A stretch of 36,515 nucleotides of DNA. It comes from Candidatus Chloroploca mongolica (lineage in GTDB: Bacteria; Chloroflexota; Chloroflexia; Chloroflexales; Chloroflexaceae). The position numbers were made by a program, and so were the translations under genes. Positions 1-36,515 of this stretch are shown here, one piece after another. The notes under the pieces were generated by a model, which did not search any database, was not told the origin of the DNA, and saw only the letters and a list, made by a program, of their open reading frames with translations. The stretch lies in NCBI RefSeq assembly GCF_004762035.2, contig NZ_SIJK02000052.1:1-36515 (forward strand), given 5' to 3'. Each line of letters starts with the position of its first letter. Position 1 is the first letter of the stretch.

Positions 1-36
1 GCGGCCGCCATCGACCGCCTCTTGTTCCGGGCCTGA
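1..36 (+). CDS. possible 3' end of an upstream gene
   Basis: The first eleven codons in frame 1 read AAAIDRLLFRA and end with TGA at 34-36. The composition is that of an amphipathic protein C-terminus, so an upstream gene may end here. Nothing identifies it. The stretch from 37 to 151 carries no other gene and presumably holds the promoter of the next one. The call rests on frame and composition only. Confidence 0.25.
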   Translation, partial: AAAIDRLLFRA

Positions 37-151
37 CTTTGCATCAGCCCTGCTGTTCCTCAGCTGATACTTGCACAACGGAGTCCATTGTCATATCATG
101 ACTGTGATCCGCTTCACTGCGGTCATGTTGATGAAGGGACGTTGGACACCG

Positions 152-2323
152 ATGCAAAGCGCTCTCGCCGGACAGCCGTTTCTCCTTGGCCTTGCCTTTG
201 TTGTAATCATTCTTGTAGTGGTTGCCGTCGTTTTTGTTGTCCTGCGCCTGCGTAGACCATCAGTTGAAGCTATCGATCCTACGACCCTTGATGCGAGTAC
301 TACGCTTGATGATACGCTTGATTTTGCCTCACTGGTTGCTCAGGATCAGCCTGATTTTGAGGCGGATGACTATCCTTCCCTCTCTTTTGATGCTGACGGT
401 GACGAGTATCCTTCGATTGCGCCCGAGGAAGAACCCGAGGGTTGGCGTGAGCGCTTCGCTCATTTGCCGCTCACGTCCAGGCTCCTCTTGATCCTGGCCC
501 CTCTCTTGATGCTGCTCGGGCTGTTTGGGCTGTTGCTTCTATTGCCGACCCCTGAAGAGCCTGAGATTATTGTCGAGCCCACCCCTATTCCGGTGACGTT
601 GCTCGTGCAGAGCGCCTCGGTTGCGCGTGCTGATCCGCTGACGGTGACGATTGCTGGCGCAAGTACCGGTTTGCCTGATGGTACGGTTGTCCGCGCTGAG
701 ATGTTTGAAGATGACTTCCCTTTTTCCTGGTTTGACACTGAGTTGGCGACCGCACGGGTGCGGAATAATCGCCTCGAGTTTCAAATTCCACGTGCTGCTG
801 ATGCGCCTCAGCCAGTTGAAACGCGTCAGTATACGGTCAGGCTCTTTGCCCTCGATGATGTGGCGAGTGTTCCAGCTGAACTGATTGTCCCGTCAATTGG
901 CGGCATTGCCGACAACTTCTTTAATCGTCCGGTGGCGCAGGTTCCGACGCCAACGCCAACCGCGACGCCAACCGCGACGCTGTTCCCTGAACCCGAGCCG
1001 GGGGTACCTACTGATGATCCGGCACTCGAAGGCCCGGCAACGGCTACCCCTACGGTTGATGGGCCGATTGGCGAAGGTACTCCACCGCCAATGCCAACGC
1101 TGGCCTTGACGACGGTGCCGCCTACGGCGGTTCCTCCGCCAATTCAGCCAACCCTGGTGCAGCCAACCTCGCTTCCTCTGCCGACGGCATTGCCGCAACC
1201 AACGCCAACCGATGATCCGTCGGTTGTTGCTCCAACGCCGCCATTGCTCACGCCCATTGATCCGGCGCCACCGTCAACGGCAACGCCTGAGCCACGCCCA
1301 ACTCTGCCGCCGCCACCGACGGTGCCACCGCCGCCTCCCGCCGATGTGCTCAGTGGTGATATCCGTTGGTCCCGCGATCAGGGGCCGCTGCGCATTGAGC
1401 GTGATGTCCAACTTGCCCCTGGAAGCGAGTTGATCATCGAGCCTGGGGTTGAGGTGCAACTTGCCCCTGGGGTCGCGATCTTTGTGGATGGTGGCCGGTT
1501 GCTTGCCCTTGGGCAGCCTGATCAGCCTGTCCGTTTTGTTAGCGCAACCGGGGCGCGTTGGAACGGGATTTTTATGCGTCCCAATAGCTTTGTGGTGCTG
1601 GAACATGCCGAGGTGCGTGGAGCCGGGCTTGGTGGTACGCTCCTGGCGAGCGAGCGTAGCGAGTTGATCGTGCGTTCGACCCGCTTTACCGATAATGGTG
1701 GGGCGATCTTGCTCAACGATACACGCCTCGAGATGCGTGATAGCGAAGTGACTGGCAATGATATGCCGTTTGGCCCCGCGTTGGAGGCGACGTATGGGCG
1801 TGGCAATTTCATCACGCTCACCAATAATCGCTTTGGCGGCAATCGGTTGAGCGAGGGTGCGCCGCAGGTGCGTATCAGCAACCGCAGCACCTTTGAGACC
1901 CTGAATCTGACCGTTGAAGGCAATTTGATCCGTGGGGGCGCACCTAATCTGCAACTCACTACGAATGGGCCGTTGCAGGGAACAGTCGGTTGCAATGCGC
2001 TGGTCGGCGATGCGCAGGGCTTTGGTCTTCGTACGCAGACGCCTCAGGTCAATCCCAATGGGGTGCCGCCGATGGCCTTGCGGATCGAAAACAACCTGAT
2101 TGACGAGCATCTCCCGCCGATTATTCCGGTCTATCTGCGGTATGGCCTGGGTCGTGGTGCGACGAGCGAGATTCTGCTTGACATGCGCAACAACTGGTGG
2201 GGAGAAGCCTCGGGCCCCTATGAGCCAGAAACCAATCCATTGGGCCGCGGCGACTCGGTGGGCAACAATATCATCTATGCCCCGTGGCTCACAGCCCCAC
2301 CCTCTTGCCTACCGCCTCAATAA
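152..2323 (+). CDS. membrane-anchored Pro/Thr-rich protein with right-handed beta-helix domain
   Basis: Predicted surface protein of 723 residues; specific function unknown. Counting from the chosen ATG, a first membrane segment spans about residues 9-31. It is followed by an Asp/Glu-rich stretch (about 35-100) and a second membrane segment (about 108-130). A long linker rich in Pro, Thr and Ala follows (about 280-398). The C-terminal part (about 400-723) has short parallel beta-helix-like rungs with repeated asparagines (for example ENNLI, TNNRF, EGNLI), as in NosD/pectate-lyase-like folds, and ends near MRNNWWGEASGPYEP. This resembles polymer-binding or periplasmic beta-helix proteins, but no catalytic residues can be assigned. 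The start at 152 follows a GAAGGGA at 132-138; an in-frame ATG at 131 is the alternative. The gene is convergent with the aminotransferase. Confidence 0.85.
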   Translation: MQSALAGQPFLLGLAFVVIILVVVAVVFVVLRLRRPSVEAIDPTTLDASTTLDDTLDFASLVAQDQPDFEADDYPSLSFDADGDEYPSIAPEEEPEGWRERFAHLPLTSRLLLILAPLLMLLGLFGLLLLLPTPEEPEIIVEPTPIPVTLLVQSASVARADPLTVTIAGASTGLPDGTVVRAEMFEDDFPFSWFDTELATARVRNNRLEFQIPRAADAPQPVETRQYTVRLFALDDVASVPAELIVPSIGGIADNFFNRPVAQVPTPTPTATPTATLFPEPEPGVPTDDPALEGPATATPTVDGPIGEGTPPPMPTLALTTVPPTAVPPPIQPTLVQPTSLPLPTALPQPTPTDDPSVVAPTPPLLTPIDPAPPSTATPEPRPTLPPPPTVPPPPPADVLSGDIRWSRDQGPLRIERDVQLAPGSELIIEPGVEVQLAPGVAIFVDGGRLLALGQPDQPVRFVSATGARWNGIFMRPNSFVVLEHAEVRGAGLGGTLLASERSELIVRSTRFTDNGGAILLNDTRLEMRDSEVTGNDMPFGPALEATYGRGNFITLTNNRFGGNRLSEGAPQVRISNRSTFETLNLTVEGNLIRGGAPNLQLTTNGPLQGTVGCNALVGDAQGFGLRTQTPQVNPNGVPPMALRIENNLIDEHLPPIIPVYLRYGLGRGATSEILLDMRNNWWGEASGPYEPETNPLGRGDSVGNNIIYAPWLTAPPSCLPPQ

Positions 2324-2341
2324 ACGGCACTACGGTGGTTT

Positions 2342-2386
2342 GTGTGAGCGAAAACGGCCAGTGAAACTGGCCGTTTTCACTCACAC
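2342..2386. terminator. bidirectional hairpin terminator
   Basis: Two 21-nt arms (2342-2362 and 2366-2386) pair with one mismatch around a GAA loop. The hairpin lies between the ends of two convergent genes (stops at 2323 and 2407), so it can serve both. Internal A4/T4 runs stand in for a separate U-tract. Confidence 0.8.
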
Positions 2387-2406
2387 AAGGGAAATTCTTG
2401 TTGTCG

Positions 2407-3750
2407 CTACTGGCAGACAGCGGTGATCGACTCGCCGATAATCGCCACCATGCGATCAATGGTTTCAACGGGCGTTACCAGTGGTGGTGCAATGCAGATC
2501 GTATCGCCAACGACACGGGTAAAGAGCCCGCGGCTCGTCATCTCTTTCTGCACACGACCGCCAACGTTCTCGGCTGGCGGGAAGGGGGCTTTGGTTGCCT
2601 TATCAGCGACCAGTTCAACGGCGGCCATCATGCCTTTGCCGCGCACATTGCCGACACCTGCGAGCGTGCCGAGTTCGTTGAGGGCGTTGTTCATATGCGC
2701 TCCGACCTCGGCGGCGCGGGCAACCAGGCCTTCACGTTCAATCAGGTCGATGTTGGCCAGGGCAACTGCACACGACGTAGGGTGGCCCGAATAGGTAAAG
2801 GCGTGCATCCAGCGCTTCTCACCCGGCACCGTCTCGATCACATCACGGATTGTATCATTGACCCCGATGCCGCCGAGGGGGACGTAGCCCGAGGTAATGC
2901 CTTTGGCAAACTGGATAATATCCGGCTCGATGCCGTAGTCTTCTAGGCCAAACCAGCGCCCCGTGCGGCCAAAGCCAGTAATCACCTCATCGGCGATCAG
3001 CAGCACTTCATAGGTATCGCAGATCTCACGGATCCGCTGGAAATAGTCGTCCTGGGGCACAATGACGCCGCCGGCACCCTGAATCGGCTCGGCAATGAAC
3101 CCGGCGACCGTCTCGGGACCTTCGCGCAGAATCGCCGCTTCGAGCAGATTTGCCGCCGCAATACCGTCACTCACCTCGGGGGTTGGATTGACAAACCGAT
3201 AGGGATAGGGTGAGTCGATATGAACAAAGCCGGGGACACGCGGCTCGAACATCGGCCAGTAGGCCGGTAACCCGGTGGCGCTCATAGCGGCCATTGTGAC
3301 GCCGTGGTAGCCCTTGATCCGTGAAATGAACTTCACCTTGTCGGGCTTACCGACGGCCTTCCAATAGAAACGGGCCGTCTTGAAGCTACTCTCGGTGCTT
3401 TCGGCCCCGCCACTCGTAAAGAAGAAGGTGTTGATCGAGGGGTACATCAACTCGGCCAACTTCTCGCCCAGTTTGATCGTCGGCAGATTGGAACTACCAA
3501 CATACGACGAATAGTAGGCGAGTTGCTGCATCTGCTCGTACGCAGCGCGGGCCAATTCCTCACGCCCGTGGCCCACATTGACGTTCCACAAGCCACTGAG
3601 CCCGTCAATAAATTCTTGCCCGTGCATATCGGTGACGATGGCACCCTGGCCCCGTACCCAGAGTTTCATCGCCTGGTGCGCACTGGGATGGTAGAGCGAG
3701 TGCAAGACGTGGGCGTGATCACTCTCAATCAGGTCATGATCGATCAACAC
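2407..3750 (-). CDS. class III (omega) aminotransferase, PLP-dependent
   Basis: Fold-type I PLP enzyme of the class III aminotransferase family, which moves an amino group from an omega-amine or beta-/gamma-amino acid to a 2-oxo acid in the cytoplasm. Visible family signatures are the TSGGAESTE cofactor-phosphate segment, the YHGVT motif, the ADEVITGFGRTG block with the PLP-pairing Asp, and the Schiff-base Lys in QFAKGITSGY. The rest matches omega-amino acid:pyruvate or putrescine-type transaminases, but the exact substrate cannot be read. A GGAGG at 3755-3759 fixes the start near 3750 (GTG, 447 residues) or 3747 (TTG, better 7-nt spacing). A longer in-frame extension upstream to 3960 has that Shine-Dalgarno inside it and is unlikely. 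It is a monocistronic unit, divergent from the pilin-like cluster. Confidence 0.92.
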   Translation of the reverse strand: MLIDHDLIESDHAHVLHSLYHPSAHQAMKLWVRGQGAIVTDMHGQEFIDGLSGLWNVNVGHGREELARAAYEQMQQLAYYSSYVGSSNLPTIKLGEKLAELMYPSINTFFFTSGGAESTESSFKTARFYWKAVGKPDKVKFISRIKGYHGVTMAAMSATGLPAYWPMFEPRVPGFVHIDSPYPYRFVNPTPEVSDGIAAANLLEAAILREGPETVAGFIAEPIQGAGGVIVPQDDYFQRIREICDTYEVLLIADEVITGFGRTGRWFGLEDYGIEPDIIQFAKGITSGYVPLGGIGVNDTIRDVIETVPGEKRWMHAFTYSGHPTSCAVALANIDLIEREGLVARAAEVGAHMNNALNELGTLAGVGNVRGKGMMAAVELVADKATKAPFPPAENVGGRVQKEMTSRGLFTRVVGDTICIAPPLVTPVETIDRMVAIIGESITAVCQ

Positions 3751-3930
3751 AACTCCTCCTTGCCAACAATAAGCGATTCCGCCCGATCGACGAAACCGCT
3801 GCGCTGCGTGTATTCTGACAGATGTAGGCTTGATTCTACTCGATATCACGGTGCTCTGCAAGGTGAACGCCTGTGGTTGCAAGGCTTGAGGAACGGCACC
3901 GCTGGGGCGCGGATGTGGCGAGGCGTGCGT

Positions 3931-3971
3931 TGGCGTGATGGGTGGTGGTTGCGCCACCACCCATCACGCCA
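3931..3971. repeat. perfect 18-bp inverted repeat in divergent control region
   Basis: Arms 3931-3948 and 3954-3971 are perfectly complementary around a 5-nt TTGCG loop. There is no U-tract on either side. Unlike the other long hairpins here, it does not follow a gene end: it lies between the divergent starts of the aminotransferase and the pilin-like cluster. The whole 3751-4062 interval holds no gene; besides this hairpin it carries the extended -10 promoter described next. The hairpin could insulate the two transcripts or bind a regulator. Confidence 0.75.
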
Positions 3972-4004
3972 TAGCGGAGTGGTAATAACCCCGTTCGAGG
4001 CGTT

Positions 4005-4013
4005 TGATATAAT
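4005..4013 (+). promoter_or_regulatory. extended -10 promoter for the pilin-lectin cluster
   Basis: The sequence TGATATAAT is a perfect extended -10 (TGn-TATAAT). No good -35 is present at the usual distance, which an extended -10 tolerates. It predicts a start near 4020 and a leader of about 42 nt before the ATG at 4063. Confidence 0.55.
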
Positions 4014-4062
4014 GAAGATAAGCACACAACTAGGATTGCATTCTGTTACCGGAGCTCAGGAT

Positions 4063-4800
4063 ATGGCTATACGGCTTTCATCTTCACAATCAGGCCAATC
4101 GCTCGTTGAACTTGGGGCGCTGCTTGCGCTTGTCTCGCTTACCGCGATCCTCGGGTTGAGCATGATCGGTGTGAACGTCGGCAGTGTCTTCGACACAGTC
4201 GCGTGCCAGATTGCCAAGGCCCTTGGGGACGATGAGCAGTGCGAAGAAATCAGCAATCTGCTCTTTCATGACTCCTTCGATAACCTCGATGCCTGGTACA
4301 AAGAGTATGGCAATTGGCAACTCAAGGATGGGCAACTCTGTGTAAACGGGAGTGGCCGTATTTTTCGTCCGGTTGAGGAGGATAATTATCGGATCCGCAT
4401 TGATCAAGCGATGCTCACCAGTGGGCCTGGTCACGGGGTCTTTTTTCGAGCGACTAATTTTGATGCGCGTACGAAAGTCAATGGCTATACGTTTCAGTAT
4501 GATAAAGTCTTGAAGGCCTTTGTCATCAGGAAATGGATCAACGGCAACGAAGTCTATGATCCTCCGCATGTAGCTCGTGCTCCAGCCCCGGACAATTATG
4601 CTTGGCATAATACCAACCGCCAGATCGAACTCGAGGTGAAGGGCAATACTTTTACGGCTTATGTTGATGGTGTCCAAGTGCTTAGTGCCAGCGATGATAC
4701 CTATAGTTCCGGCGGCATTGGTTTTCGTACCTGGAATCATACCAGCGAAAGCACGACTGATGCTTGTTTCGATGACGTGAGTGTTACCGCACTTCCATAG
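4063..4800 (+). CDS. prepilin-like protein with lectin-like jelly-roll domain, paralogue 1
   Basis: Predicted exported protein of 245 residues. The N-terminus has a short positively charged leader, then SG|QSLVEL followed by a hydrophobic helix of about 22 residues. This is the G|xxxxE arrangement cut by type IV/Flp-TadE prepilin peptidases: cleavage after Gly11, Glu16 at mature position 5. After the helix come Cys48 and Cys60 (C-x11-C). From about residue 66 the protein resembles a concanavalin-like (LamG/DUF1080-type) beta-sandwich: FDNLDAW, GNW, GVFFRATNFD, VNGYTFQYD, FTAYVDGVQV, GGIGFRTWN, CFDDVSV. Two further cysteines suggest disulfides outside the membrane. The start has GGAG at 4051-4054, 8 nt upstream. 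A sugar-binding pilin or pseudopilin is inferred; the family cannot be named. First gene of a cluster with two paralogues. Confidence 0.85.
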   Translation: MAIRLSSSQSGQSLVELGALLALVSLTAILGLSMIGVNVGSVFDTVACQIAKALGDDEQCEEISNLLFHDSFDNLDAWYKEYGNWQLKDGQLCVNGSGRIFRPVEEDNYRIRIDQAMLTSGPGHGVFFRATNFDARTKVNGYTFQYDKVLKAFVIRKWINGNEVYDPPHVARAPAPDNYAWHNTNRQIELEVKGNTFTAYVDGVQVLSASDDTYSSGGIGFRTWNHTSESTTDACFDDVSVTALP

Positions 4801-4803
4801 GCC

Positions 4804-5262
4804 ATGAAAAGAAAAGACAAAGCTATGGCGTTTCAGGACTCATTCAAGGATCTTGTGCCAGGATCCACCCCACCACCACCACCGCCACGCTGGCAAAAGC
4901 CCGTGCGGATCGCGCTGATTGTCTTGAGCATCACAACCGGGTTGTTGCTCGTTATCCGCCTGGTGCAGATGATGGATGTTGTGCCGTCGGTTGCCGGTAC
5001 AGGCAGTGGCACTGTGGCCGGCCAAGTGATCGATCAGGCCGGTCGCCCTCAACCTGCCGAAGTGATTATTCAGAAGACCGATCTGATTGTGCAGACAGCC
5101 CCCGATGGTCGCTTTCAGATCGCTGGTGTCCCGTCTGGTGCCCAGGTACTCGTCGTCGCCCGTGACGGCGTGGCCGTTGAGTATCCGATCAATGTCCGCA
5201 ATGGTCAGACCATCAATGTCGGGACGGTCAAGTCTGAAACAACGACTCAACCTGTGCGTTAG
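4804..5262 (+). CDS. single-pass membrane protein with carboxypeptidase-regulatory-like domain
   Basis: A 152-residue protein: a short Pro-rich cytoplasmic N-terminus (PPPPPPRW), one membrane helix at about residues 30-52, then one compact beta-sandwich of the CarboxypepD_reg type (about 65-148). Its signatures are GTVAGQVIDQAGRPQPAEV, APDGRFQIAGVPSG and the closing VRNGQTINVGTV. The same domain class is repeated about 28 times in the giant secreted protein at 13.7-22.9 kb. It starts 3 nt after the stop of pilin-lectin paralogue 1, so the two are very probably cotranscribed and coupled. A second in-frame ATG at 4825 is possible; neither has a strong Shine-Dalgarno. The role is unknown; an accessory or anchor for the neighbouring pilin-like proteins is a guess from position. 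Confidence 0.75.
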   Translation: MKRKDKAMAFQDSFKDLVPGSTPPPPPPRWQKPVRIALIVLSITTGLLLVIRLVQMMDVVPSVAGTGSGTVAGQVIDQAGRPQPAEVIIQKTDLIVQTAPDGRFQIAGVPSGAQVLVVARDGVAVEYPINVRNGQTINVGTVKSETTTQPVR

Positions 5263-5300
5263 GCATGTTTCGAACGAGAATACCCCATTCTGAAACATGC
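5263..5300 (+). terminator. interrupted hairpin between cluster genes
   Basis: Outer arms GCATGTTTC (5263-5271) and GAAACATGC (5292-5300) pair perfectly, with an inner AGAAT/ATTCT stem and an ACCCC loop. There is no U-tract. It begins 1 nt after the stop of the 152-residue gene and precedes the Shine-Dalgarno of paralogue 2. It may be an attenuating or processing hairpin rather than a full terminator. Confidence 0.5.
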
Positions 5301-5327
5301 GTTAGCTTTGGTCAAGGGAGACCAACG

Positions 5328-6083
5328 ATGCATACAACAACTCAGGACAAAAGAGCAGGACAGTCAATCGTCGAAATCAGCCTCCTCCTGGCCCTGGTTT
5401 CCATCACGGCCCTGGTTGGCCTGAACCTGGTGGGGGTCAATCTCAAAGCCGTCTTGTGCCGGATTGCCACGGGCCTGGATGCCGGTGCGAACTGTGCGCC
5501 GATCATTGCATCAGCCGAACCACCCGCCGCACCACCGGCGTCGGGTGGACCCATCAAGATGGAGGATTTTTGCCAGGGCCGAGGTGTCGAGAGCAATCTA
5601 AGCTTTAAGCCAGTCGCGGCTAACGATTACACGGTCTCCTTTAAGCAAACGATCGACACCAAGAGTCAGGGTGCCGGAGCAAGCGCTGGTAGTGGCCACA
5701 ATGTCTTTTTTCGCGCTACAAAGACCGGCTCGGATGGCCCAAACGGTGTCGGTTCACTCAATGGCTACTCGCTGCGTTACACGCCACCTACGACAACTGG
5801 CAAGAATTCTACATCAGCATCGCTCGCGATCGTCAAATGGACGGCCGGTAATAGGGTTACGCCTGATCTGGAAACGTTGACGCTCCCGGATGGTTATGGT
5901 GCTAGTAATAACATTGAACTCACTGTCAGCGGCGATACCTTTCGTGTGATGATTGATGGCAAAGAGTTTATGCAAGTCAAGGACACAACATATACTACGG
6001 GTGGGATCGGCTTTCATTCGCCTACCCCGACAGGTTCCACCCAGACCTGCTTCAACAATGTTTTGATCCAGCCGCTCGATTGA
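5328..6083 (+). CDS. prepilin-like protein with lectin-like domain, paralogue 2 (divergent)
   Basis: A 251-residue protein with the same plan as its two neighbours: leader ending at Gly11, AG|QSIVEI with Glu16 at mature position 5, a hydrophobic helix (about 18-40), a C-x11-C pair (Cys44, Cys56), and a C-terminal beta-sandwich with GHNVFFRATK, LNGYSLRY, FRVMIDGKEF, GGIGFHSPT and CFNNVLI. A Pro/Ala/Ser linker (EPPAAPPASGG) between the Cys pair and the sandwich is unique to this copy. The initial FDNLDAW strand of the other two is missing or changed. The start is well fixed by AAGGGAG at 5314-5320, 7 nt before the ATG. The divergence suggests a specialised rather than redundant subunit. Confidence 0.82.
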   Translation: MHTTTQDKRAGQSIVEISLLLALVSITALVGLNLVGVNLKAVLCRIATGLDAGANCAPIIASAEPPAAPPASGGPIKMEDFCQGRGVESNLSFKPVAANDYTVSFKQTIDTKSQGAGASAGSGHNVFFRATKTGSDGPNGVGSLNGYSLRYTPPTTTGKNSTSASLAIVKWTAGNRVTPDLETLTLPDGYGASNNIELTVSGDTFRVMIDGKEFMQVKDTTYTTGGIGFHSPTPTGSTQTCFNNVLIQPLD

Positions 6084-6119
6084 GTAGTCTGTAACGTACG
6101 TTTTTTGATCCCAGCGGGA

Positions 6120-6188
6120 GCTTCGACAGGCTCAGCATCCGTCCGTTCGCAACGCCCATTGTCCGCCGTTGGCTGAGCTTGTCGAAGC
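6120..6188. repeat. interspersed inverted repeat (TTCGACAGGCTCAG type)
   Basis: Arms 6120-6136 and 6172-6188 are complementary with one mismatch, separated by 35 nt. The arm reads GCTTCGACAGGCTCAGC. This palindrome class is widespread as an intergenic repeat in many bacterial genomes. It sits between pilin-lectin paralogues 2 and 3, upstream of the Shine-Dalgarno of the latter. Confidence 0.75.
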
Positions 6189-6240
6189 CAATACCGAGAG
6201 CAGAAAACTTTTGTTACGAACTACTAATTGGAGCATTCCT

Positions 6241-6987
6241 ATGCATCAGCAGCCTCTCCATCGCCGTTCAGGGCAATCGCTCGTGGAAATTGGAGCTCTG
6301 CTTGCCCTGGTTTCACTCACCGCGATCCTCGGGTTGAGTATGATCGGCGTGAACCTTCGCACCGTCATGTGCCAGATTGCCAATGGTCTGGGGGCCGACG
6401 AGCAGTGCGAAGAAATCAGCAATCTGCTCTTTCGTGATCCCTTTGATAATCTTAATGCGTGGACGACGAAATATGGCAACTGGAACCTCGAAAATGGCAA
6501 ACTCTGTGGAGGCCCTCGTGCCGGAAGCATTTACCGGCCAATCGAGGCCGATAATTATCGCATCAAGGTTGATCAGAGTACCCTGATATCGGGCAATGGC
6601 TATGGGGTCTTTTTCCGCGCTACGAATTTTGAAGTGCTAGGTACTTCTGGTACTTCTGGGTCTGTCGGAACAGTGAATGGCTACTCGTTTCAGTATGATC
6701 CAGGGCTTTATCCAGGTCAATTCATTATTCGCAAATGGACGAATGGCAATGAAGCCGTACCGTTTGCGAGTGCGAAGGCACCGGAAGGGTTTGTCTGGAG
6801 TGGCGTCGATCGCCAGATTGAGCTCGAAGTGGTCGGGAATACCTTTGCTGTTTCGCTTGATGGCGAGGAGATCTTACGGGCCACGGATGATAAAAGTCCC
6901 TATATGAGTGGCGGCATGGGCTTTCGTACCTGGAATGCCGACTCAAAAGCTTGTTTTGATGACCTCAGTGTTGAGACACTCCCATAA
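6241..6987 (+). CDS. prepilin-like protein with lectin-like jelly-roll domain, paralogue 3
   Basis: A 248-residue protein, close in sequence to paralogue 1. It has leader Gly11, SG|QSLVEI with Glu16 at mature position 5, and a nearly identical hydrophobic helix (LLALVSLTAILGLSMIGVN). The Cys44/Cys56 pair follows, then DEQCEEISNLLF leading into the beta-sandwich (FDNLNAW, YGNWNLENG, YGVFFRATNFE, VNGYSFQYD, FAVSLDGEEI, GGMGFRTWN, CFDDLSV). A short Gly/Ser/Thr insertion (GTSGTSGS) lies in a surface loop. TTGGAG at 6228-6233 with 7-nt spacing fixes the start. It lies 157 nt after paralogue 2, beyond an interspersed palindrome, so it may have its own transcript. The gene ends 38 nt before the convergent TauE-like gene, with no clear terminator between them. 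Confidence 0.85.
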   Translation: MHQQPLHRRSGQSLVEIGALLALVSLTAILGLSMIGVNLRTVMCQIANGLGADEQCEEISNLLFRDPFDNLNAWTTKYGNWNLENGKLCGGPRAGSIYRPIEADNYRIKVDQSTLISGNGYGVFFRATNFEVLGTSGTSGSVGTVNGYSFQYDPGLYPGQFIIRKWTNGNEAVPFASAKAPEGFVWSGVDRQIELEVVGNTFAVSLDGEEILRATDDKSPYMSGGMGFRTWNADSKACFDDLSVETLP

Positions 6988-7025
6988 GCTCACTATGCTC
7001 GATTCTTTCGCTGCCGAGCTTTGCA

Positions 7026-7763
7026 TTACGCGGTAATGATGGTCATCACTCCGGCAAGTAACGCGAGGCTCATCGCGAGATAGCGGAATCGCGCTGCTGG
7101 CAGCTTGCCACCCAACCGTGTGCCCAGGTGGTTGGCAACGAGGGCGACACTGAGCCACAGCAGCCCCAGCGGCAGCACACTTACGCCTGGCAACCTCCCC
7201 TGCGTCGCCAAAAGGAACAGGGTTGCCGTATTCGTCAGCACAAAAAAGAGCGCCAGTTCGCCCTGAAAGCGACGTGGTGCTGTCTGTTCGCGGGCGAGCA
7301 GCAGCACGGCCGGGATGCCATTCAATGACGTCGTAGCCCCCAGGAACCCCCCGAGCACCCCGGCAAGGGCTGGTGCGCCCGGCACAAGGCGTGCTGGTGG
7401 TCGTCGTGAAGCTTGCCAGATCAGCGCCGTTGCGATGATCACCACAACCCCTGTGACCAGTTTGATGGTTGATGAAGCAACTAACCCCAGGGTCACCAAG
7501 CCAAGCCCGATCCCCGGCACACTCGCCCCAGCCATGATCAACACCCGTTGATAGCGAATATGCTCGCGGAGATGATACGCGACGGCAATGCGCGTGAGCA
7601 GCGCAATGCTCAAGTTGAGGGGCACCAGCAGGGCCAGGGGAAAGCCCAGGACGAGCAAAAAAGGCATACTGACTAGGGCGAACCCAAACCCGCTGATCCC
7701 ACCCAGCAGAGCCGCCCCAAAGACCACGAGCAAAGCGAGGAGTGAAACGCCAACGTCAACCAC
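7026..7763 (-). CDS. TauE/SafE-family membrane permease (sulfite exporter family)
   Basis: A 245-residue polytopic membrane protein of the TauE/SafE (DUF81) family, associated with export or uptake of sulfite, sulfonates and other organic anions. Family features: the N-terminal glycine-rich helix GGISGFGFALVSMPFLLV, the repeated half with GGFLGATTSLNGIPAVLLL, and seven to eight hydrophobic segments. The GTG at 7763 is chosen because GAGAAGGG (7771-7778) lies 7 nt upstream. A longer frame to 7808 would place that Shine-Dalgarno inside the coding region. The substrate cannot be read from sequence. A link to the sulfurtransferase/YeeE module 24 kb away is only thematic. Confidence 0.85.
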   Translation of the reverse strand: MVDVGVSLLALLVVFGAALLGGISGFGFALVSMPFLLVLGFPLALLVPLNLSIALLTRIAVAYHLREHIRYQRVLIMAGASVPGIGLGLVTLGLVASSTIKLVTGVVVIIATALIWQASRRPPARLVPGAPALAGVLGGFLGATTSLNGIPAVLLLAREQTAPRRFQGELALFFVLTNTATLFLLATQGRLPGVSVLPLGLLWLSVALVANHLGTRLGGKLPAARFRYLAMSLALLAGVMTIITA

Positions 7764-7837
7764 ACATTTACCCTTCTCACTGCGTGAGAGTGGCGAAGCA
7801 ACCATCACGTGTAAGGGCCATTATCCGCTCATTTGTA

Positions 7838-7888
7838 TCTGAACGGGACAAAAAAGCCGGCGTCGCCGGCTTTTTTGTCCCGTTCAGA
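7838..7888. terminator. 24-bp perfect hairpin terminator
   Basis: Arms 7838-7861 and 7865-7888 are perfectly complementary around a 3-nt GTC loop, with an internal A6/T6 tract. It lies 6 nt beyond the stop of the EF-G-like gene (minus strand) and upstream of the TauE-like gene, so it ends leftward transcription. Confidence 0.9.
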
Positions 7889-7894
7889 CCAGGG

Positions 7895-10006
7895 TTAATG
7901 AGTGTTATTGGCTTCGGCTTCTTTCTTATGGGCCGCAATCACAGTCTCAACCAGATGGGCCGGCACTTCTTCATAGGCGGCAAACGCGATCGCAAAGCGC
8001 CCACGAGCCTGGGTCATCGCCCGCAGATCCGTCGCATAGCGTTGAATCTCGGCCAACGGTGCCTGCGCCGAAATCGCCGTCTTGCCGGTACCGGTTGGCA
8101 ACATGCCCATCACCCGCCCGCGGCGCGTACTCATATCGCTCATAATATCACCGGCGAACTGATCAGGAACCACAATCTCCATCGTGTAGATCGGCTCCAT
8201 AATCACCACACCCGCCTTATGCGCGGCGAGCTTGAAGGCCTCTTTGCCGGCTGACTTAAACGCAATTTCCTTCGAGTCGACCGGATGCTCTTTGCCATCA
8301 AAGACCTCAACACGCACATCACTGATCGGGCTCCCCGAGAGCAAGCCTTCGGTCATCGCTTCACGGATACCCTTTTCGATGGCAGGCATAAACCCACGCG
8401 AAATCACACCCCCGACGACCGCATTGATAAACTCAAGGCCATCTTCACGGCTAGGATCTGGCTCGAGTGGTTCGACCCTGAGGGTGACATCGGCAAACTG
8501 CCCAGCGCCGCCGGTCTGCTTCTTGTGGCGATACTGTGCTTCCGCTTTGCCCCGGATTGCTTCGCGGTAAGGAATGCGGGGCAAATCAACGTCAATACTG
8601 ACATCGAACTTGCGTTTCATCCGCTCGCCCACAAACTGGAGGTGGCTCTCACTGAGGCCAGCGAGCAACGTTTCGCCAGTCTGCATATCGCGTGACGTCT
8701 GAAGGCTCGGGTCTTCTTCAATCATCCGTCCGAGGGCCGTTCCGAGCTTATCGAGATCCGCGCGGCTATGCGGTTTGACGGTCGCGATGAACGCCGGGGC
8801 CGGAAAATTGATCGAATCGAGTTGCACCGGGCTAGCGGCGGCACAGAGCGTATCATTGGTCATCGTTTCGGCGAGCTTGGTCAGCACCCCGATATCACCT
8901 GCGACGACACGTTCCACATCACGCTGCTCTTTCCCAAAGACACTATAGACGTGGTTGATCCGTTCTTCTTTGCGGGTGCGGCTATTCAGCAGGCTACTAT
9001 TGGCATGCACGTCACCCGAAAAGACGCGGAAGAGACTCACCTTGCCATAGGTATCCGAGACAGTTTTGAAGACCAGCGCACTGACCTGCTCATCATTAGC
9101 AGCCCGCAGGGTAAGCGGCTCACCGCTATTGAGATCGGTCGCACTGACCGACTTGCGCGCAGCCGAGGGGATCGAATCGACAATTGCATTGAGCAGTTGT
9201 TGAATTCCGGCAACTTCGAGGGCCGAGCCACAGAAGACCGGCACAATCGAGCCATCGGCAATGCCAGCCCGCAGACCGACCAGCAACTCGTCACGGGTCA
9301 GCGCATCTTCGCCGCCCTCGAGATAGCGCTCGATCAGATCGTCATTCGTGGCGGCAATCTTATCAATCAACGCCGTCCGCCACTCGTGCATCACCTCATT
9401 GAGTTCGGCAGGGACATCGTTCTCGATGAATCCGCCATCGTGGTCAGGTGAGACAAGCCAGGCACGCTGCTGACGAAGGGAAATAATGCCCTTAAAATCT
9501 TTGCCAGACCCAATTGGGATCTGCATAGGGATCACCGCCGCATCAAGTACCTCGCGGGCGTGCTCAACGGTGCGATAGAAATTTGCATTCTCGCGATCCA
9601 GTTTATTGACAAAGAGGATCCGTGGCACCTTATGCTGAACGGCCATTTCCCAGACGAGTTCCGTGCCAACCTCAACGCCGGCCGAGGCATCCAGCACAAG
9701 CACTGCACCATCAAGGATGCGCATCGCCGCTGCCACATCAGCCACAAAATCGGCAGAGCCGGGCGTATCAATCAGATTAATCTTATCATCGTGCCATTCA
9801 AGGGGAAGGACAGAGAGGGAAACAGACATCCCGCGTCGGTGCTCATCGGGGTCGTAGTCGCTCACCGTCGACCCGTCCTCGACGCGCCCCATACGCGGGA
9901 TAGCGTGGGCGGTCAGTAGCATTGCCTCGGCCAGCGTTGTCTTGCCGCTGCCGAGGTGACCAAATATGCCGATGTTGTGAATCCTTTCGGGGCCATACGC
10001 TCGCAT
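7895..10006 (-). CDS. elongation factor G-like translational GTPase (EF-G paralogue)
   Basis: A 703-residue EF-G-family GTPase acting on ribosomes in the cytoplasm. G motifs are GHLGSGKTT (about 16-24), DTPG (80-83) and NKLD (134-137). The full EF-G architecture follows, including the domain IV region (YRHKKQTGGAGQFADV) and C-terminal domain V (EPIYTMEIVVPDQFAGDIMSDM). The P-loop is GHLGSGKTT where canonical translocases have AHIDAGKTT, and the switch I segment RRGMSVSLSV departs from the usual RGITI. Both are typical of the second EF-G group (EF-G2-like), not of housekeeping FusA. No ribosomal protein or EF-Tu genes are nearby. AGGAGG at 10013-10018 is 6 nt before the ATG at 10006; an in-frame ATG at 10024 overlaps that site. 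A strong sigma70-type promoter lies upstream. Confidence 0.9.
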   Translation of the reverse strand: MRAYGPERIHNIGIFGHLGSGKTTLAEAMLLTAHAIPRMGRVEDGSTVSDYDPDEHRRGMSVSLSVLPLEWHDDKINLIDTPGSADFVADVAAAMRILDGAVLVLDASAGVEVGTELVWEMAVQHKVPRILFVNKLDRENANFYRTVEHAREVLDAAVIPMQIPIGSGKDFKGIISLRQQRAWLVSPDHDGGFIENDVPAELNEVMHEWRTALIDKIAATNDDLIERYLEGGEDALTRDELLVGLRAGIADGSIVPVFCGSALEVAGIQQLLNAIVDSIPSAARKSVSATDLNSGEPLTLRAANDEQVSALVFKTVSDTYGKVSLFRVFSGDVHANSSLLNSRTRKEERINHVYSVFGKEQRDVERVVAGDIGVLTKLAETMTNDTLCAAASPVQLDSINFPAPAFIATVKPHSRADLDKLGTALGRMIEEDPSLQTSRDMQTGETLLAGLSESHLQFVGERMKRKFDVSIDVDLPRIPYREAIRGKAEAQYRHKKQTGGAGQFADVTLRVEPLEPDPSREDGLEFINAVVGGVISRGFMPAIEKGIREAMTEGLLSGSPISDVRVEVFDGKEHPVDSKEIAFKSAGKEAFKLAAHKAGVVIMEPIYTMEIVVPDQFAGDIMSDMSTRRGRVMGMLPTGTGKTAISAQAPLAEIQRYATDLRAMTQARGRFAIAFAAYEEVPAHLVETVIAAHKKEAEANNTH

Positions 10007-10083
10007 CACAGTCCTCCTTGACATATCCGACGTGCCGCCCGAGGGGTTGGGCGGTGAAAGAAGAAGAGGTTCATTAAGAACAT

Positions 10084-10111
10084 ATTATAGAATGTTAAAG
10101 GGCCGCGTCAA
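10084..10111 (-). promoter_or_regulatory. sigma70-type promoter of the EF-G-like gene
   Basis: Read on the minus strand: TTGACG (10106-10111), 16-nt spacer, TATAAT (10084-10089). One mismatch to the -35 consensus and a perfect -10. The leader would be about 70 nt. Confidence 0.75.
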
Positions 10112-10176
10112 GGAATGACTTCGTAACACAGCTTTTGCGTCATAAATGCACACACGATTCAGTGCGTATGCACAAA

Positions 10177-10203
10177 CAGCCTGCCAGCAAAACTGGCAGG
10201 CTG
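10177..10203 (-). terminator. hairpin terminator after cyclophilin gene
   Basis: CAGCCTGCCAG (10177-10187) pairs with CTGGCAGGCTG (10193-10203) around CAAAA. Outer GTGCGTAT/ATGCGCAC segments extend it with one wobble. It lies about 30 nt beyond the cyclophilin stop. Confidence 0.75.
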
Positions 10204-10235
10204 GATGCGCACACGCTGGTTAATGATCAATCGCG

Positions 10236-10718
10236 CTATTGCTGTACGGTGACCTTGACCATCTTGTCGCCCTGGCGGATCGTATCAACGACCTCTAGCC
10301 CGGTGGTGACTTTCCCAAAGACCGTATGCTTGCCATTGAGGTGAGGCTGGGGCGCGTGCGTAATAAAAAACTGGCTCCCGTTCGTATTAGGGCCGGCATT
10401 GGCCATCGAGATGACCCCGCGCTCGTGTTTGAGCGGATTGCCATAGAGCTCATCTTTGAAACGATAGCCAGGGCCGCCGGTGCCGGTACCTGTAGGATCG
10501 CCGCCCTGGATCATAAAATTGGCAATGACGCGATGAAAGGTCACACCATCATAAAAACCCTCTGAGGCCAGAAACACAAAGTTATTGACCGTGGCCGGGG
10601 CATGCTGCGGATACAACTCTAACTCAATGGTACCCGCTGTTGTCTCCATGGTCACGACATAGTTCTTCGTCGGATCGATCTGCATCGTGGGCGGATTGCT
10701 CCACTTCTTGACACTCAC
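10236..10718 (-). CDS. cyclophilin-type peptidyl-prolyl cis-trans isomerase
   Basis: A 160-residue single-domain cyclophilin that speeds proline cis-trans isomerisation during protein folding. The family core is complete: [15 protein letters not shown] with the catalytic Arg63, [32 protein letters not shown], and [12 protein letters not shown] near the end. No signal peptide or lipobox is present, so it should be cytoplasmic. GAAAGGAA about 4 nt before the ATG supports the start. It is a single-gene unit with its own hairpin terminator downstream. Confidence 0.95.
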
Positions 10719-10749
10719 ATGTATTCCTTTCAGCTGGACATTCGTCGAT

Positions 10750-10769
10750 GCTTCAAGCTTGCTTGAAGC
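10750..10769. repeat. short inverted repeat upstream of cyclophilin gene
   Basis: GCTTCAAGC (10750-10758) and GCTTGAAGC (10761-10769) are perfect arms with a TT centre, about 31 nt before the cyclophilin start. It could be the terminator of the kinase gene upstream or an operator; there is no U-tract. Confidence 0.45.
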
Positions 10770-10868
10770 TTGCCAGGGGATTATAGCACAGAGCTTTCTG
10801 GGTGCCTACGGACCCCAGGAAGCTGGTCGGGCTTTTGCAACGTCTGCCTATCGCGGTGGAGGGCGTGG

Positions 10869-10883
10869 AGCGGCGAAGCCGCT
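10869..10883 (-). terminator. small GC hairpin at the end of the kinase gene
   Basis: AGCGGC and GCCGCT pair around GAA, overlapping the TAG stop at 10882-10884. The stem is only 6 bp and has no U-tract, so it is weak support for termination. Confidence 0.3.
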
Positions 10884-11796
10884 ATGATTGTTGCAGCGTC
10901 TCGGCCTTGAGCAGCAGTTGATACGCGATCAGCAATTGAACCAGGCCGAGCACATGGCTTTGCAGGCAATCGATGCCATCGAGGTAGATGCCGATCTGCT
11001 CGGGGCGCAGATGACTCAGGCCGGGCAAATGTTCCCAGATCACATCTTCAACGGCTTCGGCCTGCATCGTACTAAGCCGCCCATCAATTTCGAGAATTTC
11101 GGTTAGCCGCCGATCATCGCGGCCGACCCGCAACCGCATGACTGGCGGATCGCCCTGTGAAGCAATGACCTCACTGAGATCGGGATAACTGAGCGTAGGG
11201 CGTAAAATGAGGCGCACACTCAACTGTTCGGCACCCGGTTCAGCGGGAAAAAAGCGTACGATAAGATCAGCCCAGCCGCGCTGGGGCTGAATAAATTCAA
11301 TTGCATCACCCCGTCGCCGGGCCATCTCTTCACGCACCTGTTCAGGCGTATAGCCGCGGCGTACCGAGTCACGGCGGATCTTCCACCGCTCACGCAAATC
11401 TTCAGGTGGATCAAGAAAGACCCGCATATGGCAAGGCTCACGCAGGCGTGGGGTTGCCAGGGCGAGCAACCCTTCGGTCATCACGAAGGGAGCGGCTTCA
11501 AGGCGCTGGCGTGCATCAAAATCGCCAGTCTTGTGGTTATAGACTGGCTTGATAACCGACCTGCCCATCGACAACTGGAACAGGTGATCTTCCATCATCT
11601 CAAGATAGTTGCAATCAGGATGCAACGGTGTCAGCCCACAGCGTTCGCGTTCGGCGCGATTGTACCGATGATAGTCATCAAGCCGCAGCGTAACAACCTG
11701 GCTCGGGCCAAGAATGGTGGCAACACCGGTGGTCAGGGTTGTTTTGCCCGCTGCACTGTCGCCCACGACTGCCAGAATGACCGGCGGTTGTTCCAT
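10882..11796 (-). CDS. phosphoribulokinase/uridine kinase family protein
   Basis: A 304-residue P-loop kinase of the phosphoribulokinase/uridine kinase family. The Walker A motif GDSAAGKTT is at residues 12-20. The Walker B/substrate segment LRLDDYHRYNRAERE at about 37-51 and the block KPVYNHKTGDF at about 82-93 are closer to phosphoribulokinase than to uridine kinase. About 100 extra C-terminal residues follow the kinase core. If it is a true phosphoribulokinase, it makes ribulose-1,5-bisphosphate from ribulose-5-phosphate, the product of the rpiA and rpe enzymes 14 kb away. No RuBisCO gene is in the window, so this cannot be confirmed. The ATG at 11796 has no clear Shine-Dalgarno. It stands alone between the cyclophilin and isomerase genes. 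Confidence 0.8.
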   Translation of the reverse strand: MEQPPVILAVVGDSAAGKTTLTTGVATILGPSQVVTLRLDDYHRYNRAERERCGLTPLHPDCNYLEMMEDHLFQLSMGRSVIKPVYNHKTGDFDARQRLEAAPFVMTEGLLALATPRLREPCHMRVFLDPPEDLRERWKIRRDSVRRGYTPEQVREEMARRRGDAIEFIQPQRGWADLIVRFFPAEPGAEQLSVRLILRPTLSYPDLSEVIASQGDPPVMRLRVGRDDRRLTEILEIDGRLSTMQAEAVEDVIWEHLPGLSHLRPEQIGIYLDGIDCLQSHVLGLVQLLIAYQLLLKAETLQQS

Positions 11797-11996
11797 AGTC
11801 TATGGCACCACAGACACGCAGCGCGATACAGCCGAAGAGAGCCTCACCGTAGCATCGCACTGGGCTGAAGCTCTCTCGTTCTGTTGTCGACCATGCTCGC
11901 GGCATGATCCATCGCTCTGGTGAACAGGCAGGGATTTCATAGTCTCAGTATACGGTCAAACATCCCTCGGAGCGACGGCAGGGGTGACAGTTTTAA

Positions 11997-12014
11997 CCTA
12001 CCCGACTGGGTAGG
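11997..12014 (-). terminator. intrinsic terminator after the isomerase-like gene
   Basis: On the minus strand CCTACCC-AGTC-GGGTAGG is followed by TTAAAA. The stem is 7 bp and perfect. It lies 22 nt past the stop of the TIM-barrel gene. The remaining 11797-11996 interval shows no gene. Confidence 0.55.
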
Positions 12015-12036
12015 GAACACAGAAATCGGCCCGGGC

Positions 12037-12855
12037 TTAGCGGAGTTGGACAGCGTGAGCGTAGTCAAGCACAAAGCGTCTGGCTGCCGCGGCCTGATCC
12101 AGGGGCGTATGACTGATGAACATCGGGACACTCAACTCGCTGGCCTGGATAGCCTGGACAAAAGCGCGATAATCAAGGACTCCGTGGCCTGGGGGGGCAT
12201 CTTCGAACGCGCCGTGCTTCAGGCGCATATCGCGAAATTGGATCATCCCGACATAGGGGGTCAACGCCCTGACGCCTAGCGGGATCAGTTCGGCTTGATG
12301 ATCCCAGTTCTCAGGGGGGAGCATGCCGGGCGGATCGAGCATCACGCGGACATAGGGCGAATTGATTTCGGCGCAGAAGCGCGCCACTTCGTTGGGATGG
12401 CTGAGCACATGGGTATAGTAGGGGTCAAGCACGAGGATCGCCTCGGCATCATCAAGCACGGGAAAGAGATCCTCCACGCTTTGCTGCAACGCTTGCCACC
12501 CGACCTCGCCGTGGTTATCGGGGTGCTCATCAAACAGCCCCGGCCCAAAACTACCACTCCAACTCACAATTCGTCGCGCATCAAGCAAGGGCAAGAGGTC
12601 AATCAGATCCAAGAGTTGCTCAAACGTACTGCCCATAGGGGCCTCGTCAGGGCGCAGGGGGTTCGCATACCCCGAGATGGCATCAACCGAGAGCCCATGA
12701 TGGGCACAGGCGCGTCCAAGGCGACGGGCCAGCGAGCGGTCACAACCTTCGGGGAAATGGGCGTGCAACGCACCAAAGCCCCTGGAGGCGATCATATCAG
12801 CCAGACGACTTAGATCGTCTCCAGGGTGAATCTCAAGCCTGATACCAAGCTGCAT
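12037..12855 (-). CDS. sugar phosphate isomerase/epimerase-like TIM-barrel protein
   Basis: A 272-residue protein of the xylose isomerase-like TIM-barrel superfamily (AP endonuclease 2 fold). It starts with a typical first strand (MQLGIRLEI). The expected metal-site strands can be followed: AILVLDPYYTHVLSHPNEV, VRVMLDPPGM, MIQFRDMRL and the late FISHTPLDQ. The usual Glu of the second strand looks replaced by Asp (LVLDP), and the Asp-x-x-His site reads LDPPGM, so the metal ligands may differ from characterised isomerases. The substrate is unknown. It starts 21 nt after the stop of the [2Fe-2S] protein gene, with no Shine-Dalgarno of its own, so it is very likely the second gene of that operon and translationally coupled. 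Confidence 0.75.
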   Translation of the reverse strand: MQLGIRLEIHPGDDLSRLADMIASRGFGALHAHFPEGCDRSLARRLGRACAHHGLSVDAISGYANPLRPDEAPMGSTFEQLLDLIDLLPLLDARRIVSWSGSFGPGLFDEHPDNHGEVGWQALQQSVEDLFPVLDDAEAILVLDPYYTHVLSHPNEVARFCAEINSPYVRVMLDPPGMLPPENWDHQAELIPLGVRALTPYVGMIQFRDMRLKHGAFEDAPPGHGVLDYRAFVQAIQASELSVPMFISHTPLDQAAAARRFVLDYAHAVQLR

Positions 12856-12876
12856 ACGCGTATCTTACTGGTCTCA

Positions 12877-13509
12877 CTATGAAAGACGTTTTACTTCCGC
12901 TTCGGCACGACGAACATCGCGGGCTGCATTGTCTAGGGCTGCTTCGGCGCGTCCCTGTCCGGGAACCCTGGGTGCAGCGGCACTTCCGGTGAGCATCATA
13001 CTACCCACGCGGAAGGTGTCATCAACCCACTGGGCAACATCATCAGATGGATTCGTAAAACGTACTGGCCCGGCATGGCGTACGGCATTGATCAAGTTAA
13101 AGGGATAGCGCGAGAGCTGATCAACCCACAGCTTGAGCACATTGTCGACCAGGGGATTGAGCTGATCGGCCCATTGCTCATTGGCGGGGGGTTGTACCAC
13201 ATGCACCGCCTGGCGACGCAATTCTTCGGCCTTGCTTAGGATCTCTATGGGACCCTGGCCGCGGATTGAAGCTTGGCACGCCAGACGATGGCCTTCAGCG
13301 AGGCGTCGTTCGGGCATCCAGGCCAGTTCCACTGCGGTAGGCGGGTTCAACTGATCGGCCCCGGCAAGCACGCGACACTGGCAGGTCTGGCAAACGCCAT
13401 TACCGCCACAGACAAACCCGATATGGGCGGCATTGCGTCGTGCGACACTCACCAGGCGTTCACCAGGTTTCGCTTCCATCTCCACATCATTGATAATCAC
13501 TTTGGGCAT
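12877..13509 (-). CDS. [2Fe-2S] ferredoxin-domain protein with helical C-terminal extension
   Basis: A 210-residue protein. Residues 1-90 form a beta-grasp ferredoxin with cysteines at 34, 40, 43 and 78. The C-x5-C-x2-C-x34-C spacing is that of the adrenodoxin type rather than the plant type. The C-terminal 110 residues are an unrecognised, mostly helical extension containing NPLVDNVLKLWVDQLSRY, an Ala/Pro/Gly-rich segment and a charged final helix. Ferredoxins with this spacing and an added C-terminal domain include the chlorosome envelope proteins CsmI/J/X of green sulfur bacteria; similarity here is in layout only and is not proven. GGGAG 8 nt before the ATG supports the start. It is the first gene of an operon with the TIM-barrel protein and has a good promoter. 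Confidence 0.85.
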   Translation of the reverse strand: MPKVIINDVEMEAKPGERLVSVARRNAAHIGFVCGGNGVCQTCQCRVLAGADQLNPPTAVELAWMPERRLAEGHRLACQASIRGQGPIEILSKAEELRRQAVHVVQPPANEQWADQLNPLVDNVLKLWVDQLSRYPFNLINAVRHAGPVRFTNPSDDVAQWVDDTFRVGSMMLTGSAAAPRVPGQGRAEAALDNAARDVRRAEAEVKRLS

Positions 13510-13548
13510 AGGATCTACTCCCTTCGCAATCTGCTTCGCCTGGGTCTG

Positions 13549-13576
13549 ATTATACCACGTTGCCCCTTAGGGACAA
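13549..13576 (-). promoter_or_regulatory. promoter of the [2Fe-2S]/isomerase operon
   Basis: On the minus strand: TTGTCC (13571-13576), 16-nt spacer, and an extended -10 TGGTATAAT (13549-13557). The leader would be about 33 nt, ending in the Shine-Dalgarno GGGAG. Confidence 0.7.
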
Positions 13577-13607
13577 TAGGCTGAGGGCTCGTGCCTTGGC
13601 AACACCA

Positions 13608-13650
13608 CCTGGGTTGCGGCAGGAGGGTGCCCCTCCTGCCGCAACCCAGG
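13608..13650. terminator. 20-bp perfect hairpin terminator of the giant gene
   Basis: Arms 13608-13627 and 13631-13650 pair perfectly around a TGC loop. It begins 5 nt past the stop of the 3069-codon gene and lies upstream of the next operon promoter. There is no U-tract; the stem is very GC-rich. Confidence 0.85.
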
Positions 13651-13655
13651 CATCT

Positions 13656-16600
13656 TTACCGTCGTACGAGCGGTAACAAGACCCGGAAGACATCCCCTTG
13701 TGGTTCCAACGTCTGCTCGATTGGATCAACTGGGGTGCCGACCGTGACCGTAATGGGGTCAGTGACACTTGATCGCAAGCCGCTGCCAAGGGGTGGGACA
13801 AATTCCACACGATAGGTGCCACTGGTGAGGCCAGGCGAGGTAGTGAACTCGCCATTTGCATTCGTTGTGGCCCCTGCAACGGTGGCTCCTGATTCATTGA
13901 GGACATTGACCTGCACATTGGCTACGCCAACCTGGGCCAGGCTGGCCGGACTGGCCCGCAATGCACGACCAGTGAATTGCACGCCCCGCACAAGGGCGGC
14001 ATTGATATTCTCGACCGGGCTCTGGGCAACCGTCACCACATCGGCACTGGCGAGGTCAGGCTTGTTATCGTAGTAGATCGGCAGGTAGGCGCTGGTGGCC
14101 CCCTGCGGTTCAAAGAAGACGCGGTAGTCGCCACTACTTAGTGCTGGCGTTGTATAGGTACCAGTGGCCGTGGTTGTGGTGCTGACGACTTCGGTGCCAC
14201 TACTATCGAAGATACGTACGTTTACACCTGCTAGCCCTGCACCACCGCTGGCAGCCGTAACCCGCCCGGTGATTTGGCCGCCGCTTGCGAGGCTGGCGTT
14301 GATGTTGGGGGTAGTCTGGGAGGCGGTGACCGTGACGGGATCGGCGCTGGCGAGATCGGGTTTGTCGTTGTAGTACTCGGGGAAGTACCCGCTTGAGGCA
14401 CCGGCAGGCTCAAAGAAGACACGGTACGTTCCTGGGCGCAAGCTTGTGATGGTATAGGTGCCAGTGGCATCAGTGGTTGCCGTTGCCCCAGCTTGGTTGC
14501 CGTCGGCATCGAAGGCCTGCACCTGGACATCCGGTAGCCCCGCGCCGCCGCTGGCGGCCGTGACGCGCCCGGTGATTTGGCCGCCGCTTGCGAGGCTGGC
14601 GTTGATGTTGGGGGTGGTTTGTGCGGCGGTGACCGTGACGGGATCGGCGCTCGCGAGGTCGGGTTTGTTATCGTAATACTCCGCAAAGTATTTGCTTGAA
14701 ACACCGACGGGTTGGAAGAAGATGTAATACGTTCCAGTGGGGAGATCCGTCATCGTATAAACACCAGTGATATCGGTCATTGCCATTGAGCCTACCTGCT
14801 CGCCAGCGCTATTGAAGGCACGTACCTGAACACTTGGTAGGCCTGCGCCATTGCTTGCATCGGTCACCTGCCCAGCGATCTGCCCGGCCACCTCGAGGCT
14901 GGCGTCAATCCCGGTTGTTGTGTCTGGTGCCGTCACGCTGACGGGATCGGCACTGGCTTGATCCGGTTTACCATCGTAATACTCAGGCAGATACCCACTG
15001 GAACTACCAAAAGGTTCAAAGAAGACCTTATAGCTTCCTGTTGGCAAGCCAACGATGGTATAGTCGCCAGTTGCGTTGGTACGCGCCGTTGAGCCAACTG
15101 GATTGCCATTGCCATCCATCGCCGTCACCTGGACAGAGCTCAGGCCATCACCACTGATTGCATCGGTGACGCGCCCATTGATCTGCCCGCCCGTTTGCAG
15201 ATCGGCATTGATGCCGCGTGTCGCAACCCCTGCGGTCGTCGCTACGGGATCGGCGGTCTCACGGGTCGTTTTGCCGTTATAGAACTCACCAATAAACGTA
15301 TTCGCCGGGAAGTTGCTATTGGTAGTAGAAAACTCAACGTGATAGTTGCCAGCAGGTAAGGCAAAGCTTGCATAGTACCCCCTGGAACTGGTGGATGCAA
15401 TGTCAACCAGTTTCGCCGACGTGTCGCTGAGCCGCGGGGCCGGGTCAGCAATGGTCCAGATGAGCACATCGACCCCGCCCAATGGGCAGCTATTGCCAAG
15501 CACCTGCCCACGAATGGTGCCACCAACCACCATCTGGGCATTGATCGCTGGCGTTACTGTGCCCAGGCTGACGGCAACAGGGTCGCCTTCCGCCAGATCG
15601 ATACGATTATTGTAGACCTCACTAACATAGGTGCGGGTACCCGAGAAGCGGACCTTGTAGCTGCCAGCCGGTAGGCCTGGGGTCAGGTACGTTCCGTCAT
15701 TTCCGGTGGAGCTCAAGGCTACGAAATTATCATCACTTGTCCAGACCTGTACACTGATGCCGTTCAGAGGCTGACTGTCTGGGCCAGTGACCGTACCAGC
15801 GATCTGTCCGCCGCGTGTCAGGTTGGCATTGATATTCTCGGTTGTTGCCTCAGGATTGACGCTAACCGGATCGGCGTCTGCCTGGTTCACTTTATCGTTG
15901 TACCATTCGGTCAGATATGCCTGGAGGTCTAGTGTGTCTGCGCTGAACCGTAGCTGATAGGCCCCGGGGGGCAAATTCGGCACGGTATAGTTGCCCTCGG
16001 CATCAGTCCGCACCTGGCGCAGGAAACTGCCGTCTATGCCGATATAGACCTGGACGGCAATATTCTCGAGTGCGGCTCCTCCTTCGCCTGTTACGATGCC
16101 ACTGATCTGCCCATACGGAACGTATGTGAGCTCAGCATTGATGTTTTCGCTTGTTGCTCCATTGGTGACCGCAACCGGATCGGCTGCCTGTTCAGTGGCT
16201 TGATTGTTATACCATTCGGACACGTATTCGCTGATAAAGGTGTTGGGTGTGAAGTAAACCTTATATGTGCCGGTAGGTAAGCCGATGGTCGTGTATGTCC
16301 CATCAACAGCAGTGAAGGTCTGGGTGAGATATGTTCCGTCTTCACTGTTGTAAATACGAACATTTATGCTTCCAAGTGGCATGCCAGCTTCGCCGGTGAC
16401 GGTACCACTGATCTGTCCGCCCCGCGTCAACTGGGCATTGATGCCAGGTGTGACCGTATTCGCAGTGACATTGACCGGATCGGCGGTCTCCTGGGTTGCT
16501 TTGTTATTGTACCAAGTGCCGAGATGGGCTCGGGTGGTCGCATTGTTGGAACTGCTGGGGAAGAACCGGACACCATAGCTCCCTGCTGCCAGCCCACTAC

Positions 16601-19600
16601 TCGTATAGGTGCCATCCTCGTTGGTCTGGGTTCCACTGATAAAGTTACCACTCTCGTCATAGAAAGAGACATTAACCAGATTGAGTGGCACCCCGCCTGA
16701 TCCAGTGACGGTGCCACTGATCTGCCCACCTTGGGTCAACTGGGCATTGCGATTGGCACTGACACCACCAGCGGCGACTGGGATAGGATCAGCGGTCTCT
16801 AACGATGCTTTATCGTTGTAATACTCGGGTAGATACTCGCGTGTACGTCTGTTTACCGTAGTGGTTGGATTGAAGTAGGTACGGTAGCTGCCTGCTGGTA
16901 GCACAGGGGTCAAATAATCCCCATTGTTGTTGGTCGTCGTTGACGCTACAAAAGCATTGCAGTCATCGTAGATGTTAACGCTAACGCCAATCAGGCCGAC
17001 GCCATCATTGCCGGTCACGCGCCCAGTGATGCGACCGCCCTGTTGCAGGGCAGCATTGATATTGCTGGTGAGCGCAGGTGCTGTGACTGAGACGAGATCG
17101 GCGATCTCACGGTCGGGTTGATCGTTATACCATTCACCAAGGTAGGTGCCGGTTGAGCCAAATTGGATCAGATATGCTCCGGTTGCCAACCCGGTGAGCG
17201 TATAGGTTCCGGTTGCATCGGTGCGGGCTGAAGCCACTGATGAGAAGGAGTCCAGGCCTGGATAGGCCGCGACCAGCACATTCTCGAGGTCGGCACCCTG
17301 AGCCAGGCTCGGGCTGGCTTCACCGGCTGTGACCTGACCAGTAATCTGCGCTCCCCGTGCGAGGGCGGCATTGATTGGGGTGATCCCAGGTGCCGTCAAC
17401 GTGATCACCGTGGCATTGAACAGGCTTGTCTGATTAGCGTGGAACTCGCCGAGATAGCTGCGGGTGGTCGCATTGTTGGCAAATTGGGTCTGGAATTCGA
17501 CCCGATAGGCACCACTCGCAAGTGCGGTTGTGGTGTAATTGCCACTGCTATTGGTTGTGGTATCGGCAATGATGGTGCTGGTAGGATCGTAGACCAAGAC
17601 GCGAACGCCGGTAAGTGGATCACTGGTGTCCTCAGCGGTAACCTGCCCCGTCAGTTGTGCTCCACGCTCCAGTTCGGCGTTGATGGTTGTGTCGTCTTGT
17701 GCATTGAGCGTGATCGGGGTTGCCGTCTCTGCGCTGTTCTGGTTGTTGTAGAACTCGCCCAGATAGGCGCGGGTGGTTGCGTTATTCGAGGTACGGGTTC
17801 TGAACTCAAGTTGATAGGTGCCAGTCACCAGCGTGGTAAAGGTATAGTACCCGCTGGGTGTCGTCTCAACAGATCTGCTGAAGGCACTATTGGTATCGTA
17901 GAGGCGCACCAATACGCTGGGCAAGCCTTCGCCCGTATCAGCAGCCGTGACGCGGCCACTCAGTTGCGCACCACGTACCAGAGCCGCATTGACGGTTGTT
18001 GTGGTTGGCGCGGTAACGCTAATCCCGGTGGCTTCCGCCAGCGTTGCCTTGTTGTCATAGAATTGCCGCAGATAGCTGCGTACCGTATCGTCGAAGCCAT
18101 CCTGAGGTCGTAGCTCAAGGCGATAGGTTCCGGTAAAGAGCCCGGTAAAGGTATAGTAGCCGCTATTGGTCGTCCTGATATAGTCAATGCTATTGCCATT
18201 CGCATTGTAGAGCTGAACGCCTACGTTGGCCAGACCGTTGCCCGTATCGGCCCCGGTGATGCGCCCACTTAGTTGAGCACCACGTGCCAGGACTGCGTTG
18301 ACAGTTGTTGTGGTTGGCGCGGTCACACTAATGGCGGTGGCTTCCTCGAGCGTGGCCTTGTTGTCATAGAACGCACGCGCATAGAGTCGGGTGGTTGCTT
18401 GCCCAAACCACTGGGTGTCGAACTCGAGGCGATAGGTGCCTGTCACCAACCCGGTGAAGGTATAATAGCCTGTCGCCGTTGAGGTAAATGTATTGATCTC
18501 ACTGCCGCCGGTGTTGTAGAGGCGTACGCGTACGCTGCGTAACCCGTTCCCGGTATCGGCTGCGGTTATGCGTCCGCTCAGTTCACCCCCAAGGGTGAGG
18601 GCTGCGTTGATCGTGGTTGTGGCAGGTGCCGTAAGTGTAACTGGCGTTGCCTCCTCGAGCGTCAATTTGTTTGCATGGAATTCACCCGCATAGAGCTGGG
18701 TTGTCACGCTAAACGACTGGCTTGGATCAAAGCCGATCCGGTAGGTGCCACTGATCAAGCCAGTGATGGTGTAGTTTCCGGTAGCAGTTGTCACACCAGA
18801 ATCGGCCATTGCTCCGGTCTCATCATAGACAAAGACCGTGACATCCTCTAAGCCAGTGCCGTTATCTGCTGCGGTTACGCGCCCCGTAAGTTGCGCCCCA
18901 CGTTCGAGCGAGGCATTGATGCTCGTCGTATCAGGCGCAACCACACTGACCCCGGTGGCTGCTACCAGGTTGGTTTGCTTATTGTGGAACTCTGGCACAT
19001 ACAACTGGGCTGTCTGGTCAGCCGAGCCGCGTGGATCAAACTCGACCCAGTAGGCATTATCACTCAAGCCGGGCACGGTATATTGACCAGTCGCATCTGT
19101 CTCAACTGTTGCGACGACGTTGTCGGTCGCATTATAGACACGTACCGCCACTTCGGCCAATCCAGCACCACTATCAGTCGCAGTGACGCGCCCACTGATC
19201 TGCCCGCCACGTTCGAGCGGTATATTTACAGTCGTGAATTCGCCGACCGTCAGATTGATTCCCGTTGCAAGCTCGAGAAAGCGCTGGTTGTTATAGAACT
19301 GACCAAGATAGGCGCGCGTGGTTGCATTGGCTGCATTGCGGGTGATCAATTCCACCCGATAGACACCCGTCGTCAGCGTAGTGAAGGTGTAGTTGCCAGT
19401 TGCATTGGTACCGACAGTGGCAATCGTGTTGCCATTGGCATTGACAAGCCTGACGGTGACATCTTGCAGAGCATCGCCAGTATCAGCGCCAGTCACCCGG
19501 CCACGTAGTTCGGCCCCCCGTTGCAGCACCGCATCAATCGTTGTTAGGTCAGGTGCGGTAAGACTGATTCCGGTTGCTGTATCCAGGCTTGTTCGGTCGT

Positions 19601-22600
19601 TATAGAACTCGCCGAGATAGAGTTGGGTTGTGGCATTGTTGGCAGACTGCGTCCTGAATTCAAGCCGATACACTCCGGTTGCCAAGGTCGTGATCGTATA
19701 CTGTCCTGTCGCATCGGTTGCGGTTGTTGCTACCGGATTGCCGCTGGCATTGGAGAGGCGCACGGCGACACCGGCGAGGCCGTCACCGGTATCCGAGGCG
19801 GTGACGCGCCCGCTGATCTGCCCCCCGAGTTGCAGCACCGCATTCGCGGTGACGCTGGCGGGTGGCTCGACTGGGATGGGCGTGGCGGCGCTGAGACTCG
19901 CCTGGTCATCGTAGAATTCCCCGAGATAGAGCGAGTTGAAAGGCGGGCTGAAGCGCAGGTAATACGTTTCGCTGACGAGTCTGGTGAACGTATAGGAGCC
20001 AGTAGCATTCGTATTCTGGCTGGTAACAAATTGCCCGCTCCTATTGTAGAGTTGTACGCTGACATTCGACAAACCGTCACCAGTATCCGAGGCGGTCACG
20101 CGCCCAGTGATCTGCCCACCACGTTGGAGCACGGCATTGGCGGTGACGACGGCGGGTGGGGCGAGTGGAATCGGTGTGGCGGTACTCAAACTCGCGACAT
20201 CATCGTAGTATTCCCCGAGATAGAGCGAGTTGAAGGGCGGGATGAATTGCAGGCGATAGGTGTCTGAGACCAGGGTGGTGAAGGTGTAGTAGCCGGTACT
20301 GCCAGTGGTTCTGCTGGTACTCTGCCCGTTGGCATTGGAGAGGCGCACGGTGATCCCGGCGAGGCCGTCACCGGTATCCGAGGCGGTCACGCGCCCAGTG
20401 ATCTGCCCACCACGTTGGAGCACGGCATTGGCGGTGACGACGGCGGGTGGGGCGAGTGGAATCGGTGTGGCGGTACTCAAACTCGCGACATCATCGTAGT
20501 ATTCCCCGAGATAGAGCGAGTTGAAGGGCGGGCTGAATTCCAACCGATAGGTGTCTGAGAATAACGCGGTAAAGGTGTAGTAGCCGGTGCTGCCCGTGGT
20601 TCGGCTGGTAATCTGCCCGTTGGCATTGGAGAGGCGCACGGTGACGCCAGCGAGACCGTCACCGGTATCTGAGGCGGTCACGCGCCCGCTGATCTGCCCC
20701 CCGAGTTGCAGCACCGCATTGGTGGTGACGACGGCGGGTGGCTCGACCGGGATCGGTGTGGCGCTACTCAAAGTCGCCGCATCATCGTAGAATGCTCCAA
20801 GATAGAGCGAATTGGTGGGCGGGCTGAAGCGCAGACGATAGGTGTCTGAGACGAGCTTTGTGAAGGTGTAGTAGCCGGTGCTGCCCGTAAATGCAGTATC
20901 AATAGACTGCTCGCTGCTGGCATTGTAGAGCTGAACCCTTACATTCGCGAGGCCGTCACCGGTATCTGAGGCGGTGACCCGCCCGCTGATCTGCCCCCCG
21001 AGTTGCAGCACGGCATTGGCGGTGACGACGGCGGGTGGCTCAACCGGGATCGGTGTGGCGCTACTCAAACTCGCCGCATCATCGTAGTATTCCCCGACAT
21101 AGAGCGAGTTGAAGGGTGGGCTGAATTGCAGGCGATAGGTGTCTGAGACGAGGGTGGTAAAGGTGTAGTAGCCGGTGCTGCCAGTGGTTCGGCTGATAAT
21201 AAACTGCCCGTTGGCATTGTAGAGCCGCACGGTGATGCCAGCGAGGCCGTCACCGGTATCTGAGGCGGTGACGCGCCCGCTGATCTGCCCACCGACTTGC
21301 AGCACGGCATTGGCGGTGACGATGGCAGGTGGCTCAACCGGGATGGGCGTGGCGCTACTGAGACTCGTCTGGTCATCATAGAATTCCCCGATATAGGGCG
21401 AGCTGAAGAGCAGGATGAATTGCAGGCGATAGGTGTCTGAGACGAGGGCGGTAAAGGTGTAGTAGCCGGTGCTGCCAGTGGTTCGGCTGGTAATATTTTG
21501 CCCGTTGGCATTGTAGATGAGCACGGTGACCCCGGCGAGGGCTTGACCAGTATCGGCAGCGGTGACTCGCCCGTTAATCTGCCCCCCGAGTTGCAGCACC
21601 GCATTGGCGGTGACGACGGCGGGTGGCTCAACCGGGATCGGTGTGGCGCTACTCAAACTCGCCGCATCATCGTAGTATTCCCCGACATAGAGCGAGTTGA
21701 AGGGTGGGCTGAATTGCAGGCGATAGGTGTCTGAGACGAGGGTGGTAAAGGTGTAGTAGCCGGTGCTGCCAGTGGTTCGGCTGATAATAAACTGCCCGTT
21801 GGCATTGTAGAGCCGCACGGTGATGCCAGCGAGGCCGTCACCGGTATCTGAGGCGGTCACGCGCCCGCTGATCTGCCCACCACGCACCAACGCGGCGTTG
21901 ATCGTTGTGGTAAGTGAGTCGGTGAGGGTAATCGGATCGGCCGTGGCGAACGTGGACTTCTTAGCATAGTATTCGACGAGATAGAGGCGTGTGATCGGAT
22001 CAGTGCTAAATTCTGGAAAGAAACCGACACGATATGTGCCTGCTGCTACATTGGTGATGGTGTAGTACCCAGTCAAACCGGTCGAGCCACCGTCCACAAA
22101 AATCCCATTTGCAGTGTAGATGCCGATGAAGGCATTGTTCAGACCATCACCGCTATCCTCTGCTGTGACGCGCCCAACAAGGCTCGCTGTCTGCTGGGGG
22201 TTGATTGGTGCCTGTTCAATTGCCGAAGCATCTGGTGGGGGTGGCGTTTGTGGAGGTATGGTGGTTGCTGGGGGCGCCTGGGGGGCAGGTTCGTCGCCAA
22301 CTGGGGGTGGCTGGGGAGCAGGTTCGTCGCTGATGGGGGGTGGCTGGGGGGCAGGTTCGTCGCTAGCTGGGGGAGCCTGGGGGGCAGGTTCGTCGCTAGC
22401 TGGGGGGGGTGGTGGATCTGATGCTTGCTCATCGGGTGGAGGCAGGGGACGTGCAGCCGTCAGTTGCACTGGGGTCACATCGCCTGTTTTGACATGCAGC
22501 ACGGGCGTTGAAAGCAGCTCAACCGGCTGTTCACCCGCAAAGAGCTGCAGATCATACAGGCCAGTTGCGAGCCCTGTGAGGCTGAACTGGCCTAGATCCC

Positions 22601-22865
22601 CGGTTTGTGCTGTGGCGACAAGTTCACCTTCGCGCCATACTTGTAAGGTCAACCCTTCGCCAAAACCGCCTTCAGCGTAGAGTACCTGACCACGTACGTA
22701 CTCAAGGAGAGGCTCGGTTCCCGGTTCTTCTGAGCTTTGCCTGGGCGGGGCCGCAGGCTGAGCCGCAACAGGCTGGCTTGGGACTGAGAGAGAGGAGAGG
22801 AGGAGGCTGACGAGGAGAAACCCGACGAGGAGCTTGAAGAACGCACGCACAGAAACCGTTGACAT
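13656..22865 (-). CDS. giant secreted protein with about 28 tandem carboxypeptidase-regulatory-like repeats
   Basis: A 3069-residue predicted surface protein. It has a Sec signal peptide (about 1-35, hydrophobic core LLVGFLLVSLLLSSL, AQPAA end), one isolated CarboxypepD_reg-like domain (about 55-135), and a Pro-rich linker with SDEPAPQ repeats (about 140-215). About 28 tandem beta-sandwich domains of 95-105 residues then run to about residue 3055. Each domain follows the same scheme: GQISGRVTA.DTG.GL..V.V, then TGYYTFT.L..GTYR, a conserved YLGEFYND motif, and a closing ATPI.V..P...T.NA.L..G. The protein ends in GDVFRVLLPLVRR, a hydrophobic-basic tail. There is no LPxTG motif and no C-terminal membrane helix. 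AGGGGA precedes the ATG. An extended stalk or adhesin role is inferred from architecture. N-terminal repeats are nearly identical to each other, C-terminal ones are diverged. Confidence 0.92.
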   Translation of the reverse strand: MSTVSVRAFFKLLVGFLLVSLLLSSLSVPSQPVAAQPAAPPRQSSEEPGTEPLLEYVRGQVLYAEGGFGEGLTLQVWREGELVATAQTGDLGQFSLTGLATGLYDLQLFAGEQPVELLSTPVLHVKTGDVTPVQLTAARPLPPPDEQASDPPPPPASDEPAPQAPPASDEPAPQPPPISDEPAPQPPPVGDEPAPQAPPATTIPPQTPPPPDASAIEQAPINPQQTASLVGRVTAEDSGDGLNNAFIGIYTANGIFVDGGSTGLTGYYTITNVAAGTYRVGFFPEFSTDPITRLYLVEYYAKKSTFATADPITLTDSLTTTINAALVRGGQISGRVTASDTGDGLAGITVRLYNANGQFIISRTTGSTGYYTFTTLVSDTYRLQFSPPFNSLYVGEYYDDAASLSSATPIPVEPPAVVTANAVLQLGGQINGRVTAADTGQALAGVTVLIYNANGQNITSRTTGSTGYYTFTALVSDTYRLQFILLFSSPYIGEFYDDQTSLSSATPIPVEPPAIVTANAVLQVGGQISGRVTASDTGDGLAGITVRLYNANGQFIISRTTGSTGYYTFTTLVSDTYRLQFSPPFNSLYVGEYYDDAASLSSATPIPVEPPAVVTANAVLQLGGQISGRVTASDTGDGLANVRVQLYNASSEQSIDTAFTGSTGYYTFTKLVSDTYRLRFSPPTNSLYLGAFYDDAATLSSATPIPVEPPAVVTTNAVLQLGGQISGRVTASDTGDGLAGVTVRLSNANGQITSRTTGSTGYYTFTALFSDTYRLEFSPPFNSLYLGEYYDDVASLSTATPIPLAPPAVVTANAVLQRGGQITGRVTASDTGDGLAGITVRLSNANGQSTSRTTGSTGYYTFTTLVSDTYRLQFIPPFNSLYLGEYYDDVASLSTATPIPLAPPAVVTANAVLQRGGQITGRVTASDTGDGLSNVSVQLYNRSGQFVTSQNTNATGSYTFTRLVSETYYLRFSPPFNSLYLGEFYDDQASLSAATPIPVEPPASVTANAVLQLGGQISGRVTASDTGDGLAGVAVRLSNASGNPVATTATDATGQYTITTLATGVYRLEFRTQSANNATTQLYLGEFYNDRTSLDTATGISLTAPDLTTIDAVLQRGAELRGRVTGADTGDALQDVTVRLVNANGNTIATVGTNATGNYTFTTLTTGVYRVELITRNAANATTRAYLGQFYNNQRFLELATGINLTVGEFTTVNIPLERGGQISGRVTATDSGAGLAEVAVRVYNATDNVVATVETDATGQYTVPGLSDNAYWVEFDPRGSADQTAQLYVPEFHNKQTNLVAATGVSVVAPDTTSINASLERGAQLTGRVTAADNGTGLEDVTVFVYDETGAMADSGVTTATGNYTITGLISGTYRIGFDPSQSFSVTTQLYAGEFHANKLTLEEATPVTLTAPATTTINAALTLGGELSGRITAADTGNGLRSVRVRLYNTGGSEINTFTSTATGYYTFTGLVTGTYRLEFDTQWFGQATTRLYARAFYDNKATLEEATAISVTAPTTTTVNAVLARGAQLSGRITGADTGNGLANVGVQLYNANGNSIDYIRTTNSGYYTFTGLFTGTYRLELRPQDGFDDTVRSYLRQFYDNKATLAEATGISVTAPTTTTVNAALVRGAQLSGRVTAADTGEGLPSVLVRLYDTNSAFSRSVETTPSGYYTFTTLVTGTYQLEFRTRTSNNATTRAYLGEFYNNQNSAETATPITLNAQDDTTINAELERGAQLTGQVTAEDTSDPLTGVRVLVYDPTSTIIADTTTNSSGNYTTTALASGAYRVEFQTQFANNATTRSYLGEFHANQTSLFNATVITLTAPGITPINAALARGAQITGQVTAGEASPSLAQGADLENVLVAAYPGLDSFSSVASARTDATGTYTLTGLATGAYLIQFGSTGTYLGEWYNDQPDREIADLVSVTAPALTSNINAALQQGGRITGRVTGNDGVGLIGVSVNIYDDCNAFVASTTTNNNGDYLTPVLPAGSYRTYFNPTTTVNRRTREYLPEYYNDKASLETADPIPVAAGGVSANRNAQLTQGGQISGTVTGSGGVPLNLVNVSFYDESGNFISGTQTNEDGTYTSSGLAAGSYGVRFFPSSSNNATTRAHLGTWYNNKATQETADPVNVTANTVTPGINAQLTRGGQISGTVTGEAGMPLGSINVRIYNSEDGTYLTQTFTAVDGTYTTIGLPTGTYKVYFTPNTFISEYVSEWYNNQATEQAADPVAVTNGATSENINAELTYVPYGQISGIVTGEGGAALENIAVQVYIGIDGSFLRQVRTDAEGNYTVPNLPPGAYQLRFSADTLDLQAYLTEWYNDKVNQADADPVSVNPEATTENINANLTRGGQIAGTVTGPDSQPLNGISVQVWTSDDNFVALSSTGNDGTYLTPGLPAGSYKVRFSGTRTYVSEVYNNRIDLAEGDPVAVSLGTVTPAINAQMVVGGTIRGQVLGNSCPLGGVDVLIWTIADPAPRLSDTSAKLVDIASTSSRGYYASFALPAGNYHVEFSTTNSNFPANTFIGEFYNGKTTRETADPVATTAGVATRGINADLQTGGQINGRVTDAISGDGLSSVQVTAMDGNGNPVGSTARTNATGDYTIVGLPTGSYKVFFEPFGSSSGYLPEYYDGKPDQASADPVSVTAPDTTTGIDASLEVAGQIAGQVTDASNGAGLPSVQVRAFNSAGEQVGSMAMTDITGVYTMTDLPTGTYYIFFQPVGVSSKYFAEYYDNKPDLASADPVTVTAAQTTPNINASLASGGQITGRVTAASGGAGLPDVQVQAFDADGNQAGATATTDATGTYTITSLRPGTYRVFFEPAGASSGYFPEYYNDKPDLASADPVTVTASQTTPNINASLASGGQITGRVTAASGGAGLAGVNVRIFDSSGTEVVSTTTTATGTYTTPALSSGDYRVFFEPQGATSAYLPIYYDNKPDLASADVVTVAQSPVENINAALVRGVQFTGRALRASPASLAQVGVANVQVNVLNESGATVAGATTNANGEFTTSPGLTSGTYRVEFVPPLGSGLRSSVTDPITVTVGTPVDPIEQTLEPQGDVFRVLLPLVRR
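21013..21269. repeat. identical repeat unit, copy A
   Basis: These 257 bases are identical to 21601-21857, exactly 588 bp away (two repeat periods of 294 bp). The encoded 98-residue domains 2 and 4 are identical throughout, while domain 3 between them differs at many positions. Confidence 0.9.
21601..21857. repeat. identical repeat unit, copy B
   Basis: Partner of 21013-21269; both include the stretches coding for RLYNANGQFIISRTTGSTG and SPPFNSLYVGEYYDD. The identity points to recent unequal exchange or gene conversion. Confidence 0.9.
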
Positions 22866-23014
22866 AACACCATTCCCCTTGCCTTGGGTGCAGGGCTGGC
22901 ATGGAACATCACCCGATCACAAGCATTATCAGATGACAGGCATGCATCCTTGCACTGTATGGCTGACGTTGAGCTGCACTCTATAGATATAGTGAAGTGG
23001 GAAGTAGGCTGCTA
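22866..23014 (-). other. long 5' leader of the giant gene
   Basis: From the predicted start near 23014 to the ATG at 22865 there are about 149 nt without a gene. I see no recognised riboswitch. The length leaves room for post-transcriptional control of a very costly protein. Together with the promoter and terminator listed separately this accounts for the gene-free interval 22866-23165. Confidence 0.4.
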
Positions 23015-23020
23015 CTTCAT

Positions 23021-23048
23021 ATTATACATAAGCTTTCTTTAATGTAAA
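23021..23048 (-). promoter_or_regulatory. sigma70-type promoter of the giant gene
   Basis: On the minus strand: TTTACA (23043-23048), 16-nt spacer, TATAAT (23021-23026), in an AT-rich stretch unlike the surrounding DNA. One mismatch to the -35, a perfect -10. Confidence 0.7.
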
Positions 23049-23106
23049 GTAGATAAACAAGTTAAATCTTAGTTAAAAGATAATGTGTTCTTTACATCAC
23101 AAGAAA

Positions 23107-23153
23107 CTTAGGTTGTGTCACCCTGCGCAGAGCGCAGGGTGACACAACCTAAG
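23107..23153. terminator. 22-bp perfect hairpin terminator
   Basis: Arms 23107-23128 and 23132-23153 pair perfectly around AGA. It begins 12 nt past the stop of the SirB1-like gene. It also lies just upstream of the giant-gene promoter and so insulates it from leftward read-through. Confidence 0.88.
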
Positions 23154-23165
23154 GAAACTTACAAA

Positions 23166-24014
23166 TTAGTTGCGTTTGACGAGTTGAGTGATGACTTCGC
23201 GGGCGATGCGCTTGATCTCGCTGATGTCGTTAGCGGCGGGGTTGCGCTGGACATAGGCTTCGAGATCGGTGATCGCGGCGTGCAACTGACCGGTGCGGAG
23301 GCGCAGCAACCCGCGATCGCGGAGTTCGCCGGGGTCACTTGCATCGAGCAGCAAGAGGCGTTCAACGGCGGTCAGGGCACGCCGACTATCGCCGCGTGCG
23401 AGATGGGTCTGCTTGAGATTGCGCAGAATGCGGGCGAGGATCGCCCCGCGCCCGGGTGGGGCCATAATAATCGACGACAGTTCGTCACCGACGGCACCGT
23501 AAAAAGTTGCAATTTGGCGCTCGCAATCGGCCATACTCCAGCTCGAACCACCACTGAACGGGTCAACAAAGTGATCGCCGGCAGGATCACGAAAGCGTAC
23601 CATAAAATGGCCTGGCAACGCCAGACCATGCACTGGGAGGCCGAGTCGCCAGCCTGTTTCAAGGTAAATCAGGGCCAGCATGATCGGCAGACCAGTTCGC
23701 CGCTCAATGACCTGATCGAGGTAACTATGGGCCGGATCAGGATGCCGATAACACGAGGGATCACCATAGAAGCCGATGGTGTCAAAGAGATACGTGTTGA
23801 GCGCGGCAATCTGTTCGGTCGCGTTACTGGTTGCGTTGACCATAGGCGCAACGTTTGTGGCAAAGGTATCGAAGTGGGCGAGCCATGGTTCACGGTCAAC
23901 CCCGCCCTGATCTTCCCAGGCCAATGCCAGCGCCGCTGCTGCGAGGGGCACCTCGGGGTCGGCGTGCTTAATGCAATTGAGAAAGCGCTGTCGCGCCGGG
24001 GCTAGGTGATCCAT
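23166..24014 (-). CDS. SirB1-family transglutaminase-like/TPR protein
   Basis: A 282-residue cytoplasmic protein of the SirB1 family. The N-terminal two thirds show the family core with LNTYLFDTIGFYGD, SYLDQVIERRTGLPIMLALIY and the pair GLALPGHFMVRF and HFVDPFSGG. These carry the Cys/His/Asp-type transglutaminase-like fold with the His in PGHF. The last 90 residues contain tetratricopeptide-like helices (GDSRRALTAVERLLLLDASDPGELRDRGLLRLRTGQ, given here as the region about 205-245). The biochemical role of the family is not settled. It starts 30 nt after the glucokinase stop, so cotranscription is likely. A TGGTACAAT just upstream could also give a very short or leaderless transcript. Confidence 0.85.
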   Translation of the reverse strand: MDHLAPARQRFLNCIKHADPEVPLAAAALALAWEDQGGVDREPWLAHFDTFATNVAPMVNATSNATEQIAALNTYLFDTIGFYGDPSCYRHPDPAHSYLDQVIERRTGLPIMLALIYLETGWRLGLPVHGLALPGHFMVRFRDPAGDHFVDPFSGGSSWSMADCERQIATFYGAVGDELSSIIMAPPGRGAILARILRNLKQTHLARGDSRRALTAVERLLLLDASDPGELRDRGLLRLRTGQLHAAITDLEAYVQRNPAANDISEIKRIAREVITQLVKRN

Positions 24015-24044
24015 GGCGAGGATTGTACCATATGCGTTGCCTGA

Positions 24045-25028
24045 TCAGTCCATCAAGGCATACGCCGCTGCGCCATAGAGGGCTGTTTTGGAGTTGAGGA
24101 TGACATGCACCGGGATGCGTTCCATCAGTTTACGGAAGCGGCCTTTGTTACGCATCGCATTGAGGAAACGTTCGCCGCGTAACTGCGGCAACAGACGTGG
24201 TGGGATGCCGCCGCCAAGATAGATGCCACCTGTTGCGAGGACTTTTAGTGCCAGGTTGCCGGCCTCACTGCCCAGAATACCAAGAAAACAATCGAGGGTT
24301 GCCGCACAAACTGGGCAAGGACCGGTAGGATTCAGTGCGCCACTCACAATGACCGGGGTTGGATCATCGGCGGTTGCCAGTTGCTTCGCGACACTCGGCG
24401 TCTCCTGGCGAAAGACACGGTCACGGAAATAGGCATAAATATTGGGAATACCCATCCCCGAACAGACCCGTTCGTAGCTCACGTGGCGATGCTCCTCGAG
24501 CAGATACTTGAGCAGATCGGCTTCGGTTGGTGTCGTAGGGGCAAAGGAAGAATGTCCACCCTCTGACGGATGGGCTCGGTAGCGCCCATTATCCCAGGTT
24601 AAAAACGCCTCACCGAGCCCGGTGCCTGGGGCAATCACCCCAATGGCCCCTTGGCCTACGCATTCACCAGGATTGAGGGTAGCGACATCGCCTGGTTCCA
24701 GATAAGGAACCGCCTGCGCAATTGCCTTCAAGTCGTTGATCAGCGTCACCGGGATCTGCCCAAGTTCTTCTTGGAGTCGTTCTTCTTCCACGACCCACGA
24801 GAGATTCGTCATCGTGGCACGCCCATCAACAACGGGGCCGGCGACGCCAAAGCAGGCTGATTGAATAGTGCCTGGATGATCAGCCAGGAAGGCCCGCACA
24901 ATTGCTTCAAGGCTTGCATAACGCCCGCTGGGAAAGGTGACTTCCACGAGCGGGGCATGAGGGCCTTCTTCTATCGAAAAGAGCGCACAAATTGTCTTTG
25001 TTCCACCAATATCACCGGCAAGGATCAT
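24045..25028 (-). CDS. glk: glucokinase
   Basis: A 327-residue bacterial glucokinase (Glk family) that phosphorylates glucose with ATP to glucose-6-phosphate in the cytoplasm. The ATP phosphate-binding motif GDIGGTKT is at residues 5-12. The catalytic Asp lies in TLINDLKA, followed by GVIAPGTGLGEA, the sugar-contacting EGGHSSFAP and the late adenosine motif ATGGIYLGGGIPP. Length and order of motifs match the E. coli Glk type rather than ROK regulators. AGGAG 7 nt before the ATG fixes the start. The SirB1-like gene follows after 30 nt. Upstream, a long terminator separates it from rpe, so it is transcribed on its own. Confidence 0.92.
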   Translation of the reverse strand: MILAGDIGGTKTICALFSIEEGPHAPLVEVTFPSGRYASLEAIVRAFLADHPGTIQSACFGVAGPVVDGRATMTNLSWVVEEERLQEELGQIPVTLINDLKAIAQAVPYLEPGDVATLNPGECVGQGAIGVIAPGTGLGEAFLTWDNGRYRAHPSEGGHSSFAPTTPTEADLLKYLLEEHRHVSYERVCSGMGIPNIYAYFRDRVFRQETPSVAKQLATADDPTPVIVSGALNPTGPCPVCAATLDCFLGILGSEAGNLALKVLATGGIYLGGGIPPRLLPQLRGERFLNAMRNKGRFRKLMERIPVHVILNSKTALYGAAAYALMD

Positions 25029-25115
25029 AAGGTGACTCCTGGGGCTTGTGGCCTATACGGATTAATGTAAGCCTCGGTTGAAGGGGTTTTGGGGGCCACA
25101 GGCCCTCAAGAATCT

Positions 25116-25170
25116 TGCATGTACTGGCGAAAACAACCAGCAAAGCTGGTTGTTTTCGCCAGTACATGCA
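25116..25170. terminator. 26-bp perfect hairpin terminator of rpiA-rpe
   Basis: Arms 25116-25141 and 25145-25170 pair perfectly around AAA, the longest uninterrupted stem in the window. It begins 20 nt past the rpe stop. A-rich and T-rich blocks inside the arms replace the usual U-tract. Confidence 0.9.
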
Positions 25171-25190
25171 TGAGTTTTTAAGGTCAGAGG

Positions 25191-25862
25191 TTACCCTGAA
25201 TTCAGTGCTGTGCGCAACGTTGCAAGGGCTTCGGTGACCGTCTGGCTCGGCTGATAGAAGGCTGATCCAACGACGGCAAGGTCAGCCCCGGCACGCTGGA
25301 CGTCAGCAATGGTCTGAGCATTGACCCCTCCATCCACCTGAATCAAGAGGTCTGAGCGGGACTGTTGGGTTCTCCAGGCATCGAGTTGGACAACCTTGGT
25401 GAGGCAGCTAGGAATGAGACGTTGACCACCGAAACCCGGATTGACCGTCATTATCAGGGCAAGGTCGAGATCTGGCAACAAGGCTTCGAGTGTGCCGAGG
25501 GGTGTGCCTGGATTGAGGGCAACCCCGGCCTTCGCCCCCAATTCATGGATGGTCTGCACGGCTCGATGGGTATGGGGGGTAGCCTCGGCGTGGATGGTAA
25601 TATAGTCACAGCCTGCCGCAGCAAAATCAGCCAGATAACGTTCTGGCTCGACGATCATCAAGTGGGCATCAAGGATGGCCCCATAGCGTCGGGCAATGGG
25701 CTGGAGGGCATGGATCACGAGCGGCCCAAAACTGAGATTAGGCACAAAGCGCCCATCCATGACATCAAGATGCAGCCAGCGGATGCCAGCCTCGAACGCT
25801 GCTTCAACCTCGGCGCCCAGACGGGCAAAATTAGCTGTCAGAAGTGACGGTGCCAGTTGCAT
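25191..25862 (-). CDS. rpe: ribulose-phosphate 3-epimerase
   Basis: A 223-residue TIM-barrel enzyme interconverting ribulose-5-phosphate and xylulose-5-phosphate in the pentose phosphate (or Calvin) pathway. All signatures are present: LLTANFARL at the start, HLDVMDGRFVPNLSFGP with the catalytic Asp, DAHLMIVEPERYL, TIHAEA, MTVNPGFGGQ and QVDGGVN with the second Asp. The length is standard. Its ATG follows the rpiA stop codon with no gap, so the two are translationally coupled. A perfect 26-bp hairpin follows. Confidence 0.97.
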   Translation of the reverse strand: MQLAPSLLTANFARLGAEVEAAFEAGIRWLHLDVMDGRFVPNLSFGPLVIHALQPIARRYGAILDAHLMIVEPERYLADFAAAGCDYITIHAEATPHTHRAVQTIHELGAKAGVALNPGTPLGTLEALLPDLDLALIMTVNPGFGGQRLIPSCLTKVVQLDAWRTQQSRSDLLIQVDGGVNAQTIADVQRAGADLAVVGSAFYQPSQTVTEALATLRTALNSG

Positions 25863-26618
25863 TTAGCGTGCAACACTCATCTGCCGAACCCCCGATGTTC
25901 CGGCGATAATTAGATCGGTGGCAAGGCCGAGAAACAGCCCGTGCTCAACAATACCTGCCCGTTGCTCAAGGCGACGTGCGAGCGCTTCAGGGTCATTGAT
26001 ACTTCCAAACGTGCAGTCAAGAATGTAATTGTTTTGATCGGTTAGATACGGCCCACCATCGAAACGTCGTCGCAGGCATACGGTTGCCCCCAGTTGTTCG
26101 AGAAAGCGGGCCTGACTCTTCCATCCAAAGGTAATGACTTCAACTGGCAGGGCAAAGAGCATTCCAAGTTGTGGCGAGAGTTTGCCCTCGTCCACAACAA
26201 TCACTTCGCGCAGGCTTGCCTGCGCAACCATTTTCTCCCGCAGCAACGCACCACCCCCACCCTTGATTAAGTTGAGTTGCGGATCAACTTCATCAGCCCC
26301 GTCAATCGTGAGATCGACCACAGGCTGCTCGTCAAGATCGCTCAGGGAAATGCCGAGGCGACTGGCTTCGGCGGCTACGGCATGGGAACATGGGATCCCA
26401 ATGATATTGTGTAGTTCACCATCCGCAAGTAACGCGCCGATCTTGCGGATTGCATGGATTGCGGTTGAGCCAACGCCGAGCCCAACTACCATCCCTGGGG
26501 AGATCAGCTCGACGGCCCTCTCAGCTGCCAGACGCTTGAGTTGATCGCGCGAGTGAGCTTGCGTGTTTGCTCTTGCCACCGCTTCATCTACCAACGGGTC
26601 GTGTACTGCCGTTGCCAT
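25863..26618 (-). CDS. rpiA: ribose-5-phosphate isomerase A
   Basis: A 251-residue RpiA enzyme converting ribose-5-phosphate to ribulose-5-phosphate. Motifs in order: the substrate loop [20 protein letters not shown] with the catalytic Asp pair, [16 protein letters not shown] with the catalytic Glu and Lys, and VVDEGKLSP. About 25 residues precede the usual N-terminus (before [12 protein letters not shown]). AAAGG with 7-nt spacing supports the ATG at 26618; a longer frame to 26666 is not supported. It is the first gene of the rpiA-rpe operon, with an extended -10 promoter about 60 bases upstream. Confidence 0.95.
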
Positions 26619-26678
26619 GACCTTGCCTTTGTCGTTGTTTGAGGCATCGAGTGTTTGCGTGTGCAACCTCAGTTGAGC

Positions 26679-26687
26679 ATTATAGCA
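26679..26687 (-). promoter_or_regulatory. extended -10 promoter of rpiA-rpe
   Basis: On the minus strand the sequence reads TGCTATAAT, a perfect extended -10 element without a recognisable -35. The transcript would begin near 26672, giving a leader of about 54 nt. Confidence 0.6.
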
Positions 26688-26752
26688 GATCTATGCTTTT
26701 TCGCCGTTTCGCTCTTTAGCGAAGGTTTCAGGCTCCTGTACAGTTTGCACTC

Positions 26753-26837
26753 ATCGTAGTGCCGACTTCAGTCGGCTCAACCGGAAGCCGATTAATGGTT
26801 TTAAGAATTAAAATCGTAGTGCCGACTTCAGTCGGCT
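26753..26837. repeat. two direct copies of a short palindromic repeat
   Basis: The 25-mer ATCGTAGT + GCCGACTTCAGTCGGCT occurs at 26753-26777 and 26813-26837, 60 bp apart. Each contains the hairpin GCCGACT-TC-AGTCGGC. A partial inverted copy (AGCCGACTGAA) follows at about 26846-26856. This looks like a REP-type interspersed repeat. It belongs to the gene-free interval 26688-27196. Confidence 0.85.
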
Positions 26838-26855
26838 TCTTGCTCAGCCGACTGA

Positions 26856-26991
26856 AACGCTTGGTGTGAGATCGTTTTTGCCCCACTGGGACGCCGCCGA
26901 AAAATGCATATTTCGCCCGATTGCGATGCGGAGGCTACGCGTGTACCGCATCCTGATGCAAAACCGTGTACGAGAACTCACACCAAGCGTT
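26856..26991. repeat. 136-bp element bounded by 15-bp inverted repeats
   Basis: AACGCTTGGTGTGAG (26856-26870) and its perfect complement CTCACACCAAGCGTT (26977-26991) flank about 106 bp. Pairing continues imperfectly outward. Inside, GATGCGG and CCGCATC form a further stem. There is no gene. It could be a small non-autonomous mobile element or a structured RNA. Confidence 0.65.
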
Positions 26992-27100
26992 GAAGTCGTC
27001 ACTACCAGACTGGACGATGGCATCTTTCGTTGGGGTGTGCGACCAGGCCTACGGATGGTGTGCTTTTGCCGGCGCGGGGCACGGCGGGGGCGGCAGGGCA

Positions 27101-27191
27101 GGGCACGGCGGCGGTGCCGTGCCCGTACAGGCGGGGTGGGGGCACGGCGGGGTGGGGTCACGGCGGTGGGGGCACGGCGCCGCCGTGCCCC
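27101..27191. repeat. GC-rich hairpin repeats (GGGCACGGC type)
   Basis: GGGCACGGC (27101-27109) pairs with GCCGTGCCC (27116-27124). A second, better hairpin has arms GGGGCACGGC (27169-27178) and GCCGTGCCCC (27182-27191) with a GCC loop. Several partial GGCACGGCGG copies lie between. The second hairpin ends 5 nt beyond the PBP stop (minus strand), so it may also act as its terminator. Confidence 0.75.
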
Positions 27192-27196
27192 TACTA

Positions 27197-30100
27197 CTAT
27201 GGCTCTGCTGGGGGCGGGGGTGGCTCTGCTGGGGGCGGGGGCTCCGCTGGGGGCGGGGGGGGCTCCGCTGGGGGCGGGGGTGGCTCCGCTGGGGGCGGGG
27301 ATGGTTCCGCTGGGGGCGGGGGTGGTTCCGCTGGGGGCGGGGATGGTTCCGCTGGGGGTGGGGATGGTTCCGCTGGGGGTGGGGATGGTTCTGGCTGTGG
27401 CTCAGGATCTGGTGCGCGGATGCCCAGGATAATGGCTGTGCCGGGCACGATCCAATCACCGGGGGCGGGGATCGTGCTGACGACTGCATAGGGCACGAAC
27501 TGGTCATAGAGATCGCCAATATAGGTGCGATCCTGATAGTCAACAAAGATGACACTTGCTGGAATGCCCAGGCTTGCCAGAACGCTCTTGGCCTGATTTT
27601 CGCCCAGACGGAGCAGATCGGGCATCAAGACTGCGCCCTCGACGGGGGGTTGCGGGACAGGTGCCTCGAACATCTCGGCACTGCAAGCGGGCAACGCCTC
27701 GACGGCCTGTTTGGTTATGCCTGTGCTCCCACCTTCCCACTCATACCGAACGCGCATACTTGGGTCGGGCGGAGGGGTATTCCAAATGATGATCTCGCGC
27801 TGCAACACGGCAGGATAGGTCAGTTCATCAGAGGGGCGACAGAAGGCTCTTGCGTCGAGCGAGGGTGTGGCCTCTGGATTCGCCGTGTCCAGTTCCGCTG
27901 GTGCCGTGATCAGCAATTGACCATCACTTGACCAGTCTTGTTCCATGGGAACTTGTACCAGCGTGATTCGTTCGAAGGCATCACACGGAATTGACAAGGT
28001 TTCCAGGCTTTGATTGGCAGGCAGTGGTTGACTTGAATCACTCCCCGTTGATGCATTGCGCCGTGCTTCCAGGATGTCAGTCAGCATTTGCCGCGTGAAG
28101 AGTTCTTCGCGGTAGCCACCATACGGGCCCGGAAGTTCACAAATGGGGCGCGACAGGACACCATTGGCGGGCAAGGTAAAGCTTGTCGGGATGACGCCAT
28201 TCGGATAGGGGGCGGCAAAGAGTGCCCGATAACGGGGTTGTTCTTCGATCCAGTCGAACAATTCCTCCATCACATTGCGCCAGATGATGCCACCGCCGGT
28301 GAGGCTTTCTACCCGTTCGGTCGTCTCATTATTATTGTTGCCTGTCCAGACTCCGACCGTGACAAAGGGCGTATAGCCTGCCGCCCATGCATCGCGCCAG
28401 TCGTTAGTTGTTCCGGTCTTGACCGCAGCGGGGAGCGAAAGCTTGAGCGGACTATTGAGCCCCCAGACCGCCTGGCGTGCCCGGTCATCACTCATCATAT
28501 CCGAGATGATCGCCACCAGATTGGGATCAATGACCTCGGTTCCACGATTAGGCAAGAACTCTTCGAGCACATTGCCTGCACTATCGGTAATGCGCAAGAC
28601 TGAGACTGGTTCGTAGTAGCGACCACCGCTTGCGAGGGTATTGTAGGCGGTCGTCAGTTCAAGTGGCGTCACCTCGCCGCCACCCAGGGTCAGCGAGAGG
28701 CCATAGAAATCCTCGCCGCGTTTGAGGCCCTGCTTGATCCCCACGCGATCGAGCAGATCGAGGGTCGCTTGAATACCTGCAAAGCGGAGGGCTTTGACAG
28801 CGGGAATATTGAGTGAATTCGCGAGTGCCGTGCGGATCCGCACCGGGCCATTAAAGCGCCCGTTATAATTCAATGGCGTATACCATGCTCCCGCCCCGCT
28901 CGACGAAGTTGGAAAATCAGTTGGCACATCCCAGATCACCGTCTCGGGATGCATACCCTGTTCCATCGCGGCCAGATAGGTAAAGGGTTTGAGGGCCGAT
29001 CCTGGTTGGCGCTCACGCGTCGCCACATTGACTTGTCCATCGATCACATTGCCCGTTTCACCGACGGTTGTTGTTGCGATAACCGCATCATAGTCAATAC
29101 TCCCGACCATTGCCAGCACCTGGCCGGTGTTGGGTTGCATCACGACCACCGACGCATTGTGAATATTGCGTTCACGCAGATCGGTGATGCGTTCAAACGC
29201 CTTTTGCTGGGCCATGCGCTGCAGATCGAGGTCAAGGGTTGTCGTAATGCGCAACCCACCATTGAAGAGGGCCTGTTGTCCATAGCGCTCTTGCACAAGA
29301 TCGCGCACATAGAAGACAAAATGGGGTGCATTGAGGGGCACTTCCTGGGGGGCAAAGCGCAAGGGTTCGGCGATAGCGGCACGCGCTTCTGCTTCAGTGA
29401 CATATTCGTCCTCGACCATCCGGCGAAGCACAGCCACCTGACGCCAGCGTGGCGGACTAAGGCTTTCGGGCAACTGATAGTCAGCACTGAGCCAGTTTTC
29501 ACCGAGGATAACCCCAGGCAGATACCCACCTTCGCCATCACGGTCGAGGTGATTGATGGGGTTATAGACGGTGGGTAACTGGGGCAATCCGGCGAGCAAC
29601 GAGGCTTGATTGAGGTTGAGATCGCCTGCTCGTATGCCAAAAAAACTTTCGCTAGCAGCCTCAATGCCATAGGCGAGGTTGCCATAGAAGTTCTCGTTCA
29701 GATAGAGCTCAAGCACTTCTTCTTTGGTGAAGAGCTGATCAAGCTCCTGAGCAAGAATGATCTCTTTCATTTTGCGCTCATACCGCCGTTCAGGGGCGCG
29801 CTCTTCGGCGGTCAACACACTATTTTTGATCACCTGCTGACTGATCGTCGAGGCCCCACCGGTCTCTTCACCTGCTTGCAGGCTAGAAATGAGGGTGCGA
29901 ATAATACCACCCAGGTCAACCCCGGGATTGGTAAAGAAGGTCTTGTCTTCAATCGCGACGGTTGCACTGATGAGCAGCGGTGAAACCTCGTCAATCGCGA
30001 CGTTGGTGCGGCGTCCGGCATCAAAAAACTCATAGAGCACTTCGCCATTGCGATCGAAGATCCGTGACGTTTGAAAGAGTTCGCGTTCGGCGAGGGCATC

Positions 30101-30337
30101 AAGGCGAGGCATGAGCGTCGCCGCCGTGCTCGCATAGGCACTATAGGCTAATGAGCCAACGAGCAGGGATACGCCAATGATGCTCAGGAAGATGAACGCG
30201 ATCAGGTTGCCTGCAATATGGGGAAGATACGATGGCTGTTTGGGGGAACGTCGCCCTCGCATCAACCCCGGATAAGCCGGGCGACGAGGGACAGTTCGTC
30301 CACTATAGGTTCGTCGAAAGGAACGATCTCGCTGCAT
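27197..30337 (-). CDS. class A penicillin-binding protein (PBP1A-type) with PASTA domain and Pro-rich tail
   Basis: A 1046-residue bifunctional peptidoglycan synthase. It has a basic cytoplasmic N-terminus and a membrane anchor at about 42-66. The GT51 glycosyltransferase follows, with EDKTFF (catalytic Glu), GGASTISQQVIKN, KEIILAQELDQLFTKEE and LNENFYGN. The transpeptidase has the SxxK motif SALK with Ser447, SLN at 508 and KTGTT with Lys640. After an insertion, one PASTA domain (about 905-970) precedes a tail of about 65 residues made of PPPAEP repeats. It builds and cross-links cell-wall peptidoglycan on the outer face of the membrane. The ATG at 30337 lacks a Shine-Dalgarno. Overlapping frames on the other strand in the tail are shadows of the repeat. 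Confidence 0.93.
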   Translation of the reverse strand: MQRDRSFRRTYSGRTVPRRPAYPGLMRGRRSPKQPSYLPHIAGNLIAFIFLSIIGVSLLVGSLAYSAYASTAATLMPRLDALAERELFQTSRIFDRNGEVLYEFFDAGRRTNVAIDEVSPLLISATVAIEDKTFFTNPGVDLGGIIRTLISSLQAGEETGGASTISQQVIKNSVLTAEERAPERRYERKMKEIILAQELDQLFTKEEVLELYLNENFYGNLAYGIEAASESFFGIRAGDLNLNQASLLAGLPQLPTVYNPINHLDRDGEGGYLPGVILGENWLSADYQLPESLSPPRWRQVAVLRRMVEDEYVTEAEARAAIAEPLRFAPQEVPLNAPHFVFYVRDLVQERYGQQALFNGGLRITTTLDLDLQRMAQQKAFERITDLRERNIHNASVVVMQPNTGQVLAMVGSIDYDAVIATTTVGETGNVIDGQVNVATRERQPGSALKPFTYLAAMEQGMHPETVIWDVPTDFPTSSSGAGAWYTPLNYNGRFNGPVRIRTALANSLNIPAVKALRFAGIQATLDLLDRVGIKQGLKRGEDFYGLSLTLGGGEVTPLELTTAYNTLASGGRYYEPVSVLRITDSAGNVLEEFLPNRGTEVIDPNLVAIISDMMSDDRARQAVWGLNSPLKLSLPAAVKTGTTNDWRDAWAAGYTPFVTVGVWTGNNNNETTERVESLTGGGIIWRNVMEELFDWIEEQPRYRALFAAPYPNGVIPTSFTLPANGVLSRPICELPGPYGGYREELFTRQMLTDILEARRNASTGSDSSQPLPANQSLETLSIPCDAFERITLVQVPMEQDWSSDGQLLITAPAELDTANPEATPSLDARAFCRPSDELTYPAVLQREIIIWNTPPPDPSMRVRYEWEGGSTGITKQAVEALPACSAEMFEAPVPQPPVEGAVLMPDLLRLGENQAKSVLASLGIPASVIFVDYQDRTYIGDLYDQFVPYAVVSTIPAPGDWIVPGTAIILGIRAPDPEPQPEPSPPPAEPSPPPAEPSPPPAEPPPPPAEPSPPPAEPPPPPAEPPPPPAEPPPPAEPPPPPAEP
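27200..27400. repeat. 18-bp tandem repeat coding the PBP Pro-rich tail
   Basis: About eleven units of the type GCTCCGCTGGGGGCGGGG (plus strand) code for PPPAEP hexapeptides. Some units alternate GCTCC/GTTCC and GGGG/GGGT, and one is shortened by three bases. All keep the frame. Such GC-rich arrays slip readily, so length variation is expected. Confidence 0.85.
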
Positions 30338-30438
30338 ATGTTGTTATACTCAACAGACCACCTGGATCGGCGCACGAAAAACGGCGCTTGACTCTCACCA
30401 GGCGCTCCGTCACGCTATCAGGCGATTTCCATCAGTCT

Positions 30439-30447
30439 AGTATAACA
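30439..30447 (-). promoter_or_regulatory. extended -10 promoter for the PBP gene
   Basis: On the minus strand TGTTATACT is an extended -10 with one mismatch, predicting a start near 30432 and a leader of about 95 nt. A second weaker TATAAC box lies only 5 nt before the ATG. Confidence 0.4.
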
Positions 30448-30497
30448 CTTGCGACGTGAGGGCGATCTTATGGCTAGCTGATAGTCGTGTCACGCAT

Positions 30498-31724
30498 TCA
30501 GACCAGACGGTGCAAGCTGCTTCGGATGCCGAGCCAGACACCAGCAAGCATTGTGAGGCCAAAGAGCCATCCCGAGACGGCAAACGCCGAGATGCCCGAA
30601 AGCAGGGTGCCGACGGTGCAACCGAGCGCGACCATGGCCCCCCATCCCTGCAAAATGCCACCAACCAGGGCGCTGCCGGCCCCGCGCATGGTAAGCCGGT
30701 CGGGTTGAAAGCGGTTGGCGAGCAAGGCGGCGGTGAGTGACCCGAGCACCAAGCCGGAGATGAGCAGGCCATTGGCGGTAATGGTCTGCACCACCTGGGT
30801 GGCACAGCCCGCCAGCCGATCTAGCCCAAAGAGCGTTGTTGGGAGCAGCCCGACCTGATCCATGCCTGTTCGCGCAAGGCTGCCGAGTTGCGATGTTACC
30901 CCAAGTGGTTCAATGCGCATGTAGGCGACGGTGCCCAGCAACCCCACTAGGGCACCTGTGACGAGGGCAGGCCAGCGCTGGTGGAAGAGAACCGCCCACA
31001 CACCCGCCAGATCAAAACGTTGCGCCGGGCGGGGTGGCAACTCGGGCACGTTGCGGAGCAACAAGAAGGCGATGCCTCCCAAAAGAACGAGTTGGAGGAA
31101 GAGCGCACCTCCATACCCAAGACGTGCGGGCAACCAGATCACTGGCGCATCAGCAATCGTTGCGAGATAGAGCTGATTCCAGCTCAGGAAGCCTAGCCCA
31201 AAGCCGGCAAGCACACCAAGCAATGCCACAGGTGCCCGCGTTGAACCCTCACCAAGCCGATAGAGATGCCCGCTGACACACGCCCCCGACAGGGCCATGC
31301 CAAGCCCAAAGGCCAGGCCACCCGCCGCGAGAACCCAGCTAACTGGGCCAATATGGGCCTCGGGAGGTAGGCGTCCACTGAAGGGGTTCGGCAAAAAGAT
31401 CCCGAAGACCAGCGTATAACCGATTGAACCGGCGGCCAGGGCGGCAAGGATGGCATACACCGGACCAGTGTTGCGAAACTCGATCCAGTCCCGCAAGATG
31501 CAAAAATAGCAAAAACGGCCCCGCTGAAAGACAAAGCCGAGACTCGCACCGAGCAGCAACGAAAGCGCTGCCGTTGCGCCGCGTCCAGGGGTAGCGTGGA
31601 GCCAGTAGGCTGTGCTCGTCAACCCGATGAGCAGTGCAACGGCGAGACCGAGGCGTACGCCAGTGGTGCGTGCGAGCCTCTGGAATGGTTGCCGATCAGC
31701 CCGTGTTGAAGGAAGCTCAGTCAT
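30498..31724 (-). CDS. YeeE/YedE-family sulfur transporter (TsuA-like)
   Basis: A 408-residue membrane protein of the YeeE/YedE (DUF395) family, whose characterised member TsuA takes up thiosulfate. About ten hydrophobic segments form two homologous halves. The conserved cysteines that relay thiosulfate in this family are present: GRFCYFCILRD, SGACVSGHLYRLGEG, LAGCATQ and LGCTVGTLLSGI. The gene follows the lipoprotein sulfurtransferase by 61 nt in the same direction and probably shares its transcript. An AGGTG about 11 nt before the ATG is a weak Shine-Dalgarno. Thiosulfate or another sulfane-sulfur compound is the likely substrate, by family and neighbour. Confidence 0.88.
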   Translation of the reverse strand: MTELPSTRADRQPFQRLARTTGVRLGLAVALLIGLTSTAYWLHATPGRGATAALSLLLGASLGFVFQRGRFCYFCILRDWIEFRNTGPVYAILAALAAGSIGYTLVFGIFLPNPFSGRLPPEAHIGPVSWVLAAGGLAFGLGMALSGACVSGHLYRLGEGSTRAPVALLGVLAGFGLGFLSWNQLYLATIADAPVIWLPARLGYGGALFLQLVLLGGIAFLLLRNVPELPPRPAQRFDLAGVWAVLFHQRWPALVTGALVGLLGTVAYMRIEPLGVTSQLGSLARTGMDQVGLLPTTLFGLDRLAGCATQVVQTITANGLLISGLVLGSLTAALLANRFQPDRLTMRGAGSALVGGILQGWGAMVALGCTVGTLLSGISAFAVSGWLFGLTMLAGVWLGIRSSLHRLV

Positions 31725-31785
31725 AGATCGTGTTCACCTGGGTAGAGCACCAGGGCCAGCCATGCTGACCCTGGTTGCCCGGCGA

Positions 31786-32796
31786 TTATTGGGCGCCCCA
31801 CACGGTGCCACTCGGATTGGCAATCGGAACCCCAATCGTATTGCCCCACTCGGTCCACGAGCCATCATAGACGGCAACCTCGTAGCCGAGGATCTGGCTC
31901 AAGACGAACCAGGTGTGGCTGGCGCGCTCGCCAATTCGGCAATAGGTGATAATTGGCTGGCTGCCATCGATGCCCAGACCAGCATAGAGGCTCTGCAACT
32001 CATCAACCGACTTGAAGGTACCATCTTCATTGAGGGCTTGCTTCCAGGGGATATTGATCGCACCTGGAATATGGCCTGCCCGGATTGCCAACTCTTGAAA
32101 GCCCTCGGGGGCAAAGATCTTGCCTGAGAACTCATCAGCCGATCGGATGTCGATCAGTGAGGCGGTTGTTGTGCCCTCAACAACTGCTAAGACATCAGGC
32201 AATCTGGCACGCAGACTCTCGCGGTGCGCAACGGTGAAATCGCCAGCCGCGACGCTCGGCACGGTTACCGACAACTCGCGTCCCTCGGCCTCCCACTTGG
32301 CGCGGCTACCATCGAGCAGGCGCACATCATTGGCCCCGTACTGCAGAAAGATCCAAGCCCCCCAGGCGGCAAACCAGTTGCTATTATCGCCATAGAGGAC
32401 AACCGTCGTATCCTGGTTAATGCCGGCTGTGCGGGCGAGTTGCTCGAAGCGGTCAGGCGCAACAATATCCCGATTAACCGTATCGACAAAATCGGTGTGC
32501 CAGACAAAGTTCACTGCCCCCGGAATGTGGCCCCGCTCGTAGAGTCCTGGAACAACACTGACCTCAATCACCCGCACCTGCGGATTATCCAGGTTTGCGG
32601 CCAGCCACTCGGTGCTCACCAGAGCCTGCTCGGGTCCGCGTGCGCCCAGTTCGGTGCCTTGCGCAGGGACAGGCACCGCAGCAACAGGCGCTGCCGCAGG
32701 TGTTTGGGCAGTCGAGCATCCCGCCAGCACGATCACCAGGGCCACCAGAACAACCAGCATCAGACCATTGCCACGTGAAACGACAGGCGTATGCAT
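31786..32796 (-). CDS. lipoprotein two-domain rhodanese (thiosulfate/3-mercaptopyruvate sulfurtransferase)
   Basis: A 336-residue exported sulfurtransferase. The N-terminal signal ends in the lipobox VLAGC, with lipidation expected at Cys27; an Ala/Pro linker follows. Two rhodanese domains come next: an inactive first one (with RGHIPGAVNFVWHTDF and DGSRAKWEAEG) and a second with the active loop TYCRIGERAS, catalytic Cys286. The two-domain layout and the CRIGERA loop are typical of thiosulfate/mercaptopyruvate sulfurtransferases. AAGGAG upstream serves either the ATG at 32796 (9 nt) or the GTG at 32799 (6 nt). Anchored on the outer membrane face, it can act on external thiosulfate or polysulfide next to the cotranscribed YeeE/YedE transporter. 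Confidence 0.92.
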   Translation of the reverse strand: MHTPVVSRGNGLMLVVLVALVIVLAGCSTAQTPAAAPVAAVPVPAQGTELGARGPEQALVSTEWLAANLDNPQVRVIEVSVVPGLYERGHIPGAVNFVWHTDFVDTVNRDIVAPDRFEQLARTAGINQDTTVVLYGDNSNWFAAWGAWIFLQYGANDVRLLDGSRAKWEAEGRELSVTVPSVAAGDFTVAHRESLRARLPDVLAVVEGTTTASLIDIRSADEFSGKIFAPEGFQELAIRAGHIPGAINIPWKQALNEDGTFKSVDELQSLYAGLGIDGSQPIITYCRIGERASHTWFVLSQILGYEVAVYDGSWTEWGNTIGVPIANPSGTVWGAQ

Positions 32797-32830
32797 CACA
32801 GATCACTCCTTGAAGGTAGCGCTACGTCCG

Positions 32831-32851
32831 AGCGACGCATCATGCGTCGCT
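32831..32851. promoter_or_regulatory. 21-bp palindrome in the leader of the sulfurtransferase operon
   Basis: AGCGACGCAT-C-ATGCGTCGCT is a perfect palindrome with 10-bp arms, 34 nt upstream of the start. It is either an operator for a dimeric regulator or a 5'-leader hairpin. A TATACT box lies just upstream on the minus strand at about 32863-32868. Confidence 0.55.
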
Positions 32852-32919
32852 TTCAAAGTAAAAGTATAGTAATACGATCAACTTAATTAACAAAAGGGTA
32901 ATGTATCACTATTGCAAAT

Positions 32920-32948
32920 GGGTAAAATTACCCTAGTCGACTGACTAG
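32920..32948. promoter_or_regulatory. paired dyads in the divergent control region
   Basis: GGGTAA-AA-TTACCC (32920-32933) is followed directly by CTAGTC-GACT-GACTAG (32933-32948). A further GGGTAA half-site is at 32896-32901. The dyads lie midway between the divergent sulfurtransferase operon and the two-component operon, where a shared regulator could bind. No binding protein can be named. Confidence 0.45.
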
Positions 32949-32968
32949 TCTTGCTCCCCGCCTTTGGT

Positions 32969-33015
32969 CTAACGCACACGCCCTGCATCTGCCTGATGCG
33001 CACGATGAGCGTTAG
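32969..33015 (+). other. nested hairpin upstream of the receiver gene
   Basis: CTAACGC (32969-32975) pairs with GCGTTAG (33009-33015), enclosing GCATC (32985-32989) and GATGC (32995-32999). It ends 29 nt before the start codon of the receiver protein. It could be a leader structure or an operator. Confidence 0.45.
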
Positions 33016-33044
33016 GCGTATGCTACAGGCATGAGGTGGAGCCT

Positions 33045-33416
33045 ATGAATGCCCTCCCAATGCGCCAGATTCTCCTCGCCGACGACCAGGCCAGTGTCCG
33101 TGATGCGTTGCGGCTACGTCTTGAGCAAGAACCCAACTTTGCGATTGTGGGCGAAGCAGTCGATGCCACTGGTTTGCTGCTGCTGGTTGCCGAGTGCGCT
33201 GCCGAGCTTGTGCTGCTCGATTGGGAACTGCCCGGTCTTCCCCCGAACCATCTTGTGCGGCTGCTATACGCCGAGCAACCGGGTCTCAAAATCGTTGCGA
33301 TGAGCAGTCGCCCCGAGGCCCATCAGCCAGCTTTGCAGGCCGGAGCTACGGCCTTTCTCAGCAAAGGTGCCCCCCCAGAAGATCTGCTCAAGACTTTGGT
33401 CTCACTGAGAGGATGA
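33045..33416 (+). CDS. single-domain response regulator (receiver only)
   Basis: A 123-residue receiver domain without an output domain. The acidic pair is in ILLADDQASV, the phosphoacceptor Asp in LVLLDWELPG, the conserved Ser in IVAMSSRPEA and the Lys in AFLSKGAPP. It can take a phosphoryl group and signal by protein contact. GAGG at 33033-33036, 8 nt before the ATG at 33045, supports the start; a GTG at 33036 overlaps that Shine-Dalgarno. It stands directly before the sensor kinase gene (27 nt) and the NarL-type regulator, so it probably competes for or modulates the phosphoryl flow of the same kinase. Confidence 0.88.
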   Translation: MNALPMRQILLADDQASVRDALRLRLEQEPNFAIVGEAVDATGLLLLVAECAAELVLLDWELPGLPPNHLVRLLYAEQPGLKIVAMSSRPEAHQPALQAGATAFLSKGAPPEDLLKTLVSLRG

Positions 33417-33443
33417 ATCCCCATTGATCTTCTGCCTCAGGAC

Positions 33444-35660
33444 ATGTACCATAGGGGCATGAGTGAGCAGCAGCATATGCTTGAAATCTTCTTTGATCAG
33501 ATGCCAATGGGCATTGCGCTTCTCGATTGCGACCTGCGCCTACGCCGGTTCAATCCGACGCTGATCGAATTTGTCCGCCGCTACAGTTCCTTGCCAACGG
33601 AACAGGTTGGGCAGGGAACGTCGTTTCTCGATCTGCTGCCGGGCAATGAAGCCTCAGCCCGTGCCATCTTTTTGCGTGCGCTTGCGGGCGAGACCGTGTA
33701 TCAAGAAGCCTTCCCGTTGACAATTAATGGCCGCGTCTCATACTGGGACTCGGTCTCGGCTCCGCTTTACCATGAGGCGACGATTGTTGGGATTGTGCAT
33801 GTCACGACGAGTGTGACCGAGCGTGTGCTGGCTGAGCAAGAGTTGCAGAAGACCCTGGACCGCCTGCGGCATCATGTAACTTTCGAACAGATTATCACGA
33901 CGCTCTCGAATAGCTTTATCAATATGCCGCCTGATCAGATTGATCAGGGCATTCGACAGGCTCTCCAGACACTTGGCACCTTTACCCAGGCTGATCGCGC
34001 CTATATTTTTCTCTACAGTGATGATGCAACGTCGCTCTCGTGCATCCAGGAATGGTGCGCCGAGGGGATCGAAGCGCAGATCTACCGCTTGCAGGGCCTG
34101 TCCACTGCGAACCTTGCCTGGTCAAACCGGCAGCTCTTGCAACGTCAGATCCTGCATATTCCCTGGGTTGACCAACTTCCACCTGAGGCAGCCGTTGAAC
34201 AGCGTGAATTCACCAGCCAGGGCATCAAGTCGTTGCTCGCGGTGCCGATGACCTACCAAGAGCGGGTCGTTGGTCTCTTGGGTTTTGATGCGGTACGTCA
34301 GAAAAAGACCTGGGCCGAGCTTGATATCTCGGTGCTGCATGTTGTTGGCGAGATGCTGATCAATGCGCTCGAACACAAACGCTCACGGGCGGCCCTTTAC
34401 GAGGCGAATCGCCTGCTCGAGCAGCGGGTTGCCGAACGCACCTATGAGCTTGAGCAACGCAATCAGGAACTCGAGCGGAGGCGGCAGGTAGCCGAAGGTC
34501 TGCGTGAGATCCTGGTGCGGCTCAACGCCGAGCATGCCCTACCGCAGTTGCTGGATGCGATTGTTGCGCAGGCCGATCAGTTGATTGCCAGCGATGTCGT
34601 CGCGCTCTATCTATTACATGAAGAGCAGCAGACGTTGACGATCCAGGCCTTGCGTGGTGAATTGCCCCCCGAAGTGCGGCAGGTCACATTGCCATCAGGG
34701 GTAGGCACAATTGGTCGTGTGGTGGCCTTGCGGCAGATGATGATTGTGCCCGATGTGCGTCAGTTGGACATTCGCACGGTCGAGGCGGTACGTGCCGAGT
34801 CGCTTGCCGCCACCGAGGGCATCCTGATTGACCCCGACCGCCTTGAAGCGTTGAAAGCCTTGTTGCAACGCTTTCGTGCGGTGCTCGCCTTGCCCCTGGT
34901 TGCCCAGGATGTCGCCTATGGCGGGTTGGCCTTTTACTACCGGGAGCCACGTACCTTTACCGAGGAAGAGATCAATCTGGCCTCACTCTTTGCTGACCAG
35001 GCGGCCCTAGCGTTGCAGAATGCGCGTCTGCGTGATAAAGCCGAACAGATAGCCGTCATGGCTGAACGGAATCGGCTCGCCCGCGAATTGCATGATGCCG
35101 TAACCCAGACCCTCTTTTCGGCGAGCCTGATTGCCGATGTGCTGCCCCGGATCTGGGAACGCAACCCTGTTGTTGGCGAGGCAAAACTGGCTGAATTGCG
35201 CGAATTGACGCGCGGCGCACTCGCCGAAATGCGCACCCTCTTGCTCGAATTGCGTCCAGCGACGCTGACCGAGAGCAACCTTGATGAACTGCTGCACCAA
35301 CTTGCCGCAGCCTTCGTCGGACGGTCGCGCTTGCAGATAACCGTTGAAGTTGTAGGTGAAGCAGAGCGGCGACTGCCGCCCGAGATCCAGGTGGCGCTCT
35401 ACCGCATTGCCCAGGAAGCGCTGAATAATGTGGTCAAACACGCCAATGCCTCGCACGCCGTTCTGACGCTCACCTTTACGCCTGGGCATGTGGTGCTCAC
35501 GGTACAAGACAATGGCCGTGGTTTTGATGCGACCACCGTGAGTAGTCATTCACTTGGTCTTGGCATTATGCGCGAGCGTGCCGCCAAAATTGGGGCGAGG
35601 CTAGAGATGACGAGTCGGATCGGAGGGGGAACCAGGATCGCGGTTGACGTTCTTACCTGA
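33444..35660 (+). CDS. NarL-group sensor histidine kinase with PAS and two GAF domains
   Basis: A 738-residue soluble sensor kinase. Domains in order: PAS (about 10-125), GAF (about 150-305), a coiled coil (about 310-350, LLEQRVAERTYELEQRNQEL), a second GAF (about 355-530), then the HisKA_3 dimerisation domain with RLARELHDAVTQTLF (phospho-His at about 550). The HATPase domain follows, with EALNNVVKHA, VQDNGRGF and LGLGIMRERA. No membrane segment is seen, so it senses an internal or diffusible signal; a possible tetrapyrrole or small-molecule ligand cannot be read. HisKA_3 kinases pair with NarL-type regulators, as encoded next. The start is uncertain: ATGs at 33444, 33459 and 33477 all lack a good Shine-Dalgarno. 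Confidence 0.92.
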   Translation: MYHRGMSEQQHMLEIFFDQMPMGIALLDCDLRLRRFNPTLIEFVRRYSSLPTEQVGQGTSFLDLLPGNEASARAIFLRALAGETVYQEAFPLTINGRVSYWDSVSAPLYHEATIVGIVHVTTSVTERVLAEQELQKTLDRLRHHVTFEQIITTLSNSFINMPPDQIDQGIRQALQTLGTFTQADRAYIFLYSDDATSLSCIQEWCAEGIEAQIYRLQGLSTANLAWSNRQLLQRQILHIPWVDQLPPEAAVEQREFTSQGIKSLLAVPMTYQERVVGLLGFDAVRQKKTWAELDISVLHVVGEMLINALEHKRSRAALYEANRLLEQRVAERTYELEQRNQELERRRQVAEGLREILVRLNAEHALPQLLDAIVAQADQLIASDVVALYLLHEEQQTLTIQALRGELPPEVRQVTLPSGVGTIGRVVALRQMMIVPDVRQLDIRTVEAVRAESLAATEGILIDPDRLEALKALLQRFRAVLALPLVAQDVAYGGLAFYYREPRTFTEEEINLASLFADQAALALQNARLRDKAEQIAVMAERNRLARELHDAVTQTLFSASLIADVLPRIWERNPVVGEAKLAELRELTRGALAEMRTLLLELRPATLTESNLDELLHQLAAAFVGRSRLQITVEVVGEAERRLPPEIQVALYRIAQEALNNVVKHANASHAVLTLTFTPGHVVLTVQDNGRGFDATTVSSHSLGLGIMRERAAKIGARLEMTSRIGGGTRIAVDVLT

Positions 35661-35671
35661 TGGAGGAGCCT

Positions 35672-36304
35672 ATGGAACCAATTCGTGTCATGATCGTTGA
35701 CGACCATGCGGTTGTCCGAAGTGGCCTGGCCGCTTTTTTACTCGCCTATGACGACCTCGAACTGGTTGCCGAGGCTGATAGTGGTCATACAGCGCTTGCG
35801 TTGTGCCAGGAGCAGATGCCTGACGTCATCCTGATGGATCTGGTGATGCCTGAGATGGATGGGGCTGCCACCACGCGCGCGATCAAAGCGCGTTATCCCC
35901 AGATTCAGGTGGTAGCCCTGACCAGCTTTCGCGAGGATGAACTGGTGCAAGGCGCCTTGCAGGCCGGGGCTATTGGCTACCTGCTCAAAAATATCAGTGC
36001 CAATCAACTTGCCGACGCCATTCGCGCCGCACATGGTGGGCGCCCAACGCTCGATCCCGAAGCAACGCGTGTCCTTATGGAAGCAGCGCGCAAACCCGCC
36101 GAAATCCACTTTGACCTGACGCCTCGCGAACAAGAGGTTCTGGTGCTGGTAACCCATGGCGCAAACAATGGCGAAATTGCCGCCAAATTACGGATCAGCC
36201 AGTCAACCGTCAAATATCATGTGAGCAGCATTCTGGCGAAACTCGGAGCCAGCAGCCGCACCGAAGCCGCTATGCTTGCGGTTCAGCACCGGCTTGTGCC
36301 GTAA
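35672..36304 (+). CDS. NarL/FixJ-family response regulator
   Basis: A 210-residue transcription regulator. The receiver domain has VMIVDDHAVV, the phosphoacceptor Asp in VILMDLVMPEMDG, the Thr in VVALTSF and Lys in GYLLKNISA. A LuxR-type helix-turn-helix follows, with LTPREQEVLVLVTHGANNGEIAAKL and ISQSTVKYHVSSILAKLG (about 145-200). GGAGG 5 nt before the ATG at 35672 selects this start over the ATG at 35660, which overlaps the kinase stop (TGATG). The tight coupling makes it the direct partner of the kinase. Its targets are unknown; the palindromes at 32.9 kb are candidates for autoregulation. Confidence 0.94.
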   Translation: MEPIRVMIVDDHAVVRSGLAAFLLAYDDLELVAEADSGHTALALCQEQMPDVILMDLVMPEMDGAATTRAIKARYPQIQVVALTSFREDELVQGALQAGAIGYLLKNISANQLADAIRAAHGGRPTLDPEATRVLMEAARKPAEIHFDLTPREQEVLVLVTHGANNGEIAAKLRISQSTVKYHVSSILAKLGASSRTEAAMLAVQHRLVP

Positions 36305-36321
36305 GCGCCTGAGTCCGCAAT

Positions 36322-36405
36322 AGCTTCCGGGAAGCTCTGCGCGAAGATGTCATGGCGCACCGACGTGCCTGAACCACCGATGAGCATCAAGCTTCCCGGA
36401 AGCTT
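36322..36405. repeat. two copies of an AGCTTCCnGGAAGCT palindrome
   Basis: AGCTTCC-G-GGAAGCT (36322-36336) and AGCTTCC-C-GGAAGCT (36390-36404, extended by A/T on each side) lie 68 bp apart after the NarL-type gene. The first may act as a short terminator. No gene is supported in 36305-36515. Confidence 0.65.
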
Positions 36406-36446
36406 TACCCGCAGGGCGATTGCATCTTCCGTATATGCACCCCGCC

Positions 36447-36515
36447 AAGGCACCGGCAAGGGCACCGGCAAGGGCACCGGCAAGGGCACCGGCAAGGGCA
36501 CCGGCAAGGGCACCG
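36447..36515. repeat. 12-bp tandem repeat running off the window
   Basis: Unit AAGGGCACCGGC repeated nearly six times without interruption, with a first unit one base shorter, up to the last base of the window. The full length is unknown. Read leftward it would code PLPV repeats, but no supported gene contains it. Confidence 0.85.

What the first reader, a model, noticed from the sequence alone, without database searches (positions are those of the whole stretch)
30498..32796. External lipoprotein sulfurtransferase coupled to a thiosulfate-type transporter
A lipid-anchored two-domain rhodanese with an intact CRIGERA loop is cotranscribed with a YeeE/YedE protein keeping its cysteine relay. 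The pair could process sulfur compounds outside and hand them to the channel. Rhodanese partners of this family are usually cytoplasmic, so the outside location is notable.
Basis: partly seen in the sequence, partly recalled or inferred. Interest (0 to 1): 0.65.

Follow-up and report, generated by a model that had tools for sequence, protein, structure and literature searches.

The report
Exported sulfur-transfer enzyme paired with transporter
A sulfur-handling enzyme that sits outside the cell membrane is encoded next to a membrane transporter, and the same two-gene pair recurs in many distant bacteria, so it looks like an unnamed device for catching sulfur outside the cell and bringing it in.

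Summary
Observation confirmed. In a Candidatus Chloroploca-type genome, a two-domain rhodanese with an LAGC lipobox and intact CRIGERA loop lies 61 bp upstream, same strand, of a 408-aa YeeE/YedE protein. The pairing is not a local oddity: of the 80 closest YeeE relatives returned by one genome scan (229 found), all 77 with upstream sequence carry a rhodanese homologue there (71 within 150 bp). All 73 of those with a complete N-terminus have an export-type hydrophobic segment; none of 13 comparison paralogues does. The lipid anchor is only one solution: a strict lipobox occurs in 8 of 73; most others have signal-peptide-like N-termini. The exported rhodaneses form their own clade (one divergent row excepted), have the active-site Cys as the only Cys of the catalytic region and mostly end in a GTxWG tail. 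Their YeeEs share a clade-specific Cys75 and no TusA was found beside them. A second YeeE clade carries TusA, and in 8 of 18 loci a lipoprotein rhodanese. Most likely the module captures sulfane sulfur outside and imports it for cytoplasmic TusA; chemistry and contact are inferred. Precedents exist (SoxT model; Desulfurivibrio lipoprotein sulfurtransferases near YeeE), so this is a new variant of a known kind.

The parts
31786..32796 (-). exported two-domain rhodanese (thiosulfate-sulfurtransferase-like), lipoprotein precursor, 336 aa from ATG
   Evidence: best solved relative Thermus-type rhodanese 1uar, E 2.7e-87 (organism recalled)
32716..32796 (-). lipoprotein-type signal peptide, lipobox LAGC with C27 at 32716-32718
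   Evidence: sequence; lipobox in 7 of 10 intact family orthologues
32284..32616 (-). rhodanese domain 1 (no Cys)
   Evidence: PF00581
31840..32163 (-). rhodanese domain 2 (carries the active-site loop)
   Evidence: PF00581
31921..31941 (-). active-site loop C286-R-I-G-E-R-A; the only Cys of the catalytic region
   Evidence: YCRIGER invariant in 22 of 22 aligned; one Cys in 73 of 73 regions counted
31795..31809 (-). C-terminal tail motif G330-T-V-W-G, seen only in YeeE-paired exported rhodaneses of this clade
   Evidence: 73 of 77 paired, 0 of 13 comparison paralogues, 0 of 8 second-clade rhodaneses
30498..31724 (-). YeeE/YedE-family transporter, 408 aa, with an N-terminal helix (residues 12-44) outside the part matched to TsuA
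31509..31511 (-). YeeE Cys72 (aligned with the first TsuA cysteine)
   Evidence: invariant
31500..31502 (-). YeeE Cys75, clade-specific (RGRFC-[YF]-F-C)
   Evidence: Cys in 46 of 46 of this clade, 0 of 20 other Chloroflexota YeeE
31278..31280 (-). YeeE Cys149 (aligned with the second TsuA cysteine)
30804..30806 (-). YeeE Cys307, invariant in this clade, also Cys in 18 of 18 other Chloroflexota YeeE that have a residue there
30618..30620 (-). YeeE Cys369 (aligned with the third TsuA cysteine)

Best explanation
The two genes encode a sulfur-capture-and-import module. The rhodanese is exported and, in this genus, tethered by a lipid on its N-terminal Cys27 through an ~30-residue linker to the outer face of the membrane (inferred from the lipobox). 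Outside, its Cys286 takes the sulfane sulfur from thiosulfate, polysulfide or a low-molecular persulfide (inferred from the rhodanese family). It then presents this sulfur, as enzyme persulfide or as a small persulfide or polysulfide, to the YeeE encoded beside it, perhaps docking through the GTxWG tail (inferred). YeeE passes it inward by way of its invariant cysteines (Cys72, the clade-specific Cys75, Cys149, Cys307, Cys369) (inferred from TsuA and SoxT). In the cytoplasm a TusA-type carrier accepts it (inferred); in this genome the one TusA found is encoded apart, beside DsrE2-like, rhodanese and rhodanese-metallo-beta-lactamase (persulfide-dioxygenase-like) genes. Shown here: conserved order and adjacency, export-type N-termini, own clade, motif and cysteine conservation, fold. 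Not shown: substrate, direction, physical contact.
For: A rhodanese upstream on the same strand in 77 of 77 testable loci, 71 of them within 150 bp, from Chloroflexota, Actinomycetota and Pseudomonadota. Export-type N-terminus, with a start codon in reach, in 73 of 73 complete ones against 0 of 13 comparison paralogues. 29 of 30 sampled paired rhodaneses form one clade (SH-aLRT 98) apart from the cytosolic ones; the exception is the divergent, long-branch L128. Paired YeeEs are one clade (99); the two trees correlate over 29 taxa (L128 left out), r = 0.775, 0 of 2000 permutations as high. One catalytic Cys in 73 of 73 and GTxWG tail in 73 of 77. Five invariant YeeE Cys, Cys75 clade-specific. 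A second YeeE clade has TusA beside it in 18 of 18 loci and a lipoprotein-type rhodanese in 8 of these, with a different loop (CQTxVRA) and order, i.e. outside rhodanese, YeeE and TusA in one run of genes. TusA is present in all 13 family genomes with the pair or a piece of it, and in 18 of the other 28. Literature, passages read: periplasmic PspE converts thiosulfate to sulfane sulfur that reaches the cytoplasm by an unknown route (PMC10215317); YedE1E2 imports zero-valent sulfur and needs conserved Cys (PMC10812762); SoxT model with a periplasmic thiol-redox donor (PMC11582611).
Against: No biochemical data. No TusA found in any of the 80 window-type loci, unlike TsuA and unlike the second clade. 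The SoxT paper notes that relay cysteines about 7 A apart make direct atom hand-over questionable. The tree correlation can arise from shared descent of one operon alone. The pair is patchy within the family (10 of 41 intact), so it is dispensable. Three Anaerolineae loci have a second, apparently cytosolic rhodanese next to YeeE, which would also fit an inside acceptor role for rhodaneses. Co-location would also fit two proteins that merely share a substrate.
Confidence: 0.55

Rival explanations
1. YeeE imports thiosulfate itself, as TsuA does, and the outside rhodanese makes that thiosulfate from sulfite and sulfane sulfur (reverse rhodanese reaction).
For: TsuA is the only close solved fold, Z 35, with the three relay Cys kept; the cable-bacteria paper proposes periplasmic rhodanese promoting thiosulfate formation and thiosulfate entering via YeeE (PMC13047784, passages).
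Against: No TsuB/YeeD-type partner found next to any of the 80 loci; TsuA equivalog models score 69.4 and 77.9 bits against cut-offs of 645 and 400; the extra Cys75 is unexplained.
Confidence: 0.2
2. The two only share a substrate: the rhodanese detoxifies or disproportionates thiosulfate, cyanide or polysulfide outside, YeeE independently imports a sulfur anion as nutrient.
For: Co-location alone does not show transfer; 8 of 10 intact-pair family genomes, all three Chloroploca among them, lack a strong PAPS-reductase hit, so they may need reduced sulfur.
Against: Adjacency and order across phyla, a dedicated rhodanese clade with its own tail, and joint decay in G027 are more than a shared substrate needs. 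The PAPS-reductase pattern is weak: 17 of 28 pair-less family genomes lack a strong hit too, and 10 of 13 named pair-bearing genomes searched have one.
Confidence: 0.15
3. A selenium or tellurium oxyanion system, as for YedE (selenium) and ExtH.
For: Weak profile resemblance: ExtH 90.9 bits, selenium YedE/FdhT 122.7 bits.
Against: All far under the curated cut-offs (200 and 350; TIGR04112 44.2 of 200). Neighbouring genes were not screened for selenium genes.
Confidence: 0.04
4. The module runs outward: YeeE releases sulfane sulfur and the outside rhodanese disposes of it (sulfur deposition outside the filament).
For: From general knowledge, filamentous anoxygenic phototrophs can deposit sulfur outside; nothing in the sequence fixes direction.
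Against: The characterised relatives in the passages read (TsuA, SoxT, YedE1E2) are importers; the pair also occurs in freshwater actinobacteria, which are not known as sulfide oxidisers (recalled).
Confidence: 0.06

Closest known systems
TsuA-TsuB (YeeE-YeeD) thiosulfate importer, PDB 6leo, 8j4c, 8k1r
   Same: Fold (Z 33-35, 293-303 residues), PF04143, three relay Cys
   Different: 25-26% identity, extra N-terminal helix, extra Cys75, no TsuB/TusA found beside it, an outside rhodanese instead
SoxT1A/SoxT1B YeeE-like transporters with periplasmic DsbA/SoxS donor (PMC11582611, passages)
   Same: Proposed logic: outside donor protein, YeeE-type channel, inside sulfurtransferase
   Different: There the donor is a thioredoxin-like protein fed by SoxYZ and the rhodanese (Rhd442) is cytoplasmic; here the rhodanese is outside
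Desulfurivibrio dismutans lipoprotein sulfurtransferases RS12800/RS05165 co-localised with YeeE/YedE (PMC12142623, passages)
   Same: Secreted sulfurtransferases, predicted lipoproteins, co-localised with YeeE/YedE, and a similar proposed hand-over
   Different: Sulfur disproportionator with a porin in the cluster; relation to the window's clade not tested here (sequences not compared)
PspE and YnjE, periplasmic rhodaneses of E. coli (PMC10215317, passages)
   Same: Exported rhodanese; PspE makes sulfane sulfur from thiosulfate outside
   Different: The transport step is called unknown in that account and YeeE/YedE is not mentioned there; PspE is single-domain (recalled)
ExtH of Geobacter (NF040901; PMC5877670, passages)
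   Same: Rhodanese-like protein, 90.9 bits over residues 12-331
   Different: Under its cut-off of 200; its cluster as described holds porin and cytochromes, no YeeE named
Cytosolic CRIGER rhodaneses (CysA/SseA type, label recalled; G000 paralogue at C65)
   Same: 49% identity, same loop CRIGER
   Different: No export signal, no GTxWG tail; G000's copy is on another contig than YeeE

Membership tests
YeeE/YedE family (PF04143) | profile match over the gathering score | tested here: met
   179.1 bits, cut-off 27
YeeE/YedE family (PF04143) | TsuA-like fold and relay cysteines | tested here: met
   Z 35.2 to 8k1r; C72, C149, C369 invariant in 46 of 46
TsuA thiosulfate transporter (equivalog) | NCBIfam cut-offs NF041049 / NF052577 | tested here: not met
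   69.4 of 645 and 77.9 of 400 bits
TsuA thiosulfate transporter (equivalog) | TsuB/YeeD (TusA-like) encoded next to it | tested here: not met
   no TusA hit in any of 80 window-type loci with two single-sequence queries; flanks are short in some loci
TsuA thiosulfate transporter (equivalog) | thiosulfate uptake | not testable with these tools
   needs an assay
selenium YedE (TIGR04112, NF033796) | curated cut-off | tested here: not met
   44.2 of 200 and 122.7 of 350 bits
two-domain rhodanese / thiosulfate sulfurtransferase | two PF00581 domains, active-site Cys in domain 2 | tested here: met
two-domain rhodanese / thiosulfate sulfurtransferase | sulfurtransferase activity and donor | not testable with these tools
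   needs an assay
3-mercaptopyruvate sulfurtransferase (NF008557) | equivalog cut-off | tested here: not met
   148.1 of 250 bits
ExtH (NF040901) | equivalog cut-off | tested here: not met
   90.9 of 200 bits
bacterial lipoprotein | lipobox after an N-terminal hydrophobic stretch | tested here: met
   LAGC27
bacterial lipoprotein | lipobox conserved among orthologues | tested here: not met
   7 of 10 intact orthologues in the family, absent in the 3 of genus g4; strict lipobox in 8 of 73 of the wide set
bacterial lipoprotein | lipidation of Cys27 | not testable with these tools
   needs labelling or globomycin test
YTD cluster (sulfur disproportionation) | yedE, tusA, dsrE, chp genes together | tested here: not met
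   window neighbours are a penicillin-binding protein and a two-component system; no TusA found in the 80 loci

The most novel reading that the evidence does not exclude
The exported rhodanese and its YeeE form a dedicated protein-to-protein sulfur relay across the membrane: the rhodanese persulfide docks by its GTxWG tail on the outer mouth of YeeE and hands a sulfur atom, not an anion, to the clade-specific Cys75/Cys72 pair, making this an import channel for protein-bound sulfur shared by Chloroflexota, freshwater Actinomycetota and Pseudomonadota.
Probability: 0.25. Interest if true: 0.75.

Novelty: new variant of a known kind. Interest (0 to 1): 0.5.

Why it matters
How sulfane sulfur made or found outside the cell gets in is called unknown or poorly understood in two of the papers read (PMC10215317, PMC11582611, passages). 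A module in which an outside sulfurtransferase always travels with the transporter gives a clean genetic handle: two genes, a marked active-site cysteine, a candidate docking tail and a clade-specific transporter cysteine. It is found in phototrophic Chloroflexota, in freshwater actinobacteria and in Pseudomonadota with cultured strains, so it can be tested without the window organism. Its presence in genomes with and without strong PAPS-reductase hits argues that it is not just a substitute for sulfate assimilation.

Tried and rejected
Lipid anchoring as the key feature: dropped, because genus g4 (with Chloroflexus islandicus), Roseiflexus and most wider members lack a strict lipobox. Sulfur-assimilation substitute: the PAPS-reductase survey shows no clean pattern; I took hits above 110 bits as strong, and the ~300-aa PF01507 hits may be CysD rather than CysH (recalled sizes), which I did not separate. 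YTD cluster membership: rejected. Selenium/tellurium role: curated cut-offs missed. Fusion of rhodanese and YeeE: no reading frame of the 80 loci gives hits to both. Recurrent third gene: of the 28 largest ORF clusters printed, those beyond YeeE and rhodanese reach at most 10 of 80 loci, apart from one of 13 loci that looks like antisense frames of the pair; that ORF picker also missed some true genes, so this is a rough look and functions were not assigned. The two-component genes that face the pair are there in the three Chloroploca genomes; other loci were not checked for them, though L054 and L081 hold a response regulator of the same cluster. Promoter/terminator scan uninformative.

Rows set aside before counts: L087, L089, L104 have no sequence upstream of YeeE (80 to 77). 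L073, L091, L126 have the rhodanese cut by the contig end and L123 has it split over two frames (77 to 73 for the N-terminus count; L123's upstream piece does carry a hydrophobic N-terminus). L124 is also split but its N-terminus was readable. L128 is divergent (CGTG loop, 200 bits), sits outside the clade and was left out of the tree correlation. The Cys count (73) took regions over 380 bits. Of 229 relatives found by the scan only the best 80 were returned, and the scan patterns themselves include the RGRFC[FY]FC and AHIGP motifs, so '77 of 77' and 'Cys75 invariant' are for the nearest part of the family. Six of the 77 gaps exceed 150 bp, up to 641 bp in L125. Several record titles are metagenome bins with doubtful names (Bacteroidetes, Pleurocapsa, Bifidobacterium breve). 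The comparison set of 13 paralogues is 12 rhodaneses from family genomes with no YeeE beside them plus L087, which does lie near a truncated YeeE, on the opposite strand; in the tree L087, L055, L060 and L068 bear the label 'no_YeeE_neighbour' wrongly: all four lie downstream of a YeeE on the opposite strand. The N-terminal score was taken on read-through frames; one search repeats it with a start codon required within 30 residues and gives the same 73 of 73, and no comparison paralogue above 0.67 (five had no such start before the domain stretch long enough, one was too short). The rhodanese tree used 30 of the 77 paired rhodaneses and is a quick SH-aLRT tree; the YeeE tree warns of long branches meeting at L129. 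In the second clade I counted the 18 full-length YeeEs with 145-197 bits to the window protein; L145 (108 bits) has neither TusA nor rhodanese, and L137's contig ends about 1 kb past YeeE. Five PF04143 places under the cut-off were not fetched.

Literature limits: only open-access papers are held. 17 papers hold both 'YeeE' and 'rhodanese'; I read passages in 10 of them (PMC11582611, PMC13047784, PMC10952691, PMC10812762, PMC8780430, PMC12142623, PMC12997753, PMC12545173, PMC4809877, PMC6501319) and saw only listings of the other 7. None of the passages describes this conserved pair. Passages of PMC9751629, PMC12998232, PMC10215317, PMC6180586 and PMC5877670 were also read; no paper was read whole. 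The TsuA structure paper was not held.
Full report
What is there. The window is contig C108 of a 6.3-Mb genome. Its nearest named relatives are Candidatus Chloroploca sp. Khr17 and Ca. C. asiatica (95% YeeE identity), so it is very probably a Chloroploca. On the minus strand, a 336-aa protein (ATG at 32796; a GTG lies one codon upstream) is followed after 61 bp by a 408-aa protein ending at 30498. The first has two rhodanese domains, a lipobox LAGC27 and the loop C286-RIGERA; the second is a YeeE/YedE protein, the only PF04143 match in the genome.

Is the pair conserved? In 41 genomes of the same family, close orthologues of both genes are adjacent and intact in 10 (G000, G014, G015; G025, G026; G008, G010, G011; G021, G022). 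In G027 both are decayed: the rhodanese keeps only its C-terminal half and YeeE has lost an internal stretch (a draft assembly, so an error is possible). G023 shows a piece of YeeE and G029 a piece of the rhodanese, each at a contig end. G024, of the same genus as G025-G027, has neither. So the two genes come and go together. In a scan of 84,980 species genomes with the YeeE alignment, the best 80 of 229 loci were returned, by title from Chloroflexota (36), Actinomycetota (30), Pseudomonadota (11) and one each Bacteroidota, Cyanobacteriota and unplaced; some titles are metagenome bins with doubtful names. In 77 of 80 there is sequence upstream of YeeE, and in 77 of 77 a rhodanese homologue lies upstream on the same strand; the median distance to the YeeE match is 70 bp and 71 of 77 are within 150 bp.

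Inside or outside? All 73 of these rhodaneses whose N-terminus is complete have a hydrophobic segment before the first domain (12-residue Kyte-Doolittle mean 1.84 or more) with a start codon in reach. Of 13 comparison rhodaneses of the CRIGER type, none scores above 0.67 when a start codon is required. The way of anchoring varies: a strict lipobox in 8 of 73 (L049, L050, L057, L074, L080, L082, L083, L128; L076 and L084 borderline), a hydrophobic N-terminus without a lipobox Cys in Chloroflexus and Roseiflexus, signal-peptide-like N-termini in most others. These calls are by eye, hydropathy and regular expression, not by a signal-peptide predictor.

A dedicated subfamily. In a tree of 54 rhodaneses, 29 of the 30 sampled paired ones form one clade (SH-aLRT 98), next to but apart from 13 cytosolic CRIGER ones (99); the thirtieth, L128, has a very long branch. 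All 73 regions counted have exactly one Cys, the active-site one. 73 of 77 end in a GTxWG tail; it is missing from L100, L123, L124 and L128 (the first three have near-forms), from 13 of 13 comparison paralogues and from 8 of 8 second-clade rhodaneses. On the YeeE side the 30 sampled partners form one clade (99). Five cysteines are invariant in 46 of 46. Cys75 is Cys in 46 of 46 here and in 0 of 20 other Chloroflexota YeeEs, while Cys72, Cys149, Cys307 and Cys369 are shared wherever those have a residue; the Cys75 motif was among the scan patterns, so its invariance is partly a selection effect. Distances in the two trees correlate (r = 0.775, 29 taxa, 0 of 2000 permutations as high), which common descent of the operon would also give.

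A second, separate case. Of 221 Chloroflexota genomes, 49 have a PF04143 match. I fetched 47 places, i.e. all over the cut-off that were not already in hand. Eighteen full-length YeeEs of a second clade (145-197 bits to the window protein) all have a TusA gene just downstream, and 8 of these 18 have, after TusA, a two-domain rhodanese with a lipobox or Tat-type lipobox (by eye) and the loop CQT[AG]VRA. These rhodaneses fall outside the window's clade. One more place, L148, is window-type. In the other 28 places, mostly split half-length YeeEs, the paired-rhodanese profile finds no rhodanese within the up to 3 kb fetched on each side. So an outside rhodanese is tied to YeeE in two arrangements, one of which includes TusA. 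That the two rhodanese groups were recruited separately is likely but rests on a quick tree. In three Anaerolineae loci (L055, L060, L068) a further rhodanese without export signal faces YeeE from downstream.

Fold. The YeeE model (mean pLDDT 83.3, pTM 0.84) matches TsuA/YeeE structures at Z 33-35 over 293-303 residues, with the next fold at Z 5.9. Residues 12-44 form an N-terminal helix outside the matched range.

Where the sulfur would go. One TusA was found in the genome; TusA is likewise present in all 13 family genomes with the pair or a piece of it and in 18 of the other 28. In this genome it lies between a DsrE2-like gene and a rhodanese-metallo-beta-lactamase gene, near a single-domain rhodanese and a SulP permease, a typical cytoplasmic sulfane-sulfur set (from general knowledge). 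A strong PAPS-reductase hit is missing in 8 of the 10 intact-pair genomes, but also in 17 of the 28 genomes without the pair, and 10 of 13 named pair-bearing genomes searched have one.

How it most likely works. The rhodanese takes sulfane sulfur outside on Cys286 and gives it, directly or as a small persulfide, to the YeeE, which passes it in by way of its cysteines to a TusA-type carrier. The parts and their genomic coupling are shown; donor, transported species, direction and contact are inferred. The main rival, that the rhodanese makes thiosulfate which YeeE imports, has been proposed for periplasmic rhodaneses of cable bacteria.

Known or new. The idea of an outside donor for a YeeE-type channel is in print for SoxT (DsbA or SoxS as donor, rhodanese inside), and lipoprotein sulfurtransferases co-localised with YeeE/YedE are in print for Desulfurivibrio dismutans. 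I found no description of the conserved exported-rhodanese/YeeE pair as a family in the open-access library (searches; 10 of the 17 joint papers opened at passages). Hence: new variant of a known kind.

Noticed in passing
L133, L134, L135, L138, L139, L143, L146, L147 (Chloroflexota): A second YeeE clade with TusA and a lipoprotein-type rhodanese (loop CQT[AG]VRA) downstream: a run of genes that holds outside donor, channel and inside acceptor together.
   Followed up: partly
L136 and L149, downstream of YeeE-TusA: Where no rhodanese was found, a protein with a Tat-like lipoprotein N-terminus and propeller-like repeats follows (by eye); role unknown.
   Followed up: no
L055, L060, L068 (Anaerolineae), minus strand just downstream of YeeE: A second rhodanese without export signal faces YeeE, so these loci hold an outside and an apparent inside rhodanese.
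   Followed up: no
window 33036-36304 (+): Facing the pair: a receiver-only response regulator, a PAS/GAF HisKA_3 kinase and a NarL-type regulator, next to the pair in 3 of 3 Chloroploca genomes; candidate regulator of the pair.
   Followed up: partly
window 32933-32948: Perfect inverted repeat CTAGTC-AGTC-GACTAG in the divergent intergenic region, kept in C. asiatica but altered in Khr17.
   Followed up: partly
L044 (G027): Both genes of the pair are decayed in one draft genome: rhodanese lacks its N-terminal half, YeeE has an internal deletion.
   Followed up: yes
L176:3263-8378 (G000 C116): SulP permease, single-domain rhodanese, DsrE2-like protein, TusA and rhodanese-metallo-beta-lactamase protein in one cluster.
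   Followed up: partly
window 7026-7808 (-): TauE/SafE-type (sulfite exporter family) membrane protein on the same contig.
   Followed up: no
window 13656-22865 (-): A 3069-aa protein with 25 carboxypeptidase-regulatory-like and 16 SdrD B-like stretches (overlapping families).
   Followed up: no
window 27197-30337 (-): Class A penicillin-binding protein with a weak PASTA-like stretch and a long proline-rich repeat tail; its length differs between Chloroploca genomes (1033, 1039 and 1046 aa).
   Followed up: no
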